A stretch of DNA of 64,000 bases, taken from NCBI RefSeq assembly GCF_017751145.1, contig NZ_CP046640.1, positions 724,137-788,136 of the forward strand. Reading direction: 5' to 3'. The number at the start of each line of letters is the position of its first letter. The stretch's first letter is position 1. Both the position numbers and the translations under genes were made by a program. Origin of the DNA: Iocasia fonsfrigidae (GTDB lineage: Bacteria; Bacillota; Halanaerobiia; Halanaerobiales; DTU029). Positions 1 through 64,000 of this stretch are shown here, piece after piece. Under the pieces are notes generated by a model. That model ran no database searches. It saw only the letters and a program-made list of their open reading frames with translations, and had not been told where the DNA came from.

Positions 1-279
1 AAAGGAGATATAGTCTCCCAGGCAGAACGGGAAATCTTTGCTTACCGGGTTAAAGAAGCCAGTCCCCGGGCCAAAATTTTGTTTATCAATGGAATTACCG
101 GCCAGGGAACTTTACATTTAGCTGATTTATTTCTGGAAGGAAAGGAAACAGTAGAGCTAAATAATAGTAGACTCCGTTTTACTATGCCAGCAGCTTTATG
201 TTCGTACTGTCTGGGAGAGACAAGAGTGGGAAAGGATTTTCAAATAGGAAATATTAAGGATATTAATTTTCAAAGGTAA
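1..279 (+). CDS. C-terminal part of a HypB/UreG-like (SIMIBI) GTPase, 5' truncated by window edge
   Basis: Frame 1 is open from the first base to a TAA at 277-279, giving 92 residues without a start, so this is the 3' end of a gene beginning outside the window. The first residues read KGDIVSQAER, which fits the G4 motif (N/T)KxD of a P-loop GTPase. The following stretch around residues 26-45 (ILFINGITGQGT) resembles the last strand and G5 loop (S/G-x-TG-x-G) of HypB/UreG-type GTPases. A CxxC pair (CSYC, about residues 67-70) lies near the C-terminus and could bind metal. The next gene starts 31 bp downstream on the same strand, so it probably heads an operon with the ABC ATPase and the binding-protein-like gene. 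The family call rests on these short motifs only, because the Walker A region is missing. Confidence 0.5.
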   Translation, partial: KGDIVSQAEREIFAYRVKEASPRAKILFINGITGQGTLHLADLFLEGKETVELNNSRLRFTMPAALCSYCLGETRVGKDFQIGNIKDINFQR

Positions 280-310
280 AATAAATAAAATAGAATCGGT
301 GGTGAGCTGA

Positions 311-1084
311 TTGCAGCAAGAAAATAGATTTAAGCTAACGATAATCGGAGGCTATAATAAGAATGATGAGCCGGAGGATCTAACACTGACTATTTCTGCC
401 GGGGAGGTTGTGTCTATTGTCGGCCCAACTGGTTCAGGTAAGAGCCAGTTGTTAGCAGATATTGAATGGATGGCCCAGGGGGATACACCTACCGGCCGGA
501 GGATATTAATTAATGACCAGATTCCTGATTCTGAAATGCGTTATGATATTGAGTCTAAACTGGTGGCTCAGTTATCTCAGAATATGAATTTTGTAATGGA
601 TGTTACTGTTCAAGAATTTGTTCAGATTCACGCCAGTAGTAGGAAAATTAAAAATAGCGGTAAACTGAGTACTAACATTATTGAAAAAGCAAACCAGCTA
701 GCCGGCGAAAAATTTACGGCAGATACTCCGCTAACTTCTCTGAGTGGAGGTCAGTCCCGGGCTTTGATGATAGCTGATACAGCCTATCTTAGTAAATCGC
801 CGATTGTGCTAATTGATGAGATAGAGAATGCTGGGATAGATAGAAAGATCGCCCTAGATTTGTTGGTAAAACGGGAGAAGATAATCTTGCTGGCCACCCA
901 TGATCCAATACTGGCTCTTTTGGGAAATAGAAGGCTGGTTATAAAAAATGGAGGTATTTATAAAATTATTGAAGCTACGGTGGCTGAAAGAAAGAACCTG
1001 GAAATACTTGAAAAATTGGATAGAAAATTAATGTTGATGCGGAACAGGCTTAGACATGGGGAAAAAATTAATTATTGTGGGTAG
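311..1084 (+). CDS. Orphan ABC-type ATPase without a membrane subunit
   Basis: The protein has 257 aa from a TTG start at 311, preceded by GGTGGTGAG. All ABC ATPase hallmarks are visible: Walker A GPTGSGKS (residues 38-45), Q-loop near 87-90, signature LSGGQ (144-148), Walker B VLIDE (166-170) and the H-loop His of ATHD (about 197). The fold is a single nucleotide-binding domain with a short charged helical tail. No permease gene is nearby. Upstream lies the end of a GTPase gene, and downstream a soluble binding-protein-like gene whose start lies 14 bp after this stop, so the three are probably cotranscribed. The missing transmembrane partner suggests either that the permease is elsewhere or that the ATPase works on a cytoplasmic protein, for example in metallocentre assembly together with the GTPase. 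That role is inference. Confidence 0.75.
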   Translation: MQQENRFKLTIIGGYNKNDEPEDLTLTISAGEVVSIVGPTGSGKSQLLADIEWMAQGDTPTGRRILINDQIPDSEMRYDIESKLVAQLSQNMNFVMDVTVQEFVQIHASSRKIKNSGKLSTNIIEKANQLAGEKFTADTPLTSLSGGQSRALMIADTAYLSKSPIVLIDEIENAGIDRKIALDLLVKREKIILLATHDPILALLGNRRLVIKNGGIYKIIEATVAERKNLEILEKLDRKLMLMRNRLRHGEKINYCG

Positions 1085-1097
1085 GAGTGAGTTTATA

Positions 1098-2063
1098 ATG
1101 TCAGAATTTAAAAATTGTAATCTGCTAGCATTAATGCCATGCCCATTAAAGGTTCCATTTGAAAGATTGATTACAACATATTTGAGGAAAAAGGAAAGAG
1201 AGGGGGTTTATCTTGACTGTACTATAGTTGCTAATGCTAATACCCATCTGTCTTTTTATGAAGAGATTGATAATTTTCAGGATATAAAAGAAATTCCTGA
1301 TATTATTATCTCTCCTGGCCTGAATAATCTTTTCTATCATGACTTTTATGATAAATTTATTAGGCCTGGTTATTTTAGAAATCCGATCAAATATGATTTT
1401 GAAGATAATTTTGTGGAGATCGGTTATCAGGATAGCAGGAACAATTATACAATGTTTACAATGAATCTGCTGGTTTTAGTTGTTAATACTGCTAGATTAA
1501 AAGGAGCCCGGGTACCATTGAAATTTGCTGACCTTTTAGCTGATAATTATTATCAGAATGTTGCTATTAGAGGAAGAGATGAATTTATCTGTGAAACTGT
1601 ATTACTGAATTTTTATAAAGAATATGGCTTAGCAGGGATAAAAAAACTATCTTATAACGTTCGGGAAGGCTTACATCCTTCACAAATGGTTAAAAAGGCT
1701 AAAAGTAATAGTGAAGAGGATGAAGCCATCTATGTAATGCCCTATTTTTTCGCTAGAACTTTAATTAATCATAAAAAGATAGAGGTTATCTGGCCGGAAG
1801 ATGGGGCTTTGATCAACGCAATCTCCATGTTAGTCAAAAAAGATATTACACTTGAAGTTAAGGAACTGGCTAGATATATAGCAGGTCCAGAGCTCGGGAA
1901 TCTTTTTGCCAGGGCTGCTTTTCCGGTAGCTAATCCGGCAGTTGAAATCAATGTTTATAAAAAGAATAAGTTTAAGTGGTTAGGTTGGGACTTTATTCGT
2001 CAAAATGATTTAAGAAAAGTTATGGAAGAAATTACAGCTTATTATCTATCCTTTCAAAATTAA
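1098..2063 (+). CDS. Binding-protein-like cytoplasmic protein of the GTPase/ABC operon
   Basis: I chose the ATG at 1098 (321 aa) because a GTAGGAG ribosome site sits just before it; an earlier in-frame ATG at 1056 would overlap the ABC gene. The overall pattern resembles the type 2 periplasmic substrate-binding fold: an alternating strand/helix layout, an IPDIIISPGLN segment early on, and a conserved-looking GPELGNLFARAAFPVANP segment near the end. There is no signal peptide and no lipobox, so it should stay in the cytoplasm, which is odd for an ABC partner. It follows the ABC ATPase closely and is the last gene of the set. I do not recognise a specific substrate. A soluble chaperone or metal/cofactor carrier working with the ATPase and GTPase is a possible but unproven role. 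Confidence 0.55.
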   Translation: MSEFKNCNLLALMPCPLKVPFERLITTYLRKKEREGVYLDCTIVANANTHLSFYEEIDNFQDIKEIPDIIISPGLNNLFYHDFYDKFIRPGYFRNPIKYDFEDNFVEIGYQDSRNNYTMFTMNLLVLVVNTARLKGARVPLKFADLLADNYYQNVAIRGRDEFICETVLLNFYKEYGLAGIKKLSYNVREGLHPSQMVKKAKSNSEEDEAIYVMPYFFARTLINHKKIEVIWPEDGALINAISMLVKKDITLEVKELARYIAGPELGNLFARAAFPVANPAVEINVYKKNKFKWLGWDFIRQNDLRKVMEEITAYYLSFQN

Positions 2064-2159
2064 GATAGAGAAGGATTAACCTGAGATTAGAGTCCTAGGA
2101 TGTTTGAGTCATATTTAATTTTACTGTTTTGACTATAAAATTATCAGGAGGGTTATCAG

Positions 2160-2855
2160 ATGTCTATTAGAAAAAAACTTGATCTGCCTGCCATCGACTC
2201 ATATAGTTATAAACCACTGTGGAAACAGGTTTATGAAGTTTTGAGGGAGGCCATCTTATTTGGGAAATTTAGGCCTGGGGAAAAAATAACTGAGCTTGAG
2301 TTGTGTCAGCAATTTAACGTAAGCCGCACCCCTGTCCGGGAGGCCATCCGTATGTTAGAATTAGAGGAATTTGTTTTGATTGTTCCCCAGCGTGGTGTCT
2401 TTGTTGCTGGAATCAAGTCTAAAAAAGAAATAAATGATATCTTTCAGGTTAGGGCGGAACTTGAAGGCCTGGCATCATATCTGACTGCACAGCATATTAC
2501 AGAAAAACAAATAAAAAAAATGAAAAAATTCACAGGGCAGCTGGAAGAACATATTGCCAGAGGTGAACTGGAAGACTGTATAAAAATTGACATTTCATTT
2601 CATGAAATAATCTATGAAAGTTGTGAAAATGAATGGCTGCAGAAATTTCTGGATAGTTTATTTGAACAGATAAGCCGCTTTCGTTCGGAAAGCATGTCAC
2701 AGCGGGGACGTATGGAAGAGGTTCTGGTAGAGTATCAACAGCTTATTAAGGCCTTTGAAAAAAGAGATGCAGAATTTGCCAGAAAACTGGCTGTAGAACA
2801 TATAAAATCAGCTCAAAAAAGTGTTCTATCAGTTTTCAAACATCAGTATGATTAA
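2160..2855 (+). CDS. GntR-family transcription regulator, FCD (FadR-like) subfamily
   Basis: The 231-aa protein starts at an ATG with a clear AGGAGGG site 10 bp upstream. The N-terminal 80 residues form the winged helix of GntR proteins, with the typical recognition segment FNVSRTPVREAIRMLELEEF and the wing QRGVFV. The C-terminal part (about 90-225) is an all-helical FCD domain, whose metal/ligand His and Asp residues are suggested by KIDISFHEIIY and the late AVEHIKSA helix. FCD regulators respond to small carboxylates and usually repress neighbouring catabolic genes, but no such gene is adjacent. The neighbours are the GTPase/ABC operon upstream and a convergent peroxiredoxin. It seems to be its own transcription unit ending at the shared terminator. 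Confidence 0.85.
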   Translation: MSIRKKLDLPAIDSYSYKPLWKQVYEVLREAILFGKFRPGEKITELELCQQFNVSRTPVREAIRMLELEEFVLIVPQRGVFVAGIKSKKEINDIFQVRAELEGLASYLTAQHITEKQIKKMKKFTGQLEEHIARGELEDCIKIDISFHEIIYESCENEWLQKFLDSLFEQISRFRSESMSQRGRMEEVLVEYQQLIKAFEKRDAEFARKLAVEHIKSAQKSVLSVFKHQYD

Positions 2856-2871
2856 TAATAAATACTTAAAG

Positions 2872-2904
2872 AACCCCACCTGGAATTATCAAGGTGGGGT
2901 TTTA
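2872..2904. terminator. Bidirectional intrinsic terminator
   Basis: AACCCCACCT at 2872-2881 pairs perfectly with AGGTGGGGTT at 2892-2901 around a 10-nt loop. On the plus strand T residues follow the stem, and on the minus strand an A-rich plus-strand flank gives T residues. It sits between the convergent gntR gene (ends 2855) and the peroxiredoxin gene (ends 2921), so it can serve both. Confidence 0.85.
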
Positions 2905-2920
2905 GTATTTACTGTTTTAA

Positions 2921-3568
2921 TTAAACTTCTTTATAGCAGAACCACCAGTCGAAATTGTCATATTCATCTTTTCTTTTGCTGGCTGTTGCTATATCTGCAG
3001 CTGGTTCAATAATGACTTTGTCATTTATTAATTCGTTGTCAGGCCAGTTAGCAGGAATGGCAACTCCATTTTTATCTGCTAGCTGGAAACCTTTAATCAT
3101 ACGTACGATTTCATCCATATTACGACCCAATTCCTGTGGATAGTAAAGAATGGCCCTGATAGTCCCCTTAGGGTCAATAATATATACTGCCCGGACAGTA
3201 TTAGTACCCTTTCCAGGGTGTACCAGCCCCAGTCTTTCGGCAACCTGGCCACGGTCATCAGCAATAATAGGGAATTTAATCTCCACATCTAAATTTTCTT
3301 TGATCCATTCAGTCCATTTAATGTGGGAGAATACCTGGTCAATACTTAAGCCGATTAGTTCTGTATCCAGCTCCTGGAATTGTTCAAACCTCTTCTGAAA
3401 GGCCACAAACTCGGTTGTGCAGACAGGTGTGAAATCAGCGGGATGGCTGAAGAGAATAAACCACTTTCCTTGATAATCTCCTGGTAAGTTTTTACTCCCC
3501 TGTGTTGTAGTTACTTTCATTTCTGGAAAAGCGTCTCCGATTAACGGCATTTGTTTTTTTTCTTCCAT
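2921..3568 (-). CDS. Peroxiredoxin, Prx6-like
   Basis: This 215-aa thioredoxin-fold peroxidase reduces H2O2 and organic peroxides in the cytoplasm. The peroxidatic centre reads [13 protein letters not shown], with the catalytic Cys at residue 50 in the canonical PxxxTxxC motif. The C-terminal extension typical of the Prx6/archaeal 2-Cys branch (residues about 160-215) is present and ends in WWFCYKEV. Its Cys at about 211 could act as the resolving cysteine. The start ATG is preceded by AGGAGAGG on the minus strand. It has its own strong promoter (positions 3614-3642) with a palindrome over the start site that recurs at the rubrerythrin promoter, which suggests shared oxidative-stress control. 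It is monocistronic. Confidence 0.93.
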
Positions 3569-3596
3569 ATGTAATCCTCTCCTTATTCTTTATTAG

Positions 3597-3642
3597 TAAT
3601 AGTTATTAATATTAGTATAAAATAAATTGCTGGATTTGTCAA
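3597..3642 (-). promoter_or_regulatory. Sigma-A promoter of peroxiredoxin with +1 palindrome
   Basis: On the minus strand TTGACA (3637-3642) and TATACT (3614-3619) are separated by exactly 17 bp. Just downstream, at the expected start site, lies TAATAACTATTA (3597-3608), an imperfect palindrome. The same 12-mer, in the opposite orientation, sits at the same place in the rubrerythrin promoter (52125-52136). This fits an operator for a PerR/Fur-type repressor, but the regulator is inferred. Confidence 0.8.
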
Positions 3643-3674
3643 GTGGAAATTTAAAAAAATATTTTTTTAAGCAC

Positions 3675-3703
3675 TTGACAGTTATCTGGATATATTGTAA
3701 TAT
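3675..3703 (+). promoter_or_regulatory. Sigma-A promoter of the tRNA-Glu/tRNA-Asp unit
   Basis: TTGACA at 3675-3680 and TAATAT at 3698-3703 have a 17-bp spacer, and the start site would fall about 40 bp before the tRNA-Glu gene. No other gene lies between. Confidence 0.8.
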
Positions 3704-3748
3704 AATAGAGCACAGGAATTAGTTGATGTAGTTTCTGTCTGCTGATAG

Positions 3749-3824
3749 GCCCTCATCGTCTAGGGGTCCAGGACACCAGGTTCTCATCCTGGCGGCAGGG
3801 GTTCGAATCCCCTTGAGGGTACCA
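3749..3824 (+). tRNA. tRNA-Glu (anticodon CTC)
   Basis: The cloverleaf is complete: acceptor GCCCTCA pairs with TGAGGGT (one G-U pair), the D arm is GTC...GAC, and the anticodon stem CCAGG/CCTGG encloses loop TTCTCAT with anticodon CTC. The T arm is AGGGG-TTCGAAT-CCCCT, and CCA is encoded at 3822-3824. The body resembles bacterial tRNA-Glu (ATCGTCTAG D-arm context). CTC reads GAG, so a separate TTC isoacceptor presumably exists elsewhere. Confidence 0.93.
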
Positions 3825-3831
3825 GAAAAGA

Positions 3832-3898
3832 GGTAGGAGGTAAGGGGTCAGAGCTAGGAGAGTTTCTTATTTCTGACATCTGACAGCCTACTTCCAAT
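3832..3898 (+). repeat. Purine-rich spacer hairpin between two tRNAs
   Basis: The spacer contains GGTAGGAGG and GGTCAGA on the left and TCTGACA and CCTACTTCC on the right. These are mutually complementary with small mismatches and could form a long imperfect stem between the two tRNAs. It may be a processing signal or a copy of a small interspersed repeat. No coding capacity is evident. Confidence 0.4.
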
Positions 3899-3900
3899 AT

Positions 3901-3977
3901 GGAGGCGTAGCGTAGTGGTTTATCGCGCCGGCCTGTCACGCCGGAGATCGTGGGTTCAAATCCCATCGCCTTCGCCA
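3901..3977 (+). tRNA. tRNA-Asp (anticodon GTC)
   Basis: Acceptor GGAGGCG pairs with CGCCTTC (one G-U pair). The anticodon stem CCGGC/GCCGG holds loop CTGTCAC with anticodon GTC, and the T arm is GTGGG-TTCAAAT-CCCAT. Discriminator G and CCA are encoded (3975-3977). It is cotranscribed with tRNA-Glu and followed by a strong terminator. Confidence 0.95.
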
Positions 3978-3992
3978 ATCAATCTAAAAAAA

Positions 3993-4033
3993 AGTCCTTT
4001 TAATTCTTAAAAGAATTAAAAGGACTTTTTTTT
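3993..4033 (+). terminator. Intrinsic terminator of the tRNA unit
   Basis: A 16-bp perfect stem (AGTCCTTTTAATTCTT at 3993-4008 with its complement at 4011-4026) has a 2-nt gap at its apex. It runs directly into a T-run ending at 4033. Confidence 0.93.
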
Positions 4034-4040
4034 ATTTTTT

Positions 4041-4337
4041 TAGAGTGTGTTTCTAATATAGGGGTGAGTAACGAATCTTCAAAGCCTAAAAAGTAATATT
4101 TGTTAATTTAAAGGATAAATTTACAAATAAACAAATAATTTTGCAGGAAAAAAAGAGATTGCCGTGAAGTATATAGTAAATTAGCAATATATGCAAGAGG
4201 AAGAGATGATTGCTAAAAAATGTGATGAATATACATTGGGAATAGTGCTTTGGGTAATGCTTATCATGGTGGTTATTCTAAGAAGGAATAAACAGTGGAT
4301 CTTTTATATGTAATTATATTATTTTAGCATCTTGAAT
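4041..4337 (+). other. Intergenic leader without a clear gene
   Basis: About 300 bp between the tRNA terminator and the palindromic element. Apart from a sigma-H-like promoter at 4145-4172 I see no open frame with a ribosome site and no structured RNA. It is AT-rich, and with the palindromic element that follows it forms an unusually long 5' leader of the giant surface operon. Confidence 0.5.
4145..4172 (+). promoter_or_regulatory. Sigma-H-like promoter upstream of the giant surface operon
   Basis: GCAGGAAAA (AGGA at 4145) is followed 21 nt later by GAAGTAT (4166). The same 21-nt offset between AGGAWWW and GAA(A/T) occurs upstream of the type II secretion operon, the response regulator, the aryl-CoA ligase and the HD-domain gene. 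The layout matches the known Spo0H consensus (AGGAWWW, 11-12 nt, RNNGAATWW). Downstream of the box, ATATAGTAAATTA also resembles the type II operon promoter region. Confidence 0.5.
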
Positions 4338-4494
4338 AATTGATTGTTGCCATTCAAAAACTCCGCTACGGATTTAGTATTGGCCAATTACGGGCTGTTT
4401 TAAACTCCCTACGGTCAAACAGGAAAACAGCCTTTTCCGTAATTGACCATACTAAATCCTGCTCCGTTTTAATTGGCTGGTCAACAATTCAATT
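4338..4494. repeat. Large nested palindrome (variable-arm family, copy A)
   Basis: Outer arms at 4338-4351 and 4479-4494, middle arms at 4370-4393 and 4437-4459, and inner arms GGCTGTTTT (4393-4401) / AAAACAGCC (4424-4432) fold into one long interrupted hairpin. The unpaired parts carry ACTCCGCTACGG and ACTCCCTACGG. It lies in the leader of the giant surface operon. It resembles in architecture, but not in arm sequence, the palindromes at 43.0, 54.5 and 55.5 kb. Confidence 0.75.
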
Positions 4495-4549
4495 ATGCAA
4501 AAGGTCTATTATGAAAGAGCCTTATTTAAACAACAAGGGGGGGATTGAC

Positions 4550-7500
4550 TTGTATTGGAGAAAGAGTTTATTAATTATTTGCTTTTTTTTAATTGCTTTA
4601 TTTTTAGTCAACCTGCTTACGATGGCTGCAGAGGAGATAGACAATACTACTACTGTTTATGAATTGTGGCAGGAGATGAATGAGGAGGAATCTGAACTAA
4701 AAACAGCAGTGCTTAGTGAAAAACAGGAAACTGCTGGAGAAGAGATTATAGAGGAAAGGGGTAGGTATACTAAGACCTTTCAGCAGCTGGGACGGAAAGA
4801 GATGATTTTATATACAGAACCGGTTCATTACCAGGATTCCCAGGGGAACTGGCAGCCAATTGATACTACTATTAAAAAAGAGAGTTCTGTAAAAAATATG
4901 AGCAAGGCACTAGCTATATCAAATGAGAATAGTGCTTATGAAGATGCAATTTATGATAATGATTTCAAAATGAAATTTGCTAGAAAACTTGAACAGGGGA
5001 TTGAACTAAGTCAGGGTGATTATAGTCTAAAGATTAAATTACCAGGGGCCAGTAGTAAGTACAATGAGGTTAAGGGCAGTATGAAAAAATATGTTGAAGT
5101 CTGGGATAATGTAGATATTCAGTATAACGCTTTTTATGATATGTTGAAAGAATCGATAATCTTAAAAAATAAGGAAGCTCGGAATACATTTGACTTTCAG
5201 CTTGAAATGAATACAGAGTTAAGCCTCAAGGAGACAGAGGAAGGACTCATTTTAAGTGATCCGGCGACCGGAGATGAAATCTTTGAACTGGGTAGATTAT
5301 TTGTTTTTGATAAAAATACAGTTGAAGCTGATTATGAGCATGTTGACTGGCAGTATCAGCAACAGGGGAAGGTTATAAATCTACAGGTTGTTGTTGATAA
5401 AGAGTGGTTAGAAAGTTCAGAGCGTAGTTTTCCGGTAGTGCTAGACCCTTGGATTAAAAAAATTTCTGTATCAGGAAGTACTAAGAGGCGTTATTGGAAC
5501 TTTAAGGAAGACAAAGATCAGATTATTAAATGGCAAGCTATGATAGATACAAAGAGCACTGGACATAGGCATAGTACAAAGGAACATGGGATTTTCTATA
5601 TTAAAGATTTAACAACAAATAGCAATTTAATCTATGTCAAGAAAGGATATAAGAATGACTGGTCGGGAAGTGGTTATCTGTCAATCAAAGGTAATCATAA
5701 TTACCAACTTTTTGTCCAGCGCTATAGACTTAAGGCTAAACGGCCTGGGAATCCTTATTATAAAAGAGGTACTACCTGGGCCAAAATCACTTTCTATGAT
5801 GAACCAACCTTAAATCCTGTTACCCCCAAGTTACTGGACCAGAAGGGGAATACAAAGTATTACCCCAGTCTTTCTAAGCTAAACTGGACATATAGTGATC
5901 CACAGGGTTTTGCCCAGCAGAAAGTTAATATTGTAGTACAGAAGAAGGGTGATTCAGGGGTCTGGGCTAATTTTTTAACTACTAATGATTTGAATTACTC
6001 AGCACAGAATTATCCAGTGAATAATGAGCAGTTTACTACTGATGAATATAGATGGCGAATTAAGGGCTACAATAGTAAGATCTGGTCAGACTATTCTTAC
6101 TGGTCGAATTTTATGGTGGATAAACTGCCTCCCTGGCCGGCTAATGGTTTTGGATTTGCTGCTTCGTTAAATTTAACTAAGGCCAGCAAGGAAGAAACAA
6201 TTAGAGACGCCTATTCCCAGGGCAAGAAACTGGCCTATACCCTGGAATGGAATAAATTTGTTGATACAGATGAGAACCAGCCAGTTGGTAGTGGACTTAA
6301 GGAACAGATCTTGCAGTACAAGCAGGATGGAAAAGGCTGGCAGGAATTAAGTAGGCCTGGTCCTGGTCAGGCAGCTACCAATTTTATAGTAGACTGGAAT
6401 AGTAATTATAAGTTTAGAATAAAAGCAGAGGATCATGTCGGGAATACTTCGGTCTGGTATCCAGGAAGCAGTAATTATGCTGAGTTTAGTACCCCGTCAA
6501 AACCGACCAGGTTTAAAGAGATCCAATTTATAGATAATAAAATTAAGGTTGAGTTTTACTGTCATAAGCTGGCCAATGCTTATCAGATAAAATGGAAAAA
6601 CACAGCTGATGATTCCATTAAAGGTCAGACAGAGTGGATAAAGATTCCAGCTGATTATACAGGGGAGACTTATACCTACACAATAGCACCCCGGGAGATC
6701 GGTTTTAAATATAACCAGGACTACGAAATTTCCATTGCTACCTGTAATACGGAAAATGATGAGCTTATTGTCTATAATGACCCCACCTCCTTCCAGGTAG
6801 CTAATCAACCCCCACTGACACCGGAACTAAAAAGCCCGGCTGCTGATTCATATTTGACTACTACTAATCTAAAATTGTGCGGGGAAAAGACTAGTGATCC
6901 TGATGGACAGCAAATAAGCTACATTTTTATCGTAGAGAGCTTGACCAGTAATCAGGCCAGTGAATTAGAATGGGTTAAATATGGGGAATATGCTGGCACA
7001 GTTAGTGAGAAGGGAGTAGAGACCCCGGTTGTTTTGAAAGATGGCCACTATCGCTGGAAACTGCGAGCCACAGATGGGCTCGTTGATAGTGATTCAGTCT
7101 ACCGGGAACTATATATTGACACTACTGCTCCGAAAACCCCGGTCTTCCAGCTGCAGACAACTACTGGTGAGACTATTAGTAGTACCAAGCAGAGTCAGTT
7201 GCTAATTTATCTGGAGGACTATAGCCGGGATTATGAGCAATACCCATATCCGGCTGATCAGGAGAGGATTAATGATCTGGCCATTTTTAAGATTAGCTCA
7301 AATCTCGACCAGACAATGACAGTTAATAAGTCAGAATTAGTAAATGACCAATTTATTTACCAGCTTGAAGAGGTAAATGGTGAACATCAGCTTACGGTTA
7401 CTTCAGTTGACCGGGCTGGAAATAAGGCTTCCAGTACTAAGAGTATAATCTATGATGATCAAAAGCCGGCTAAAATCACTTTTACTGAGGAGACCAGCAG

Positions 7501-10500
7501 CTATCTAAGTAATTCTATCAATCAGGAGACTGGAATGGTAAGAGTAGAATTCAACTGGCCTCCTGCTGTAGATAAGCCGGTTACAGTTAAAAATAGTGGT
7601 ATCGCCAGCTATCTTGTGGAGTTGAAACGGGTAGCAGCCGGGACTACGGATCTTTATGAAACAACTGTTCCTTCAATTATAATTGATCAGCTGGACTTTA
7701 ATGAAGAGCTCAGTTTAAGGGTCAAAGCGATTGATGGAGCCGGTAATCAGGGTCCCTGGTCGGAAACAGTGAGCTGGTTTACAGCTGCAGAACCGACTGC
7801 TTTAGAGCTTGACAGTATAAGTATTGAGGAGCAGTCAGCTGGTCTTTATCAAAAGATGGCCAGGCTCTTAATAGCTCAGGGTGATTTTCAATATTATAAG
7901 ATTCACCGTTTAAATTTAAGTAATACTGCTGAAGAGGAGTTAATTACCCCTGCTATTTACGATAGTTTAGTATATAGTCAGCAGGTGGCTCCCCATCAGC
8001 ATTACCAGTATTTTATTAAAACATATAATGATAATGAGCACTCGACCGATGGCCGGGTTTATGGAATGACTACTGAGCTAACGGTTCCCAATAGCCTGCC
8101 AACGGTTCCAGTGATTGTAGTTTCCGGGGTAAATGAGAACGGCTATTTAAATACAGATACAGCGACTATCAATATTAATAGTACTGATCTCTTTGGCCAT
8201 AGTTTTTCCTACTGTGTTGATTATGATAATGATGATCTAAGTTATCATTTCCTGGTAGAAGAAGATGGTCAACCCTTAATTGATAAGAGTACGACAGTTC
8301 CTTCCCTGGCCTTAAGTAATTTAAAAGAGGGGAGTACATATCAAATCCAGGTAGGGGTTACAGATAAGGTCAAAAATCAGCACGGTGAGTTCGAATATGT
8401 CGCTGCTGATAATTATTCTTTTACTGTAGATACAGAGAGTCCGGTCATTACGATGAGTGAAGCAGCTGCAGACTACGTAGCAGAGCAAGTAATAAAGATC
8501 CAGGCAGTGGATAAACTTAGTCAGCTTAAGAGTATTACATATAAATGGGGTGAAACTGGTCAGCTGCAGGCTGTCCCGGAGAACGGACAGCTCCAGGCCC
8601 TCCATGGTGAGAATAAATTAATAGTAATTGCGGTGGACAAAGCTGGCAATCAGAGCAGTAGCTCCCGGGTCTACCGGGTTGATACTACTGCCCCCAAAAT
8701 AAAGGCTGTTCACTTAGAGGATAGCCAGCAGTATCAGGGTAATTACTTTGTTACTAATGATCAGGAGATCTATCTCAGCCTGGAATTTGCTGAGGATTTA
8801 ACAAATATCAAGGCCTATTATTACGGGTTGATTGATGAAAGCCAGTCCTTAAGCAGTATTACTAGAGATGACTTAACTAAAGTGGAGGTAAACGGGATTA
8901 AGGGTTATACTGGCGAACAGCTGGTTCAGGCTGATTTATCAGTTGATCATAAGTATTATCCGGTCATGATAGTTACTAATAGTGTGGGCCGCTCAACAGC
9001 GATCCAGAAAATAGAACCGGGTTTTTATGTTGATAACAGCAGTCCGGAGATTAAGTTCAGTGTTGAGGGTTTAGTTAATAATCAAAAGGGGAGATTTTTA
9101 ACAGAACCGGGTGGGCTTAAAATCAGCCAGGAAATAAGTGACCAGGAGAGTGGAATTAGGGAAATATATTATGGGATTAGTTCTCAACTTCATGGTGAGA
9201 CCAGCTGGTTTGCCAGCCTGGAGGAACTGAAAAAGGGGACTAATTTCCAGGAAGGGAAGACCTATTACCTGGCAGTTAAAGCAGTTAATAACCTGGGACT
9301 GGTAAACAGTTCCTACTCTGAGGGATTTCTGGTTGATACCGAAAAACCGGAGTTTATTAAATTAATATTGGGAGAGGAATTACCGGCCGGGCTTAACAGC
9401 TATATCCAGCGCCGAAATGATTATCTGCCAGTCAGCTGGCTGGTTAACGACATTTCCAGGATAAGTAAATACTATTATCAGCTCGGGACAGCTAGTGGCC
9501 AAGGAGATATCAGCCGTAATTTCCCTGGGGCTGATCCTGAGGGCTGGCTGGAATATGATTCGACTGCTTATCAGGCTAGCTTTAGAATTAGCAGTCCAGC
9601 TGATACTTATCCTGATGGAATTTATTATCTAACGGTAAAGGCAGTTGATGTGGCAGGTAATGAAAGGGTCAGTACTACAGAAGGAATGGAGATAAATACC
9701 CAGCTGGCTCCGGTTCCGACCATCAGAACAGATGGTTCTTATTTGCCTAGCAAAGACTATCTGCACTTTATTATTGAGATGGTCAATCCAGCACAGGAGA
9801 TTTCAGCTTACTATTACTGGATTGAGGATACTAGTGGTAAGACCGTTTTAGACCGGAAAAAAGTTAAGACAACGGCGGAAATAATAGATGTTGATGAAAA
9901 CGAAGTTTCTTTTCAGGATGGCCAGGCCTATTATATTTATGCTCAGGTACAGTATCTTGATGGTTCATCTTCGGAGAGTGGTTTTGCCCGGGTTAATATT
10001 GATTCAACAGCACCTGAGCTGCTCAGTATTTCGGTGCCGGACTATGCCAGCAAGGAGGAACTGAGTATTAGCTGGGTGGCTGAAGAGGATTATTCCCAGC
10101 TCTCTTATCAGGTCAAGCTGGGGAGTCAGATAAATAGTGGTGATATTCTAGACTGGGTAGATATTGGAACCAGGCAGGAAGCGGTTTTTGATAATTTAGA
10201 TCTTACTGATGGTCAGTTTGTTTATGCCACTATCAAGGCGGTCAATAGTTCTGGTTTGAGTGCTGTTAAGGCCAGTCAGGCTATTGTAATTGACAATACC
10301 TCACCACCAGTGCCAGTGGTAATTGATGGAGGGTTATATAGTATAGATGATCAGCAGTTATCGCTGGATTGGCGCTGGACCCGGCCTGATCCAGAATCAG
10401 GGATTAGAAATTATCAGGTGGCACTCTTAAGCTCCAGAAACATTAATGCTGATACAGCTTGGGTTAATGTTGGGGCAGAACAGACTAATTATACCTTTAA

Positions 10501-13036
10501 ACAGCAGTTAAGAAATGGGCAGAAATATTATATGGCGGTTAAAGCGATCAATGGAGCCGGACTGTCAAGTATGGAGCTTACTGATGGGATAGTGATCGAT
10601 GTTACTAAACCTGCTCCCCCCAGGATCGATGACCATGGGGATTATACTGATAGTCTGACTACACTAGAAGGGACATTTAATGGTTCACTTGACCCGGAAT
10701 CCGGTATTGCCTCTTTCTATTACTCTTTAGGCACCTATAGCTTGCCGGCAAAATTGGTTAAGGAAGAGGAGGTCGGGTCTACGGTAATAAGTAGGAATGA
10801 TCTTAGTCTTCAGGTTGGGGAGGTCTATTTCTTTAAGGCCATGGCTAAAAATCAGGCCGGGTTATTATCAGCCCGGACCAGTAGTAATGGAATTATGGTG
10901 GTTGAGCCAGATAGGCCCAAAGTAAGCAAGATTGAAGACGGTGGGGATTTTACGATCAATAATGATTCCCTAAGTTTTGTCTGGGAGCTTGATGACCCGA
11001 CTGTTCCCTTTGAATCTTATCAATATGCCTTAGTGGATAGTAAAGATGCTGAGATAGCAAACTGGTCTAGTACAAGAAAAAATCAGCTGACCCTAAAAGC
11101 TGAAGATCTATATGGGGAAGGTGGGCTTTTTGAAGACGGAAAGACCTATTATCTGGCTGTTAGGGCAGTCAATATGCTGGGGACTCCGACTACTGTCAAA
11201 ATATCGGATGGGATTACTGTAGATGCTACTCCCCCCACACCGGCAGTACTGGGAGTAGACCGGTATACTAATAATAGTTTTTCTTTGCAGTGGTCCTGTA
11301 CTGATCCTGATACCAAAATTACAGGTTATCAATATGCGATAGGAAGTAGTAGGGGTGGTACAGAGATAACAGAGGGCTGGAGAGCAATTGATCTTAGTCA
11401 TTTAAATCAAGGGGAGAGTAGTGAGCGGATAGACCGTAGTATTAATCTTGCTTTGCAACATGAGGGACGTTATTATCTAACGGTAAAAGCGGTTAATGAA
11501 ACAGGGCTGTGGTCTCAGGAAGCCAGTAGTTCAGTAATTATTGCTGATTTGGAAAAGCCTTCTCTTCCGCTGGTGACTACTGAGTCTAATTCAATACCAA
11601 GTTATGTTAATAAAAAAGACCTGATTGAAAATATTGCCTTTAGTACAGAAGACAGTTTAAGTGGTATTGCTGCTTACCGTTATCAGGTGGTCAGCCGGCA
11701 GGATATCAGTGGGGGTTTAAGCGGTGAGATCAAATATACCGATGATTTTCTTAAGCTATACCAAAACGATGACCTGGATATTGACGGGTTAGAGCTGGTA
11801 GAGGGACAGACGTATTATGTAGCCATTCAGAGTGTTGATCGGACTGGCAACTGGTCCGGGATTGGCTACAGTCAGCCGATTATTGTTGATACCATTAAAC
11901 CTGTTTTAAAATTCAAAACAGAACTGGCTGAACTGGTAAGTAATGATGGTTACATGGAGATAGAGTGGTCGACAAATGAAGGGGGAACTATCTATTACAG
12001 GACAGTACCCCTGGATGAAAATGGTTTACCTCTTAATGAGCCGGCTTTTAGCAGTCAAGTAGTAGTAAACTATAATGATAGTTTTGATTTTCAGGAAAGT
12101 ACTTATGGGAGGTATGAGTTCCAGCTCTATCAGGTGGATCTGGCTGGTAATGCTACCGGGCTTATTAAACAGCTGGTCAGATATAATCAACCACCAGTAG
12201 TCAGTATTAGTGGGGATTCAACTAACTATAAAGGTCATAGTATTAAGTTTACCGGACAGGTTACTGATGATACTGGGCCGGCAAAATATAGTTGGCGGAT
12301 TGGAGACTATCAGGTGGAGAAGGTGGTTGGTGTTGACGAAAAGCCGGCAGAGTTTTCTTATCAGTTCCTGGAGATCGGGACTTATCAACTGGAACTGGAG
12401 GTTGCTGACCATGATGGTGCTGCTACCAAAGAAAGTTGGGAGATAATCATTACCAATACCCTGGAAGGTCCTCTGGTCTTAGATGAAACCTGGAGTGGGG
12501 AGATGCAGATGCGGGGAACAGTGGTGGTTCCAGAGGGGATAAGTCTGACCATTGAACCAGGAACCCTGATTTCTTTTCCGGATAGTGCCTATTTAATAAT
12601 CAAGGGTGAGTTTGAGGCGAGCGGAACTGTTAATATGCCAATAACGATAAGCGGAACATACTGGTCTGGCCTATTAATCAGGCAGACGGCCCAAGTCACT
12701 GAACTTAATTACCTGCTGCTCAGTGAAGCGGAACGGGGTTTGACCCTGGAAAAACAGGATATTACTCTTAAGGATTGTAGTTTGCTGGATAATAAGATCG
12801 GGATCCATCTACATGGTTCTTCACCAGAGATAAATAATTGTAAAATTAGTGGTAACGAGGTCTACGGGGTAAAAGAAGAACTTGCTAGTAAGCCAGTCTT
12901 AGTAGATTGTATTTTTAACAAGAATGGTAATGACTACTATCATTATCTATTGACCAATATTTCCCTGGATAAACTAAATAGTCTGGCGGGTAATTCCGGG
13001 AATCTTAGCCAAGAGGAAGGGGATGACGAGAGATGA
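4550..13036 (+). CDS. Giant secreted multidomain surface protein (WapA-like head, Ig/FN3-like repeats, beta-helix end)
   Basis: I chose the TTG at 4550 (2,828 aa), 6 bp after a GGGGGGG ribosome site. It gives a proper signal peptide (basic MYWRK, then about 20 hydrophobic residues, cut near TMAAEE). Earlier in-frame starts at 4340 and 4511 lie in or next to a palindromic repeat. Residues about 50-300 resemble the N-terminal head of WapA/YD-repeat proteins (EPVHYQDSQGNWQPIDTTI). The middle (about 400-2600) is a long series of Ig/FN3-like beta-sandwich repeats with recurring phrases such as YYLTVKAV(D/N) and VDT(T/E)xP. The last 190 residues (about 2640-2828) look like a right-handed parallel beta-helix. 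There is no anchor motif and no YD repeats. The stop overlaps the ATG of the Rhs gene (ATGA), so the two are translationally coupled and probably act as a pair. Adhesin or delivery scaffold are possible roles. Confidence 0.8.
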   Translation: MYWRKSLLIICFFLIALFLVNLLTMAAEEIDNTTTVYELWQEMNEEESELKTAVLSEKQETAGEEIIEERGRYTKTFQQLGRKEMILYTEPVHYQDSQGNWQPIDTTIKKESSVKNMSKALAISNENSAYEDAIYDNDFKMKFARKLEQGIELSQGDYSLKIKLPGASSKYNEVKGSMKKYVEVWDNVDIQYNAFYDMLKESIILKNKEARNTFDFQLEMNTELSLKETEEGLILSDPATGDEIFELGRLFVFDKNTVEADYEHVDWQYQQQGKVINLQVVVDKEWLESSERSFPVVLDPWIKKISVSGSTKRRYWNFKEDKDQIIKWQAMIDTKSTGHRHSTKEHGIFYIKDLTTNSNLIYVKKGYKNDWSGSGYLSIKGNHNYQLFVQRYRLKAKRPGNPYYKRGTTWAKITFYDEPTLNPVTPKLLDQKGNTKYYPSLSKLNWTYSDPQGFAQQKVNIVVQKKGDSGVWANFLTTNDLNYSAQNYPVNNEQFTTDEYRWRIKGYNSKIWSDYSYWSNFMVDKLPPWPANGFGFAASLNLTKASKEETIRDAYSQGKKLAYTLEWNKFVDTDENQPVGSGLKEQILQYKQDGKGWQELSRPGPGQAATNFIVDWNSNYKFRIKAEDHVGNTSVWYPGSSNYAEFSTPSKPTRFKEIQFIDNKIKVEFYCHKLANAYQIKWKNTADDSIKGQTEWIKIPADYTGETYTYTIAPREIGFKYNQDYEISIATCNTENDELIVYNDPTSFQVANQPPLTPELKSPAADSYLTTTNLKLCGEKTSDPDGQQISYIFIVESLTSNQASELEWVKYGEYAGTVSEKGVETPVVLKDGHYRWKLRATDGLVDSDSVYRELYIDTTAPKTPVFQLQTTTGETISSTKQSQLLIYLEDYSRDYEQYPYPADQERINDLAIFKISSNLDQTMTVNKSELVNDQFIYQLEEVNGEHQLTVTSVDRAGNKASSTKSIIYDDQKPAKITFTEETSSYLSNSINQETGMVRVEFNWPPAVDKPVTVKNSGIASYLVELKRVAAGTTDLYETTVPSIIIDQLDFNEELSLRVKAIDGAGNQGPWSETVSWFTAAEPTALELDSISIEEQSAGLYQKMARLLIAQGDFQYYKIHRLNLSNTAEEELITPAIYDSLVYSQQVAPHQHYQYFIKTYNDNEHSTDGRVYGMTTELTVPNSLPTVPVIVVSGVNENGYLNTDTATININSTDLFGHSFSYCVDYDNDDLSYHFLVEEDGQPLIDKSTTVPSLALSNLKEGSTYQIQVGVTDKVKNQHGEFEYVAADNYSFTVDTESPVITMSEAAADYVAEQVIKIQAVDKLSQLKSITYKWGETGQLQAVPENGQLQALHGENKLIVIAVDKAGNQSSSSRVYRVDTTAPKIKAVHLEDSQQYQGNYFVTNDQEIYLSLEFAEDLTNIKAYYYGLIDESQSLSSITRDDLTKVEVNGIKGYTGEQLVQADLSVDHKYYPVMIVTNSVGRSTAIQKIEPGFYVDNSSPEIKFSVEGLVNNQKGRFLTEPGGLKISQEISDQESGIREIYYGISSQLHGETSWFASLEELKKGTNFQEGKTYYLAVKAVNNLGLVNSSYSEGFLVDTEKPEFIKLILGEELPAGLNSYIQRRNDYLPVSWLVNDISRISKYYYQLGTASGQGDISRNFPGADPEGWLEYDSTAYQASFRISSPADTYPDGIYYLTVKAVDVAGNERVSTTEGMEINTQLAPVPTIRTDGSYLPSKDYLHFIIEMVNPAQEISAYYYWIEDTSGKTVLDRKKVKTTAEIIDVDENEVSFQDGQAYYIYAQVQYLDGSSSESGFARVNIDSTAPELLSISVPDYASKEELSISWVAEEDYSQLSYQVKLGSQINSGDILDWVDIGTRQEAVFDNLDLTDGQFVYATIKAVNSSGLSAVKASQAIVIDNTSPPVPVVIDGGLYSIDDQQLSLDWRWTRPDPESGIRNYQVALLSSRNINADTAWVNVGAEQTNYTFKQQLRNGQKYYMAVKAINGAGLSSMELTDGIVIDVTKPAPPRIDDHGDYTDSLTTLEGTFNGSLDPESGIASFYYSLGTYSLPAKLVKEEEVGSTVISRNDLSLQVGEVYFFKAMAKNQAGLLSARTSSNGIMVVEPDRPKVSKIEDGGDFTINNDSLSFVWELDDPTVPFESYQYALVDSKDAEIANWSSTRKNQLTLKAEDLYGEGGLFEDGKTYYLAVRAVNMLGTPTTVKISDGITVDATPPTPAVLGVDRYTNNSFSLQWSCTDPDTKITGYQYAIGSSRGGTEITEGWRAIDLSHLNQGESSERIDRSINLALQHEGRYYLTVKAVNETGLWSQEASSSVIIADLEKPSLPLVTTESNSIPSYVNKKDLIENIAFSTEDSLSGIAAYRYQVVSRQDISGGLSGEIKYTDDFLKLYQNDDLDIDGLELVEGQTYYVAIQSVDRTGNWSGIGYSQPIIVDTIKPVLKFKTELAELVSNDGYMEIEWSTNEGGTIYYRTVPLDENGLPLNEPAFSSQVVVNYNDSFDFQESTYGRYEFQLYQVDLAGNATGLIKQLVRYNQPPVVSISGDSTNYKGHSIKFTGQVTDDTGPAKYSWRIGDYQVEKVVGVDEKPAEFSYQFLEIGTYQLELEVADHDGAATKESWEIIITNTLEGPLVLDETWSGEMQMRGTVVVPEGISLTIEPGTLISFPDSAYLIIKGEFEASGTVNMPITISGTYWSGLLIRQTAQVTELNYLLLSEAERGLTLEKQDITLKDCSLLDNKIGIHLHGSSPEINNCKISGNEVYGVKEELASKPVLVDCIFNKNGNDYYHYLLTNISLDKLNSLAGNSGNLSQEEGDDER

Positions 13037-16000
13037 AAGGATTAAATAAAGAGCTGTTGTTTGTTCTTATCCTGCTACTGGGAATAGTAGTTCCGGTAAT
13101 GGCAGGTAATCAATATATAGGGGTAGAGAGTGTGCTGAGCGGGATTAATGCTGACCCCGCCCACCCGGCACTCTATCTAGTAGATGGTAAGCAGGATAGC
13201 TACTGGGGGTTTAAAGCAACAGAGGGACAGGCCTGGGCAGAGATTAGACTGGAAGGGGAGACCCTGGTTCAAGCCCTGGAGATAAATGGTTATCTGGCTG
13301 CTGAAAGTGAGCTGATGGTAGAGTACTATCGAGATAATCACTGGTTACCCTTCCTGGCGCCAACGGTAAATCAGCTTAGTAAGGAAACCCTGCTTGATCT
13401 ATCCTCTGACCAGATAGTGACTGACCGGGTCAGGCTGTCGGTCTCAGGAAGGGGGATGGCGGCCTCTTATCTAAGAGAGCTTAAATTACTGGGCATTCCT
13501 GCTGCTGAATATTATCACCGGATTAAACCTCGCGGGATTGAGGCTTCAGCCAATACTGACCCTGTCTATGCGGCAGATTTTTTACTTGATGGAAATACCT
13601 ATACTTGCTGGCAGACAGAAAAAGAGAGCAAAGACTGGCAGGACAGGAAGTTTGATGAAGTCCTAGAGGAACTTAGCGGGATAGTAAGAGAACAGAATAG
13701 TAATAAAAGTCAAAAGGGCAATAATAGTCAGCAGACTACTGCTGAAGTGGAATTTGACTTAGGTGGAGTATATACTTTAGATAATATCAAACTCTATCTA
13801 TCCAATCATTCTAAAGGGACGATAGAATTACATACATATCAGAAGGGAAACTGGCAGCATTTAGACAGTATAGATTCAATCCTGGCAAATAACAGAGCAG
13901 ACTGGTACCGCCTGGATTTAAAAGACCGTAATGTAAGTACTGACCGGATAAAATTAATTGTTACTGGCTATGGTGGAGAACTTGGTGGGATAGGTGAAGT
14001 TGAGTTCTGGGGAACAGGTAATTACTATGGAGAAACCCCGGTACTAATCGGCATGCAACAGCCTCACCAACTGGACCAGGCTGTTAACAGTCAATTTGAA
14101 TTAGCTGCAGATAATATTAAAGAATATACCCTGGAACTGGCAGTAAAAGAAAACAGTGCTGCAGCACTAACTGTAGAACTAAACGGTAAGGAAATAAGCC
14201 TGAAACCAGCTTTTCACTTAAGGGATTATACAGTATATAAAAAGAAGTTAACAAAAGAAAATCTCTGGGCAGGTAAAAACTACCTGAAAGTACAGCCCAA
14301 AGATAATTTAACACTGGTTAATGCCAGATTGAATAATATAAAAGAGACAAATACTGACCCTGAGTTGGGAGATGGACGTTTATTTGGACCAGCTAACAAT
14401 TCAAGTGAAATAACAGTTAAGCTGGACAGGCAGGAAATATCACTTCCAGCATTTCCAGTTTTCCTTAAACCCCCCTATATTCCGGGGAGTGGTTCAAGAA
14501 AAATAGAGAACTGGAATGGCCCGACAGTAATAGACCATGATCTCAGTTATGATACCCTGATTGTTAATACTGAATTGCAGCTAGATACTAGCTATGGAGA
14601 TATATCTATCATTGTTAAAGAATTAAAGATGGGTTCTAATGCCAGTATTTCTGTTACTGGTCCCGGTCAGGCCTATCTATACCTGGCTGGTGATCTACAG
14701 CTAAGTAGTGGTAGCAGGATCAATGGTGCCGGGAAGACTGAGTCCCTGGAGATTTATCATACTGGGAGCAGGGTCTATATTGAGGGTGGTGTTGGTGGTC
14801 AGGAGCAGTATAAAATTGCTGCTAATCTCTATACCATGGCTGATGAGGTTTTTATCCAGAATGGGGCCAGCTTTAAGGGTAAGCTCTATGCTATGAAGGG
14901 AAATATAACTATCAGGGGAGGGATCACTGCTTCTGAATTAATCTATGCTAAGACTGGTGTAGTAAGAATTACCGGTGGAGCCAGGGTTAATGGTCAGCTG
15001 ATCTCTAGCGGGAAACGGCTCGAGATACTTGGGGGCAGTACCTTCACTGCTGTCAGGTCTGGGGAAGGAATCCTGGCTCCTGAAGCTGAGATTTATCTTG
15101 ACCAGGGGGCAATGGTCAATGGTCAGATCCTGGCTAACCCGGAGCGGGTACATATTGGTAATATTAACCCGCAGTCCTGCTATAAGATACCGCAGACCGG
15201 TAAGCGGGAAAATAGATATATAGAAGAGCTAAGTATTTATTCCCGGGAGGATAATCCCCGGCTTAGTCTCTATGCCTTGGTGGATAATAGCTGGCGGGAG
15301 CTGGAACAGACAGCTCTTGGCTTGAAGAGTATAGTTTTTAAAAGCTATCTGAAAACAGATAAACTCTTAATTAAAAATTCACAGGGGATCCCGTTGAGCG
15401 AGTTAGTAGTAAAATATAGTAGTGAAAATCAACGGGAACCAGAAGTGGAGATCCTACAGCCAAGCGATAATCAGCAGTTAAATCCTCAGGAACTAGCCCG
15501 GGGGAAAATCATTGCTTATGTTGACAATCCTGATACGGAAGTCACGATCAATGGTCAGCAGGCCTATCACCGGGGCCATTATTTCTGGTTGGAGGCAAAT
15601 AGGTGTGGGGCCAGTGTTAATCAGGCCCATAAAATAAGAGCTCTGGCCCGGGATAATAAGGGGCGGGTAAATTATGATTTAGCGACTATTTATCTGGCTA
15701 ATCAGGTTTTGATTGATCTAAATTTAAGTGAGGGGATATTCTATACTGACCAGGATAGCTTGGTTTTGAGCGGTAGTATTAGCCCTCCTTTGAACCAATT
15801 AAGAATCAATGGAGAAGAGGTTAAGCTCTCCGGGCAAAAATTCGATCAAAAGATCGACTTAAAACCTGGGTTAAATCTGTTAAAAATAGAGGCGGCTAAA
15901 TTAAACTGGCAGGGTGATCCGGAATACAGCCGGGTAATTTACCGCAAGGTAGTACGGCTTGAACCGCTTGAGTTAAGGGTTGATTCACCGTTAGATGGGT

Positions 16001-19000
16001 ATTATACCAAAGCAGACAGTATTGTAGTCAGCGGGATGGTCAGTGGGCTTGGTGAACTGACTGTTAGTGTAAACGGAGAGGAGACAGTTCTGGAAGGCGG
16101 ATTATTTTCTTCCCGGCTAGTAGAACTGAATGAAGGTAATAATACCATCAAGATAGCAGCCGCTAATGAGTTAGGCCAGCTTAGCCAAGAGATAAGAGTG
16201 ATTAAGGATACTGTTGCCCCGGTCTTAGCGGAGATTTCGCCGGCAGATGGCTATATTTCGCCTAGCTCTACTTTAATCATCAGTGGTCAGGTTTCAGACC
16301 GGAGCCCGGTTCAGGTCTATGTCAATGGCAGGATTTCAACTTTAACTGGCAGTGATTTTAAAAAGCAGCTTAGCTTTAAAGATGGACAGCAGCAGCTAAC
16401 GCTTAGGGCCATCGATCAGGCCGGTAATGAATCGTTCTATCAATTTAATGTCCTGGTAGATACTGTTCCCCCGGCTGCTTTCACGGTCCAGGCTAAACCA
16501 GCAGATTGGAGTGCTAATACCCAACCAGTAATTAGTTTTGAGACTAGTGATCAGACCAGTGGGATCAGCCATTATGAATTAAAAATAGATGAGGGGGCTT
16601 ATCTGGAGGTTGCCAGTCCTTATCAGCTGCCTGTTCAGCCTGATGGTGAACATTTAGTGACCGTAAAGGCTATTGATAATGCTGGGCTGGAGACAGTCAG
16701 TTCTACCAGGGTATATATAGATACAACTCCCCCTGAAACCCCGGAAAACCTGCGGGTTATCCCTGCTGATGGACGAATAACCTTGAAATGGGATCCTTCT
16801 TCAGAAGATGTTGTGGAATATCAGGTTAGCAGAAATTCCGGGAAAGACGGTGGTAGTGATGAGCAGAACGAATCTTATACGGTCAGCAAAGAGGAATTTA
16901 CTGATAGTAATCTGACTAATGGGGATATTTATAGCTACCGGGTAGTAGCAATTGACAGGGCAGCCAATCAGAGTAAAGCGACAGGCTGGAAAACGGGTAT
17001 AGTAGGTCTGGCTGAGACAAGCTATGATCGAGAAAAAGGGGCCCTGCTGGAATATGATAATCTGGCCCTGGCCCTGCCGAAAGAACAGCTGCCGGAAGAG
17101 ATAGATAGAATAACTGTCACCGAAATAAGCAGTGCAGAGCTGGAAGAGGAGATGATCTATCCCCAGGTCGGGCCGATTTATGAAATCTCTGCCTATAAAG
17201 AGGGCAGTAATACTCCAGAGGAAAACATGGCCTTAGAGAACGGCTATCTAGCCAGGATAAAATATGAGGAAAGTCAGCTGCCAGAGGGTTTCCCTGAACA
17301 TAATCTGGGGGTATACCACTATGACCCCATGTTTGGTAAATGGTTTAAACTTCCCAGCACTGGTGTTGATGTGAAAAACAACTATATCTATTTTATCACC
17401 AACCATTTTAGTTCTTTTTCTGTCCAGTCTACTATCATCCAGGACCTGACAGCTCAGGAGTATAAAGATACGGGTTATTCTCCTTTAAAAAGCTATTCCA
17501 AACATGAGGCGGTTACAGTATCACCCCAATTTGGTACAGCCAGTACTGAAGCAACAGAACTGGTTTTACCAGGGAGGAATGGTTTTGATTTTGTCTTGAA
17601 AAGGAGATATGATACGGCAACAGCCCGTAATGATGCCTTTGCTCTGGCGATAAATGCCAAGATCGGGATCAATATCTTGGGTTCAGATAACAATGTACAG
17701 GATTATGATACACTTAAGAAAATAGTTGATGCCTTTAAAGCAAAGACTAATTGGGCCAATGAGGCCAAAAAAAACCTATTGCAGATGCTGGAAAAATATT
17801 TGTTTAATCAGGGGGATTTTGCATACTCTACTGGACAGGGCTGGAGGTTAAATATACCATATATCAAGGCAGCCAACAGCACCTTGATTCTGCGGACAGC
17901 TGAAGGTAGTATGCACTATATCAATGAAATGAAACTGGTCGATATCCCGGTATTTGTCCCCAATGCCTACCGGGAACTGGTTTTTGAGCAACATGAAGGG
18001 GCAGACTTTACTTTAAGAGTAAAACAGGTATATTCACCGGTAGATTTTGTCCAGTTGGTTGGACTAGCAGGGGCCAAGGGTGACCCACAGAAAAATAGAA
18101 ATGCTATTAAAAGCCGCTGGTATAGTTCTGGCTATACCCTGATTTTAAAAGACGGGACTAGCTATCAAATGGACGGTCTGGGCCGGACCACAGCAATGGT
18201 CGATGCCACCGGCGCAAATAAAATAGAATATCATTATGATGGTAGGCATTTAGACTATATCAAAGACTCGATGGGCAGAAAGATTCGTTTTCAATACAGG
18301 AGTGATCTATTATGGCCCCGGATAAAAAAAGTCTGGCTAGAAAATGACCCTCAGGGTAGAGAAATAAAATATGATGTTGGTCGGGACAATTTACTAGATG
18401 ATGTCCAGGATGTAGCCGGCAGGGTTAGCAAATACAAGTATGATACCCGGCTCTTATATGCCGGAGAGGCTGGAGCCAAATTAAATCTAGGCCGGTTAAT
18501 CTTAAAAATAATTGCCAGTGAACTGGTGGGCCCGGCTGCTTCTATCTTTGGCGGCGCTGATATAGAACTATATGGTAGTCTTCAGGCCCAACTGGTCTTC
18601 CCCCTGGAGGAAATAAGCGCTCCCGGCCAGGGGATAAGCAAGATTAAATATCGGCAGGCTACACTAATGCATGGTAGTTGTGATATAGACTGGTTTTTTA
18701 TTATACCAAAATCTATTACCTTGAGTGTGGAACTGGAACAATACCTCTTAACTAAAAGGGTAGAGGTATATCTTGATAGTAGTCATAAAGTCAGAACCAC
18801 CAGTTATGATTATGATTTTGACTATTACAAATGGCAGCAGCCCATGAACTACCAGACAGTAGAAAGCGATGGCCAGCGTGAGACGGTCTATAAGTATCAG
18901 CCTGTAGTCCAGAAACGCTACAGGTGGGAAGACAAATCATATGATACAAAATCCGGGGTAAGTATCTCTTTCCCGGCACAGTTATGGACCAAACATGCCC

Positions 19001-22000
19001 TGGGTGTCCTGAAGAGTGAAGAGGTAAACGAAGCAGCCAGTGGTGAGACACTGCAGAGACAGGAATATCAATATGACCTGAAGAAGATGCGTCCGACTAA
19101 AATAAAGACTATCAGGGGCAGCAGTTCTAATCAGGAAAGCTACCATTATGATAACTGGGGTAATGTCATCTATTATCATAATGCCGATAATGGTCTGAAA
19201 CGCTATCGACATTATCTAAATACTAACAGCAGTACAGCTGCTTTCCCTGCTAAATTTAAAACTCCAGTAGATAGTGACTTTAGCCAGGTAAAGGTAGATA
19301 AACATATCCATAACTTACTGGCAGACAGCTTTGTCTTAAACCAGAGCCCGGTTGGGGGTTCTGTACCGGTCCAGAGTCATCATGTCTATTCAGCAGTAGG
19401 GAAGCTAGTATTAAAAGCTGACTGGGATGACCAGCAAAGCAAATGGCTTAAAAGTAAATTTAGCTATGACCAGTATGGTAACCTGATTAAACAGATAGAC
19501 CCTCTGGGTAATCTTAGCGAAATAGAATATGATGAGGAATACAGCCAGGCCTACCCCACTAAGACCATTAGAAAAGGTCAAAACGGGGAAGCTATCAAAG
19601 ATGTTGACGGTCAAGCCATAGCTGGTGAATATCTCATCACCCAGCAGGGCTATTATAAGTCCACCGGTTTAAAGAAATGGGAGATAGATGCTAACGGTGC
19701 CCTGACAGAATATCAATATGATATCCTGGGCCGTCTTATCAAAACTATCTACCCTGATGATGATGACCAGTATGCAGGTACCATAGGCAGCCTGAAACCA
19801 GCCAATTACAGTAAGCGTGCTAATAACCCGGTCAAGATCCAGTACTATAATGACAAGAGCTATCAGACAACCGTTGTCAATGCCAGTGAGGATTTAGCGG
19901 TAGATGACTATAAAATCAGAAATAACAATATCACCGAACCAGTCTACAATAAGTCCCGCTATCACTATGACAAATTAAACCGCTGGGTAAAACTGGAGAC
20001 CTTTAACCTAAAAGCAGACGGCAGTTCAGAAGTATTAAGCAGCAGTTTCTATTATGACCAGGCGAACAGGAGGACAGCAGTTAAAGATGCCGAAGGCTAT
20101 GTTAGTTTTACAGAATATGACCCCTTAGATCGAGAGACCAAGATAATCTTAGCAGATGGCAGTAAAGACCTGGCAAATTCTAAAGATAACCAGCTCTATA
20201 CCAAACTAGAATATGAACAAAACCAAAGGACGATGATCGATGCCGAGGGTAATAAAACAGAAGAGCTCAAGGACTGGTCAGGTAATCTTATTAGAGTCAA
20301 TCAATACCTCAGGAATGAAAAAATAAGTAGCTCAGCCCAGTATGACCAGCTGGGTAACAGGGTAGAGCTAAAAGATGCCGCAGGAAGAATTACCCAGTAT
20401 AGCTATGACAGCCTGGGCAGACTAGTAGAAGAAATCTTAGCTGAAGACGACTATATCAGACCGGCAGCAGGCAACTATGACAATGTCAGCTATAACTCAG
20501 TAAGATATAAACCCAGCCGGCTCTATTTCTATGACGAGCTGGGTAGAAAGGTAAAAGAGATTTCTCCTAATAGTAACTGGCTCTACGGTCAGAACAACAA
20601 CAGTGCTGTCAGCACTTACCAGTACAATGCTGTCGGTAACCTGCTTCAAGAAACAGACCCGGCAGGCGAGATAGTCAAACACTACTATGACCGGAAGGGT
20701 AATGAAGTCAAGACTATCGACCAGGCAGGGAATATAGTCCAGCAAGAATATACAGTCAGGGGCTGGCTTAAGGCAGAGGCCCTGCTCAATGGTAGTCTAA
20801 GTAATGAAGGAGATGTCAGTACTGAAAGTGGGGCCCATGACCTGATAAGCTATTACAGCTATAACCTTATCGGCCAAAAAACAGCTGTAACAACAGCTCA
20901 AGGGGTAAGCCAGGCTGCAACAGCAGGGTCAGAGACGGTCACCCTCTTTGCTGCTGATATCTATGAACATCTTGAAACACCATACTATCAATTAGACCCT
21001 AACTATACAAAGGAAATAAAGTATGACCGACTGGGTAGGGTAATTGAGGAAAAAAGGACTGTTAATGGTGCAGAATATATCACTAGCTACCAGTATAACC
21101 GGGTGGGTAAGAAAAAAGAAGTAATTAACCCGGAGGGACAGCGGACAGTCTATCACTATACCCCCCAGCACTGGTTAGAAGAAGAGATCAGCTATGATCA
21201 AGCTGGTAAAAAATATAGCAGTAGTTACCAATATGATAAAGTCGGTAATAAAACAAGGGAAACTGACCCGGCTGGTAGAATGACCAGATATAGCTATGAT
21301 CAGCTGAACAGGTTAGAGGCGGTAATGGAACCAGATGGTCAGGAAGAAAAATACCGCTATGATGGGGTAGGTAATAGGACGATTGTCATCAGTGGTCTTG
21401 GTCAATCAACCAGGTATGAATATAATAGTCAGAACCAGCTGGCCAAGGTTATTGATAGCGCAGGTGGGAGCAGTAAGTACTACTATGACCCGGAAGGTAA
21501 TTTGATGGAAAAGGTACTGCCTAATGGTGTCAGGACAAGGTACAGCTATGACCAGCGCAACCTCATGGTCAGGGAGATAAGACCAGAGGGTGGTGTAATC
21601 AAGTACAGCTATGATGGGGCTGGGAATCTCATAGAAGAGATAGACCGGAAAGGACAGCTAATCAACTACAGCTACCGGCGAGACTATCTGCCGCTGAAGA
21701 TAGAATACCGTGACCAGAGCGGAGAAGTACTGGCAAGTAAAGAATACCACTATGATAAAGAAGGAAATAGACTCTCTGCTGTCAGAAAAGATGGGGAGAG
21801 AGACAACAGTACTATCACCACCAGCTATAACCCCCTGGGATTCATCAGCACTGAGAACAGGGGGATAGACGGTAAAAGCTACCGCAGTTCCTACCGCTAT
21901 GATAAGCTTGGTAAACTCAGTGGAATCAAATACCCGGGTAGTAATAGCTATCTGGAATATAAGTACAATGACCTTAACCACTTAGTTGCAGTGGATGGTA

Positions 22001-24459
22001 TAGCTGATGGTAGTATAGATGATAGTAGCAATGATTTAACCTTCACTTACCGGAACAATGGTTTCCTAAGCGGGATTAGTTATCAGAACGGAACAAGCAG
22101 CAGTATCAGCCCTGATAGGAATTACCGGATAGGAAATATCAAAATAAAAAAGAATAACGCCGGGGTAACAGAAAAATTACTGGATATTTCCTATAACTAT
22201 GACCAGAACAATAATCTAATCAAAAGGACAGATAAGCTAAGTAAGTATACCAACCAGTACCACTATGACCGGCTAGACCGGCTGGTCTCGACAGATTTGG
22301 CAGGGACCTTCTATGGAGAAAGGACCGGACATACCGGGGTAGCCGAAGAAGACCAGTTAAGATACAAGGCTCTTAAGGTCAAGGAAGACTACCTGGTTGA
22401 CTTTGACTACCAGGCCAACAGTGTCGGGGTTATCCTGGTAGAAAAAGCAGAGATAGGTAAGATTGTCTTAACTCCGGCAGCAGGAGTAAGTGAACACCGG
22501 GTCAGCAAAGACACTATCACTGTCCACTACAGTGATGATAATTTTGACTATTACGAAGTCCCTAAAGAAGATTGGGAATTCACTAAAGACAAAGAAGGAA
22601 AAGTAACCATAACCTTCAAAGAATCAATACCGGCCTTAGCCTTTAAGGTCCATTCCAACCATGATGACCGGGATATAGATAATAACTATCTAAACTTAAG
22701 TACCTTTAGCAATAACTTAGAAGAGATTGTCAGGGTCTATCAAAGGTCGAATGAAGGGAAGATAGAATACAGCTATGACGCTGGTGGTAACAGAACAGAA
22801 AAACACAGTATTGTTGGTAATGATGATAGTACTAAATATGAGTATTATCCAGATACTAACAGGCTTAAGAAAACCACTTCTATTATCAGTGGTAAGACCT
22901 ATAAGGAACAATACTATATCTATGATGAGAATGGGAATTTAACCGCCAAGGGTAATGAAGTTAGAGAGAATAGTGATGGTAGTCTCATCCTGGACAAGGA
23001 CAGTCCAGGTAGTAGATACTGGGAATATGAATATACGGCTGATAACAGGTTAAAGGCAGTTTACTATAAGGGTGAGCTTAAAGTTGAGTACAGTTATGAT
23101 GCTGATGGGAAAAGGATTGTTTCGGATACTGAGGAAGGAATAACACACTTTGTCTTTAATTATAGTGGGAAGGTTATTTATGAGGAAAGTATAGGTTCTG
23201 ATGGAGAGAATAAAGTAACTTCGTATGTCTATGCTTTAAGTAAGCAATTGGCACGGGTTGAAGGAGTTATTGGTGGTGAGGGAGAAGTAATATATTACCA
23301 CTATGATAACCTTGGTTCTACCAGGTTGATGACTGATGAAGATGGTGAAGTTGTTTTTGACCAGGATTATCTGCCTTTTGGTGGAGATTTAGCAGTAGTT
23401 GGCGACCTTGAGCCGCAGAATGATGTTGGGGAGAGTTATAAGTATACTGGCCAGAGGCAGGAAGTTTCCATTGGGTTCTATTACTATGGAGCCAGGTTCT
23501 ATGATCCTGGGATAGGTCGGTTTATTAGTGAGGATAGTTATGCTGGTGAGCTTGTTAATCCTCAAGGGCAGAATATTTACGTGTATGTTATGAATAACCC
23601 CATGAAGTATGTTGATCCTACGGGGCATGATGCACTGGGAATAAATGCTGGAGAAATAATAAACGATTATGAAGAACTGGAAAAAAGTCGTACTATATCT
23701 GTAGGAGATATGACTTTTTATGGCAATTATTATAATGTTCAGGAGGGAGATACATTAAGTGATATTACAGATGAAATGTATAATACAATTCATTTCAACA
23801 AGAAATACAGTGGTGAAGAATTAGCTCGAAATACTGTATATAATTTAACTAATTTTGTAGCTGACATAAATCACTTAAAGGATAAGGATAGGATAAACCC
23901 TGGGCAAGAATTATTTTTCCCAGATGTATTTGGTACAATGCATAGTATAAGCCAGAATAGGTATAACAAAAATAATTATGCAAGTATAAGTTTGAAAGGT
24001 ATAGGTGCTTATGTTGGTACTAAAGCTGGTGAAGCTACTTTAATTACTGCTGCCGAAACTGCAGGTAAATCTATTGGATATTTTAAACATTACGGTAGAA
24101 ATGGTTGGGTTATGACTGGAATAAAGAAAACATTTGCTCGTTTGATGAAGGAACTACCTAAAACATTTGGAAATAATTTAGCAAAAAGTTTATCTAATCC
24201 TGCTTCAAGCAATACGGCTATTGAAGCAACTGGCGCAGGTTTATCTAAGCTACCTTTTTCCAAAATAGTATCTAGTTCATTTAGCTATGGTTTAGGAACT
24301 CTAGCAATAGTTATAGGTGAAACAAAGCCAGTAGGCGACAAACCAATTAATGAAATATACCTTGAAACGCCATATACAAAATATGGAATATATATGGATA
24401 AAAGTACAGGAAGAATGAGATACTTAGAACCAAATATTGGGAGGTGGGATAATAATTAA
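13033..24459 (+). CDS. Rhs/YD-repeat giant surface protein with polymorphic C-terminal tip
   Basis: The 3,808-aa protein has a signal peptide (MKGLNKELLFVLILLLG...VMAG). In order: two discoidin/F5-8C-like domains (about 30-160 and 170-330); a bactofilin-like polymer-forming repeat zone (about 500-715); Ig-like and FN3-like domains (about 790-1310, for example TPENLRVIPADGRITLKWD); an Rhs entry domain (LVLPGRNGFDFVLKRRYD, near 1520); then dozens of YD repeats such as YRYDGVGNRT over about 1700-3370. The Rhs core ends with the classical GSTRLMTD, FYYYGARFYDPGIGRFISED and DPTGH (23614-23628). The 276-residue tip after DPTGH carries a LysM-like unit (YNVQEGDTLSDIT ... INPGQELFFPD) and a glycine-rich hydrophobic stretch, but no nuclease motif I recognise. 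It is expected to be an interbacterial toxin or contact-dependent surface protein. The tip is AT-rich compared with the core. Confidence 0.88.
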   Translation: MKGLNKELLFVLILLLGIVVPVMAGNQYIGVESVLSGINADPAHPALYLVDGKQDSYWGFKATEGQAWAEIRLEGETLVQALEINGYLAAESELMVEYYRDNHWLPFLAPTVNQLSKETLLDLSSDQIVTDRVRLSVSGRGMAASYLRELKLLGIPAAEYYHRIKPRGIEASANTDPVYAADFLLDGNTYTCWQTEKESKDWQDRKFDEVLEELSGIVREQNSNKSQKGNNSQQTTAEVEFDLGGVYTLDNIKLYLSNHSKGTIELHTYQKGNWQHLDSIDSILANNRADWYRLDLKDRNVSTDRIKLIVTGYGGELGGIGEVEFWGTGNYYGETPVLIGMQQPHQLDQAVNSQFELAADNIKEYTLELAVKENSAAALTVELNGKEISLKPAFHLRDYTVYKKKLTKENLWAGKNYLKVQPKDNLTLVNARLNNIKETNTDPELGDGRLFGPANNSSEITVKLDRQEISLPAFPVFLKPPYIPGSGSRKIENWNGPTVIDHDLSYDTLIVNTELQLDTSYGDISIIVKELKMGSNASISVTGPGQAYLYLAGDLQLSSGSRINGAGKTESLEIYHTGSRVYIEGGVGGQEQYKIAANLYTMADEVFIQNGASFKGKLYAMKGNITIRGGITASELIYAKTGVVRITGGARVNGQLISSGKRLEILGGSTFTAVRSGEGILAPEAEIYLDQGAMVNGQILANPERVHIGNINPQSCYKIPQTGKRENRYIEELSIYSREDNPRLSLYALVDNSWRELEQTALGLKSIVFKSYLKTDKLLIKNSQGIPLSELVVKYSSENQREPEVEILQPSDNQQLNPQELARGKIIAYVDNPDTEVTINGQQAYHRGHYFWLEANRCGASVNQAHKIRALARDNKGRVNYDLATIYLANQVLIDLNLSEGIFYTDQDSLVLSGSISPPLNQLRINGEEVKLSGQKFDQKIDLKPGLNLLKIEAAKLNWQGDPEYSRVIYRKVVRLEPLELRVDSPLDGYYTKADSIVVSGMVSGLGELTVSVNGEETVLEGGLFSSRLVELNEGNNTIKIAAANELGQLSQEIRVIKDTVAPVLAEISPADGYISPSSTLIISGQVSDRSPVQVYVNGRISTLTGSDFKKQLSFKDGQQQLTLRAIDQAGNESFYQFNVLVDTVPPAAFTVQAKPADWSANTQPVISFETSDQTSGISHYELKIDEGAYLEVASPYQLPVQPDGEHLVTVKAIDNAGLETVSSTRVYIDTTPPETPENLRVIPADGRITLKWDPSSEDVVEYQVSRNSGKDGGSDEQNESYTVSKEEFTDSNLTNGDIYSYRVVAIDRAANQSKATGWKTGIVGLAETSYDREKGALLEYDNLALALPKEQLPEEIDRITVTEISSAELEEEMIYPQVGPIYEISAYKEGSNTPEENMALENGYLARIKYEESQLPEGFPEHNLGVYHYDPMFGKWFKLPSTGVDVKNNYIYFITNHFSSFSVQSTIIQDLTAQEYKDTGYSPLKSYSKHEAVTVSPQFGTASTEATELVLPGRNGFDFVLKRRYDTATARNDAFALAINAKIGINILGSDNNVQDYDTLKKIVDAFKAKTNWANEAKKNLLQMLEKYLFNQGDFAYSTGQGWRLNIPYIKAANSTLILRTAEGSMHYINEMKLVDIPVFVPNAYRELVFEQHEGADFTLRVKQVYSPVDFVQLVGLAGAKGDPQKNRNAIKSRWYSSGYTLILKDGTSYQMDGLGRTTAMVDATGANKIEYHYDGRHLDYIKDSMGRKIRFQYRSDLLWPRIKKVWLENDPQGREIKYDVGRDNLLDDVQDVAGRVSKYKYDTRLLYAGEAGAKLNLGRLILKIIASELVGPAASIFGGADIELYGSLQAQLVFPLEEISAPGQGISKIKYRQATLMHGSCDIDWFFIIPKSITLSVELEQYLLTKRVEVYLDSSHKVRTTSYDYDFDYYKWQQPMNYQTVESDGQRETVYKYQPVVQKRYRWEDKSYDTKSGVSISFPAQLWTKHALGVLKSEEVNEAASGETLQRQEYQYDLKKMRPTKIKTIRGSSSNQESYHYDNWGNVIYYHNADNGLKRYRHYLNTNSSTAAFPAKFKTPVDSDFSQVKVDKHIHNLLADSFVLNQSPVGGSVPVQSHHVYSAVGKLVLKADWDDQQSKWLKSKFSYDQYGNLIKQIDPLGNLSEIEYDEEYSQAYPTKTIRKGQNGEAIKDVDGQAIAGEYLITQQGYYKSTGLKKWEIDANGALTEYQYDILGRLIKTIYPDDDDQYAGTIGSLKPANYSKRANNPVKIQYYNDKSYQTTVVNASEDLAVDDYKIRNNNITEPVYNKSRYHYDKLNRWVKLETFNLKADGSSEVLSSSFYYDQANRRTAVKDAEGYVSFTEYDPLDRETKIILADGSKDLANSKDNQLYTKLEYEQNQRTMIDAEGNKTEELKDWSGNLIRVNQYLRNEKISSSAQYDQLGNRVELKDAAGRITQYSYDSLGRLVEEILAEDDYIRPAAGNYDNVSYNSVRYKPSRLYFYDELGRKVKEISPNSNWLYGQNNNSAVSTYQYNAVGNLLQETDPAGEIVKHYYDRKGNEVKTIDQAGNIVQQEYTVRGWLKAEALLNGSLSNEGDVSTESGAHDLISYYSYNLIGQKTAVTTAQGVSQAATAGSETVTLFAADIYEHLETPYYQLDPNYTKEIKYDRLGRVIEEKRTVNGAEYITSYQYNRVGKKKEVINPEGQRTVYHYTPQHWLEEEISYDQAGKKYSSSYQYDKVGNKTRETDPAGRMTRYSYDQLNRLEAVMEPDGQEEKYRYDGVGNRTIVISGLGQSTRYEYNSQNQLAKVIDSAGGSSKYYYDPEGNLMEKVLPNGVRTRYSYDQRNLMVREIRPEGGVIKYSYDGAGNLIEEIDRKGQLINYSYRRDYLPLKIEYRDQSGEVLASKEYHYDKEGNRLSAVRKDGERDNSTITTSYNPLGFISTENRGIDGKSYRSSYRYDKLGKLSGIKYPGSNSYLEYKYNDLNHLVAVDGIADGSIDDSSNDLTFTYRNNGFLSGISYQNGTSSSISPDRNYRIGNIKIKKNNAGVTEKLLDISYNYDQNNNLIKRTDKLSKYTNQYHYDRLDRLVSTDLAGTFYGERTGHTGVAEEDQLRYKALKVKEDYLVDFDYQANSVGVILVEKAEIGKIVLTPAAGVSEHRVSKDTITVHYSDDNFDYYEVPKEDWEFTKDKEGKVTITFKESIPALAFKVHSNHDDRDIDNNYLNLSTFSNNLEEIVRVYQRSNEGKIEYSYDAGGNRTEKHSIVGNDDSTKYEYYPDTNRLKKTTSIISGKTYKEQYYIYDENGNLTAKGNEVRENSDGSLILDKDSPGSRYWEYEYTADNRLKAVYYKGELKVEYSYDADGKRIVSDTEEGITHFVFNYSGKVIYEESIGSDGENKVTSYVYALSKQLARVEGVIGGEGEVIYYHYDNLGSTRLMTDEDGEVVFDQDYLPFGGDLAVVGDLEPQNDVGESYKYTGQRQEVSIGFYYYGARFYDPGIGRFISEDSYAGELVNPQGQNIYVYVMNNPMKYVDPTGHDALGINAGEIINDYEELEKSRTISVGDMTFYGNYYNVQEGDTLSDITDEMYNTIHFNKKYSGEELARNTVYNLTNFVADINHLKDKDRINPGQELFFPDVFGTMHSISQNRYNKNNYASISLKGIGAYVGTKAGEATLITAAETAGKSIGYFKHYGRNGWVMTGIKKTFARLMKELPKTFGNNLAKSLSNPASSNTAIEATGAGLSKLPFSKIVSSSFSYGLGTLAIVIGETKPVGDKPINEIYLETPYTKYGIYMDKSTGRMRYLEPNIGRWDNN

Positions 24460-24469
24460 AGATAAATTA

Positions 24470-25216
24470 ATGTATTTTTGGGGATATTTTTTATACAGCA
24501 TTGGGGTAAAAAAGAGAGCTAAAAATATATTTATAAAGCTAGATGATGGTTCAGATTGGAAATTAAAGTTATTGTTAGCTAGAATTAATATATCTATGGA
24601 TGAATTTAATAAAGCATTAAAATACCTTGATGAAGTAATGACTTTAGTAAGTGATAGTAAGATAAAAAGAATATTATTAGAAGATAAAATAAGTATTTTA
24701 TTCAAATTAGAAAAATATAATGCTGCATTAAGTATATTAGAGAAAGAAGATCAAGATGATGTTAATATATTGGAAATGATAGCTAACATATATTTGAAAA
24801 AGGATGACTTGGATTTGGCTGAAAGTTATGCTAAAAAAATAAATACAATTGACCCTGTAAATGAAACAGCAATTTTTCTTTTAGTAGGAATAAACTATAA
24901 AAGAAAAAAATATAATGAAACAATAAAATATTGTAATAAATTATTGAAATATGATAAAGAAACTGCATTAAGGCTTTTAGCTAATTCATACTTGGAATTT
25001 AATGATTTGGTAATGGCAGAAAAGTATTTTAAAAAATTGAGATCTAAATATAGTGGCCAACTGGCCACTATATTTACTCATGCTAGACTTGAATATAAAA
25101 AAGGAAACATAAAAAAAGCATACAAAATTTTAAAATTTATAGAAGACCAAGGAATTGAATGTAACGAAGATTTTTACGGAATATATAATCAAGTAAAAAA
25201 AGAAATAGAGAAATAA
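24470..25216 (+). CDS. TPR-repeat protein directly behind the Rhs tip (candidate immunity or partner)
   Basis: The protein has about 248 aa, is Lys-rich and is built of helix-turn-helix TPR/Sel1-like repeats (for example AESYAKKINTIDPVNETAIFLLVGINY and MAEKYFKKLRSKYSG). No signal peptide is convincing. The start is unclear. The frame opens at a TTG at 24437 inside the Rhs gene. The good GGAGGTGGG site (24440-24448) points to the non-standard codons ATA 24452 or ATT 24455, while the first ATG is 24470; I give the ATG. Overlap or abutment with the Rhs stop suggests tight coupling. Rhs loci usually encode immunity right after the tip, so this gene is the first candidate. A TPR scaffold that helps export or assembly is the alternative. 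Base composition is strongly AT-rich like the tip. Confidence 0.6.
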   Translation: MYFWGYFLYSIGVKKRAKNIFIKLDDGSDWKLKLLLARINISMDEFNKALKYLDEVMTLVSDSKIKRILLEDKISILFKLEKYNAALSILEKEDQDDVNILEMIANIYLKKDDLDLAESYAKKINTIDPVNETAIFLLVGINYKRKKYNETIKYCNKLLKYDKETALRLLANSYLEFNDLVMAEKYFKKLRSKYSGQLATIFTHARLEYKKGNIKKAYKILKFIEDQGIECNEDFYGIYNQVKKEIEK

Positions 25217-25229
25217 TGGAGGTTGAAAA

Positions 25230-25433
25230 ATGGCTAGAATAATTGCTTTTTTTATAAATATGCTTCCTGGTGTTTTTTTAGTCAGTTTTATTATTTCTAT
25301 TATAATTTTAGCTAGGGTAATATTTAATATTAAATCATTAATAATAATTGATGGTTCTAAAAAAATATTTATTGCAATAGTAGTTTTGGTAATTATTATT
25401 ATAGTTTCATTTATTCAATTGCTATCTTATTAG
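25230..25433 (+). CDS. Small two-helix membrane protein
   Basis: This 67-aa protein starts at an ATG preceded by GGAGG at good distance (ATGGAGGTTGAAAA), 13 bp after the TPR gene. Two hydrophobic segments (about residues 3-27 and 43-65) with a short charged loop between suggest an inner-membrane protein with two spans. It is the third gene of the tip cassette, so it could be the immunity protein if the tip toxin acts on membranes, as its glycine-rich hydrophobic part might suggest. There is no similarity that I can name. AT-rich composition matches the tip and the TPR gene, so the three probably moved together. Confidence 0.55.
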   Translation: MARIIAFFINMLPGVFLVSFIISIIILARVIFNIKSLIIIDGSKKIFIAIVVLVIIIIVSFIQLLSY

Positions 25434-25524
25434 TAAATTCAAAGCATTTTCATAAAAATAGTGGTACTATATCTATGATGAGACGGTAATTTAACTTCTA
25501 AGGATAATCAGGTCACAAGGAATA

Positions 25525-27051
25525 TTGATGGCAGTCTTTCCCTGGTCAAAGACAGTCCTGGCAGTATACTGGGAGTATGAGTATACGGCTGATAATCTTT
25601 TGCAGAAAGCATATTATAAAGGGGAAATAAAGGCTGAGTATAGTTATGATGCTGACGGTAAGCGGATAGTCTCTGATACTGAGGAAGGAAAGAGATACTT
25701 TGTCTTTAATTACAGTGGGAAGGTTATTTATGAGGAAAGTATAGGTTCTGATGGAGAGAATAAAGTAACTTCGTATGTCTATGCTTTGAGCAAACAAATG
25801 GCGCGGGTTGAAGGAGTTATTGGTGGTGAAGGAGAAGTAATATATTACCACCATGATAACCTTGGTTCAACGAGATTAATGACTAACTCTGCTGGTAAAG
25901 TAGTCTTTGATCAGGATTATCTACCTTTTGGTGGAGATTTGGCTGTTGTTGGTGACCTTGAACCTGTGAATGATGTAGGTGAAGGTTATAAATATACCGG
26001 GCAAAGACAGGAAGTTTCTATTGGGTTATATTACTATGGAGCCAGGTTCTATGACCCTGATTTAGGTAGGTTTATAACTGAGGATAGTTATGCTGGGGAA
26101 ATAGTTAATCCACAGGGGCAGAATATCTACGTGTATGTTATGAATAACCCCATGAAGTATGTAGATCCTAGTGGGCATAAATGGGAATTTAATGCTGATT
26201 CCTGGGAGTGGATGGCTACAGAAGAAACAGATAAGTTATGGCAATTAGTCGATGAAGCTAAATTCAACTCCTGGCAGGAAGCAGCAGAATATGCTGGAAT
26301 TAAAGACTGGTATGATGACGAAGGGAATCGTATAAGAGGTAAAAATAGATCACTTGTAGGTATGGGAATAAAGGCGCCATTAGATATTTATAAGGCTGAA
26401 TATGCTGGGTTTGATGGAACAGTAATTCAAGCAGGATATAAAGATAATAGTATGTCAGTAGTATGGAATCTATCAGATGTGACAGTTGAAAATATAAGGA
26501 CAAATGATGCGTTTTCTACAAGTTTATTTTCTTATATATCCGATTCACAACAAACAGGATTTTCACTACCCAATCTGGGATTAAATGTCTCCACGCTATA
26601 TGGTGCTTTTCCTAAACATTATAGTGATTTTTTGACAGATGAGGCACACAGAGAAGAGTTATATAATTCCTTACTCGGAGATACAAAATTAGAATTTACA
26701 AATTTTGTATTTGGCACTTACACCCGTGTTGAAAATAAGTACTGGCGTGGTGAGTCTGTAAATTATGGATTACTCGGAAAGAAAATCAAGATTGGAAAAC
26801 TTGCAATAGGTGGTATTGGAAAAGGTAATTTAATTCAACATACTTCATATGAACAGAAGTATGGTTTAGGGAGAATAAATCTTATTCCAGGTCAAGAAAT
26901 GCTTTATAAAAGAAAATCTGAGTTTGAAAGGATAATTGGGGTTGCAAATCATTCTGGCTGGGGTACAAGTGGCTTAGATTGGGAAAAATATAAAAATATT
27001 TTAGAATTAGAAGCAGAGAAAAATTATCGTCAATTATGGGGGATGAATTAA
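25525..27051 (+). CDS. Displaced Rhs tip cassette (partial core plus alternative C-terminal domain), probably silent
   Basis: From about 25468 the DNA repeats the 3' part of the Rhs core (counterpart 22915-23628), ending in DPSGH at 26164-26178. It then carries a completely different 290-aa tip. The 5' end is broken: relative to the main gene it has small indels, including loss of 2 nt near 25567, so the frame upstream does not match. The open frame starts only at a TTG (25525) or ATG (25528) without a ribosome site, and there is no signal peptide. This is the typical structure of an orphan rhs tip that can replace the expressed one by recombination in the shared core. The tip (AT-rich, with GIKDWYDDEGNR and TSYEQKYGLGRINLIPGQEM) is unknown to me and has no motif that I can assign. 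Confidence 0.8.
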   Translation: MMAVFPWSKTVLAVYWEYEYTADNLLQKAYYKGEIKAEYSYDADGKRIVSDTEEGKRYFVFNYSGKVIYEESIGSDGENKVTSYVYALSKQMARVEGVIGGEGEVIYYHHDNLGSTRLMTNSAGKVVFDQDYLPFGGDLAVVGDLEPVNDVGEGYKYTGQRQEVSIGLYYYGARFYDPDLGRFITEDSYAGEIVNPQGQNIYVYVMNNPMKYVDPSGHKWEFNADSWEWMATEETDKLWQLVDEAKFNSWQEAAEYAGIKDWYDDEGNRIRGKNRSLVGMGIKAPLDIYKAEYAGFDGTVIQAGYKDNSMSVVWNLSDVTVENIRTNDAFSTSLFSYISDSQQTGFSLPNLGLNVSTLYGAFPKHYSDFLTDEAHREELYNSLLGDTKLEFTNFVFGTYTRVENKYWRGESVNYGLLGKKIKIGKLAIGGIGKGNLIQHTSYEQKYGLGRINLIPGQEMLYKRKSEFERIIGVANHSGWGTSGLDWEKYKNILELEAEKNYRQLWGMN

Positions 27052-27549
27052 ATGGCTCTTTTTAATATGAACAATAAAACATTTATTACACTAATTGTTA
27101 TATCTACCTTACTATTTTATGCAATGGTTTATATACCTTCAATTGAGGGCAAAAAATATCATGAAGAATTTAAAAAGACAAAATTTGATGAATTAAGTAT
27201 TAAAATGCATGATAATTTTACAGATGAAAAAATAGAGGCAGAAATTACAGATAGAAATGAACTAGAATTTTATTATAATATATTTGCTAATAAACTTGAA
27301 TATGCTCAAATTAAAGAAAGAAAATTATACTCCTATTCTATTTTTTTTAGATTTTATAATAAAAAGAGTAAAAAATATTATATATTTAAAGTATTTTTTG
27401 ATCATACAAAAGAAGTTGAACGCCCAGTATTTCTTAGAGTAAAAGAAGAAGACCCTGGTGGATATGGTTTTGCCTTGAGTGATGAAGACTTTCAATTTTA
27501 TCAAAAAATAATGGAAATATGGGAGATATCTGAGAAGAGTAGAATATAA
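27052..27549 (+). CDS. Candidate immunity protein for the displaced Rhs tip
   Basis: The 165-aa product begins at an ATG that directly abuts the stop of the tip (TAA followed by ATG). One N-terminal hydrophobic segment (about residues 10-28, TFITLIVISTLLFYAMVYI) suggests a membrane-anchored protein with a soluble, charged domain outside the cytoplasm. The coupling to the tip and its AT-rich composition match those of Rhs immunity genes. The membrane anchor would fit neutralising a toxin that enters from the cell envelope. No family is recognised. If the tip is silent, its expression would need an own promoter, which I could not identify. Confidence 0.6.
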   Translation: MALFNMNNKTFITLIVISTLLFYAMVYIPSIEGKKYHEEFKKTKFDELSIKMHDNFTDEKIEAEITDRNELEFYYNIFANKLEYAQIKERKLYSYSIFFRFYNKKSKKYYIFKVFFDHTKEVERPVFLRVKEEDPGGYGFALSDEDFQFYQKIMEIWEISEKSRI

Positions 27550-27568
27550 GATTGAAAATGAAAGTAAT

Positions 27569-27604
27569 CCCCGGACTGGATAAGTTTTGGGGGTTCTTTT
27601 ATTT
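27569..27604 (+). terminator. Probable terminator after the displaced tip cassette
   Basis: CCCCGGACT and AGTTTTGGGG pair with two G-U pairs and one bulge around a GGATA loop. They are followed by a T-rich tail (TTCTTTTATTT). Confidence 0.5.
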
Positions 27605-27635
27605 AATGTAGATGCTAAATATACAGTGAATCAAT

Positions 27636-27863
27636 TAACTTCGTATGTCTATGCTTTGAGCAAGCAAATGGCTAGAGTAGAAGGAGTTATTGGTGGTGAG
27701 GGAGAAGTTATATATTACCATCATGATAACCTTGGTTCTACCAGGTTGATGACTGAAAGATGGTGAAGTTGTCTTTGACCAGGATTATCTGCCATTTGGT
27801 GGAGATTTAGAGCCGCAGAATGATGTTGGGGAGAGATATAAATATACTGGGCAGAGGCAGGAA
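27636..27863 (+). pseudogene. Degraded third copy of the Rhs core 3' region
   Basis: This 228-bp stretch matches the core from TSYVYALSKQ to YTGQRQE (compare 23219-23463 and 25769-26010). It has lost 2 nt within the former LMTDEDG codons (frameshift near 27757) and about 15 nt in the GGDLAVVGDLEP part. Point differences (CAAATGGC) place it closer to the displaced copy than to the main gene. It has no tip domain behind it, so it is a dead remnant and evidence of repeated tip exchange. Confidence 0.85.
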
Positions 27864-27920
27864 AAATATAAGCGTGGTGGGGAGTCAGATGAAGTGTGTT
27901 CTCATAACTACTTTCAAAAT

Positions 27921-27957
27921 AATACTCCTAAGTCTTATAATAAGACTTAGGAGTATT
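27921..27957 (-). terminator. Terminator of the minus-strand gntR gene
   Basis: A 17-bp perfect stem (27921-27937 and 27941-27957) has a 3-nt loop. Reading on the minus strand it is followed by ATTTTGAAAG, a weak T-tract, and lies 14 bp behind the end of the regulator gene. Confidence 0.8.
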
Positions 27958-27970
27958 ATTGATAGAGCTA

Positions 27971-28669
27971 TTATAATTTGTCTAATTCCTTTTTATAGTC
28001 ATTAGATGGTACAGGGGTGTATAGTTGATTGTTATAAAAATATTCAAGAGCAGAAATTCGGCAAGATTTAATGTGTTCCAACATGCACTGCTCTGCTTCA
28101 GCATATTTTCCGTCAATAAGTTTGTTCAATATCTCTAGATGCTCTTCTTTTGCATCATGTACTTTAGCTTGGTTCTGTTTGCTAGAGATAATAATACGTG
28201 TATTTTCTTCAAAAACCCTTTTCATGGTGTTTATTATAAATCTATTTCCGCAATATTCAATAATGAATAAGTGCATTGCAGTATCCAAACGAAAACTATT
28301 ATGAACATCGACAATGGGTTCATGAAATTTTTGGGAAAAGTTTTTAAGCTCATCTAATGGCAAGTGTGGTGCAGCTAATCGAAGGGCGATAGGTTCCATT
28401 TCAACACGTGCTTGAAAAACTTGAATTACGTCATTGAAGGTAATATCTGTCACGTATATTCCTTTTTTTGGTATTACTTTGATAAATCCCTCCATTTCTA
28501 ATTTGCTTATAGATTCTCTGATGGGGGTTCGACTTAATTCCATTTCCTTTGCAAGTTGTGCTTCATTTAAAAGACTTCCAGGAGGGTAGATACAGTCTAC
28601 TAGTTTTTCCTTTAGTAGTTGATAAGCATGGTTTTTGAGACTTTGTCGGGATTGATTGTTTTTATTCAT
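27971..28669 (-). CDS. GntR-family regulator, FCD subfamily, of the catabolic cluster
   Basis: The protein has 232 aa. Residues 1-78 are a GntR winged helix (LAKEMELSRTPIRESISKLEMEG and the wing IPKKGIYV). Residues about 85-215 are the FCD helical domain with candidate ligand/metal residues in DTAMHLFIIEYCGNR and the late MLEHIKS helix. It is divergent from the permease and enzyme genes. A perfect CTTGTA-TAC-TACAAG palindrome overlaps the -10 box of the forward promoter (28958-28972), which matches the TGTATACA-type operators known for FCD proteins. It is therefore the likely repressor of the cluster, released by the pathway substrate or an intermediate. The start ATG lies in a context without strong GGAGG (GGAATGACATTATT), so the exact start is moderately sure. 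Confidence 0.88.
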   Translation of the reverse strand: MNKNNQSRQSLKNHAYQLLKEKLVDCIYPPGSLLNEAQLAKEMELSRTPIRESISKLEMEGFIKVIPKKGIYVTDITFNDVIQVFQARVEMEPIALRLAAPHLPLDELKNFSQKFHEPIVDVHNSFRLDTAMHLFIIEYCGNRFIINTMKRVFEENTRIIISSKQNQAKVHDAKEEHLEILNKLIDGKYAEAEQCMLEHIKSCRISALEYFYNNQLYTPVPSNDYKKELDKL

Positions 28670-28741
28670 AATAATGTCATTCCTATTCTAAAATTATTTG
28701 TTTAAAAAAATAGCAGCTTTGGAAATACAGATATAAAGGGA

Positions 28742-28924
28742 AACGATGCTATTTTAATGATATTACAGGAAGCGGATAATTTCAAGGAATTAGAACAAGA
28801 AATATATAAATTAGTCTGTAAAATAGTAAGAAAGAAGTTAAAAGAGACGCTATTGTTGGTTGATGAAATCATAACAATAGGGGAAAGGGGGTTCTATACC
28901 ATTCCGTTTGCGGAATCTCTGTAA
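28742..28924 (+). pseudogene. Possible transposase N-terminal relic (UPF0236/ISLre2-like)
   Basis: An open stretch of 60 codons ends at TAA 28922-28924 and reads ILQEADNFKELEQEIYKL, followed by further charged helix residues. This resembles the helical start of UPF0236/ISLre2 transposases. There is no start codon with a ribosome site, and no catalytic part follows. An ATTCCG-TTTG-CGGAAT palindrome lies at its end. The identification is tentative. Confidence 0.35.
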
Positions 28925-28938
28925 CCTCCCACAAAAGC

Positions 28939-28972
28939 TTGACAAGAACAAAAACATCTTGTATACTACAAG
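28939..28972 (+). promoter_or_regulatory. Sigma-A promoter with overlapping FCD-GntR operator
   Basis: TTGACA (28939-28944) and TATACT (28962-28967) are spaced by exactly 17 bp. The 15-bp palindrome CTTGTA-TAC-TACAAG (28958-28972) covers the -10 element, so a bound repressor would block polymerase. The promoter faces the permease and enzyme genes starting at 29169, leaving a leader of about 195 nt. Confidence 0.85.
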
Positions 28973-29013
28973 TATATTAGAAGTATGCAATAGTGGTTTG
29001 TAACACAAATATT

Positions 29014-29041
29014 AGGAATTGTGTGAGGAATCCAGAATGCA
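29014..29041 (+). promoter_or_regulatory. Weak candidate sigma-H-like promoter before the permease
   Basis: AGGAATT at 29014 and GAATGCA at 29035 keep the same 21-nt offset as the other sigma-H-like sites of the window. It lies within the leader downstream of the sigma-A promoter, about 130 bp before the permease start, and may be chance. Confidence 0.3.
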
Positions 29042-29168
29042 CTACTTTTAAATGAAAATATGTATTTTTAAACTGGAGGTGCTGTAGTGATATGATATAG
29101 TCACAAGATTAAATTTATGCAAAATAATAAGGTAAGTTTAAAGTACAGAAAATCAGGGGGGGATAATT

Positions 29169-30479
29169 ATGGACATGTTAGTAATTTTATTAGGGTTGGC
29201 AATTCTGCTCGTGCTTACACTTCGAAAAGTTCCAGTTGTATATGCCGCAGCCATCAGTATTATTTTTATTGCAGTGTTTAGTGGCTTACCTATTGTTAAG
29301 ACTGTAACAAGTGATTACATGACAGGTTTTGCAGGTTTTGTTAAAGCAGCATGGCTTATGCTATTATTGGGAGCTATTCTTTCAAAACTTATGGATGTTT
29401 CAGGTGCTGCCAGTTCAATTGCAGCAGTAATCATTAACAAATTTGGGGTTAAACATGCAATTCCAGCAATTGTTATAGCTGGTGGTCTCCTTACTTTTGG
29501 TGGAGTATCTGCATTTGTTTCTTGCTTTGCATTATATCCGATTACCTTAGCGGTGTTTAGAAAAGCAAATCTACCAAGGTATTTGATTCCAGCAGCTATT
29601 GGTTCGGGGATATTTACATGGGTAACAATGTTCCCTGGCAATCCACAGATTCAGAATATAATCCCATCTTCATATTTACCGACAGATGCAATGGCGGCAC
29701 CGGTAGTAGGAGTTATTTCTGCAGCTTTTGCTTTAGTACTAATACTTGTTTATTTAACATTCGAGGCAAAAAAGGCAAAACAAAAAGGGATTGGATTTGA
29801 ATCAGATGAAGAGACAAATCAAATCCTTGCGAAAGCAGATGAAATGGAATGTAATGGAAAATTACCGAATGTTATTCTTTCAATAGCTCCAATTGTTGCA
29901 ATTGCTGTTGTATTAAATGTATTTAATCAAGACATTTCTGTTGCCTTACTATCAGGGATTGTATTATGTGCAGCATTGTTTTTTAAAAATATTACTGGTG
30001 TTAGAAAATTACTAAATGACTCTGTAAGTAGTGCAGCTGTAACAATTGTAAATGCATCAGCGATAGTTGCCATTGGAGCAGTCATTAAAATTGCGCCAGG
30101 TTTTCAAAAAATAGTTGATTTTATATTAAATTTCAGTCAGTCAGGTGGAAACCCACTGATCATATTTGGTGTTGCAACGACACTTTTATGTGGACTAAAT
30201 GCATCAGGTATGGGAGGTCTATCAACAACACTTACTGTATTGGCTAAGCCGTTTTTAGCCATGGGTGTTAACCCTGATATTATGCATCGGATTGGTGTTA
30301 TTGCTTCCGTTGGTCTTGATAGTTTACCTCATAGTGGTGGTATTGTTGCAATACTTGCGATTTCAGGTGTTTCATATAAAGATGGATATAAACATCTATT
30401 TGTAACAACCGTGTTAATTACATTGCTTACACTTGCACTAGCACTAGTATTAGGTAATATCTTTTATCCAATTGCATAA
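29169..30479 (+). CDS. GntP-family organic acid permease
   Basis: This 436-aa integral membrane protein has about 11-12 hydrophobic spans and the features of the GntP (gluconate:H+ symporter) family. These include the start MLVILLGLAILLVLTLRKVPV, the pore-loop-like segments GGLLTFGGVSAFVSCFALYP and PGNPQIQNIIPSSYL, and the late GLNASGMGGLSTTL and LDSLPHSGGIVAIL. The family imports gluconate, citrate or related hydroxyacids across the inner membrane. It heads the catabolic cluster and precedes an isocitrate lyase/PEP mutase-like enzyme by 43 bp, so a C4-C6 hydroxy- or branched dicarboxylic acid is a reasonable guess for the substrate. The start ATG follows a GGGGGG site. Codon use and the AT-richness of the cluster differ from the surrounding genes. 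Confidence 0.88.
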   Translation: MDMLVILLGLAILLVLTLRKVPVVYAAAISIIFIAVFSGLPIVKTVTSDYMTGFAGFVKAAWLMLLLGAILSKLMDVSGAASSIAAVIINKFGVKHAIPAIVIAGGLLTFGGVSAFVSCFALYPITLAVFRKANLPRYLIPAAIGSGIFTWVTMFPGNPQIQNIIPSSYLPTDAMAAPVVGVISAAFALVLILVYLTFEAKKAKQKGIGFESDEETNQILAKADEMECNGKLPNVILSIAPIVAIAVVLNVFNQDISVALLSGIVLCAALFFKNITGVRKLLNDSVSSAAVTIVNASAIVAIGAVIKIAPGFQKIVDFILNFSQSGGNPLIIFGVATTLLCGLNASGMGGLSTTLTVLAKPFLAMGVNPDIMHRIGVIASVGLDSLPHSGGIVAILAISGVSYKDGYKHLFVTTVLITLLTLALALVLGNIFYPIA

Positions 30480-30522
30480 TCTTGTTTGCAAAATAAATAT
30501 TCAATAATAATAAAGGAGAATA

Positions 30523-31491
30523 ATGATGAGCAAATATGAAAAAAAACCAGTACAATCTTTTATGGAATTAGTAGAAAATGAGCAAGTTTTTGCCCCTTGT
30601 GTATGGGATTGTCGTACTTCAAGGGCAGCTGAATTAGCAGGTTTTAAAGCATTGATGTTAAGTGGTGGACAGTTAGCAGAGAGTGTAGCAGGACTTCCCG
30701 ATATTGGACTTATTACTGCAGATGACTTAGTTCAGTCAACTGAAAGAATATGTAATTATTCATCTCTTCCTGTTATTGTTGATGCTGATGATGGATACGG
30801 AGACACCCCTCTAACAACGTATCGTTTGATTCAACGACTTATTAAAGCAGGTGCTAAAGGATGCACATTAGATGATACAACCGGCATAAGAGGTTGGAAT
30901 AGATGGGGATTCGCCATGATGAACGGATATCAAGATGGTGATATTAAACACAATGTTGTTTCAAGCGAAAAATGGTTAGCCAAGATTGCAGCATCATATG
31001 AAGCTGCTAAAGGAACGGATTTCCTTGTAATTGCAAGAACTGAGTGTAAATTACAGTATGGTCTAGATGAAGCCATAAGTCGTTGCAAAGCTGCTGAAGA
31101 AATGGCAGAAGAAATGGGCGTTAAAGTTATGACACTTATTATTGGTCTTAAGACTATAGAGGAAGCAAAAATAGTAAGTGAAGAAGTTAAAGGCTGGAAA
31201 ATGTGGCCGGATGTAATGAGCAAAAATGGAAAACCGGATGTAGCTCTCGATGAAGTAAAACCTTATGGCTTTAATTTTGTAACATGCCATTTCTTAGAAA
31301 AAGCATCAATGTTTGGTATGTATGATTATGCCAAGCATGTTGTTAAGGATCGCCATACAGTCTATGCAGATGAACATGATATGGGTGGAATGTCAAAAGA
31401 AGAGATGCCTAAGTGGATTGATATGGGTCTCAACTATTGGATTGGAATTGAAGAAGAGTTTAATGAAAAAGCTAAAAAATACAATAAATAA
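30523..31491 (+). CDS. Isocitrate lyase/PEP mutase superfamily enzyme with an altered active-site loop
   Basis: The protein has 322 aa, with AAGGAG before the ATG. The (beta/alpha)8 superfamily marks are present: the early AAELAGFKALMLSGGQLAES, the metal-binding VDADDGYGDTP (compare DADTGFG in methylisocitrate lyase) and ARTEC (compare ARTDA). In lyases the segment after the strand-4 acid reads EDQ...KRCGH with the catalytic Cys. Here it is LDDTTGIRGWNRWGF, so the Cys loop is missing. The enzyme is thus unlikely to be an ordinary methylisocitrate or dimethylmalate lyase. It could be a mutase, hydrolase, decarboxylase or aldolase of the same superfamily acting on a 2-oxo- or 2-hydroxydicarboxylate. 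It follows the permease and precedes the cupin, reductase and cyclase genes. Confidence 0.75.
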   Translation: MMSKYEKKPVQSFMELVENEQVFAPCVWDCRTSRAAELAGFKALMLSGGQLAESVAGLPDIGLITADDLVQSTERICNYSSLPVIVDADDGYGDTPLTTYRLIQRLIKAGAKGCTLDDTTGIRGWNRWGFAMMNGYQDGDIKHNVVSSEKWLAKIAASYEAAKGTDFLVIARTECKLQYGLDEAISRCKAAEEMAEEMGVKVMTLIIGLKTIEEAKIVSEEVKGWKMWPDVMSKNGKPDVALDEVKPYGFNFVTCHFLEKASMFGMYDYAKHVVKDRHTVYADEHDMGGMSKEEMPKWIDMGLNYWIGIEEEFNEKAKKYNK

Positions 31492-31584
31492 AAGTTACTT
31501 GGATTAATAGATAAAATGAGTTCTATAAAGAAATACAATTTAAAGTTGTTAAAAGATTTAAGTCTTGATCTAGCATAAGAAAAA

Positions 31585-31633
31585 AATGCCTCGGTGTTCA
31601 TAATAAATAAGATTGTGAAGCAGAGGTATTTTT
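31585..31633 (+). terminator. Terminator or attenuator inside the catabolic cluster
   Basis: AATGCCTC (31585-31592) pairs with GAGGTATT (31623-31630; one G-T pair) and is followed by TTTTTAT. It lies between the lyase-like gene and the cupin gene, so the second half of the cluster may be expressed at a lower level. Confidence 0.6.
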
Positions 31634-31652
31634 ATAGAAGGAGGGAATATAT

Positions 31653-32012
31653 ATGATCAAAAAAAGTGATGAAAAAATATATGATAAAAAGAAGAGCCCA
31701 TTTGATGGTAAAGGCGAGATATTAGTAAGAAGTCTTTTAAATGGACCGGAGGAAATGTATGAGACTGGTAGGGTGTTTGCACATACAACAGTTTATCCAG
31801 GATCATCTATTGGATATCATGTTCATAAGAACGAATCTGAAACATATTACATTTTAAGTGGTGTTGGAGACTACAATGATAATGGAACAATGAAAACAGT
31901 AACAGCGGGTGATGTTACTTTTACAGGTGCTGGAGAAGGTCACGGTATTGAAGTCGTTGGAAATGAGCCTATTGAAATGATAGCTTTGATTTTATACGAT
32001 AAGAGACAATGA
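31653..32012 (+). CDS. Small single-domain cupin protein
   Basis: The 119-aa protein carries both cupin motifs. Motif 1 is GYHVHKNESETYYILSG (His, His, Glu as metal ligands, closing Gly). Motif 2 includes GDVTFTGAGEGHGI with the fourth ligand His. Proteins of this size often are metal-dependent isomerases, epimerases or lyases acting on sugar or organic acids, or small dioxygenases. In this cluster it may isomerise or decarboxylate an intermediate, but the reaction cannot be read from the sequence. GAAGGAGGG precedes the ATG. It is followed 34 bp later by the ketopantoate-reductase-like gene. Confidence 0.85.
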   Translation: MIKKSDEKIYDKKKSPFDGKGEILVRSLLNGPEEMYETGRVFAHTTVYPGSSIGYHVHKNESETYYILSGVGDYNDNGTMKTVTAGDVTFTGAGEGHGIEVVGNEPIEMIALILYDKRQ

Positions 32013-32046
32013 TGAGCAGTGTTTATGAAAGGTCAAGGGTGATAAT

Positions 32047-32955
32047 ATGAAGATATTAGTAATCGGAGCAGGAGCTATGGGCTCTATCTATGGTGGACAT
32101 TTATCACTTCACAATGAAGTTTATATGGTAGATAAAAACATAGAAGTTATTGAGAAAATCAATACAGACGGTCTTACGCTTGTCGAAGATGGCGAAGATG
32201 TGATTTATAGACCGATAGCTTTAGAATCCACGGAAGATATTGGTGAAGTAGATCTAGTAATTTTATTTGTGAAATCACTGTACTCAAAAATAGCATTAAA
32301 GGAAAATCAACATGTTCTTGGCAAAGACACCTATATACTTACGCTTCAAAATGGAGCAGGTCATGAAGATATCCTTGAAGAATTTGTTTCAAAAAATCGA
32401 ATTATATTAGGTACAACACAAGATAACGGTGCAGTTATAGAGCCTGGTAAAGTAAGGCGAGGTGGAGTTGGTAAGACTAATTTTGGAATGTTGGTCGATG
32501 ATTCTGACAAAATGCTTGCTAAATGTAAAACCGTGTTTGATGCCTGTGGTTTTGACTGTAAAATATATGATAATATTCAACAATTAATCTGGAATAAACT
32601 ATTTACCAATATATCATTAAGTGTAGTAACGGGAATTCTTCAGGTGCCTATTGGGTATGTAGTATCAGATGAATATGCCTGGAATATGACTAAGTCTCTG
32701 ATTTATGAAGCACTTCAAGTTGCAAAAGAGATGGGTCTTGAATTTGATGAAAATGAGATAATAGAACGTGTACGTGAAATCTCGATTAGTTCTCCAGATG
32801 GACTTACTTCTATATATACTGATTTAAAAAAAGGCAGAAAAACAGAAGTGGATACTATTAGCGGTTCGGTTGTAAGAGCAGCTGAAAAAGTTGGAGTATC
32901 TGTTCCTGTCCACGAATTTGTTGTGAATTTCGTTCACGCTATGGAGAATAAATAG
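32047..32955 (+). CDS. Ketopantoate reductase-family (ApbA/PanE-like) 2-oxoacid reductase
   Basis: The 302-aa protein has an N-terminal Rossmann domain with GAGAMGSIYGGHL (residues about 7-19) for NADPH and the C-terminal helical ApbA domain. The typical catalytic Lys is in IWNKLFTNISL, and DLKKGRKTEVDTISG is the late conserved substrate segment. The family reduces branched 2-oxoacids such as ketopantoate to 2-hydroxyacids. Its place in a catabolic cluster rather than near panB/panC suggests a peripheral role: oxidising or reducing a branched 2-hydroxy/2-oxo acid related to the permease substrate. The start ATG is at 32047, after AGGGTGATA. The next gene follows after 65 bp. Confidence 0.85.
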   Translation: MKILVIGAGAMGSIYGGHLSLHNEVYMVDKNIEVIEKINTDGLTLVEDGEDVIYRPIALESTEDIGEVDLVILFVKSLYSKIALKENQHVLGKDTYILTLQNGAGHEDILEEFVSKNRIILGTTQDNGAVIEPGKVRRGGVGKTNFGMLVDDSDKMLAKCKTVFDACGFDCKIYDNIQQLIWNKLFTNISLSVVTGILQVPIGYVVSDEYAWNMTKSLIYEALQVAKEMGLEFDENEIIERVREISISSPDGLTSIYTDLKKGRKTEVDTISGSVVRAAEKVGVSVPVHEFVVNFVHAMENK

Positions 32956-33020
32956 GATAAAGATTTAGATGAATAAATCTAATCATTAAATTTGCGATAT
33001 TAAAGAAAGGAAAGTAAAAA

Positions 33021-33710
33021 ATGAGTGTATATGAAATGGGAAAATTAAGGATAGTAGATCTTACAAAAGAATTAGATCCGGCTACAGAATCAAGAAGATG
33101 TCATATGTATCGTTTTAACACAGGAGGTCCAATTCCTGATTATCATACAATTATGGATATAACAAGTCACTTAGGAACACATTGTGAGTGTCCATATCAT
33201 CATGATGACACATGGCCAAGTGTTGCTGAACTTCCACTTACAACTTTTCTTGGAAGAGCAATTTATGTTGATTTTAAGGAAACTGTAAAGCCATACACAC
33301 ACATTACAAAAGCAGATTTAGACAGAGAAACTGAAGGTATGATAAAAGAAGGTGATATTGTCATCATTGATTCTTCATATAAGCTTACACCATTTACATC
33401 TGCTACTAATACTGAAGAAGATCAAAGACTTTTAATCAATGGAGAGTCAGCTGAGTGGTTTTGTGATCATAAGGTTAAATGTGTAGGATTTGGAGATGGT
33501 GTTTCTATTGAAAGTTGTAATGAGGATGTGAAACCTTTCCATGATATCTTAATGGCAGAAAACATTGTATTTCTGGAAGTGCTTAAAAATTTGGATAAGT
33601 TAAAAGAAAAGGTATTCTTTATGAGTTATTCACCACTTCCTATCAAGGAGTTAGATTCCTGTCCTGTTCGAGCATATGCTATTGAGGGACTTGCAGAATT
33701 TTCAAAATAA
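33021..33710 (+). CDS. Cyclase-family metal hydrolase (kynurenine formamidase-like fold)
   Basis: The 229-aa protein carries the cyclase-family signature in the form HLGTHCECPYHH (family pattern HxGTHxDxPxH, here with Cys-Glu in the D region), with the usual opening IVDLTKELDPATE and a late GFGDGVSIES. Members hydrolyse amides or lactones, or act on cyclic intermediates, with Mn/Zn. It is the last gene of the cluster and ends before a terminator at 33916. A role in opening a lactone or removing a formyl/acyl group in the pathway is plausible but not shown. The ribosome site AAGAAAGGAAAG precedes the ATG. Confidence 0.85.
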   Translation: MSVYEMGKLRIVDLTKELDPATESRRCHMYRFNTGGPIPDYHTIMDITSHLGTHCECPYHHDDTWPSVAELPLTTFLGRAIYVDFKETVKPYTHITKADLDRETEGMIKEGDIVIIDSSYKLTPFTSATNTEEDQRLLINGESAEWFCDHKVKCVGFGDGVSIESCNEDVKPFHDILMAENIVFLEVLKNLDKLKEKVFFMSYSPLPIKELDSCPVRAYAIEGLAEFSK

Positions 33711-33994
33711 GATGAGATGAGAAAAGATGGTTCGGATTTAGAAAAAGTTTATAGTATTGATTACTAAAAAGTCTTGAAGTTATAATGCATACTACATGAG
33801 GAGAAAGACAGTGAATAGAGGTAAATAAAATAGTGCAAATTACTAATTTAGAAGAAGAAAGAATTAAACTATTAGAAAAAGAAATTAAACATTAAAATGG
33901 GTTAGATTTGTATAGAGCAGGGTAAACCTGCTTTTTTCTTTTATACCCTATGTTTGCTAAATGATTTAAGCTCTTACGCCTACTCTAATATTAG
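33711..33994 (+). other. Intergenic stretch with terminator, no clear gene
   Basis: About 280 bp after the cyclase gene. It contains only a 20-codon open stretch starting at a GTG (QITNLEEERIKLLEKEIKH) with no good ribosome site, perhaps a remnant, and the terminator at 33916-33937. Base composition is AT-rich. Confidence 0.4.
33916..33937 (+). terminator. Terminator of the catabolic cluster
   Basis: AGCAGG (33916-33921) and CCTGCT (33927-33932) form a stem with a GTAAA loop, followed directly by a run of T. Confidence 0.8.
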
Positions 33995-34139
33995 AACAGG
34001 TATATTCATCAGTAAATTTTGTTCAGCTGGTTGGTCTGGCAGAGGCAAAAGGAGACCCATAGAAAATAAAAATGCTATTAAAAGCTGCTGATATCAATGC
34101 CAGTGAGGATTTAGCGGTAGATGATTATAAAATTAAGAA
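33995..34139 (+). pseudogene. Fused Rhs gene relic
   Basis: The first 93 bp match the main Rhs gene near 18022-18115 (QVYSPVDFVQLVGLAGAKGD region), with a stop codon TAG replacing CAG. The next 50 bp match the distant part at 19876-19921 (NASEDLAVDDYKI). The two parts are joined, so about 1.7 kb was deleted between them. The relic lies on the far side of the catabolic cluster from the other Rhs copies. Confidence 0.85.
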
Positions 34140-34588
34140 ATATATTATCATTCAATCCCCTAATAGGGGGTTGTTTTTACTAATAATCTATTTTAATGAC
34201 ATAAATAGGTATTTTATATTATTTACATATATTGTATATTGCTGTATAATGTTATTAAAACGTTCTATAAATAGGCAAAAAAATAAAAGCTATAGTAGTA
34301 TAAAATAATGTAAATGCTACATTCAAAACAAAAATTTGACATCATTGTATAATTTATAATTATTGACATTAGATTTATGGCATAATTTTTAGTAAAGATT
34401 ATATTGCAAGAAAATAAGTTATTATTTATACGACATATTTTTATCAATCGGAGGAACCAGTAATTACAAAATTTAATATAATAAAAATTCTCAAAATAAT
34501 GAATATTAAAAAAGAATAAGGAGGTGTTACAACAAAAAAATCTTTCACAAATTTTAAAAATCAAATTATATAAGGGAGGAATATTCTA
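34140..34588 (+). other. AT-rich intergenic region before the scaffoldin gene
   Basis: About 450 bp of very AT-rich DNA. TTGACA occurs at two places (around 34335 and 34365) with poorly spaced TATAAT/CATAAT-like elements, so a promoter is likely here but not fixed. A GGGAGGAATATTCT ribosome site precedes the scaffoldin start. No gene is seen. Confidence 0.4.
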
Positions 34589-36565
34589 ATGAAGAATTAT
34601 TCAAATTGTTTTGTAGTTTTTACAATCTTGGTAATGTTTTTATTATTGGCTAGTCAAGGTATATTAGCGGCAGGATTAACAATAAATGTTGGAAGTGTAA
34701 TAGCTGAAGCTGGTGATGCTGTTATAATACCGGTTAGTTTTGAAGATATACCTACTGTTGGTATTAACAACTGTGATTTTAGGATTGGCTTTGATAATAC
34801 GGTATTAGAAGCGGTAAGTGTAAGTGTTGGAGGTATAGTACCCAGGCCAACACTTGATTTCTATAGTTATATTAACAATGATGGGGAGTATGTTAGCTTT
34901 TTATTTGCAGATGAAGAACAACAAGGTAATAATCTAATCTATGATGATGGTGTATTTGCCAATATTGAGTTTAAAGTATTAACAGATGCACCTTCTGGTT
35001 TAACAGAAATAACAGTAAGTAATGTTGGCGCTTTTGCAGACTATGACTTGAATACTATGGAAGTTGAAACCATAGCAGGGGGTATTACTGTAGAAGGGGG
35101 AGTAGTCATTGAGGTGCCTGAAGCACCGATATTAAACTCAGCAGTAGCTGACGATGGTAATGTAACACTGGACTGGAGCAGTGTAAGTGATGCTAACGGT
35201 TATGAAGTTAAATATGGTACAAGTAGTGGTAGTTATTCACAGCAGATAGATGTGGAAAATACTACTAGTTATACAGTATCGGGTTTAACAAATGGAACAA
35301 CTTATTACTTTGTGGTGACGGCTTATAATAGTGCAGGAAGTAGTGATAATTCCAACCAATTAAGTGCTACACCTGAGAGTGACGAGCCAACTGACATAGG
35401 ACAGATTGAATTGGAGTTAAGTCAGAATACAACAACTACAACAAATACTATTAACCCTACTTATACCTTAAGCAATATTGGTACTTCTTCAATAAGTCTA
35501 TCAGATGTTAAGATTAGATATTATTACACAATTGATGGGGGACAGACACAGAATTTCTGGTGTGACAATGGGGCAATAGTCTCACCTTCATATAGTAATA
35601 TTACTAGTTCTGTAGAGGGAACTTTCACAGAAATGTCTAGCAGCACCTCAGATGTTGACTATTATCTAGAAATAGGATTTTCAGGTAATACACTGGCAGC
35701 AGGTGCTACTGCAGAAATACAGACTAGATTTGTTAAGGATGATTGGTCCAATTATGATCAAAGCAATGACTTTTCTTTTAATAATGCAGAAAATGTAACA
35801 GTATACATCAATGGTCAATTGGTCTGGGGTAATGTTCCAGAGGGAGGAACCATTGAGGTGCCTGCAGCACCAGAGTTAAATAGTGTAGAAGCTGGTGTAG
35901 GTAGTGTTAATTTAGATTGGAATAGTGTTACTGACGCTGATGGTTATATAATTAAATATGGTACTGTTAGTGCAAATTATACTCAGGAAATAGATGTAGC
36001 TTCATCTACCGCTTATACAGTGTCAAATTTACTCAATACTACTTATTATTTTGTAGTAGTGGCCTATAATGAAGCTGGAAACAGTGATAATTCTAATGAA
36101 TTGAGTGCAACACCTCAGGATGATAATGAATCAACTGAATTTACTATTGATATTGAAATAGCAACTGCAAGTCCAGGAGATACAGTAACTATACCTATTA
36201 AGTTAATAAATGTTCCTTCAGCAGGAATCAATAACTGCGACTTCAGGGTTGGCTTTGATAGTAATGTACTGGAAGTAGTAGATGTAAGTACAGGGGATAT
36301 AATACCTAGACCAGCACTTGATTTCTATAGTTATATTAACACTGAAGAAGAATACGTCAGCTTCTTATTTGCAGATGAAGAACAGCAGGGTAATAATCTA
36401 ATCTATGATGATGGTGTATTTACCAATATTGAGTTTAGAGTTCTAGCAGGAGCACCCGCTGGTTTAACAAAAATAACAGTAAGCAGTGTTGGTGCCTTTG
36501 CTGATTATGATTTGAATGTTTTTGAAGTTGAGACAGAAACAGGAGGTATTACTGTAAGTAATTAG
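34589..36565 (+). CDS. Cellulosomal mini-scaffoldin: cohesin-FN3-CBM3-FN3-cohesin
   Basis: This 658-aa secreted protein organises dockerin-bearing enzymes on cellulose. It starts with a signal peptide (residues 1-28, ending GILAA). Cohesin 1 spans about 29-168 (type I-like, DFRIGFDNTVLEAVSV, SFLFADEEQQGNN). A first FN3 covers about 176-264 (YGTSSGSYSQ, GLTNGTTYYFVVTAYNSAGS). A family 3 cellulose-binding module covers about 270-420 (NPTYTLSNIGTSSISLSDVKIRYYYT region, NFWCDNGA). A second FN3 covers about 422-512, and cohesin 2 about 517-658. The two cohesins are nearly the same, even at DNA level, which points to recent duplication. There is no dockerin, SLH or sortase anchor, so the protein would be released or held only through CBM3. 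The GH9-dockerin gene follows, and a type II secretion operon is next. Confidence 0.88.
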   Translation: MKNYSNCFVVFTILVMFLLLASQGILAAGLTINVGSVIAEAGDAVIIPVSFEDIPTVGINNCDFRIGFDNTVLEAVSVSVGGIVPRPTLDFYSYINNDGEYVSFLFADEEQQGNNLIYDDGVFANIEFKVLTDAPSGLTEITVSNVGAFADYDLNTMEVETIAGGITVEGGVVIEVPEAPILNSAVADDGNVTLDWSSVSDANGYEVKYGTSSGSYSQQIDVENTTSYTVSGLTNGTTYYFVVTAYNSAGSSDNSNQLSATPESDEPTDIGQIELELSQNTTTTTNTINPTYTLSNIGTSSISLSDVKIRYYYTIDGGQTQNFWCDNGAIVSPSYSNITSSVEGTFTEMSSSTSDVDYYLEIGFSGNTLAAGATAEIQTRFVKDDWSNYDQSNDFSFNNAENVTVYINGQLVWGNVPEGGTIEVPAAPELNSVEAGVGSVNLDWNSVTDADGYIIKYGTVSANYTQEIDVASSTAYTVSNLLNTTYYFVVVAYNEAGNSDNSNELSATPQDDNESTEFTIDIEIATASPGDTVTIPIKLINVPSAGINNCDFRVGFDSNVLEVVDVSTGDIIPRPALDFYSYINTEEEYVSFLFADEEQQGNNLIYDDGVFTNIEFRVLAGAPAGLTKITVSSVGAFADYDLNVFEVETETGGITVSN

Positions 36566-36620
36566 AAAGTAAATATATGGTTTGACCATATCATCCAATT
36601 AACCAAAAATGTTTAGCTGA

Positions 36621-36752
36621 GTATTATCTAGAGACGTTTCTATTCCAAATAGTTGGTATGGAGAGATGCCAAATGGTGATGTAAATGATGATGAAAGTCT
36701 AGATTCCTTAGATTATATTTTAAAACTTCCGGGGGGTTTTTATCTTCCCTGA
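36621..36752 (+). pseudogene. Dockerin relic upstream of the GH9 gene
   Basis: The open stretch ends at TGA 36750-36752 and contains GDVNDDESLDSLDYIL (36675-36722). This is the first calcium-binding half of a type I dockerin, almost the same as GDVNDDGSVNSLDYIL of the intact GH9 enzyme downstream. It is preceded by NSWYGEMPN, perhaps the end of a lost catalytic domain. The second half is replaced by LPGGFYLP and a stop. There is no start codon with a ribosome site. Confidence 0.8.
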
Positions 36753-36826
36753 AGGTTAAAATCAATGAATCTAGTTCTTTTGTATTATTGACGCAAGTCG
36801 CCAAAAAACATAAGGAGGTTAAGCAA

Positions 36827-39454
36827 ATGATAAGAAGGTTAACATATTTAGTTGTTTTTTTTACATTCTTTTTATTTGTATTGGTGATTACTGAGGCAAT
36901 AGTCTCAGCTGAAGTAATATTGAAAGAGTATGAACCAGGACAATTATTAAAAGAAACAAATTTTAATGAAGGTTCAGGTCTTCCCTGGCATATTGTTGAA
37001 ACAGCTCCGGCAGAAGCTTCTTTTGAACTAACAGATGGAAGATATTATGTAACAATTGAAAAAGTTAATCCCAGTGGGGGAGAAAGATGGGATCTACAGT
37101 TTCGTCATAGAGAACTTTTTGTGGAAAGCGGCCATACCTATACATTGTCCTTTACTATAAGTGCCAGTAATGACTGTCAAATATATACTAAAATAGGTGA
37201 TCAGAATGAACCATATTTTGAAGATTGGAATATGAACCAAAATTGGGAATTTATACATCTTACAGCTGGCCAGCCAGTTACAATTACACAGACATTTACT
37301 GCTAATCGTACTGCTGAAGTACTGGAATGGGCCTTTCATCTTGCTGATGCCCCTGTTGGAACAGTATTTTGGTTTGATGATCTAAGTTTAACTGATCCTC
37401 AGTTTGCCGGTCATTCACCTGAAACAAGACCAAATTACAGAGATATTCGTGTAAATCAGTTAGGTTATTTCCCTAACCGGGAGAAACTGGCAACATTGCA
37501 TACAGAAGCTACCTCACCTGTAGAATGGAGATTAGAGGATAGTTTTGGTTATATTGTTGATAGTGGCATGACAGAAGTATTTGGTTTTGATAATGATTCT
37601 GGCGAGCATGTTCATATCATTGATTTCTCAGATTTTAATCAGGTAGGTAGAGACTATAAATTATATGCAGATAGTGAACCTGTTTATGATGGTGGTGACT
37701 CATTAGTAGAAAGTTATCCCTTTGATATAGCTGATGATATGTATAATGATATGCTATATGACTCACTAAAATATTTCTATCATTCAAGAAGTGGGATACC
37801 TATTGAGGAAGAGTATGTACAAAGACCTGACCTGGCTCGTGAAGCCGGTCATCCAGTTGACATTATGGAAACAAGTACTACGGAACAGGGAGACTGGGCT
37901 TATAATGAAAGCTTTACTGTAGATGTAACAGGTGGCTGGTATGATGCTGGAGATCATGGCAAATATGTAGTAAATGGTGGTATTACTTTATGGACACTGC
38001 AGAATATGTATGAGCGTATGCTATATACCGATGATGATATATCTGCTCTTGGTGATAATACTATGAATATTCCTGAAAGTGGAAATGGAATACCTGATAT
38101 ATTAGATGAAGCAAGATATCATATGGAAGTTATGCTAAAGATGCAGGTTCCAGAAGGTTATGATAGGGCAGGTATGGTTTTCCATAAAGGTCATGACCAT
38201 AAATGGACGGGTCTTGCTACATCCCCGGCAATGGCAACGCAGTTAGTAGCAGATGGTGAAATTAATCGTATTTTAAAACCGCCTACAACAGCAGCTACTT
38301 TAAATTTTGCTGCAACTGGGGCACAGGCGTATCGTTTATGGTTAGATTATGACCAAGGTTTTGCTAATGGCTGTTTGGCAGCTGCTGAAAGGGCATGGGT
38401 AGCAGCTGTAGCAAATCCAGCTATATATGCTCCATACGATGAGTCGGTTGGTGGTGGACCATATGGGGATGATTATGTATTAGATGATTTCTATTGGGCA
38501 GCCAGTGAATTATATGTAGCAACAGGGAAAGCTGTTTATAGGGATTATCTACAGAGTTCTCCACATTATTTAGAAGTACCAAATTATCTGGAAGCTGGAG
38601 AAGAAACACATACTGTAGGTCAGTTTAACTGGGGTAATACAGCGGCTCTCGGTACTTTGACACTGGCACTTGTCCCTAATGATTTAGCCTCTGCTGATAT
38701 TGAAACCGCAAGAGATAATATTGCTACAGCAGCTGATTTTACATTAAATATACAGGCTAATCAAGGTTATGGTATTACTATTGAACCATCTCCAGTCATG
38801 GATACTGGTTTAGTAGGTTATCCATGGGGATCTAATTCATTTGTTACTAATTCAAGCATTGTTCTGGCATATGCCTTTGATTATACAAATGAAGAAAAAT
38901 ATCTAAATGGTGTTACTGAAGCTATGGATTATATGATGGGACGTAACCCTAATGAAAGGGTTTATATAACAGGATATGGTGATTATCCTATTCAATATCC
39001 ACATCATCGTTTCTTTTCCCACCAGGTTGATCCTTCATTTCCGATAGCGCCTCCAGGGATTACTAATGGTGGACCAAACTCTGGATTACAGGATCCCTGG
39101 GTTAAAGGATCTGGCTGGCAACCAGGTGAAAGGGCACCTCAGAAGAGTTTTATGGATCACATTGAATCATGGTCGACAAATGAATGTACTATAAACTGGA
39201 ATGCTCCAATGGCCTGGGTGACATCTTTTCTGGCTCAAAAGGGGAATAACAATGGTGATGTTGTGGATATAATTCCTGGTGATGTAAATGATGATGGAAG
39301 TGTAAATTCATTAGATTATATATTAGTTTGCAGGTATATATTAGGTATTTTGGCTGAGTTTCCTACAACAGATGGATTTGATGCTGCGGATTTAAATAAT
39401 GATGGCTCTGTTAATACAATAGATTATGTACTGTTAAGAGAGTTAATCCAGTAA
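36827..39454 (+). CDS. Cellulosomal GH9 endoglucanase (CBM4-Ig-GH9-dockerin)
   Basis: I take the ATG at 36827 (875 aa), because AAGGAGG lies 9 bp upstream and it begins directly with a signal peptide (MIRRLTYLVVFFTFFLFVL...VSA). A CBM4-type sandwich follows at about 25-190, then an Ig-like CelD_N module (VNQLGYFPNREKLATLHT, about 205-295). The GH9 (alpha/alpha)6 catalytic domain covers about 300-800. Its nucleophile/base region is GGWYDAGDHGKYVVNGG (about residue 370), the substrate-binding motif is MMGRNPNERVYITGYG, and the proton donor Glu lies in STNECTINWNAP (about 785). The C-terminus is a type I dockerin (818-875, two calcium loops DVNDDGSVN and DLNNDGSVN) that should bind the cohesins of the gene before. 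It hydrolyses beta-1,4-glucan outside the cell. The terminator at 39475 ends the unit. Confidence 0.95.
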   Translation: MIRRLTYLVVFFTFFLFVLVITEAIVSAEVILKEYEPGQLLKETNFNEGSGLPWHIVETAPAEASFELTDGRYYVTIEKVNPSGGERWDLQFRHRELFVESGHTYTLSFTISASNDCQIYTKIGDQNEPYFEDWNMNQNWEFIHLTAGQPVTITQTFTANRTAEVLEWAFHLADAPVGTVFWFDDLSLTDPQFAGHSPETRPNYRDIRVNQLGYFPNREKLATLHTEATSPVEWRLEDSFGYIVDSGMTEVFGFDNDSGEHVHIIDFSDFNQVGRDYKLYADSEPVYDGGDSLVESYPFDIADDMYNDMLYDSLKYFYHSRSGIPIEEEYVQRPDLAREAGHPVDIMETSTTEQGDWAYNESFTVDVTGGWYDAGDHGKYVVNGGITLWTLQNMYERMLYTDDDISALGDNTMNIPESGNGIPDILDEARYHMEVMLKMQVPEGYDRAGMVFHKGHDHKWTGLATSPAMATQLVADGEINRILKPPTTAATLNFAATGAQAYRLWLDYDQGFANGCLAAAERAWVAAVANPAIYAPYDESVGGGPYGDDYVLDDFYWAASELYVATGKAVYRDYLQSSPHYLEVPNYLEAGEETHTVGQFNWGNTAALGTLTLALVPNDLASADIETARDNIATAADFTLNIQANQGYGITIEPSPVMDTGLVGYPWGSNSFVTNSSIVLAYAFDYTNEEKYLNGVTEAMDYMMGRNPNERVYITGYGDYPIQYPHHRFFSHQVDPSFPIAPPGITNGGPNSGLQDPWVKGSGWQPGERAPQKSFMDHIESWSTNECTINWNAPMAWVTSFLAQKGNNNGDVVDIIPGDVNDDGSVNSLDYILVCRYILGILAEFPTTDGFDAADLNNDGSVNTIDYVLLRELIQ

Positions 39455-39474
39455 TATAGAAATAATTTAGGTGA

Positions 39475-39527
39475 ATATATCTCCAGGAATTAGACATCAT
39501 GGTTTATCCTGGAGATATATTTTAATT
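39475..39527 (+). terminator. Terminator of the GH9 gene
   Basis: A 14-bp perfect stem (ATATATCTCCAGGA at 39475-39488 with its complement at 39507-39520) has an 18-nt loop and is followed by TTTTAATTT. It lies 20 bp behind the stop. Confidence 0.88.
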
Positions 39528-39539
39528 TAAATGAATTAA

Positions 39540-39671
39540 ACAATTGACTATATAATGATGAGACGTTATTTACTGGGAATTATTGATGAATTGGATTATG
39601 AGCAGGGAGAAAAAGCAGCAGATATGAATGAAGATGGTGATACTATATACTTCATAGAAAAGGTTTGCTAG
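39540..39671 (+). pseudogene. Dockerin relic downstream of the GH9 gene
   Basis: The frame ends at TAG 39669-39671 and encodes TIDYIMMRRYLLGIIDE followed by KAADMNEDGDTIYFIEK. This matches the second half of the intact dockerin (SLDYILVCRYILGI ... DAADLNNDGSVNTIDYV). The first calcium loop before it is scrambled with stops, and the last helix is cut short. Together with the relic before the GH9 gene it shows decay of at least one other dockerin enzyme at this locus. Confidence 0.8.
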
Positions 39672-39778
39672 GTGTCTGATAGCGAAGGATGGATAGGAAT
39701 AAGGACACTAATTTGCAGGATAAAAGTACTATATCTAGCAGAAAAAGAAAATTTTTTATATAAAATTAATAATATTGC

Positions 39779-39806
39779 AGGAAAAGATAATATAATAAAG
39801 AAATAT
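39779..39806 (+). promoter_or_regulatory. Sigma-H-like promoter of the type II secretion operon
   Basis: GCAGGAAAA (AGGA at 39779) and AAAGAAATATAT (GAA at 39800) have the 21-nt offset shared with four other units here. The first gene starts 35 bp downstream. The flanking ATATAGTAGATTA resembles the region after the copy at 4145. Confidence 0.6.
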
Positions 39807-39840
39807 ATAGTAGATTAATCTAACTAAAGGAAGAAAAACT

Positions 39841-40851
39841 ATGTCTATTATTAAAAATGAAGAGGGTTATACCTTAATAATTGTTATCTGGGCTGTGGTT
39901 ATTTTATCTTTTATTTTTATTAATCTGGTAGATGAAATCTCTTTAGATAGACATCTGGCAGAATATGAAATAGGAGAAAAGAAAATAAGACAGGTAGAAA
40001 TTTCTGCCCTGAACATGGCTATAAATAAATTAAGGCAGGATGAAACAACGACTTATGATGGTCCTGACGATGAGTGGGTAGAAGGGATATTAACGGAGAT
40101 AAATGATATCAATTGTCAGGTCATGATAACAGATTATGGTAGTAAGATAAATATTAATTTTATAGATATTGATTTATTAACAGAACTGCCCTGGTGGAAT
40201 GAAGAAATTTCAGAAGTCTTAGATGAAGGATTAATTTCAGACCCGGTTTTATTAAAAGATGTTCTGGGTGATAATTATAAATCATTTATAAGTAGTTTTA
40301 CTACACTGGGGAAATTTAATATTAATAATGATAGTTTAGCTGGGTTGACCAAATTTCTTTCATTTTATGGGCTAAGTGAAGATGTGATTAATACAATAGA
40401 GAATAATTTAAAAAAGTTTAGAAAAGAGAAGAAATCATTTCAGAATATAGAGGATCTACCGATTAAGATTAAAGGTATTGATTATACTACCATTGAAAAA
40501 ATAGCTAATCAATTTATTCTGGAAGGTCGAATTAATATAAACCTGGTTAGTGAAGAGGTTCTAGATACTTTAAAAACAGTTCTGGGGTTAAATGAAAAAA
40601 CTAGCGAAGAGTTAATTACCTATCGTAATTCAGAAACAATTGATGATTTAGGGGTTTTAAAAGATCTTATTTCCGAAGAAGACTATAAAAAGATAAAGCC
40701 ATATTTAACAACTAGCAGTAGTTTTTTTGTGATTAATATTAAACTAACAGATATGGCAGATAATATTTTAAGAGAGACTGAAGTAGTTATAGAGAGAGAG
40801 TATCCAGAAGAAGACGAATCTCAGGTAGAGATAATAAAATATCTGAAGTAG
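39841..40851 (+). CDS. gspK: Type II secretion minor pseudopilin GspK
   Basis: The 336-aa protein begins with a short leader and prepilin cleavage site EEG|YTLIIVIWAVVIL. Residue +5 is Ile instead of the Glu found in other pilins, as is usual for GspK, which caps the pseudopilus tip. The large periplasmic part (about 40-330) has the two helix-hairpin-helix-like segments of the family (ILEGRININLVSEEVLDTLKTV region; LTKFLSFYGLSEDV). It is the first gene of the operon, whereas in proteobacteria gspK follows gspJ, so the order is unusual. The next gene follows after 13 bp. It is preceded by AAGGAAG and the sigma-H-like promoter. Confidence 0.85.
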   Translation: MSIIKNEEGYTLIIVIWAVVILSFIFINLVDEISLDRHLAEYEIGEKKIRQVEISALNMAINKLRQDETTTYDGPDDEWVEGILTEINDINCQVMITDYGSKININFIDIDLLTELPWWNEEISEVLDEGLISDPVLLKDVLGDNYKSFISSFTTLGKFNINNDSLAGLTKFLSFYGLSEDVINTIENNLKKFRKEKKSFQNIEDLPIKIKGIDYTTIEKIANQFILEGRININLVSEEVLDTLKTVLGLNEKTSEELITYRNSETIDDLGVLKDLISEEDYKKIKPYLTTSSSFFVINIKLTDMADNILRETEVVIEREYPEEDESQVEIIKYLK

Positions 40852-40864
40852 GAAAGGTGATAAT

Positions 40865-41437
40865 ATGACAGAACTGGTATTAAAAACAGTGAGATATATT
40901 TTAATATTTATATTGATTATAAGCTGTTTTTTTCTGCTGAAAACCAGGCAGAGTACTGGACAGGCTGTTAGCAATATGGATAATTATCTAGATAGGCCGA
41001 TAAATCCCTTTCAGGGGGAGATTAAAGATGACTTTTTCTTTCAAAAAATAGCCTTTTCTAATGATATTCTGACTAATATTGCCTCCAGGGAGTTTTTTGT
41101 CCTGAAAAAAAAGGAAGAAGCTGCTGAACAAGAAGAACCCGAACAAATAGTTAAAAAAAACCATATACCAGAACCGCTACCTGACCTGGTACATCAAGTT
41201 GAAAAACAAGCTGCCGCTAAAGTAGCTGAAAAATTAATAGAGAATCCCTTTATCTTATTGGGTATTTCTGTAGAAAAAGAAGGAGGGCTGGCGATTTTAC
41301 TTAATACAAAAAACAAGCAAACAGAAATAATAAGTAAGGGAGATATTTTAGAAAAATTTAAAATTATGTCAATAAGCAAAGATTGTGTTGTTATAGAGAA
41401 AGAAGGGCAGAGTTTCTGCTTGGAGTTTGAAAAATAA
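40865..41437 (+). CDS. Type II secretion inner-membrane linker, GspC/PilP-like
   Basis: The 190-aa protein has one N-terminal membrane span (about residues 8-26, VRYILIFILIISCFFLL), a charged Glu/Lys-rich linker, and a small C-terminal beta domain. The latter (about 128-190, FILLGISVEKEGGLAILL ... GDILEKFKIMSISKDCVVIE) follows the HR domain pattern of GspC/PilP, which contacts the N0 domain of the secretin. No PDZ domain follows, so it is shorter than proteobacterial GspC. Its place between gspK and gspE supports the role. The sequence identity of the HR domain is low, so PilP-like is equally possible. Confidence 0.65.
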   Translation: MTELVLKTVRYILIFILIISCFFLLKTRQSTGQAVSNMDNYLDRPINPFQGEIKDDFFFQKIAFSNDILTNIASREFFVLKKKEEAAEQEEPEQIVKKNHIPEPLPDLVHQVEKQAAAKVAEKLIENPFILLGISVEKEGGLAILLNTKNKQTEIISKGDILEKFKIMSISKDCVVIEKEGQSFCLEFEK

Positions 41438-41454
41438 TTAAAAGAGGAATTGTT

Positions 41455-42951
41455 ATGATTGATAAAAGAAAAATTGATACTGACTTAATAAAGGACTATC
41501 CTAGAGAAATTCTTAAGGAATTCCATCTCCTGCCGGCTGACAGGGAAAATGACAGGGTTATTTTATATTGTGATAAAAAACCACCTTTACCAGTAGTAGA
41601 TAACCTGGAAGTCTATGGAGGGCGAAGAATTAAAACTATAGAAATACCTGCTGAAGAGTTATCTTGGTTATTAAATGAATATCTTGATGCCCCTCTGGAT
41701 ACAGTCGAAGAGATGCTTAATGATTTAAATGATGATAGTTTAAAGGATTTTAGCAGTATAGAGCTGGATTTAAAAACTGAAAACCTGGAAGAACTGGCTC
41801 AGGAAGCACCAGTAATTCGACTGGTTAATGCTATACTAACTGCTGGATTGAAGAACAATGCCAGTGATATTCATATTGAGCCCTTTGAAGATAATCTTAA
41901 ACTCCGCTTCAGGATAGATGGTGTTTTATACGAAAACCCGGCCCCTCCCCGGGAACTCTTTCCGGCCATTATAACCAGGATAAAAATCATGGCCAGATTA
42001 AATATTGCTGAACGGCGTTTACCCCAGGAAGGGAGAATAAGGATTAAAGTACTGGGCCGGGAAGTGGATATCAGGGTATCATGTATTCCAACACTCTATG
42101 GAGAGAGTGTGGTTTTACGTATCCTGGACAGGGCAGCTTACCTGCTGGAACTGGTAAATCTTGGTTTTGAGGAAGATATGCTGGTAAATTATAAAAAGTT
42201 GGTAAATTTACCACATGGGATATTACTGGTAACCGGACCTACTGGAAGTGGAAAGACAACAACACTCTATGCCACTCTCAATGAACTAAATCTACCTGGG
42301 AGGAAAATTATAACTGTTGAAGACCCGGTAGAATACCAATTAGATGGGGTAAATCAAATTCAGGTAAAACCGGAAATAGACTTTACCTTTGCCCGGGGTT
42401 TAAGGTCTATCCTGCGCCAGGACCCTGATATAATCATGATTGGAGAGATAAGGGATTTAGTGACAGCCAAAATTGCTATTCAGGCTGCCTTAACCGGACA
42501 CCTGGTACTGGCTACTTTACATACTAATGATGCAGTAAGTGCTATAACCCGACTGATCAATATGGGGGTAGAGGAGTATCTTCTGGCCGCAACAATAAAA
42601 GGAGTGCTGGCTCAACGCCTGGTCAGGGTTTTATGTCCGCAGTGTTCAATAAAATATAAGGAGAAAAAATATGAAAAATACCTGCCAGAGGAATATCAAA
42701 CAAAAGACTTTTACATACCAGTTGGTTGTGATAGCTGTAATAATATTGGTTATAAAGGTAGAAGCGGTATTTATGAACTGCTGACTATCACAACTGAACT
42801 GGAAGAGATGATTGCCAGGAAAGTTACTACCAGTAGTTTGAGAAGTAAAGCCAGCAAGAATGGTTTTAGAGAATTGATGGCAGATGGAATATTAAAAGCA
42901 GAAAAGGGGATAACCTCTCTTGATGAGATTATCAGGGTGACAAAAAATTAA
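41455..42951 (+). CDS. gspE: Type II secretion ATPase GspE
   Basis: This 498-aa cytoplasmic ATPase powers pseudopilus assembly. It has an N1-like region (1-110), then the N2 domain with ASDIHIEPFEDNLKLRFRID, Walker A GPTGSGKT (about 260-267), the Asp box and Walker B (DPDIIMIGEIRD), the His box GHLVLATLHTNDA, and the zinc tetracysteine CPQC ... CDSC of GspE/PilB proteins. Length and motif order are canonical. It lies between the GspC-like gene (17 bp) and gspF, though a 280-bp gap carrying a palindromic repeat separates it from the latter. Confidence 0.95.
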   Translation: MIDKRKIDTDLIKDYPREILKEFHLLPADRENDRVILYCDKKPPLPVVDNLEVYGGRRIKTIEIPAEELSWLLNEYLDAPLDTVEEMLNDLNDDSLKDFSSIELDLKTENLEELAQEAPVIRLVNAILTAGLKNNASDIHIEPFEDNLKLRFRIDGVLYENPAPPRELFPAIITRIKIMARLNIAERRLPQEGRIRIKVLGREVDIRVSCIPTLYGESVVLRILDRAAYLLELVNLGFEEDMLVNYKKLVNLPHGILLVTGPTGSGKTTTLYATLNELNLPGRKIITVEDPVEYQLDGVNQIQVKPEIDFTFARGLRSILRQDPDIIMIGEIRDLVTAKIAIQAALTGHLVLATLHTNDAVSAITRLINMGVEEYLLAATIKGVLAQRLVRVLCPQCSIKYKEKKYEKYLPEEYQTKDFYIPVGCDSCNNIGYKGRSGIYELLTITTELEEMIARKVTTSSLRSKASKNGFRELMADGILKAEKGITSLDEIIRVTKN

Positions 42952-42973
42952 TTTGAAGTTGGAAAGAACTAAC

Positions 42974-43143
42974 TATATAAGTAGCACTTAAATATTGCAC
43001 TTTTCCGTTCCAGCCAATTATATTAATTCCGCTTGTCGTTCGTTACGGCGTCGTGCCTCCACTCACTGTCACATATTTTTCACTCCGGCGTCCTGCCTAC
43101 GTGAAAAATATAGAGTTGCTCCATTAATATAATTGGCTTACAC
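42974..43143. repeat. Large nested palindrome (variable-arm family, copy B) inside the secretion operon
   Basis: Outer arms AGCCAATTATATTAAT (43012-43027) and its complement (43123-43138) enclose inner arms ATATTTTTCAC (43073-43083) and its complement (43101-43111). Unpaired segments CCGCTTGTCG, TCCGGCGTCCTGCC and AGAGTTGCT are shared with copy D, although the arms differ. The left flank of 56 bp (42974-43029) is repeated exactly at 52047-52102. Confidence 0.85.
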
Positions 43144-43233
43144 AAAGCATTAGTGTGAATAGATTAAATGGAATTTATATAACTAACTAACTAACAAAAT
43201 AAGCCCGTTTGGGTGTTGAGTTCAGGTGATGAC

Positions 43234-44448
43234 ATGGTTGAGTATACCTATCAGGCATATAACAAAACTGGAAAACAGGTTTCAGGGAGTATCGAGGCAG
43301 TTACGGAAAATGAGGCTGCCAGAAAACTTTCAAGTGAAGGATTATATCCGTTTAAATTGGAAATGAAAAGCAAGTTAGGAAATGATGCCAGGGGTTTACG
43401 CTATACCACATCTAATAATAGAAGTGAAATGCAGATATTTTTCACCAGACAGCTGGCTAATTTATTATTAGCAGGGGTCCAGTTAGCTGATGCTTTAAAC
43501 ATTTTGGTAAAAATGATGAGTAATAATAGTTATCAAGGGATAGTAGAAAACATATATAAATCCCTTAAGAGCGGTAAGAGTTTTGCTGATTCACTCACTA
43601 CATCTGCAGGAAAATTTTCTGCTAATTATATAAATATGATCCAGGCCGGGGAAGAGAGTGGCGCCCTGGGTTTAACCTGTCAAAAGCTTGCCGCTGATCT
43701 GGAAGAGAGAAAAAAGCTTAAATCATTTATCTTAACTAGTTTAATATATCCAGTTATTTTACTGATAGTCTCTATTCTGGCTGTTACAGTTATGCTGGTT
43801 TTTGTACTACCCAGATTTATTGAGATATACCAATCATATAATATGACTTTACCCTGGATTACTCAAATTGTATTAAGTTTTAGCTTTTTTTTAAAAACTA
43901 ACTGGATAAATATTGCTATACTTTTTATAGCTGCTATAACTAGCAGCTGGTTTTATTTTAGTACTACAGCGGGGAAAAACAATATTGATAGGTTTGTTTT
44001 ATATACCCCCTTTCTAGGTAATCTTGTCAAAAAAGTAAAGACAAGTGATTTTGCAGCAAGTTTGAGCCTGATGCTGGGGAGTGGTGTTCCACTTTTAAAA
44101 TCATTAAGTATTATTGCTGAAACTGCTGGTAATGTAGTCTATAGAGATGGTATCAGAAAAACAGCAGAGGGGGTTAAGAAGGGAAAAAAATTATCAGAAG
44201 CCCTGAGCAGTTCCGGTGTTTTTCCTCAAATTCTAAACTATATGATAATGATCGGTGAAGAAACCGGTCAACTTCCCAGGATGCTGGAACAGGTGGCTGA
44301 ACAATATAAGGAGGAGTACCAGAATAACATCAATAGATTATTAAATTTATTTGAACCATTGGCGATTTTGGTGATGGGGACATTAATCGGTGGTATTATA
44401 ATAGCAATGTTACTACCGATTCTGGGTATTAATACAATATCATTTTAG
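43234..44448 (+). CDS. gspF: Type II secretion inner-membrane platform protein GspF
   Basis: I chose the ATG at 43234 (404 aa), after a TTCAGGTGA site; the start of the frame at 43213 adds unlike residues. The order is canonical: an N-terminal YTYQAYNKTGKQVSGSIEA segment, then two GspF cytoplasmic repeats (about 70-190 and 270-390). The repeats carry FFTRQLANLLLAGVQLADAL and TSDFAASLSLMLGSGVPLLKSL, each followed by membrane spans, with a last span LAILVMGTLIGGIIIAMLLPI. It forms the platform with GspE and GspL/M. Confidence 0.95.
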   Translation: MVEYTYQAYNKTGKQVSGSIEAVTENEAARKLSSEGLYPFKLEMKSKLGNDARGLRYTTSNNRSEMQIFFTRQLANLLLAGVQLADALNILVKMMSNNSYQGIVENIYKSLKSGKSFADSLTTSAGKFSANYINMIQAGEESGALGLTCQKLAADLEERKKLKSFILTSLIYPVILLIVSILAVTVMLVFVLPRFIEIYQSYNMTLPWITQIVLSFSFFLKTNWINIAILFIAAITSSWFYFSTTAGKNNIDRFVLYTPFLGNLVKKVKTSDFAASLSLMLGSGVPLLKSLSIIAETAGNVVYRDGIRKTAEGVKKGKKLSEALSSSGVFPQILNYMIMIGEETGQLPRMLEQVAEQYKEEYQNNINRLLNLFEPLAILVMGTLIGGIIIAMLLPILGINTISF

Positions 44449-44467
44449 AAAGGGAGAATGATAGAAA

Positions 44468-44914
44468 ATGTTAAGAACTTTAAAAAAAGAAGATGGTTTT
44501 ACATTGATAGAAATATTGATAGTAGTAGTAATTATAGGTTTTCTGGCAGCTACTGTCGGCCCGAACTTATTTAACAGGGTATCTGAGGCCAGACAAACAG
44601 CAGCTCAGAATCAAATGGATATTTTTAAACTGGCCTTAGATAATTATCGACTGGATAATGGTCAGTATCCAACAACCCAGCAGGGGCTGGCAGCTTTAAT
44701 AAAAGAACCGGGTATTCCACCTCTGGCAAAGAACTGGAATGGTCCTTATCTAGATAAAAAGGAGATCCCCCTTGATCCCTGGGGAAATGAATATCAGTAT
44801 CTTATCCCTGGTAACCATAATGACCATAAATATGACCTCTGGTCCAGGGGGAAAGATGGTAGTGATGGTGATGAAGACGGAAGTGGTGAAGGGGCAGATG
44901 TTACTAACTGGTAG
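44468..44914 (+). CDS. gspG: Major pseudopilin GspG
   Basis: The 148-aa protein has cleavage site DG|FTLIEILIVVVIIG with Glu at +5, the alpha-helix, and the GspG-specific C-terminal part (NGQYPTTQQGLAALI, GPYLDKKEIPLDPWGNEYQY). The Asp-rich calcium loop near the end (KDGSDGDEDGSG) is unusually acidic, which might reflect high salt. This is the main subunit of the pseudopilus that pushes substrates through the secretin. The 3' end overlaps gspH by 17 bp. Confidence 0.97.
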   Translation: MLRTLKKEDGFTLIEILIVVVIIGFLAATVGPNLFNRVSEARQTAAQNQMDIFKLALDNYRLDNGQYPTTQQGLAALIKEPGIPPLAKNWNGPYLDKKEIPLDPWGNEYQYLIPGNHNDHKYDLWSRGKDGSDGDEDGSGEGADVTNW

Positions 44915-45332
44915 AGAGAGAGGTACTACCTTGATAGAGGTATTGATTCTGATGATGCTAATTGCTGTTGTCAGTGCAGTAATTATCCCTTCTTTTGGTG
45001 GACTCAAAGATAGCATAATGGTTAATACATATCAACGTAAAATAGACAGGTATTTTAATATAATTAGAAGAAGTGCCGTTAATAGTGGACAGGAAGAGAC
45101 TATTAATCTTGGTAGAAATAATATAAGCTGTAATTTAAGTAATGGTGAAAGCCTTAAACTGGATTTTGCAGATGAAAATATCTTGACCCTGGAATATGAA
45201 GAAAAACAGATTATATTTTATCCTGATGGGACAAGTTCCGGTGGGGAGATATTATTGGTTTTTAATAAGAAAGAAAGATATTACTTTCAGATTAATTCTA
45301 TTACAGGAGAAACAGGGTGGTATGAACCATGA
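44898..45332 (+). CDS. gspH: Minor pseudopilin GspH
   Basis: I start it at ATG 44898 (144 aa), after GGTGAAGGGG, since the frame upstream is only the out-of-frame gspG. The processing site is RG|TTLIEVLILMMLIA with Glu at +5. The C-terminal beta domain is compact and variable (IICNLSNG-like, YPDGTSSGGEILLV), as in GspH/FimT. It overlaps gspG at its start and gspI at its stop (ATGA), so translation is coupled. Confidence 0.85.
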   Translation: MLLTGRERGTTLIEVLILMMLIAVVSAVIIPSFGGLKDSIMVNTYQRKIDRYFNIIRRSAVNSGQEETINLGRNNISCNLSNGESLKLDFADENILTLEYEEKQIIFYPDGTSSGGEILLVFNKKERYYFQINSITGETGWYEP

Positions 45333-45682
45333 GTAATGAAAAAGGCTTTACCCTGATTGAGGTTCTCATAGCCATGGTTATACTAGGGATCAGTTTTACT
45401 ATCCTGATAGAAGGATATAGAACTATTATGGCCAGTGCAGAGAGGAATAGAGATTATCTACTGGCTGCCAAATGGTCTGAAGATAAATTAATAAGTATTG
45501 TCAATGGTGACGACTCGGACCGCCGTGGTTATTTTGAAGAAAACGGTAAAGAGTATAGCTGGTGGGTAGAAGAAAAATGCCTTGATGATAATCTTATTAG
45601 ATTTGATTTAATAATGAGCTGGCCGGGTCTAAGGGCAGAAATAAAATATAGCTGTAGTAGATATCTAGTAAGGAGCCAGTAA
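45329..45682 (+). CDS. gspI: Minor pseudopilin GspI
   Basis: The 117-aa protein has processing site KG|FTLIEVLIAMVILGISF and Glu at +5, with a short C-terminal domain typical for GspI (EDKLISIVNGDD, GYFEENGKEYSWW). It belongs to the tip complex with GspJ and GspK. Its ATG overlaps the gspH stop. Confidence 0.88.
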   Translation: MSNEKGFTLIEVLIAMVILGISFTILIEGYRTIMASAERNRDYLLAAKWSEDKLISIVNGDDSDRRGYFEENGKEYSWWVEEKCLDDNLIRFDLIMSWPGLRAEIKYSCSRYLVRSQ

Positions 45683-45683
45683 G

Positions 45684-46271
45684 ATGAAGGAAGAAGGTTT
45701 TACTTTACTGGAGATTTTAATAGCTATAACGATTACAGGAATTGTATTTGGAGCTGTTTTTGCCTTTTTACACCAGGGACTAATGATCTGGGAGGATTTT
45801 GGAGAAGATGAGGATTACAGTCAGTATATCCGGGTTCTGGATAGTAATTTAAAAAATGACCTTAAATATATTTTTTGCTCTGAATATAGTACAAAAAATT
45901 TGTTAAAGGGTGATTATTATAGTGGTCTGGAGTTTTACATATTAAAGGATGACATCTTACAGAAGATTAGATATGAAGCGGATTACCGGCAGAATAGTAT
46001 TGTAAAAACTGCTACAACAATTGATGAGTTAACTGAAGACACAGAAGAAAAAACAATATCCTTTGTAGTTGGTAAAGAAATAACTGACATATTATTCTAT
46101 TATTATAATCCGGAGAATAATTATTGGGAAAGCAGTTGGTCATATAGTGATGAGACGAAAGGCTATCTACCGGCTGCTGTAAAGATTGAAATCAAACACC
46201 GAAAAGGTGATAATATCGAGAAGCTGGTGGAGATATTAGGGGAGATTTATGTAGGTAGAATATATAAATAA
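45684..46271 (+). CDS. gspJ: Minor pseudopilin GspJ
   Basis: The 195-aa protein has processing site EG|FTLLEILIAITITGI with Glu at +5. It is longer than GspI and H, with the beta-rich domain of GspJ (LEFYILKDDILQKIRYE; LPAAVKIEIKH, the latter corresponding to the common PxxVxI strand). It follows gspI by one base and precedes gspL by 20 bp. Confidence 0.87.
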   Translation: MKEEGFTLLEILIAITITGIVFGAVFAFLHQGLMIWEDFGEDEDYSQYIRVLDSNLKNDLKYIFCSEYSTKNLLKGDYYSGLEFYILKDDILQKIRYEADYRQNSIVKTATTIDELTEDTEEKTISFVVGKEITDILFYYYNPENNYWESSWSYSDETKGYLPAAVKIEIKHRKGDNIEKLVEILGEIYVGRIYK

Positions 46272-46291
46272 GAAGATAAAGTGGAGGTAAA

Positions 46292-47593
46292 ATGGTGGAG
46301 TTCTTTAAAAAATACCAGACTTATATTTTGATTGATGATAGTATTATCCAGTTAGTTCAGCTAAAAAAGGGAGAATTAATATTTAATAATGTTTACGATT
46401 TTAACCCACTGCAGAACAGAATATCAGAATACTTGGAAATGTTGCAAAAAAAGACAAAAACAGTCAAAATAATAGTTCCATCAACGAAATTAATGATAAA
46501 AACCCTGGAACTACCACCGGTTTCTGATAATAAAATTAACGATATCTTACAATTTAAATTTATTAATGAATTACCATATGCCAGTAATGAAATTTATTAC
46601 AGGTATCTAAGAAACAGTAAATCTGCTGATAAGCAGGGACTGGCTGTTGCCGTCAGCAAAAAATACATAACAGAGATTACCGAGCTTTGTTCCAAAGAGG
46701 GTCTTGCAATTAAAGGTCTCTTACCCCTAAGCCCTTTGTTCTATCTAGATTATCATAATAAACAGGGGATTGAGGACAGCCTTTATATTAATATTAACTG
46801 TCATTATTGTTATTTTACTTTGATTTATAATAATGATAGTTACCTAAAAGGATGTGGATATACTGGTAAAATTGATTTATATGATGAAATAGTAAGGATA
46901 TATGAATATGGTCAGGAAGAGATTGGCCAGAAAGAGATTTCTATTGTTATAAATGGTGAAACAGTTAACTTTAATGATATAAATAAATTTCTGACAGGTC
47001 TGGATATTGCTAGTATAGATGATAATCGGCTCTGGAAAAAATTTTATAGTTTAGAAAAGAGACTCATCTCACTGGATTTTTATCAATTGCTTCCACAGGT
47101 TAAACAGCAGAAAAAAAGAATAAAGTCTATTTCTATTGGTATTTTACTACTATTAATTTTCTTAGTTAACGGGACAACCCTTTATTATAAATGGCAAGAT
47201 AAAAAAAATTATATTGACTATCTTGCTACTCTTGAAACTAAGCAACAGACAATAGTTGATGAAATAGAACAGCTTAATGAAGAATGTCAGCTTATTGCTG
47301 TCGAACTGGAATTTTATAGTAATATTATAGGTGAAAACAACTACAGTTACCTGCCCTGGCTGCAGGAAATAAGTAATCTCCTACCAGAAGGAACCAGGGT
47401 AAATAGCATAAATTTTAAGGATAAAGAACTAGTGCTTCTGGCAGGTAAAGCTAAATCAGCAGCTGATGTACTGGCTGCTCTGGAGAGTTCCTCACTTTTT
47501 TCCCAATTACATTTTATCGGTAGTATCAATCTGGAAGAGGATCTGGAGAGTTTTAAGATTGCAGGTGATTTAATCTATGAAACTAACAATTAG
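46292..47593 (+). CDS. gspL: GspL-type platform protein (PilM-like plus PilN-like halves)
   Basis: The 433-aa protein has a cytoplasmic actin-like part (residues 1-270, opening YILIDDSIIQLVQLKKGE, with VPSTKLMIKTLELPPVSDNKI). It has one membrane span (about 278-296, SIGILLLLIFLVNGTTLYY) and a periplasmic coiled coil plus ferredoxin-like domain (about 300-430, LPWLQEISNLLPEGTRVNSINF). This corresponds to PilM and PilN of type IV pili joined in one chain, as in GspL. It recruits GspE and links it with GspM. The end overlaps gspM by 17 bp. Confidence 0.85.
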   Translation: MVEFFKKYQTYILIDDSIIQLVQLKKGELIFNNVYDFNPLQNRISEYLEMLQKKTKTVKIIVPSTKLMIKTLELPPVSDNKINDILQFKFINELPYASNEIYYRYLRNSKSADKQGLAVAVSKKYITEITELCSKEGLAIKGLLPLSPLFYLDYHNKQGIEDSLYININCHYCYFTLIYNNDSYLKGCGYTGKIDLYDEIVRIYEYGQEEIGQKEISIVINGETVNFNDINKFLTGLDIASIDDNRLWKKFYSLEKRLISLDFYQLLPQVKQQKKRIKSISIGILLLLIFLVNGTTLYYKWQDKKNYIDYLATLETKQQTIVDEIEQLNEECQLIAVELEFYSNIIGENNYSYLPWLQEISNLLPEGTRVNSINFKDKELVLLAGKAKSAADVLAALESSSLFSQLHFIGSINLEEDLESFKIAGDLIYETNN

Positions 47594-48149
47594 AGAGAGA
47601 CGTCTGCTAACAATGGCAGCTATTGTCATTTCATTTATTTCAATTTATAGCTGGATATATAAACCTGTTAGTGATTATTATTTTCAACAATTAGAAAGGG
47701 AGATTGAATTAAGTCATCGACTTGATAGAAATAAGATGCTGATAGCAAGAGGGCCTAAATACCGGGAAATGATAGAAACTGCCACCAGTAAGATTGAAAA
47801 ATACCAGCAATTTTTTTTTCATGGAAGTACCGCTCAGCTCCGATTAGAGGTAATTAATACAATTGATCAGGAAGCCAGAAATAATAATTTGAATTTGAAA
47901 AACAAAGCTCTGAGTATCTATCCTGGATCAGAGGAAACTACCGGTAATAAATTAACTCTGGTGGAATATCGGGGAAATTTTACCGGGAGTTTTAGAGATA
48001 TATTGTTTTTTTTAAATAGTCTCAACAAACAAAAGGAGCTTTACCAGCTTACAGAATTACAGCTTAAAGGTGGGGAAAATTCTGATGTTTTATCACTATT
48101 TATAAAAATTGCTGTCTACTGTATAGGGGATGATGAAAATGAGGTCTAA
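47577..48149 (+). CDS. gspM: GspM/PilO-like platform protein
   Basis: The 190-aa protein has one N-terminal membrane span (LTMAAIVISFISIYSWIYKPV), then a coiled coil and a ferredoxin-like domain with the PilO/GspM pattern (LVEYRGNFTGSFRDILFFLNSLNKQKELYQLTELQL). It pairs with GspL in the periplasm. It overlaps gspL at its start and gspD at its end. Confidence 0.82.
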   Translation: MKLTIRERRLLTMAAIVISFISIYSWIYKPVSDYYFQQLEREIELSHRLDRNKMLIARGPKYREMIETATSKIEKYQQFFFHGSTAQLRLEVINTIDQEARNNNLNLKNKALSIYPGSEETTGNKLTLVEYRGNFTGSFRDILFFLNSLNKQKELYQLTELQLKGGENSDVLSLFIKIAVYCIGDDENEV

Positions 48150-49926
48150 TAAATATGTTTTAATTTTTCTTATCTTAGTGTTTTGTATTCTGTCAACAAA
48201 TGTTACAGCTGAGGATAAATTAGTAACACTTAAAGTACGTGGTGCTAACATTAATGATGTCTTGTTAATGTTAACAGAACAGAGTGGGATCAATCTGGTG
48301 CCTGATGAAACTGTACAGGGTCAGGTGACTATTGATTTAAGGGATGTAAATATACAGGATGCTTTAAGGACCTTGACTATTGCCTATGGTTATCATTTTG
48401 ATATGATAGCAGATAATATCTATCTGGTTAGTAGAGAAGGTTTTAACCAGCCAGCAGAAATAAATGTAAAAAATGGTCGTCTGACTGTAATTGTAGAAAA
48501 TGGAGACATCAGGAATATATTGAATCAAATAGCGCAAATGGCTGCTCTAAATATTGTGATGGATGCCCAGATAAATGGTACTGTATCGGCGAATATCAAA
48601 GATGTGCCTCTGGAGATTGGTTTAATGAGTTTTTTACAGGCCAATGGTTTTTCTCTAAGCAAGAGTAATAACATCTACCGTATCTTTGCCAGTGGCAAAG
48701 GTGGAATGCCGAATAATCTATCAATCTCTGTGGTAGATGGAATGGTCAGTATTGATGTCCAGCAGGCAGACCTGAGTGAAGTTTTAAGAACTATTTCGAG
48801 ACTGGCTACTATTAATATGGTGCTCTTTAGTGGAGTGCGTGACACAATAGACTTAAAACTTGATAATGTGCCCCTTGAAGAGGTAATTGATGTTATTCTA
48901 TCAGGAACTAGATTTACTTATAAGTATAGTGAAGGGGTCTATCTTATTGGAGATAAAAATCCTAATAGTTATTCTGCTAATCTTTTAACTACAAATGAAA
49001 TAATACCTCTGGAATATTTACAGGTGGAGGATGTACCACAGCTTTTACCTAATAATTTTCCCACAGCAAATGTCAAAGTAATTAAAGAACAAAATGCCTT
49101 AATGGTGACCGGAACACAGCAGGAGATTGATGGACTGAAAAAATACATTAATAAGATAGATGCCAAGATACCTCAAATAGTTGTTGATGCCTTGATTATC
49201 CAATTAAACAAAAGTAAAAATGAAGGCCAGGGTATTAAAATCGGTTCACTATATGAGGATAATGATAATGAAGAAAAAGCTACAGTTCTTTTTGATACTG
49301 CCGAAGGACAGATTAACTATAAATCGGTCTTAAAACTACCCAATGATTTCTATTTTAAAATTAATAATCTTGTTACTCAAGGGTTGGCTACAGTCAAAGC
49401 CCGTCCTAATATCACTACTTTAAACGGACAGCAGGCCAATATAGATGTTAGTACTACTCAGTATTATAAGATTGTTGAGACAGATAGCGATGGTAATGAA
49501 GATATATCATATGAGAGTGTGAGTGCCGGGGTAACCCTGGAAGTAACACCCTGGGTCAGTAGTACTGGAGAGATAACCCTTAATCTAAAACCTGTAGTTA
49601 GTAATATCGGTTCTGCTGCTCTTGATGGTGGTCGACCTCCGGTTGACCGCCGGGAGGCCAGTACTACAATCAGGATAAAAGATGGCCATACTATAGTTCT
49701 TGGTGGGTTAATACAGGATGTAAGGTCAAATACTAAAACCAAAGTACCGTTTTTCAGTAAACTGCCGCTTATCGGCTCCTTATTCCGTACAAATGACAGT
49801 GATATATCCCAGACAGAGCTGGTTATTTATATAACCCCACATGTTCTTAAAGAGCGAGAGGAGGATGTCAAAGAAGATATGCAGGAGATGAATGATAAAG
49901 TTGATAAGGTTGGAGAGGGGATTTAG
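48139..49926 (+). CDS. gspD: Secretin GspD (outer-membrane channel)
   Basis: I choose the ATG at 48139 (595 aa), which is 9 bp behind AGGGG; ATGs at 48130 and 48133 are too close. A signal peptide (MRSNKYVLIFLILVFCILSTNVTA) is followed by STN/N0-type domains: TLKVRGANINDVLLMLTEQS, then two more of the same type at about 105-175 and 195-265. An N1/N3-like domain follows (about 275-345, PLEYLQVEDVPQLLPNNFP). The C-terminal secretin barrel (about 350-580) contains GVTLEVTPWVSSTGEITLNL, PVVSNIG and VPFFSKLPLIGSLF. Three STN-like repeats make it partly PilQ-like. A secretin needs an outer membrane, so this gene supports a diderm envelope. It is the last gene of the operon. Confidence 0.95.
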   Translation: MRSNKYVLIFLILVFCILSTNVTAEDKLVTLKVRGANINDVLLMLTEQSGINLVPDETVQGQVTIDLRDVNIQDALRTLTIAYGYHFDMIADNIYLVSREGFNQPAEINVKNGRLTVIVENGDIRNILNQIAQMAALNIVMDAQINGTVSANIKDVPLEIGLMSFLQANGFSLSKSNNIYRIFASGKGGMPNNLSISVVDGMVSIDVQQADLSEVLRTISRLATINMVLFSGVRDTIDLKLDNVPLEEVIDVILSGTRFTYKYSEGVYLIGDKNPNSYSANLLTTNEIIPLEYLQVEDVPQLLPNNFPTANVKVIKEQNALMVTGTQQEIDGLKKYINKIDAKIPQIVVDALIIQLNKSKNEGQGIKIGSLYEDNDNEEKATVLFDTAEGQINYKSVLKLPNDFYFKINNLVTQGLATVKARPNITTLNGQQANIDVSTTQYYKIVETDSDGNEDISYESVSAGVTLEVTPWVSSTGEITLNLKPVVSNIGSAALDGGRPPVDRREASTTIRIKDGHTIVLGGLIQDVRSNTKTKVPFFSKLPLIGSLFRTNDSDISQTELVIYITPHVLKEREEDVKEDMQEMNDKVDKVGEGI

Positions 49927-50172
49927 AACTAATTGGTCTGATGGCTACTATGTGTGGGTGTGAGTATGTCTGGTAAAAACACAGGGTTTAATCTTATTTT
50001 ACAGACATTAATATCCATTTTAAAGCAGATCCATTCAAAACTACAATTTCGAATATAATTAGTTTAATTATAGAAGAGATAATATCTTTTTTTCTACCAA
50101 AAAAAGGAGTTTATTATTTAATCTAGAAAATTAATTTATGTCTTATCAATTTTTAAATTGGGAGTGATTTAG
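49927..50172 (+). other. Intergenic region after gspD
   Basis: About 245 bp. No gene or clear terminator was found. AGGAGTT (50105) and GAAAATT (50126) keep the 21-nt offset of the sigma-H-like sites but match less well, and may be the promoter of the next gene. Confidence 0.35.
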
Positions 50173-51393
50173 ATGCTAAAATACAAAAAATTTATTGTTT
50201 TTCTGATATTTTTATTTGGACTAATGCTTTTATCATCATTTACATTTGCAAACAACCTTTCAAATCAAAAACTATGTTTTATATCAGACCGATTTGGAAG
50301 TTATGATTTGTTTCTAATAAATGGCGATGGATCTAATTTAAAGAGATTAACAACAAGTGATCTAGATGAAACAAATCCGGTTTGGTCTCCAGATGGCAAA
50401 AAAATACTTTTTTTAAGTCGCAAAGGATATGCAATAAATGATGAGTTTGATTTATGGGTTATTAATGCAGATGGTAGTAATATAGTTAAAATTGATACAG
50501 ATATTCGTGTATATAATAGTCGTATGCCTAAATGGTCTCCTGACAGTTCCAAAATTTTATATGTCACAGACAGTGAGAAAAGATTAAAAATTTATGATTT
50601 AAAAAACAATACTACATTGAATTTACTGGATTCAGATACAGAAGTAGAATACCCTTGCTGGTCCCTGGATGGAACTATGATATTAACATATTTAAAAAAC
50701 AATAAAGAAAGAGGAGTTTACTTAATAAGTCTTAATGGAGATGATAAAATAAAATTATTTAATAATAAAGGTAGTTATGAAATTTTTTCCTGGGCACCAG
50801 ATGGTAGTAAATTTGCCTATATATACACAAAACCGTTTTTTAGTTTTGGAGGCAAAAAATCTGGCATGTATGTAGTTGATAAAAATGGAAAGAAAGATAA
50901 ATTTTTGGGAGATGCATATTACTATGAATGGTCTCCTGATAGTAAATTTATAGTATTTCTAAAAAAATCTTATACTACTTATCAAGATGAATCGTATACA
51001 CATTACTCAACGTATATTATAAATGCTGAAATTAATAATAAAAAAAACAAAGCCCAATTATTAATTAGTATTACCGATTTTGCATCATTCCCAGTCTTGT
51101 CTCCAGACGGAATGAAAATAGCGAATAAAAGTCCAAATAAAGTATATATCAGAGAATTAAGCAGTGGTGAAGAAATAGAAATTAAAATCCCTGGTAGTGG
51201 TCTCTACGAAACTAACCCAAATTGGTCCTTAGATAGTGAAAATCTCGTCATTGTAGGTTATCCTAAACTTTTTACAGGTGACACTGATTTATTTATCGTT
51301 AACTACAAAGATGGTCAAATATATAAGCTTACAAATACTGAAAAAGCAAGCGAAGATACTCCAGTATGGTCTCCAGTATTTTATTCAGAGTGA
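50173..51393 (+). CDS. Exported TolB-like beta-propeller protein
   Basis: The 406-aa protein has a signal peptide (about 1-26, FLIFLFGLMLLSSFTFA) and at least six PD40/WD40-like blades with the pattern (P)xWSPDGKKIxF: NPVWSPDGKKILFLSRKG, MPKWSPDSSKILYVTD, SWAPDGSKFAYIY, YEWSPDSKFIVFLKK, VLSPDGMKIANKS and NPNWSLDSENLVIVG. TolB in diderms is part of the Tol-Pal system, but this protein lacks the TolB N-terminal domain. No tolA/Q/R or pal is nearby. It may bind envelope or secreted proteins. It is a single gene, ending at the terminator 51423. Confidence 0.82.
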   Translation: MLKYKKFIVFLIFLFGLMLLSSFTFANNLSNQKLCFISDRFGSYDLFLINGDGSNLKRLTTSDLDETNPVWSPDGKKILFLSRKGYAINDEFDLWVINADGSNIVKIDTDIRVYNSRMPKWSPDSSKILYVTDSEKRLKIYDLKNNTTLNLLDSDTEVEYPCWSLDGTMILTYLKNNKERGVYLISLNGDDKIKLFNNKGSYEIFSWAPDGSKFAYIYTKPFFSFGGKKSGMYVVDKNGKKDKFLGDAYYYEWSPDSKFIVFLKKSYTTYQDESYTHYSTYIINAEINNKKNKAQLLISITDFASFPVLSPDGMKIANKSPNKVYIRELSSGEEIEIKIPGSGLYETNPNWSLDSENLVIVGYPKLFTGDTDLFIVNYKDGQIYKLTNTEKASEDTPVWSPVFYSE

Positions 51394-51422
51394 AACTAAA
51401 TTATTTTCAGAATAAAAGAATT

Positions 51423-51475
51423 AAGGCTTCGAGAAAAAATATGTAAAATATATTAGTTTCTTGAAGCCTTTTTTA
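51423..51475 (+). terminator. Terminator of the TolB-like gene
   Basis: AAGGCTTCGAGAAA (51423-51436) pairs with TTTCTTGAAGCCTT (51457-51470; one G-T pair) and is followed by a run of T. Confidence 0.88.
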
Positions 51476-51601
51476 TACATTAAAGATGTCAAAATTTAAT
51501 TTGGTCAACGTATTGCTGTGTTAGTGCTGAACTGTCCTTCATTACTTAAAATATATATTTAAGAGAAGGGGATATTAAATTTGTTTTAATAAATCAGAAA
51601 T

Positions 51602-52027
51602 TCAAACAAAATATCTGTCAAGGATGCCCTGTAACATCTGGGCATGGCGGGCTTCATCGCGGGATGATTCATGGAAATAAGCGACTGCTTGTTCTATGCC
51701 CAGTTCAGCTGCTTTATCTGCTGTTCCTTTTTTGCCTTTATTAGCCCCTTGCTCTCCTTTTAGCATATCTTCAATATTCTTCTTGGTGCTGCTAGATATT
51801 TTGCCGTTTAATTCGGCAAAATGTGAGGCATGTTCAGCCTCTTCCCAGGCAATTCTTTTTAATACCTCTGCAACCTCTGGATATCCCTCACGCTGGGCCT
51901 GACGTGCCATAGCCAGATATAGTCCTACCTCTTCAGTTTCACCGGTAAAGTTCATATTTACAGCCTCTTCAACAGCACTTCCTTTTGTAACTCCCATCTT
52001 TACCTCATTGTCAAATTTCAAATTCAT
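51602..52027 (-). CDS. Rubrerythrin-like ferritin protein without rubredoxin domain
   Basis: The 141-aa protein (start ATG at 52027, with GGAGG 9 bp upstream on the minus strand; the longer TTG start at 52033 is less likely) has the four-helix di-iron fold. Metal ligands are suggested by [29 protein letters not shown] and [10 protein letters not shown]. The rubredoxin CxxC domain of classical rubrerythrin is absent. Such proteins reduce hydrogen peroxide in anaerobes. A sigma-A promoter with the same +1 palindrome as the peroxiredoxin gene points to joint oxidative-stress control. Confidence 0.9.
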
Positions 52028-52046
52028 AATCAATACCTCCTGTTTT

Positions 52047-52102
52047 TATATAAGTAGCACTTAAATATTGCACTTTTCCGTTCCAGCCAATTATATTAAT
52101 TC
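52047..52102. repeat. 56-bp exact copy of the left end of palindrome B
   Basis: Positions 52047-52102 equal 42974-43029 base for base, covering the flank and the left outer arm AGCCAATTATATTAAT. The rest of the element is missing, so this is a truncated copy. It lies in the leader of the rubrerythrin gene. Confidence 0.9.
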
Positions 52103-52124
52103 TGCGTTAAGGAATAATCAATAA

Positions 52125-52167
52125 TAATAACTATTAGTATTATAAAAGAACTAAAATGTTTTGTCAA
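52125..52167 (-). promoter_or_regulatory. Sigma-A promoter of rubrerythrin with +1 palindrome
   Basis: On the minus strand TTGACA (52162-52167) and TATAAT (52139-52144) have a 17-bp spacer. TAATAGTTATTA (52125-52136) lies at the expected start site. The counterpart at the peroxiredoxin promoter is at 3597-3608. Confidence 0.82.
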
Positions 52168-52310
52168 GTGTTTTATTGATTTTTTGTATAAAAAGGTATA
52201 TTTAATCAAGGAATAGCTAAAGCGGCTTTATTAGAAACTAAAGAAGCAGGTATTCAAGCCAATTAATTCTTATTATTTCCATTAAGGCCTTTTTAATATG
52301 TAACTACAGC

Positions 52311-52338
52311 AGGATATTGACAGTAAATGTAGAATGTA
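52311..52338 (+). promoter_or_regulatory. Sigma-H-like promoter of the two-component genes
   Basis: GCAGGATAT (AGGA at 52311) and TAGAATGTA (GAAT at 52332) show the common 21-nt offset. The response regulator starts 37 bp further on. Confidence 0.55.
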
Positions 52339-52374
52339 GTTTTTAAGTCATTATAATTAAGGGATGGGGTTTTT

Positions 52375-53067
52375 ATGGCCAGGAAAATATTAGTGGTTGA
52401 TGATGAAGAGAAGATACGTAGAGTTAGCAGGGCATTTTTAGAAAATGAAGGATATCAGGTCAGGACTGCTGCTGATGGTTTGGCTGCCCTGAAGATGGTT
52501 GCTGAATATAAGCCAGATCTCCTTGTGCTTGATTTAATGCTGCCTGGTATTAGTGGTGAAGAGGTCTGTCAGAGGATAAGAAACAGCTATAATTTGCCGA
52601 TAATAATGCTAACTGCTAAAGGGACAGAGGCTGATAAGATTAAGGGGTTTCAATATGGTGCTGATGATTACCTGGTAAAACCCTTTAGTCTTAAGGAACT
52701 GACTATGAGGATTAGGGCGGTTTTGCGCCGTGGTAGTAGTGATCTCCCAAGGGCTGATGTCCTGGTTTATAATAATGGTTTGATAAGAATCTATCCAGAA
52801 AAGATGATAGTTGAACAGGAAGGGGAAACAGTTGATTTAACTAAAACAGAGTTTGATATTTTCTATTTTTTAGCCAGTAATCCCGGTCGTGTCTTTAATA
52901 GGGATAAGATAGCTGAAAGGGTAATGGGAATAGAATTTACAGGGTTTGATAGGACCATAGATGTCCATATAAAGAATATCAGGAAGAAACTAAAGTTAAA
53001 ACGAGGCCAACTTATTGAGACAGTTTACGGTGCTGGCTATAAGTTCAGGGATGATTTAAATGAGTAA
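52375..53067 (+). CDS. OmpR/PhoB-family response regulator
   Basis: This 230-aa DNA-binding regulator has a receiver domain (1-120) with acidic pair D9-D10, phosphoacceptor D53 (LLVLDLMLPG), Thr of MLTAK and Lys of LVKPFS. The C-terminal winged helix (about 130-228) carries LTKTEFDIFYFLASNPGRVFNRDKI and TIDVHIKNIRKKL ... ETVYGAGYKF. It overlaps the kinase gene by 8 bp and so is the partner of that kinase. Its likely target is the Spy/CpxP-like gene downstream, which has a -10 box without a good -35 box, as is usual for activated promoters. Confidence 0.95.
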   Translation: MARKILVVDDEEKIRRVSRAFLENEGYQVRTAADGLAALKMVAEYKPDLLVLDLMLPGISGEEVCQRIRNSYNLPIIMLTAKGTEADKIKGFQYGADDYLVKPFSLKELTMRIRAVLRRGSSDLPRADVLVYNNGLIRIYPEKMIVEQEGETVDLTKTEFDIFYFLASNPGRVFNRDKIAERVMGIEFTGFDRTIDVHIKNIRKKLKLKRGQLIETVYGAGYKFRDDLNE

Positions 53068-54451
53068 ACTGGGTTTTAAAATATTTTTAATAATATTACT
53101 AATAGCTCTAGGTGGTCTTCTTTTTACCAGCCTTTATTTAAACATTAGCATTAACCGTAATTTTACTAATTACCTGTACCAGGATAGGAAAGAAAAAATT
53201 GAACAGTTAATTGGATTATTGAAAGATAGTTATCAGGCAGAGCATAACTGGTTACAGGGACGCTTGCTAACAGCCAATTTTGCTAAAACAAATGACCTTT
53301 CTTTAATCCTGGAAGACAGGGTAGGTAATATACTATATCATTATGATAATCATATGATGGGACCAGGTATGATGCAGCAGCATGGTATGATGAATAGAAG
53401 AAGGACTCCTATTGACGACAGTCGTTTCCCCGCGGAGATATTTAAAATAGAGATTAATGGGAATAGAGTAGGGACACTCTACTGGTACCGGGATAGAGAG
53501 TATAGTAATTTATCAGAAGCAGCCAGTTTCTTTATTAAGAAGATTAATGCTGGTATCCTGATAGCGGGAATACTGGTAGCCCTGATTACGATTGTTATTA
53601 GTCTATTTTTTTCCCGTTACTTGACTACTCCCTTGCTAAAGATGAATAGGATAGCCCAGCGAGTCGCTGAAGGTGATTTTAATCATCATCTTATTGTTAA
53701 AGGAAATGATGAGCTGGCTGAACTGGGTAATTCGATAAATGAAATGACAGACAAACTAAACTACCTGGAAAGGATAAGGCGGGAGTCTACAGCTGACCTG
53801 GCTCATGAGCTGAGAACCCCCTTAACTACTATTAAGAATTACCTAGAGGCAGTTACAGCAGGGGTCTGGCAGTTTAATAATGAAACCGCTGCCGAGATAG
53901 AGGAGGAATTAGATAGACTGGTCAGGCTAGTTAATCGTCTGGGGGAATTATCGGAGGCGGAAAAAGGTGTTGTTAAAGGAAAATTGAAGCCTATTGATTT
54001 ATCAGAAATTTTTCCAGAACTGCTTGAACATTTCAGGCCGCTGGCAGTCAATAGGGGTATAGATTTAGTCCTTAAAGAGGCTGCAGAAAACTGTTTTATT
54101 AAAGGTAATAGGGACAGTATTGAGACAATTGCAAATAACCTCCTTTCTAATGCTTTAAAATATACCCTGCCTGGGGGAAGGGTTGAGATGAGACTAGCTA
54201 AGACTGATACTCAGGTCTGTTTATCTGTAACCGATACTGGTCTAGGGATTTCTGCTGAGGATTTACCTTATATATTTGAAAGGTTTTATAGGACTGACAG
54301 GTCGCGCTCCAGTAAAACGGGTGGTACTGGTATAGGACTGACCATAACTAAAGAGCTTGTCAGGGGTATGGATGGGGAGATTAAAGCATTAAGTGAGGGG
54401 GAAAATAAAGGTAGTACCTTTACAATTATCTTTCCATTAATAACAAAGTGA
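53060..54451 (+). CDS. Membrane sensor histidine kinase with Met/His-rich sensor loop
   Basis: The 463-aa protein has a first membrane span (about 6-27), an extracytoplasmic sensor of about 135 residues, and a second span (about 165-188, INAGILIAGILVALITIVISLFF). HAMP follows (RYLTTPLLKMNRIAQRVAEGDF), then the H box ADLAHELRTPL with phosphorylated His near residue 249. The N, G1 and G2 boxes follow (NNLLSNALKYT, DTGLGISAEDL, TGGTGIGLTI). The sensor contains HMMGPGMMQQHGMMNRR, a Met/His-rich loop suited to bind copper or another soft metal. Together with a Met/His-rich Spy-like protein this suggests an envelope or metal-stress system. Confidence 0.93.
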   Translation: MSKLGFKIFLIILLIALGGLLFTSLYLNISINRNFTNYLYQDRKEKIEQLIGLLKDSYQAEHNWLQGRLLTANFAKTNDLSLILEDRVGNILYHYDNHMMGPGMMQQHGMMNRRRTPIDDSRFPAEIFKIEINGNRVGTLYWYRDREYSNLSEAASFFIKKINAGILIAGILVALITIVISLFFSRYLTTPLLKMNRIAQRVAEGDFNHHLIVKGNDELAELGNSINEMTDKLNYLERIRRESTADLAHELRTPLTTIKNYLEAVTAGVWQFNNETAAEIEEELDRLVRLVNRLGELSEAEKGVVKGKLKPIDLSEIFPELLEHFRPLAVNRGIDLVLKEAAENCFIKGNRDSIETIANNLLSNALKYTLPGGRVEMRLAKTDTQVCLSVTDTGLGISAEDLPYIFERFYRTDRSRSSKTGGTGIGLTITKELVRGMDGEIKALSEGENKGSTFTIIFPLITK

Positions 54452-54474
54452 CTACGTCATTCTAAATTGTTCGA

Positions 54475-54706
54475 GAATAATTTTAATTCTTCCGCTTGTC
54501 GTGCGCCACAGGCACTCCGTATCTGACCAAACCATACGAGAACAGTTTAAGGTTGCACTCCGGCATCCGTGCCTCTGTTCTCTGTCACAACTTTTTACTT
54601 CAAAGCATAGAGTCACGCTATGAAGCAAAGCTTCAAGCCGTGCTTCTAATGTTCCGGCGTCCTGCCACCACAAAAAGTTAGAGTCGCTACAGAATTAAAA
54701 TTATTC
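54475..54706. repeat. Large multi-branched palindrome (variable-arm family, copy D)
   Basis: Outer arms GAATAATTTTAATTCT (54475-54490) and its complement (54691-54706) enclose AACTTTTT (54589-54596) / AAAAAGTT (54672-54679), a GAGAACAG / CTGTTCTC pair and small hairpins. Unpaired parts CCGCTTGTCG, CACTCCGGCATCC, TCCGGCGTCCTGCC and AGAGTCGCT recur from copy B while the arm sequences are different. It starts 24 bp after the kinase gene and might also stop transcription. Confidence 0.82.
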
Positions 54707-54843
54707 ATATACAATTTACTTATCCACAATTTCAAAATCACATAATTCCTAGTAGACGTTAAAAAAAGTAGATTAAATTCATATTTCCTTCACAATTATC
54801 TCCTATAATATAATTAAAGAATTTTAAACAAGGAGATGATAGA

Positions 54844-55356
54844 GTGAGAAAGAAAATATTAATTACTGCTTTAATGGCATTGATATTGGCACTGGGAGTA
54901 TCCAGTTATAGTCTGGCCTATGGAGGAGGTCCAGCGTTTAGGCCGGGGGGCGGCTTTATGCATTATGGTATGCATCATGGGCCAGGATATCAAGATAGGA
55001 ACCCTCTTGATTTGACTGAAGAACAGCAGACTCAGTTGAGAGAGCTGCAGGATGAACATTTTTCTCAAATGGAAGATAATCATCAGGAATTATTCGACCT
55101 TAATAATCAATTAAGGGAAGCTGTTTTTGCTGGTGGTGAGGAATTAATCAGTGGGCTTAAAGATAAGATTGGTTCCCTGGAAAATGAATTAACTGACCTA
55201 AGAGTTGATTACTGGAGAGGCCTACAGGATATTCTGACTGAAGAGCAACTACTGGAGATGGAAGAATGGTTTAATAAAGGAAGAGGATTTAGAGGTCGTG
55301 GAATGGGAATGGGGCTGTATGATAATGCCTATGGAATATGTCCATATATCTATTGA
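54844..55356 (+). CDS. Spy/CpxP-like (LTXXQ) periplasmic protein, Met/His/Gly rich
   Basis: The 170-aa protein starts at GTG with AAGGAGATGAT before it. A signal peptide (about 1-25, ITALMALILALGVSSYSLA) is followed by a Gly/Met/His-rich stretch (GGGFMHYGMHHGPGY). The helical domain has two LTXXQ-type motifs (LTEEQQTQLREL and LTEEQLLEMEEW) that define the Spy/CpxP family of periplasmic chaperones. The tail is again Gly/Met rich (GRGFRGRGMGMG). Such proteins act in the periplasm of diderm cells against envelope or metal stress. It lies downstream of the two-component genes and is probably controlled by them. The terminator at 55367 ends it. Confidence 0.85.
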   Translation: MRKKILITALMALILALGVSSYSLAYGGGPAFRPGGGFMHYGMHHGPGYQDRNPLDLTEEQQTQLRELQDEHFSQMEDNHQELFDLNNQLREAVFAGGEELISGLKDKIGSLENELTDLRVDYWRGLQDILTEEQLLEMEEWFNKGRGFRGRGMGMGLYDNAYGICPYIY

Positions 55357-55366
55357 TTTTGCTATC

Positions 55367-55431
55367 AAGTCCGGTTTTTACCGGGCTTTTTTATTTTTAT
55401 AAGATAGATCAATTGCTCTATCTTATAAAAA
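55367..55431 (+). terminator. Terminator of the Spy-like gene plus second hairpin
   Basis: AAGTCCGGT (55367-55375) and ACCGGGCTT (55380-55388) form a G-C-rich stem followed by T residues. Directly behind, TTTTTATAAGATAGA (55394-55408) and its perfect complement (55417-55431) form a second, AT-rich hairpin. Confidence 0.88.
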
Positions 55432-55451
55432 TAAAGTGCAGGGACTATTGC

Positions 55452-55479
55452 AGGAAATTAAACGTATATACTGAATATA
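55452..55479 (+). promoter_or_regulatory. Sigma-H-like promoter of the aryl-CoA ligase unit
   Basis: GCAGGAAAT (AGGA at 55452) and CTGAATATA (GAAT at 55473) match the Spo0H consensus best of all copies in the window. The leader to the ligase gene is over 200 nt and contains palindrome E. Confidence 0.6.
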
Positions 55480-55504
55480 TATATTATGGTTATCTATAAG
55501 AGTC

Positions 55505-55617
55505 TGTTCGAAAAGTATCAGTATATACCCGCCGGGGATTACATATCCCTTCACTCAACGGTAACACCTTAACTTTGCTTAGGGATATATAATCCCCTGT
55601 TTATACCTTTTCGAACA
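55505..55617. repeat. Nested palindrome (variable-arm family, copy E) in a 5' leader
   Basis: Outer arms TGTTCGAAAAG (55505-55515) and CTTTTCGAACA (55607-55617) and inner arms GGGGATTACATATCCCT (55534-55550) and AGGGATATATAATCCCC (55581-55597) form a two-step hairpin. The loop contains CACTCAACGG. It lies between the sigma-H-like promoter and the ligase gene, just as copy A lies in the leader of the giant operon. Confidence 0.78.
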
Positions 55618-55689
55618 CACACTATAATATATATGCTGATTATCCAGGATATAAATACATTTTATTATAAATGAAGGGAGTAGTGAGAA

Positions 55690-56991
55690 ATGGTCTGGAA
55701 TGAAAAATTTGAATGTATGCCGCGTGAGGAATTAAGTAGGTGGCAGGGAGAGAAATTGCATGAAATGGTAGAAAGGGTCTATCATAATGTGCCTTTTTAC
55801 CGCCAGAAAATGCAGGAGTTAAATGTAATACCTGAAGATATTCAGGGAGTAGAGGACCTTAAAAAATTACCTTTTACCACTAAACAGGATTTAAGGGATA
55901 ACTATCCCTATGGTCTTTTTGCTGTACCGGCAAGTGAGATTGTCAGGGTGCATGCCTCTTCAGGGACTACTGGTAAGCCAACAGTCGTTGGTTATACCAG
56001 ACGTGACCTGACAGTATGGTCTGAGGTAGTAGCCAGGACCTTAACCTGTGCTGGTATCGGTAAAAATGATTATATCCAGGTAGCCTACGGTTATGGTCTC
56101 TTTACAGGTGGTTTAGGGGTTCATTACGGTAGTGAAAAAGTAGGTGCTACTGTAATTCCTATTTCAGGTGGTAATACCAAAAAACAGCTGCAGTTAATGC
56201 ATGATTTCGGCAGTACAGCCCTGGCTTGTACCCCTTCTTATGCCCTCTATCTTGCTGAGGCAATGGAAGAAAAGGGAATAGACCCTGCTGAACTAAAATT
56301 GAAGACAGGGATCTTTGGGGCTGAACCCTGGACAGATAATATGAGAAAGACTATAGAAGAAAGATTACAGGTACAGGCTATCGATATCTATGGTTTGAGT
56401 GAGATAATCGGTCCTGGTGTTGCCAGTGAGTGTCAAAAGCAGAATGGTCTGCATATTAATGAAGACCACTTCATACCTGAAATTATAGATCCAGCTACTT
56501 TAGAAGTTCTGGGAGAAGGGGAGAAAGGTGAATTAGTTTTTACTACAGTAACTAAAGAAGGCCTGCCTTTACTACGGTATCGCACACATGACCTTACAAG
56601 GTTACATTATGATCAGTGTGCCTGTGGTAGAACCCTGGTAAGGATGGAGAAATGTCTGGGTAGGAGTGATGATATGCTGATTATCAGAGGGGTTAATGTC
56701 TTCCCTTCCCAGATTGAAAGTGTCCTCCTGGAAATGAGTGAAACAAAACCACATTATCTCTTAATTGTTGAACGCAAAAATAACCTGGATGTACTGGAGG
56801 TATGGGTTGAGGTTGAGGACCAATTTTTCTCAGATGAGATTAAAAAACTTGAAAAACTGAGTGAGAAAATAAAAGATAATCTGCAGAGTACTCTGGGCCT
56901 GTCAGCCAAAATCAAATTGGTCGAGCCCAAAACCCTGGAGCGAAGTGAAGGCAAGTCACAGAGGGTTATTGATAAAAGAGAATTATCTTAA
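55690..56991 (+). CDS. paaK: Phenylacetate-CoA ligase family enzyme
   Basis: This 433-aa member of the ANL family activates aryl acids such as phenylacetate or indoleacetate with ATP and CoA. Visible motifs are the phosphate loop [38 protein letters not shown] (AMP binding), [10 protein letters not shown], and the C-terminal [20 protein letters not shown] typical for Paa[11 protein letters not shown] near the end includes the late lysine. The length fits anaerobic PaaK proteins. It is followed 15 bp later by an ACT-domain protein, a combination that is common in anaerobes, where the ligase runs with indolepyruvate ferredoxin oxidoreductase in amino acid fermentation. Exact substrate unknown. 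Confidence 0.92.
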
Positions 56992-57006
56992 AAGGGGGGA
57001 TTAACC

Positions 57007-57432
57007 TTGTTTATTAAACAACTATCTGTTTTTCTGGAAAATAAATCAGGGCGGCTGACGGAATTGACTGATATTTTAGGTAAGGAAGGAATTAATATGT
57101 CAGCTTTGAGTATTGCTGAGACTTCTGAGTTTGGGATAATCAGGGTAGTAACATCTGACCCGGAGAAAGCCCTGAAGGTCTTAAAAGAAAATCATTTTTC
57201 TGTTAATCTGACTGATGTAATTTGCCTGGCTGCACCTAATGAACCTGGTGCCCTGGCCAGAGCTCTAAAGGTATTATCAAACAAGGGTATTAGTGTTGAG
57301 TATATGTATGCCTTTTCAACTGGTGACAAGGCCCTGGTAGTTATTCGAACAGAAAAACTGGCCGAGACTGTAGAAGCCTTAAAAGAACATAAGATGGAAC
57401 TCCTTAAGGCCAGTGAGTTATATGAAATATAA
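57007..57432 (+). CDS. Double ACT-domain protein paired with the aryl-CoA ligase
   Basis: The 141-aa protein starts at TTG behind AAAGGGGGGA. Two ACT domains are visible: residues 1-67 (QLSVFLENKSGRLTELTDILGKEGINMSALSIAET) and about 70-141 (ICLAAPNEPGALARALKVLSNKGISVEYMYAF). ACT domains bind amino acids, so this protein may adjust ligase activity to aromatic or branched amino acid levels. It is cotranscribed with the ligase. Confidence 0.9.
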   Translation: MFIKQLSVFLENKSGRLTELTDILGKEGINMSALSIAETSEFGIIRVVTSDPEKALKVLKENHFSVNLTDVICLAAPNEPGALARALKVLSNKGISVEYMYAFSTGDKALVVIRTEKLAETVEALKEHKMELLKASELYEI

Positions 57433-57458
57433 AAATAGCTAACATTATATTATTAGGG

Positions 57459-57486
57459 AGGAATAGAGAGAAAAACCTCGAAATAT
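57459..57486 (+). promoter_or_regulatory. Sigma-H-like promoter of the HD/DnaD/DnaC unit
   Basis: AGGAATA at 57459 and GAAATAT at 57480 show the same 21-nt offset. The HD-domain gene starts 45 bp downstream, at 57531. Confidence 0.5.
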
Positions 57487-57530
57487 ATATATGGAAGCAA
57501 TAAAGAGAATCGATAAAGGGGCAACAGTGA

Positions 57531-58808
57531 ATGGAGAATAAGGAATACAGTATTTCACTCTATAAGATTCTTAAGTCTTTTTCATCTGCAATGGACTTAA
57601 TAAGTACAGAGGTGGTAGGTCACCACAAAAAGGTAGCCTATATCTGTTATGTCCTCGGCCTGGAACTGGGGCTGAAACCACTGGAGTTAAAAGACCTGAT
57701 TTTTGCTGCCTTGATCCATGATATTGGGGTTTTTTATCTGGATCAGAATTTCAGTGACCTGGCCTTTGACAGCAGGAGTAATCTCCACGCAGAGGTTGGT
57801 TATCAATTAAGCAGGGATTATTTCCCCTCTAAAAGGGTCGCCAAGATAATTAAATACCATCATGTAGAATGGTCTGAACAGGGCCAGCTTGATGAAGGGG
57901 ATATTCTCTATATTAGTAGTATATTATTCCTGGCTGATCGGATCTGTACACTCCTTAATGGTAATGATGGCAGGGAAATACTCAATAGGGTCTCTTTTAT
58001 TGTAGAAAAGATTAACTCCCTGGCTGGTCAAAGGTTTTATCCTCCTGCCGTAGAGGCCTTTAATAAGGTAGCTGACAGGGAGTATTTCTGGCTGGATTTA
58101 ACCAGTAACCAGGAGATAACAAGGAAATTTGATAGTTTAGAGCTTATAAACCAGGAATATATTGATTTAGATATTCTCTTAGATATCAGTCAGTTAATCA
58201 GTTATATAATTGATTTTAGGAGTCCCTTTACTGCTACCCATTCAATGGGTGTAGCGGCGGTCTCTGAAAAACTGGCAGCAGATACGGGTTATGGTGGTAG
58301 TGAATGTAAGATGATGCGTATTGCTGGATATTTACATGATATAGGGAAACTGGCTGTGCCTTTAGCTATCCTTAATAAACCTGGTAAATTGAAAAAGGAT
58401 GAATGGCAAATTATGAAGACCCATACATATTATACATATAGAGTGCTGGCCCAGGCTGAGGAATTAAGTGTGATTAGAGACTGGGCGGCTTTTCATCATG
58501 AGACATTAAAGGGGGACGGTTATCCCTTTCATTTAAAGGCTGGACAATTGTCAAGGGGTTCTCGTATTATGTCCGTGGCAGATGTTTTTACTGCCTTAAC
58601 TGAAGATAGACCCTACCGGGATAGTATGTCTAAAGAAAAGGTCTTAGAAATATTAGCAGAGATGCTTAGCAACCAAAAACTTGATCAGGATATTGTTGCA
58701 ATAGTAAGGGATAGTTATAGTGAGTATTCTTCCATAAGGTTACAGGCCCAGCTTAAAGCAATTAAACATTATAATGAATTTAAGCAGAGGATTAATAAGA
58801 GCTTATAA
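57531..58808 (+). CDS. Double HD-domain (HD-GYP-like) phosphodiesterase
   Basis: The 425-aa protein has two HD domains. The first (about 25-185) reads LIHDIGVFYLD and has YHHVEW. The second (about 230-410) has HSMGVAAVS, GYLHDIGKLAVP, FHHETLKGDGYPF (the GYP motif) and VADVFTALTEDRPYR. This order and these motifs fit HD-GYP enzymes that break down cyclic di-nucleotides such as c-di-GMP in the cytoplasm. No sensor or membrane part is attached; the first HD copy has the metal pair but lacks GYP, so it may be regulatory. ATG 57531 follows AAGGGG. It is the first gene of a unit with replication proteins, 14 bp before the DnaD-like gene. Confidence 0.88.
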   Translation: MENKEYSISLYKILKSFSSAMDLISTEVVGHHKKVAYICYVLGLELGLKPLELKDLIFAALIHDIGVFYLDQNFSDLAFDSRSNLHAEVGYQLSRDYFPSKRVAKIIKYHHVEWSEQGQLDEGDILYISSILFLADRICTLLNGNDGREILNRVSFIVEKINSLAGQRFYPPAVEAFNKVADREYFWLDLTSNQEITRKFDSLELINQEYIDLDILLDISQLISYIIDFRSPFTATHSMGVAAVSEKLAADTGYGGSECKMMRIAGYLHDIGKLAVPLAILNKPGKLKKDEWQIMKTHTYYTYRVLAQAEELSVIRDWAAFHHETLKGDGYPFHLKAGQLSRGSRIMSVADVFTALTEDRPYRDSMSKEKVLEILAEMLSNQKLDQDIVAIVRDSYSEYSSIRLQAQLKAIKHYNEFKQRINKSL

Positions 58809-58822
58809 TCGAGGTGTTAATC

Positions 58823-59482
58823 TTGAAGACAAATGAGATACCTGAGGGCTATGTTTTGATTCCTTCTTCTATATATGAAGATAATAGATTGAAGGCTCAT
58901 GAGATAGCCCTGCTTTCTACTTTATATAGTCAGCTGAAAAAAGGCCAGGATAGGATAACTATTGCCAATGAAAAGATATTAAAAACAGCTGGTCTTACCA
59001 AGGGTGAATATTTAAGTTCACTTAAAAAGCTGAAGGCCTTTGACTGGTTAATAGATGTCAAGGTAAATAAAATAGACACTTCTATAGTATTGAAAAATGA
59101 ACTTTCTAATGCTAAAGAGGATGAAATAGGTAGTAGAATTGCCAGGGCCTGGAATAAATATTTTGGTACCAGGTTAATCAAATATACTGATCTGGAAGAT
59201 TTATTAGACTTTGCAATAAACAGGGATATGGAAGAAGAACTCATCTTAAAGGTAATGGAATATAGTGGGAAAAAGGCTGATGGGGACCCGTTTTTGTACT
59301 GCCGGGCGATATTAATAAATTTAAGCAGGAATGGTGTCCTTACCCTTAAAGACTATGAAAAAAAGAAAGAGGAAAAAGGGGAGTTCCATAATGGCAAACA
59401 GATTTCAGGATTTAATAGAGAAAAAGATGGCCAGCATGAAGATGAAATCGCCAAAGGATACTATAAAAAAGGATACCGTTAG
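58823..59482 (+). CDS. DnaD-like replication initiation protein
   Basis: I chose TTG 58823 (219 aa), 6 bp behind GAGGTG; the GTG at 58814 lies in the ribosome site itself. The N-terminal part is a winged helix (EIALLSTLYSQLKKGQDRITIANEKILKTAGLTKGEYL region), as in DnaD or Rep-type initiators. The middle (about 100-175) fits a DnaD/DnaB-type helical domain (ARAWNKYFGTRLIKYTDLEDLLDF, LYCRAILINLSRNG). The last residues are GYYKKGYR. The 3' end overlaps the DnaC-like gene by 92 bp. In Firmicutes DnaD and DnaI/DnaC work together to load the replicative helicase, so the pair makes sense. Confidence 0.72.
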   Translation: MKTNEIPEGYVLIPSSIYEDNRLKAHEIALLSTLYSQLKKGQDRITIANEKILKTAGLTKGEYLSSLKKLKAFDWLIDVKVNKIDTSIVLKNELSNAKEDEIGSRIARAWNKYFGTRLIKYTDLEDLLDFAINRDMEEELILKVMEYSGKKADGDPFLYCRAILINLSRNGVLTLKDYEKKKEEKGEFHNGKQISGFNREKDGQHEDEIAKGYYKKGYR

Positions 59483-60242
59483 TAAATACTACACTGAAGA
59501 GGAAACCATCAAAAGAATTTATCAAGTGATTATTAAAAATAGTAATATACCACCTAAATTTAATGAGGCATCTTTTGCAAATTTTAATCTCTCTGAGATA
59601 AATTCTAAAAATAAGAGTAAGGTTGAAAGCCTGAAAAATTATGCGCGTAATATTAATCAGGCTGTGCAGATTCCCCAGTCAATCTATATGTTTAGTGAGT
59701 ATAATGGTTGTGGTAAAACACACCTGGCAATAGCTATTTTGAAACAGGCTGCCTGGCAGTATGCTGCCAACTTATATCATAAATCACCACTGAGGTATAA
59801 AAGACGCGGTATTGATATTAGTAATTTAGAACTGCTACCGATCTTTTTTATGAGTGAAAAGAACTATTTATATAAGAAGAAACTACTATTTAATAATGAA
59901 GATCAAAAGCTCCAGGAAGAAGTTCGAAAAATAGAGAGGATGGTTATCAGATCAGATTTACTGGTCATAGATGATTTCTTAAAGGAACGCAATACAGACT
60001 TTACCTTTAATGAGTTGACTTCCTGGATATGTTTGCGCTATGAACAGAATAAACCGGTAATTTTTACATCAAATATGGATTTTACTGACCTGGCTTTACG
60101 TAATAAAAATAATCCCTATTATAAGACAGATAATTTTAATAATGCTACTTATCTGGCCTCCAGAATAAGTGAGATGACTAAGGGATATAAATTTTATTTT
60201 TACAGTTCACCAGGTGATGATTTCAGGCAGAAGTCTTACTGA
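59391..60242 (+). CDS. DnaC/DnaI-like helicase loader ATPase
   Basis: The 283-aa protein starts at ATG 59391, which has AAGGGGAG before it, inside the 3' end of the DnaD-like gene. The AAA+ part (about 95-280) shows Walker A as YNGCGKTHLA, Walker B as DLLVIDDFLKER, sensor 1 in VIFTSNMDFTDL and an Arg in ASRISEM. The N-terminal 90 residues are Lys-rich (MANRFQDLIEKKMASMKMK) and probably bind the helicase or partner protein. It should load the replicative helicase. The insert between Walker A and B (LYHKSPLRYKRRGIDISN) is longer than in Bacillus DnaI. Confidence 0.8.
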   Translation: MANRFQDLIEKKMASMKMKSPKDTIKKDTVSKYYTEEETIKRIYQVIIKNSNIPPKFNEASFANFNLSEINSKNKSKVESLKNYARNINQAVQIPQSIYMFSEYNGCGKTHLAIAILKQAAWQYAANLYHKSPLRYKRRGIDISNLELLPIFFMSEKNYLYKKKLLFNNEDQKLQEEVRKIERMVIRSDLLVIDDFLKERNTDFTFNELTSWICLRYEQNKPVIFTSNMDFTDLALRNKNNPYYKTDNFNNATYLASRISEMTKGYKFYFYSSPGDDFRQKSY

Positions 60243-60257
60243 CAAGGGGGACCATAA

Positions 60258-60593
60258 TTGCTTTTAAATAGAAGTCAAATTATTAGACGTTTAATAGAGG
60301 TAAGAAGGTTTATGTATGAAAATAAGAATGGTGATATAGAGAAGGGTTATTTAAAAATAAAGAAAGACCTGGATGAGCTTATTTATGATATAGTTGGTGA
60401 TTTCCTGAACGAGACTGATAGGGCACAGCTGGACAATATACTGGAAAAATCTATTTCAGGTGAAATCCCTGTTGATATGGCCATGGTGGCCATCAAAGAG
60501 CTGGCTATAAGTTATTATGAGAATGGTGGGATTATTGAGAAAGAGGGGAAAGATAATACTGCAGATCATTTCTATAAAAAGGGTTATCGCTAG
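60258..60593 (+). CDS. Small helical protein of the DnaD/DnaC unit, shares its C-terminal tail motif with DnaD-like protein
   Basis: The 111-aa protein starts at TTG behind AAGGGGGA, 15 bp after the DnaC-like gene. It is all helical by appearance (RRLIEVRRFMYENKNGDIEKGYLKIKKDLDEL; AQLDNILEKSI), without a known motif. Its last residues HFYKKGYR are nearly the same as the end of the DnaD-like protein (GYYKKGYR). This suggests a common binding peptide or an adaptor role in replication loading. I know no family for it. Confidence 0.65.
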   Translation: MLLNRSQIIRRLIEVRRFMYENKNGDIEKGYLKIKKDLDELIYDIVGDFLNETDRAQLDNILEKSISGEIPVDMAMVAIKELAISYYENGGIIEKEGKDNTADHFYKKGYR

Positions 60594-60608
60594 AATTAAA
60601 TTAAGGGC

Positions 60609-60637
60609 TTGACAAGAAAGACTGTATATGCTAATAT
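60609..60637 (+). promoter_or_regulatory. Sigma-A promoter of tRNA-Leu
   Basis: TTGACA (60609-60614) and TAATAT (60632-60637) are separated by 17 bp, about 45 bp before the tRNA. Confidence 0.85.
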
Positions 60638-60681
60638 TATAAATGCTTTGAGTGGAAAGCAGGTAAAACTGCTTTTATTAT

Positions 60682-60766
60682 GCGAAGGTGGCGGAATTGG
60701 CAGACGCGCTAGACTTAGGATCTAGTGGGTTTTCCCGTGCGGGTTCGACTCCCGCCTTTCGCACCA
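60682..60766 (+). tRNA. tRNA-Leu (anticodon TAG)
   Basis: This is a class II tRNA of 85 nt. The acceptor is GCGAAGG with CTTTCGC-type partner, and the anticodon stem CTAGA/TCTAG has loop CTTAGGA with anticodon TAG. A long variable arm (TGGGTTTTCCCG) and T arm GCGGG-TTCGACT-CCCGC follow. CCA is encoded at 60764-60766. Confidence 0.96.
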
Positions 60767-60780
60767 TAAATTAAATATAA

Positions 60781-60808
60781 CCCCGATATGGTATAGGCCA
60801 GATCGGGG
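60781..60808 (+). terminator. Terminator of tRNA-Leu
   Basis: CCCCGAT (60781-60787) and ATCGGGG (60802-60808) form a perfect stem with a 14-nt loop, followed by ATTAAATTTATT. The T tract is weak. Confidence 0.65.
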
Positions 60809-60927
60809 ATTAAATTTATTAGTTGCCAATATAAGGGTATATATTATATATTTATTTAGAAATGTATAATATTGAAAAAACATTATTAAAACTATATAAT
60901 GTTACATATTATTTAAGGAGGCTTTTT

Positions 60928-62208
60928 ATGGAGGTTGCCAAAGAATTACTGGAAGGAAATAAGATTGAATTAAAGGTGGAAGTTGAAACAGATAGGGTTA
61001 ATGATGCCCTTCAAAAGGCATATAAAAAAGTGGTTAAAGATGTTTCTCTACCTGGGTTTAGGAAGGGGAAAGTGCCCCGCAAAGTACTGGAAGCCAGGTA
61101 TGGTAAAGAAGTGCTTCATCGGGATGCCTTTGATATTATCATTCCTCGGGCATATTCAGAGGCTGTTGAGAGTACAGGGATAGAGCCTATTGCTCAACCT
61201 GAAGTAAATGATTTCTATATAGCAGAAAATGAGCCAGCAACTTTTGTAGCTGTAGTTGAAGTCAAACCTGAGGTGGAACTGGGAGAATATACTGGTCTTG
61301 GTATTGAAAAGGAAGAAGTAGAGGTAACTGAAGATGATATTGAAAGCCACCTTAGTAGAACACAGGAGCAGCATAGCCAGCTGGAAAGTACTGACCGTGA
61401 ACTAGTAGAAGATGGGGATTTTGTAATTATTGATTTTGAGGGCTATGTTGATGATGAAAAATTCCCCGGGGGGACAGCTGAAGAATATACCCTGGAGATT
61501 GGTTCAGCTTCCTTTATACCCGGCTTTGAAGAACAGTTGATTGGAAAAAAGGTGGGAGAAGAGGTAGAAATAGAGGTAAGTTTCCCAGAGGAATATCAGG
61601 CAGAGAATTTAGCGGGAAAAGATGCCCTGTTTAAAGTAAATATAAAAGAGATTAAGGTCAAGAAATTACCTGAACTGAATGATGATTTTGCTAAAGAAGT
61701 TAGTGATTTTGACACACTTGCTGAATTAAGGGAAGATATAAAAGAGAGGCTGAGCAAACAGAAGAAAGAAAAGGTTGAGCGTGAATTTGAGGATGAGTTA
61801 ATCAAAACTGTTTCTGATAATGCTGAAGTAGATGTCTCTGAGACTCTGGTCAATAATGAATTAGATATGATGTATCAAAATATGGAATACAGTTTGTCTA
61901 TGCAGGGATTAAAGATTGATGACTATTTTTCCCATTTTGGGTTTGATGAAGAGACCTGGCGGGATAAGAACAGGGATGAGGCCGCTAGTAGGGCCAAAAG
62001 TAATTTAGTTCTGGAAGCAATTGCAAAAAAAGAAGGAATTGAAGCCAGTGATGAAGAAATAGATAATATGATTGAAGAGATAGCTGAAGAAGGAGAGAGA
62101 AGTGCTGACGAGATCAAGGCTCTCTTGCAGTTGCAGGGACAACTTGAGGGGTTAGTACATTCAATAACAATCAAGAAGGTTATTGATTATCTGGAAGAAA
62201 ACAACTAA
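60928..62208 (+). CDS. tig: Trigger factor, ribosome-bound peptidyl-prolyl isomerase chaperone
   Basis: I take ATG 60928 (426 aa), because AAGGAGG lies 8 bp upstream; the frame runs open to 60862. The ribosome-binding domain (1-115) has LPGFRKGKVPRKVLEARYG, including the GFRxGKxP signature. The FKBP-like PPIase domain (about 150-240) shows DGDFVIIDFEGYVDDEKFPGG and FIPGFEEQLIGKKVGEE. The C-terminal helical domain covers about 260-426. It sits before clpP and clpX, which is the conserved order in most Firmicutes, and binds nascent chains at the ribosome. Confidence 0.97.
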   Translation: MEVAKELLEGNKIELKVEVETDRVNDALQKAYKKVVKDVSLPGFRKGKVPRKVLEARYGKEVLHRDAFDIIIPRAYSEAVESTGIEPIAQPEVNDFYIAENEPATFVAVVEVKPEVELGEYTGLGIEKEEVEVTEDDIESHLSRTQEQHSQLESTDRELVEDGDFVIIDFEGYVDDEKFPGGTAEEYTLEIGSASFIPGFEEQLIGKKVGEEVEIEVSFPEEYQAENLAGKDALFKVNIKEIKVKKLPELNDDFAKEVSDFDTLAELREDIKERLSKQKKEKVEREFEDELIKTVSDNAEVDVSETLVNNELDMMYQNMEYSLSMQGLKIDDYFSHFGFDEETWRDKNRDEAASRAKSNLVLEAIAKKEGIEASDEEIDNMIEEIAEEGERSADEIKALLQLQGQLEGLVHSITIKKVIDYLEENN

Positions 62209-62276
62209 ATAGTTAATATTGAGAGGGTTTAAATAATTATTTATCGGGAATAATGTATTTTAAGGAGGGAAAAATT

Positions 62277-62873
62277 ATGGCACTTGTACCAATGGTTGTT
62301 GAGCAGACTAATAGGGGTGAACGCTCATATGATATTTACTCCAGATTATTAAAGGACAGGATAGTATTTCTGGGGGACCAGGTGACTGATCACCTAGCAA
62401 ATCTAGTTATAGCCCAGTTACTTTTCCTGGAGGCGGATGACCCTGATAAAGATATCTATCTTTATATAAATAGTCCAGGGGGTTCAGTAACAGCTGCTCT
62501 GGCTATGTATGATACAATCCAATATATTAAACCAGATGTAGTTACTATCTGTATGGGGCAGGCTGCCAGTGCTGGTGCTTTACTGCTGGCTTCTGGAGAA
62601 AAGGGTAAGAGATATGCCCTCCCTTATGCCAGGGTAATGATTCACCAACCGGCAGGTGGTGTTCAGGGTAAGGCAACTGAAGCTGAGATTCATATCAAGG
62701 AATTATTACGAATCAGAGAAACACTGAATCAAATACTGGCTAATCATACAGGTAAAGATGTAGAACAGATTAAAAAAGATGTTGAGCAGGATTATTTTAT
62801 GACAGCAGAAGAAGCAGTTGAATATGGTATAATAGATGAAGTAATAAGCAGAAATGACCTAAATGAAAAGTAA
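62277..62873 (+). CDS. clpP: ATP-dependent Clp protease proteolytic subunit
   Basis: The 198-aa protein starts at ATG 62277, 10 bp behind AAGGAGGG. The catalytic triad is in place: Ser98 ([11 protein letters not shown]), His123 (VMIHQPAGG) and Asp172 (EQDYFM). The oxyanion-loop SPGGSV is at 66-71, and the N-terminal axial loop [11 protein letters not shown] is present. It forms the double heptamer with ClpX, whose gene follows 21 bp later. Confidence 0.98.
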
Positions 62874-62894
62874 CCTTATAAGAGGTGATATAAT

Positions 62895-64000
62895 TTGTTT
62901 AAATTTGGAGATGAGAAGGGGCAGTTAAAGTGCTCATTCTGTGGAAAATCCCAGGAACAGGTGCGCAAACTGGTTGCTGGCCCAGGGGTTTATATCTGTG
63001 ATGAGTGTATAGAGCTCTGTAATGAAATAATTGAGGAAGAGTTAAATGATGGTATGGAATTTACCCTGCAGAATATCCCCAAACCCAGAGAGATTAAAAA
63101 GATCCTTGACCAGTATGTAGTTGGTCAGGAACGTGCCAAAAAATCTCTGGCGGTAGCAGTCTATAACCATTATAAGCGGGTTAATTCTGATATGAAAATA
63201 GATGATGTAGAATTACAGAAGAGTAATATACTGATGGTAGGGCCGACCGGATGTGGTAAGACTTTACTGGCCCAGACACTAGCCCGGATACTGAATGTAC
63301 CATTTGCTATTACAGATGCAACCTCTTTAACAGAAGCTGGTTATGTTGGTGAAGATGTTGAAAATATTCTATTAAAGCTTATTCAGGCTGCTGATTATGA
63401 TGTTGAAAAAGCCGAACGGGGAATTATCTATATAGATGAAATTGATAAAATAGCCAGGAAGTCAGAAAATCCATCAATTACAAGGGATGTCTCTGGAGAA
63501 GGTGTTCAACAGGCCCTTTTGAAGATTTTAGAAGGGACGGTGGCAAGTGTACCGCCTCAGGGAGGCCGGAAACATCCTCACCAGGAGTTTATCCAGATTG
63601 ATACTACCAATATATTATTTATAGCTGGTGGTGCTTTTGATGGTCTTGATAAGCTTATTAAGTCCCGTGTCAGTAATAAGGTGATGGGTTTTGGTGCTGA
63701 TATAAAAAGTAAGGGAGAAGAGAATATTGGAGATACCCTCAAGGATATTTTACCAGAGGATCTCCTACATTATGGTTTAATTCCTGAATTTATCGGCCGT
63801 CTCCCTGTTATTGTGACACTGGATGAGCTGATTGAATCTGATCTGGTTAAGATACTAACTGAACCAAAGAATGCCCTGGTAAAACAGTATACTAAATTCT
63901 TTGAGATGGATGATGTGGCTCTGGAATTTACAGCAGAGGCCTTATCTGAGATAGCCAAAAAGGCTTTGTCCAGAAATACTGGAGCAAGGGGGCTCAGGGC
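62895..64000 (+). CDS. clpX: ClpX unfoldase ATPase, 3' truncated by window edge
   Basis: TTG start at 62895 behind AGAGGTGATA; 368 codons are in the window. The N-terminal zinc-binding domain has four Cys (C13, C16, C35, C38; CSFCG ... CDEC). The AAA+ domain has Walker A GPTGCGKT (about 117, with Cys instead of the usual Ser) and Walker [13 protein letters not shown]. The pore loop [11 protein letters not shown]-like loop region and sensor 2 start NTGARGLR are also present. It unfolds ssrA-tagged and other substrates for ClpP. Only the last part of the small domain is missing. Confidence 0.97.

Follow-up and report, generated by a model that had tools for sequence, protein, structure and literature searches.

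The genome of Iocasia fonsfrigidae NS-1 carries an eleven-gene operon which, to judge from family models and trees, is a real type II secretion system, and which adjoins genes for a scaffoldin and a dockerin-bearing cellulase. The reading that we favor, at a probability of roughly 0.7, is that the type II system of the Halanaerobiia exports polysaccharidases, that in the Halanaerobiaceae it came to export cellulosome parts, which would assemble outside the cell, and that the Iocasia cluster has shrunk. Most of what is known of cellulosomes comes from monoderm clostridia, in which crossing one membrane suffices; a diderm whose cellulosome cluster adjoins a type II operon would illustrate how the complex can be built beyond an outer membrane, would put names to candidate substrates of type II secretion outside the Proteobacteria, and suggests a route to cellulosome display on Gram-negative production hosts. 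Type II operons in Halanaerobiales have already been published (PMC2626281, PMC6668835), as have, for I. fonsfrigidae, the two-cohesin scaffoldin and the lone dockerin enzyme (PMC11557425); we found no paper linking the Halanaerobiales type II system with the Iocasia mini-scaffoldin.

The window (the whole stretch of 64,000 nucleotides analyzed) contains the following features, in window coordinates:

34589-36565, + strand: scaffoldin, 658 aa; signal-like N terminus, cohesin, FN3, CBM3, FN3, cohesin (Pfam PF00963 twice, PF00942, PF00041 twice).
36788-39454, + strand: CBM4/9-CelD_N-GH9-dockerin cellulase, probable start about 36827 (Pfam PF02018, PF02927, PF00759, PF00404).
39465-39532, + strand: terminator-like hairpin immediately 3' of the GH9 gene (folding energy against shuffles).
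39540-39638, + strand: dockerin relic of 33 codons, no complete gene (tblastn and HMM).
39710-39840, + strand: non-coding leader of gspK, conserved with genome G008 (local alignment score 138; shuffled maximum 78).
39841-40851, + strand: gspK (NF037980 1.8e-10, under cut-off; orthologues in this position in other K-first operons, 27-55%).
40865-41437, + strand: gspC-like, with TM helix and HR-type beta domain, no PDZ (TIGR01713 weak; fold match 3oss_C).
41455-42951, + strand: gspE ATPase (TIGR02533 at cut-off; tree).
43213-44448, + strand: gspF (TIGR02120 4e-109, under the type II model cut-off; PF00482).
44468-44914, + strand: gspG, major pseudopilin (TIGR01710, over cut-off; PF08334 5e-37).
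44898-45332, + strand: gspH (NF047827/TIGR01708, under cut-off); the ORF opens at 44772, with a likely start near 44898.
45329-45682, + strand: gspI (TIGR01707 4.9e-8, under cut-off).
45684-46271, + strand: gspJ (TIGR01711 5e-5, under the type II model cut-off; PF11612).
46292-47593, + strand: gspL, a single protein with a T2SSL/PilM-like N-terminal part and a C-terminal PilN domain (PF05134, PF11104, PF05137).
47577-48149, + strand: gspM (NF040576, PF04612 weak; orthologues).
48130-49926, + strand: gspD, a secretin probably of GspD type, its secretin domain preceded by about three N0/STN domains in tandem and an N1 (PF00263, PF07660 twice, PF21305, PF03958; AlphaFold2 domain pattern, pLDDT 66).

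The run of eleven consecutive genes that a sequence-only reading had proposed (gspK-C-E-F-G-H-I-J-L-M-D) was borne out by family searches and by the fold of GspC: all 11 of 11 are present on one strand at 39841-49926, tightly packed, with intergenic gaps of -20 to +20 bp except between gspE and gspF (about 260 bp). The secretin with signal peptide described in that reading is also there, as a secretin domain behind a hydrophobic, signal-like N terminus, but “complete” was too strong a word for the operon, because it lacks a prepilin peptidase (GspO), GspN, GspS and GspAB. Its position “directly behind” the scaffoldin and GH9-dockerin genes stands as to adjacency, but the operon starts 386 bp behind the pair, and the gap holds a hairpin (39455-39535, -29.3 kcal/mol, z -6.8; none of 200 shuffles equally stable), which makes separate transcription of the two units probable. 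The nearest solved relatives of the scaffoldin are cellulosomal scaffoldins, and the cellulase has orthologues in the clusters of two other genomes, G004 (78% identity) and G008 (61%).

The proposed search of relatives for cohesin and dockerin genes beside this gsp order found the linkage again in two genera besides Iocasia, with far larger clusters. The gene order itself occurs in nine other members of the class, two further members being ordered differently. In G008, a member of the Halanaerobiaceae, the same operon lies directly behind a multi-cohesin scaffoldin (at least six cohesins, the gene being cut at a contig end) and a run of many dockerin enzymes (GH48, GH9, GH5, GH8, GH10 and others); in G004 the region upstream of gspK encodes six or more dockerin proteins, colinear with those of G008. 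Dockerin matches number 32 in G008 and 9 in G004 genome-wide. The loci have no flanking orthologues in common, and the junction DNA is homologous. A strong GspG is found in 12 of 59 genomes of the class, including all three that pair dockerins with the gsp locus (chance 0.007 if genomes were independent, which they are not); constraining the cellulosome-bearing gsp operons to a single clade gives p-AU 0.29, which neither establishes such a clade nor rejects it. Type II loci of other phyla, collected by profile search with the GspE alignment, served as outgroup and as control for dockerins near type II systems: among 80 named loci there was at most one marginal dockerin-like match in the matches listed. 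An order-wide protein of about 660 aa with a weak cohesin match was rejected as a second scaffoldin, because many genomes that lack dockerins have it and because, in the two genomes examined (G000 and G004), it lies beside TonB/ExbBD-like genes. One genome (G030) has GH9 without a type II system.

A mechanism consistent with these distributions would begin with the eleven genes as a vertically inherited type II system of the Halanaerobiia, in which folded polysaccharidases, carried by Sec to the periplasm, would pass through the GspD secretin to the outside. The pseudopilins would be matured by the sole PF01478 prepilin peptidase of the genome, which is encoded in its type IV pilus locus. In several lineages the slot before gspK would be occupied by exported substrates. 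Some have alpha-amylase there; in the Halanaerobiaceae the slot would have taken in a cellulosome cluster of clostridial type, with a scaffoldin and with GH48, GH8, GH9, GH5, GH10 and other dockerin-bearing enzymes. The substrates of a type II system are not readable from sequence, but we infer that scaffoldin and dockerin enzymes are exported by it, singly, and assemble outside the cell. In I. fonsfrigidae, deletion would have left only the scaffoldin with its two cohesins, a single GH9-dockerin enzyme and the relic of a dockerin. The diderm host that this model needs, stated in the sequence-only reading for the order, is supported by one match to the outer-membrane marker LpxC in the genome and by the Gram-negative cells described in PMC8652127; the species is called gram-positive in PMC11557425. 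Zhang et al. (2021, PMC8652127) report type II proteins of NS-1 as missing from the cellulolytic strain SP3-1, in which the system may be dispensable.

A further-reaching version, which we hold only tentatively and at rather less than even odds, is that the Halanaerobiaceae possess a true cellulosome beyond the outer membrane, its parts exported singly by the type II system and held by cohesin-bearing outer-membrane lipoproteins, with Iocasia as a stripped-down form. G008 encodes two lipobox cohesin proteins, which would take the place that S-layer or sortase anchors have in clostridia; no cell-surface anchor was seen in the Iocasia locus.

Alternatively, the type II system may be real and its cellulosome neighbors an inherited accident, the system exporting other enzymes while scaffoldin and cellulases leave by another route or stay periplasmic. 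The linkage could indeed have been retained by inheritance without function: the hairpin separates the two units, many dockerin genes of G008 (and further ones of G004) lie away from the gsp locus, and 4 of 10 K-first operons (G006, G051, G056, G058) have no secreted hydrolase beside gspK, the neighbor in another (G047) being only an unknown secreted protein. Within this group the type II system also seems to predate the cellulosome genes, because it is present in Halothermothrix orenii and in other families that have no dockerins. We nevertheless consider this explanation unlikely: the linkage persists in three genera despite turnover of flanking genes, the slot before gspK holds orthologous secreted alpha-amylases (71% identical) in two genomes of other families (H. 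orenii and G057), large cellulose-binding proteins would be purposeless in the periplasm, and the Iocasia genome has only one other secretin, PilQ.

How much of a cellulosome is left in Iocasia is a separate question. The cellulosome genes claimed in the sequence-only reading are present as a scaffoldin with two cohesins and a GH9-dockerin enzyme, but the genome as a whole contains a single dockerin and two strong cohesins, for which “cellulosome” is a generous term. The dockerin relic in the gap (HMM 39.9 bits; best of 3000 shuffled frames 8.3) is 58% identical by tblastn to the gspK-adjacent enzyme of G004 and 52% to that of G008, its best match within each cluster, and it lies where both genomes have the dockerin of this GH9-CBM3 enzyme. 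The relic suggests that the Iocasia pair is a shrunken form of a G008/G004-type cluster, better described as a decayed remnant than as a full cellulosome. The same relic, the deletion relative to G008 and G004, and the low dockerin and cohesin counts could be taken to mean that the pair no longer functions and is debris from a lost cellulosome, only the type II system being of importance; this seems improbable, as neither gene is disrupted or shortened and each retains all of its domains, both cohesins match the Pfam profile across its full length, and the complete cluster proteins have hydrophobic, signal-like N termini (by a heuristic).

The identity of the operon rests on several kinds of evidence. 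GspE passes its type II model (630.5 bits against a TIGR02533 cut-off of 630.25), as does GspG (160.9 bits against 88.85 for TIGR01710). GspF, GspK, GspI, GspJ, GspH, GspM and GspC match the corresponding models, all under cut-offs; the minor pseudopilins H, I, J and K are matched in canonical order and have orthologues in K-first operons. In an AlphaFold2 model, the C-terminal domain of GspC has as its top Foldseek match the GspC homology-region domain 3oss_C (TM 0.81 on the target, rmsd 1.3, E 3e-3), PilP structures matching too. In the phylogenies suggested earlier as a check against type IV pilus families, the GspE proteins of the class form one clade, separate from PilB of the same class, and the window secretin falls in its own clade outside PilQ. 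A type IV pilus or competence-like variant, serving cellulose adhesion or DNA uptake rather than export, is thus rejected as very improbable, despite a secretin that scores nearer the PilQ model (236 bits, cut-off 284) than the GspD model (164, cut-off 351), the PilN domain of GspL and the lack of a prepilin peptidase in the operon: PilT is absent from the ORFs of the gsp operon, and a separate locus elsewhere in the genome has homologues of PilB, PilT (ORF at 2386483-2387568), PilC, PilD and PilMNOPQ.

With the Gsp/Out/Pul systems of Proteobacteria, many of which secrete cellulases and amylases, the window system shares GspC, GspE to GspM and a probable GspD, a pseudopilin operon, and a GspG and GspE that fit type II models; it differs in its K-first order, the four components lacking from the operon, a GspC without PDZ, a clade of its own and a secretin that has about three domains of N0 type and scores like PilQ. 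The system of H. orenii, in which two secretin operons have been reported (PMC2626281), has the same gene order and orthologous genes, with a secreted alpha-amylase before gspK, but its genome differs from that of Iocasia in having no dockerin or cohesin match. In content, G008 resembles the halanaerobe strain ANBcel28, for which PMC11700989 reports a cellulosome, the main text there making no mention of type II secretion. The large clusters of G008 and G004 and the Iocasia remnant may be seen as a natural series. The G008 cluster is arranged like the cip-cel type found in monoderm clostridia, with the scaffoldin first, then GH48, GH8, GH9 and GH5 dockerin genes on one strand; unlike cip-cel clusters, it lies in the genome of an outer-membrane bacterium and runs directly into a type II operon, and in Iocasia it is reduced to a scaffoldin and one GH9 enzyme.

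Cellulosome genes joined to a type II secretion (T2SS) operon are, in our view, real and beyond chance, with a remnant of the arrangement in Iocasia fonsfrigidae. Family searches bore out the gene order that the sequence-only reading had seen at 34589-49926, gspK-C-E-F-G-H-I-J-L-M-D directly behind a scaffoldin and a GH9-dockerin cellulase:

724137-788136 of the single 3,926,493-bp contig: the window
34589-36565, + strand: scaffoldin (cohesin-FN3-CBM3-FN3-cohesin)
36788-39454, + strand: enzyme (CBM4/9-CelD_N-GH9-dockerin)
39540-39638: dockerin relic, 33 codons, 3' of a hairpin
39841-49926, + strand: gspK to gspD

The operon had been called complete, which holds for the eleven gsp genes but not for prepilin peptidase, GspN, GspS and GspAB, none of which lies in it. 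Family searches found one prepilin peptidase and two secretins in the genome; the lone peptidase and the second secretin belong to a distinct type IV pilus locus that also holds PilB, PilT, PilC and PilMNOPQ homologues, and this peptidase would presumably be common to the pilus and T2SS machines. In model searches, GspE and GspG of the window operon reached curated T2SS cut-offs, the fast-evolving products matched the correct T2SS models below cut-off, and the GspC-like protein barely matched its model by sequence; in a structure model built with ten orthologues, its C-terminal domain matched first the E. coli GspC homology-region domain and second PilP structures. GspD is certainly a secretin but an unusual one, with about three N0/STN-type domains and one N1 domain (Pfam and structure model agreeing) and a PilQ model score above its GspD model score, neither reaching cut-off.

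Might these genes instead belong to a type IV pilus group, with PilT nearby? In trees against pilus homologues, built for GspE and GspD, the 12 Halanaerobiia GspE grouped in a single clade (support 100), separate from the PilB proteins of that class, and the ten GspD in another (support 99) outside PilQ; the refutation that the sequence-only reading had proposed, with all eleven genes in a pilus group, therefore finds no support in these two trees. The concatenated T2SS tree tracks family grouping (Halanaerobiaceae 97/97, Halothermothrix orenii outside), by which the system looks vertically inherited in the class and older than the cellulosome genes. A second T2SS lineage of the class occurs in two genomes (G044 and G045, loci L168 and L169), ordered E-F-G-H-I-J-K-L-M-C-D, both sharing one set of upstream genes.

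The linkage is stronger than first described, because relatives carry far larger clusters. Among the 59 Halanaerobiia genomes surveyed, 12 have a strong GspG and four have dockerins (Iocasia 1, G004 9, G008 32, G027 1), no GspG match being found in G027; the linkage recurs in G008 and G004, Halanaerobiaceae of other genera. In G008, a same-strand run of dockerin enzymes, whose sole interruption is a 229-aa secreted protein with no family assigned, lies directly upstream of gspKCEFGHIJLMD; it reads, 5' to 3', scaffoldin (incomplete, truncated at the contig end), GH48, GH3, GH8, three GH9, GH5, the 229-aa protein, a dockerin protein matching no GH family (GH30-like by eye), GH9, GH5, GH5, GH10, GH9, gspK. 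G004 has at least six dockerin proteins upstream of gspK, in colinear order as far as the contig end. The dockerin-T2SS association across genomes has a chance probability of 0.007 with kinship among genomes ignored, and among the 80 named T2SS loci of other phyla listed there was one marginal dockerin-like match, near gspE. The lone G027 dockerin (C289:7847-10363, L068) lies inside a large multi-domain surface-like protein adjoining a subtilase-like protease.

The 386-bp gap between the GH9 gene and gspK in the window has, 5' of the relic, a strong hairpin (-29.3 kcal/mol, z -6.8), which suggests that the two units are transcribed separately in Iocasia. The relic scores 39.9 bits against the dockerin profile (best of 3000 shuffled frames, 8.3), and in the cluster of each relative it matches best the dockerin on the GH9 enzyme next to gspK (58% in G004, 52% in G008). 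Non-coding DNA 3' of the relic is homologous to DNA upstream of G008 gspK (score 138, shuffled maximum 78). Given relic and junction DNA together, the Iocasia locus is best explained as a cluster of the G008/G004 kind that has shrunk by deletion. Allowing one mismatch, the motif TTGCAGGAAAA has 7 occurrences where 2.6 are expected (window 4141, 39775, 55448 and others), one of them just upstream of gspK.

Genes flanking the gsp/cellulosome block include no orthologues shared among Iocasia, G008, G004 (two genes only compared), G006 and H. orenii, except Rhs-like repeats in two of the five loci and ABC-ATPase similarity in two; background synteny has therefore been lost while the block persists, and the linkage may mean function. 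Export of cellulosome parts by the T2SS, as first proposed, is a plausible hypothesis, signal peptides of the cluster proteins having been judged by hydrophobicity alone. In H. orenii a secreted alpha-amylase occupies the position upstream of gspK, as does its orthologue (71% identical) in G057, a genome from another family; a secreted hydrolase adjoining gspK is absent from 4 of the 10 operons that start with gspK. T2SS proteins of strain NS-1 are listed by Zhang et al. (PMC8652127) as absent from SP3-1, likewise a cellulose degrader.

Elsewhere in the window, 4340-24459 and 25525-27051 contain a pair of giant proteins (2898 and 3808 aa; the second, if not both, of Rhs/YD-repeat type) and, upstream, a detached Rhs-like C terminus. 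Directly 3' of gspD, Rhs-like genes are present in H. orenii and G056 as well. What looks like a small catabolic cassette at 27971-33710, named by eye with the cyclase alone checked, comprises a divergent GntR-like regulator, then a permease, an isocitrate lyase/PEP mutase-like enzyme, a cupin, a ketopantoate reductase-like enzyme and the cyclase.

Two G008 cohesin proteins with lipobox-like starts (C15:12041-12805, L071; C15:32752-34056, L072) are candidate outer-membrane anchors of a cellulosome, as leads only; if they are outer-membrane lipoproteins, surface retention of enzymes would be possible. Klebsiella exports pullulanase, a lipoprotein, through its type II system, so surface lipoproteins and a T2SS are compatible. 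Many genomes of the order encode a protein of some 660 aa whose C terminus carries a weak cohesin-like domain (G000:C1:2140663-2142651, L070; relatives L004-L019), some of these matches falling below the curated cut-off. This protein, which adjoins TonB/ExbD/ExbB-like genes and gyrA/gyrB in G000 and G004, probably corresponds to the "second scaffoldin" of PMC11557425 and is an unlikely cellulosome part.

Strain NS-1 is a Gram-negative, strictly anaerobic member of the Halanaerobiaceae (PMC8652127), and the species is termed gram-positive in PMC11557425; the single LpxC match in its genome fits the outer membrane and lipid A pathway that PMC2626281 describes for Halanaerobiales. T2SS operons were noted in H. 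orenii in 2009 (PMC2626281) and in diderm Clostridia in 2019 (PMC6668835), and a 2024 listing includes the two-cohesin scaffoldin and the lone dockerin enzyme of I. fonsfrigidae, a conventional cellulosome being considered unlikely (PMC11557425); we found no paper joining T2SS with cellulosome genes among the open-access papers searched. Among known systems, the cellulosomal halanaerobe ANBcel28, reported in PMC11700989, is similar to G008 in its family and GH9 content.

Follow-up and report, generated by a model that had tools for sequence, protein, structure and literature searches.

The BOX elements of pneumococcus are modular nested hairpins in which optional inner units lie between outer complementary ends, and the module analysed here is alike by description. 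By description it can also be likened to integron attC sites and to the single-strand origins of rolling-circle plasmids, which act as folded single-stranded DNA with a largely free stem sequence. REPs are 20-40 bp in length and carry an unpaired GTAG or CGTC tag, according to PMC3733652. The REP/REPIN families and the present one both consist of palindromes scattered between genes, in which unpaired bases are conserved, but our module is a 126-nt three-way junction lacking a GTAG/CGTC tag at its ends and so falls outside that definition. Small derivatives of IS801 from Pseudomonas syringae (229, 360 and 679 nt) are described as transposing (PMC3189936). Such IS801/IS91 miniatures resemble two classes of repeat unit in the source genome, sub-B and sub-C, which share their ends with a Y2/zinc-finger element of the IS91 family, and a GTTC/GAAC tetranucleotide at one end may be a further likeness to that family. 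However, the IS801 miniatures are 5'-truncated pieces of the IS, whereas the interior of our units is an unrelated three-way junction. A last comparison concerns the 3' hairpin of Helitrons, whose function depends on its loop and tolerates changes of stem sequence: in Helraiser, a transposon of the rolling-circle type, a stem swap retained ~90% of activity and a loop change abolished it (PMC4778049). This is a precedent for the reading of a loop rather than a stem, although the Helraiser hairpin is eukaryotic and a single simple hairpin near the end whereas our module is an internal three-way junction.

Only two matches to our family covariance model (R1) were found in the window, which is the whole 64,000-nt stretch of DNA analysed, and they confirm the positions given to copies B and D in the preliminary description. 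That description had also held that the outer arms are complementary within each copy and unrelated between the two. Direct reading bears this out, as AGCCAATTATATTAAT/ATTAATATAATTGGCT in copy B and GAATAATTTTAATTCT/AGAATTAAAATTATTC in copy D are each perfect 16-bp complements. Both copies fold as DNA more stably than dinucleotide shuffles (z -6.1 for copy B and -3.6 for copy D). The annotated features are as follows.

42974-43181 (approximate), + strand: sub-A repeat unit with left end TATATAAGT..., copy B inside and right end ...TTTATATA; ends read directly
43012-43138, + strand: copy B, whole three-way-junction module; R1 match of 128.2 bits, E 4e-27; DNA fold z -6.1
43012-43027, + strand: left arm of the copy B outer stem, AGCCAATTATATTAAT, read directly
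43032-43038, + strand: conserved junction strand CTTGTCG of copy B, nearly invariant in alignment A1 and common in alignment A3
43073-43083, + strand: left arm of the copy B inner stem, ATATTTTTCAC, read directly; pairs in the covariation analysis
43084-43100, + strand: terminal loop of copy B, TCCGGCGTCCTGCCTAC, with a GGC/GCC mini-hairpin; direct reading and covariation analysis
43101-43111, + strand: right arm of the copy B inner stem, GTGAAAAATAT; direct reading and covariation analysis
43112-43122, + strand: conserved junction strand AGAGTTGCTCC of copy B; direct reading and alignment A1
43123-43138, + strand: right arm of the copy B outer stem, ATTAATATAATTGGCT, read directly
52047-52105, + strand: sub-A unit fragment with the left end and left outer arm, without the module; 98% identity to 42974-43032
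54442-54750 (approximate ends), - strand: IS91-type mini-unit carrying copy D in reverse; minus strand AGGAATTATGTGATTTTGAAATTGTGGATAAG ... GTCACTTTGTT
54475-54706, + strand: copy D, entire module including two inserts; R1 match of E 2.2e-10 in the window and 2.5e-5 genome-wide
54475-54490, + strand: left arm of the copy D outer stem, GAATAATTTTAATTCT, read directly
54508-54556 (approximate), + strand: insert module I of copy D, first stem-loop, also in sub-B and sub-A copies, e.g. at 226759 and 850156
54597-54651 (approximate), + strand: insert module IV of copy D, second stem-loop, again at 1479679 and diverged at 3328506
54691-54706, + strand: right arm of the copy D outer stem, AGAATTAAAATTATTC, read directly

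Copy D is longer than copy B because of its two inserted hairpin modules, which are present in other copies too. Both ends of its mini-unit were found reversed, the 5' end with three mismatches (G000:778855-778886, minus strand). The left end of the sub-A unit occurs in 11 copies in the source genome, and the sequence that follows the fragment at 52047-52105 is unrelated.

The module is about 126 nt long. Its outer stem of 16 bp encloses two stem-loops, a short one and a longer one; the short one is additional and separates CTGTC from the outer arm, which makes the fold a three-way junction. The TCC loops and the junction strands are conserved and the stem sequence is free. The shared segments that had been described as unpaired are indeed conserved, but not all are unpaired: GGCGTCCTGCC itself forms a small hairpin whose loop is TCC, and AGAG and CTGTC are joined by at least one pair, which switches from C-G to G-C between clades (C-G 76, G-C 14, T-A 3 and unpaired 8 in the 101 rows read, with 34 further rows left out).

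The structure covaries strongly. The arms covary in further copies: 161 double-change cells were counted, where shuffled data gave 50.1 (sd 5.1) and slid controls 15-25, with covariation in 25 of 41 pairs. An independent MAFFT alignment across genera (29 rows, 13 genomes) contains compensatory changes in 25 of the 27 predicted pairs. Outer arms are not renewed in every copy, being usually common to all copies of one unit type.

Further copies are numerous, with 95 covariance-model matches, B and D among them, at E<=1 (94 at E<=1e-3) in the 3.93-Mb source genome. Neither scarcity of copies nor a lack of covariation in their arms, the two outcomes that would have refuted the preliminary description, was observed. 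Counting this genome, the module was found in 13 of 61 relatives and in 10 of 299 genomes of the phylum, four of the latter lying outside the class; it recurs in several genera, within repeat units of differing ends. Spread beyond the phylum was considered and rejected. A pattern search of genome contigs returned 14 stretches, ten from Fuchsiella alkaliacetigena (Halanaerobiales, Halobacteroidaceae) and one from Candidatus Frackibacter, while the remaining three (Streptomyces, Armatimonadetes and Isosphaeraceae) fail the family model. Another, different contig pattern gave zero matches, as did one sequence pattern in viral contigs and one query in phages, and one plasmid query gave a single 33-base match in Methylobacterium. 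Text searches of open-licence papers brought up no description of the module family.

Template switching at stalled forks makes the arms of quasipalindromes perfect complements again after mutation. Such a copying process, restoring perfect arms in each copy in the absence of selection, would make the covariation neutral. It would yield stems of Watson-Crick pairs only, as we observe, and the losses or truncations of the module at stems (52047-52105, L204 and L216) suggest that the hairpins may disturb replication. However, two mismatches persist in the first stem, T-C in 14/14 distinct phylum rows, 74/89 class rows and 12/32 rows of the source genome, and C-T in 14/14, 72/89 and 24/32 rows respectively, which argues against a correction that would remove them. 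The conservation of loops and junction strands across genera needs selection as well, and we regard a purely neutral origin as unlikely.

A somewhat less probable alternative is that the module is itself mobile and inserts into existing palindromes such as terminator hairpins, the outer arms being the target. It occurs in several unrelated contexts, the outer arms of the G017 copies differ among copies with one resembling a terminator hairpin, and two units without the module have a single palindrome in its place. These two units are equally explained by deletion between repeated ACAAATATATTTGT arms, though, and the arms are common within each unit type. The sub-A arms stand two matched double changes apart from those of the G003 copy, which indicates evolution in place, and the inner arms, which cannot be a target, covary too.

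Pairing in the stems is almost exclusively Watson-Crick. The outer stems contain 1112 Watson-Crick, 4 G-T, 15 A-C and 24 other combinations, and the inner stems 792, 2, 2 and 8 respectively. With 6 G-T and 17 A-C against 1904 Watson-Crick pairs overall, the G-U tolerance expected of structured RNA is not seen, whereas the tRNA control contains 264 Watson-Crick, 12 G-T and 0 A-C pairs (Fisher 3e-5 for the G-T:A-C comparison). It therefore seems that pairing is maintained in the DNA itself. In the Rfam search only tRNAs reach the gathering score in the window, and nothing exceeds it at the five loci searched at E<=1. A structured non-coding or cis-regulatory RNA would be compatible with the setting of 71 of the 81 sub-A and sub-B copies, which lie between two genes co-oriented with the copy as judged by a simple ORF caller and hence would be transcribed. 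By the same caller, though, 8 of the 14 sub-C copies are opposed to both neighbouring genes, and in G039 11 of 13 copies run opposite to the local leading strand defined by GC skew. Without a G-U excess or an Rfam match, an RNA role finds no support here, and we consider it improbable.

With the terminus set at the middle of the chromosome, 87 of the 95 copies in the source genome follow the leading strand, and GC skew at the loci examined changes sign between 1.95 and 2.10 Mb. Its genes are mostly co-oriented, so effects of replication and transcription are inseparable there. Replication strand was rejected as the cause of orientation; most copies in G039 are opposed to it, and orientation is mixed in G048.

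Eight near-identical IS91-family transposase elements were found in the source genome, all leading-oriented. Their ORF matches NF033538 transpos_IS91 (2.2e-85) and PF04986, the Y2 HUH transposase domain (6.5e-36), together with an N-terminal zinc-binding domain (PF14319, 2.6e-23). Most copies of the module in this genome lie inside units of about 260 bp that have 5' and 3' end sequence in common with these elements and that often stand head-to-tail with them. At least one IS91-type end in forward sense was found for 62 of the 95 copies, 32 of which have both, and the 5' end in reverse sense for four further copies; shuffled flanks gave the 5' end for 2/95 and the 3' end for 6/95. The 3' end of the eight IS91 copies is GGGTGGCG(T/G)AGCCATTTTGTTC, and many units end likewise. 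The 5' ends of IS91 element and unit are alike in two blocks only (28/48 positions). All eight copies start immediately behind a GTTC that belongs to another unit or IS91 copy; GTTC, with variants, also closes numerous units on their 3' side, as read in the source genome. From this sequence resemblance the sub-B and sub-C units are probably non-autonomous IS91 mini-elements. The module is absent from the IS91 copies of this genome. Within the units it faces both ways, unlike what is predicted for a strand-specific signal. The proposal of a new mobile element holds for the mobile appearance of the family in the source genome but mostly not for the structure itself, which is carried for the most part by probable IS91-type mini-elements.

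Other vehicles exist. The sub-A unit of the source genome has ends that differ from the IS91 type, and 15 of the 95 copies have ends of neither vehicle. In G048, 39 of 40 inverted-repeat units contain the module, and the target-duplication count for these units revealed nothing beyond a shared AT. No transposase was found that belongs to these units. IS3 was rejected as their parent; IS3 genes occur in two units, and these are nested insertions because they have their own ends and are sited inside the unit. Of the 13 genomes that contain the module, eight lack a Y2_Tnp match (G001, G017, G038, G039, G042, G046, G048 and G050), which rules out IS91 as the general mover. A RAYT (Y1) transposase as the agent of spread, as for REP/REPIN palindromes, has a candidate in a 252-aa Y1_Tnp protein of the source genome, which is of RAYT-like size. 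The 126-nt length and the missing GTAG/CGTC end tag speak against it, as does the distribution of Y1_Tnp, which is present in 46 of 61 genomes and absent from G041, where a module copy occurs. At one Y1 locus of G048 the unit ends of that genome were not found. Y1/RAYT transposases (IS200/IS605, REP) were rejected as movers, since PF01797 is common in the 61 genomes without tracking the module; this is the least probable explanation, and we give it very little weight.

The reading we lean towards, in part by inference, is that of a conserved folded-DNA module on mini-transposon vehicles, which would act in single-stranded or cruciform form and have its loops read by a protein. The units of about 260 bp would be moved in trans by the IS91 rolling-circle transposase, with the module as their passenger and not a transposition signal. 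It would act when DNA becomes single-stranded or extruded, at the replication fork or in a rolling-circle intermediate. A putative reader protein would recognise the loops and junction strands, and since the stems would merely hold the shape, the arms may have any sequence provided that they match. An old module may have been passed between different vehicles.

More tentatively, and at less than even odds, the family may represent a portable DNA-structure module of a previously undescribed kind, a DNA-level three-way junction found across several families of one phylum, that passes between unrelated mini-transposons because a putative protein, of the host or of an element, would recognise its loops when the DNA is single-stranded. 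The vehicles in such a reading are of the IS91 rolling-circle type in the source genome and of the inverted-repeat type elsewhere. Covariation is usually taken as a signature of RNA, yet this family combines very strong covariation with no G-U excess; therefore structure-finding pipelines may file DNA structures as RNAs, and counting G-T against A-C pairs is a simple test that separates the two. The free stems and fixed loops provide a natural series for seeking a protein able to recognise single-stranded DNA in its folded form, and the resident IS91 element with its mini-elements offers a test system for such a protein.

The copies B and D first described in the window (G000:C1:724137-788136, part of a single 3.93 Mb contig) were found to be correctly placed when the sequence was read directly, and the family model matches the window at these two sites only:

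43012-43138, three-way-junction module, copy B
54475-54706, three-way-junction module, copy D

As claimed, the outer arms pair within their own copy (a perfect 16-bp complement) and the arms of B are unlike those of D. A search for the CCGGCGTCCTGCC motif with one mismatch allowed found 56 places, and the reversed control gave no match. In an alignment of 33 full copies without inserts, the module consists of a 16 bp outer stem, the junction strand CTTGTCG, a first stem-loop with a GGYG-TCC-TRCC end, the junction strand CTGTC, a second stem of 10-11 bp with a GGCG-TCC-TGCC end, the junction strand AGAGTCG and the returning outer stem. The further copies anticipated by the preliminary description were looked for with a covariance model of this layout, which gave 95 matches in the genome, ten of them overlapping an ORF of at least 80 aa as called by a simple ORF finder. 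At least three module types (A, B and C) were observed with differing outer and inner arms, the classes used for copy orientation coming from a crude rule that misplaces a few B copies under C. Copies 1479679 and 1657064 carry type A outer arms with type C inner parts, thus module parts recombine.

Optional insert modules occur at fixed places in the stems, both in the window (54508-54556 and 54597-54651) and in further genome copies. ACGCA and ATCGA are kept in inserts II and V while the matched arms differ, and matched arm changes occur in insert II of copy 2839246, so the inserts share the pattern of fixed loops and free stems. Elsewhere in the window, 23016-27863 contains repeated stretches of 54-300 nt with 77-96% identity.

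When the module structure was mapped onto the aligned copies (MAFFT), 89.3% of the cells were paired and 25 of 41 pairs showed changes on both sides. Double-change cells numbered 161 compared to 50.1 in shuffles and 15 to 25 with slid partners, a count that is not a probability because the aligned rows are related. In an independent alignment (29 rows, 13 genomes) folded with no structure supplied, 27 pairs were predicted and 25 of them contain compensatory changes. The covariation proposed from two copies is also seen in the further copies.

An RNA helix tolerates G-U but not A-C, so G-U should outnumber A-C if the pairing acted in RNA. For every distinct pair of arms, mismatches were counted inside its best helix without gaps; 80 of 84 outer and 79 of 84 inner helices were used, the remainder scoring too low. 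The outer helices contain 4 GT, 15 AC and 1112 Watson-Crick pairs and the inner helices 2, 2 and 792, whereas the control, 23 distinct tRNAs of this genome (drawn from 30 of the 58 matched loci) counted over their acceptor and T stems, contains 12, 0 and 264. From these counts we read the module pairing as kept at the DNA level. The AC excess is no evidence for an RNA from the opposite strand, as AC cells concentrate in one column of the fitted alignment (28 cells) that looks like a single inherited mismatch.

The covariance model matched 13 of 61 genomes, this one included, with 45 matches in G048. The phylum sample of 299 genomes yielded ten with matches, and four of these (G097, G138, G273 and G324) lie outside the class. 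In those four, loops and junction strands stay largely alike, whereas one family has GC-rich arms and another AT-rich ones. Two carriers have names, Candidatus Frackibacter sp. WG13 and Fuchsiella alkaliacetigena; one locus was tried from each, and the model matches both.

Type B and C modules lie within longer units bounded on one strand by AGGAAAYTATGTGATTTTGAAATTGTGGATAACTTT (5' side) and TGGCGAAGCCATTTTGTTC (3' side). Units of the same kind hold the C module in reverse, and some units contain B plus a reversed C. The unit 5' end was found at 23 places. Two units (L204 and L216) are without a module. A transposase gene directly follows the L216 unit; of the ten PF04986 matches in this genome, eight are near-identical copies of this gene, assigned to the IS91 family from the protein. 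Each of the eight IS91 copies opens with AGGTATAGGAAATTATGTG...TTTGTGGATAACTT and closes with GGGTGGCG(T/G)AGCCATTTTGTTC; the GTTC that precedes it belongs to another unit or to another IS91 copy. At least one forward IS91-type end accompanies 62 of the 95 module copies (both ends in 32), a reversed 5' end accompanies four more, both type A ends occur in ten and no such ends in 15. We infer that the B and C units are non-autonomous IS91 mini-elements. No module lies between the ends of any of the eight IS91 copies, so it is dispensable for IS91 movement.

Head-to-tail arrays of IS91 copies and mini-units also occur, with GTTC at the joints, and include two IS91-IS91 tandems (loci L246, L251, L253, L254 and L256). 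Recent movement is suggested by three module copies of 223 nt that are identical and carry two inserts (G000:C1:52466, 2566346 and 2631395), two of them adjoining IS91 copies. A perfect TTATCCACA, the DnaA-box consensus, is present in the 5' end of the B and C units (54720-54728), in a G050 copy (L080) and, as TTGTGGATAA, in the IS91 5' end. A 252-aa Y1_Tnp protein, similar in size to RAYTs, lies at locus L042 (G000:C1:3694995-3695324).

Other vehicles were also found. Type A units have the ends TATATAAGT...ACTTATATA. In G048 the module lies in units that measure 295-731 nt and have the inverted ends ATTGATATATTGT, and it is present in 39 of 40 distinct units; IS3 genes in two further G048 units are nested insertions. 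Given these vehicles, and with PF04986 unmatched in eight of the 13 module-bearing genomes, the module is not tied to IS91.

The first stem retains two pyrimidine mismatches in most class rows and all phylum rows. Together with fixed loops and junction strands and free, matched stems, they fit a putative protein that would read the loops and junction strands on folded single-stranded DNA, the stems needing only to match, with their sequence free. The chief competing explanation is that palindromes undergo templated repair, which may also add to the effect. For reading by a protein, the Helraiser transposon offers a direct precedent of loops being read over stems: a stem swap kept about 90% of activity while a loop change abolished it (PMC4778049).
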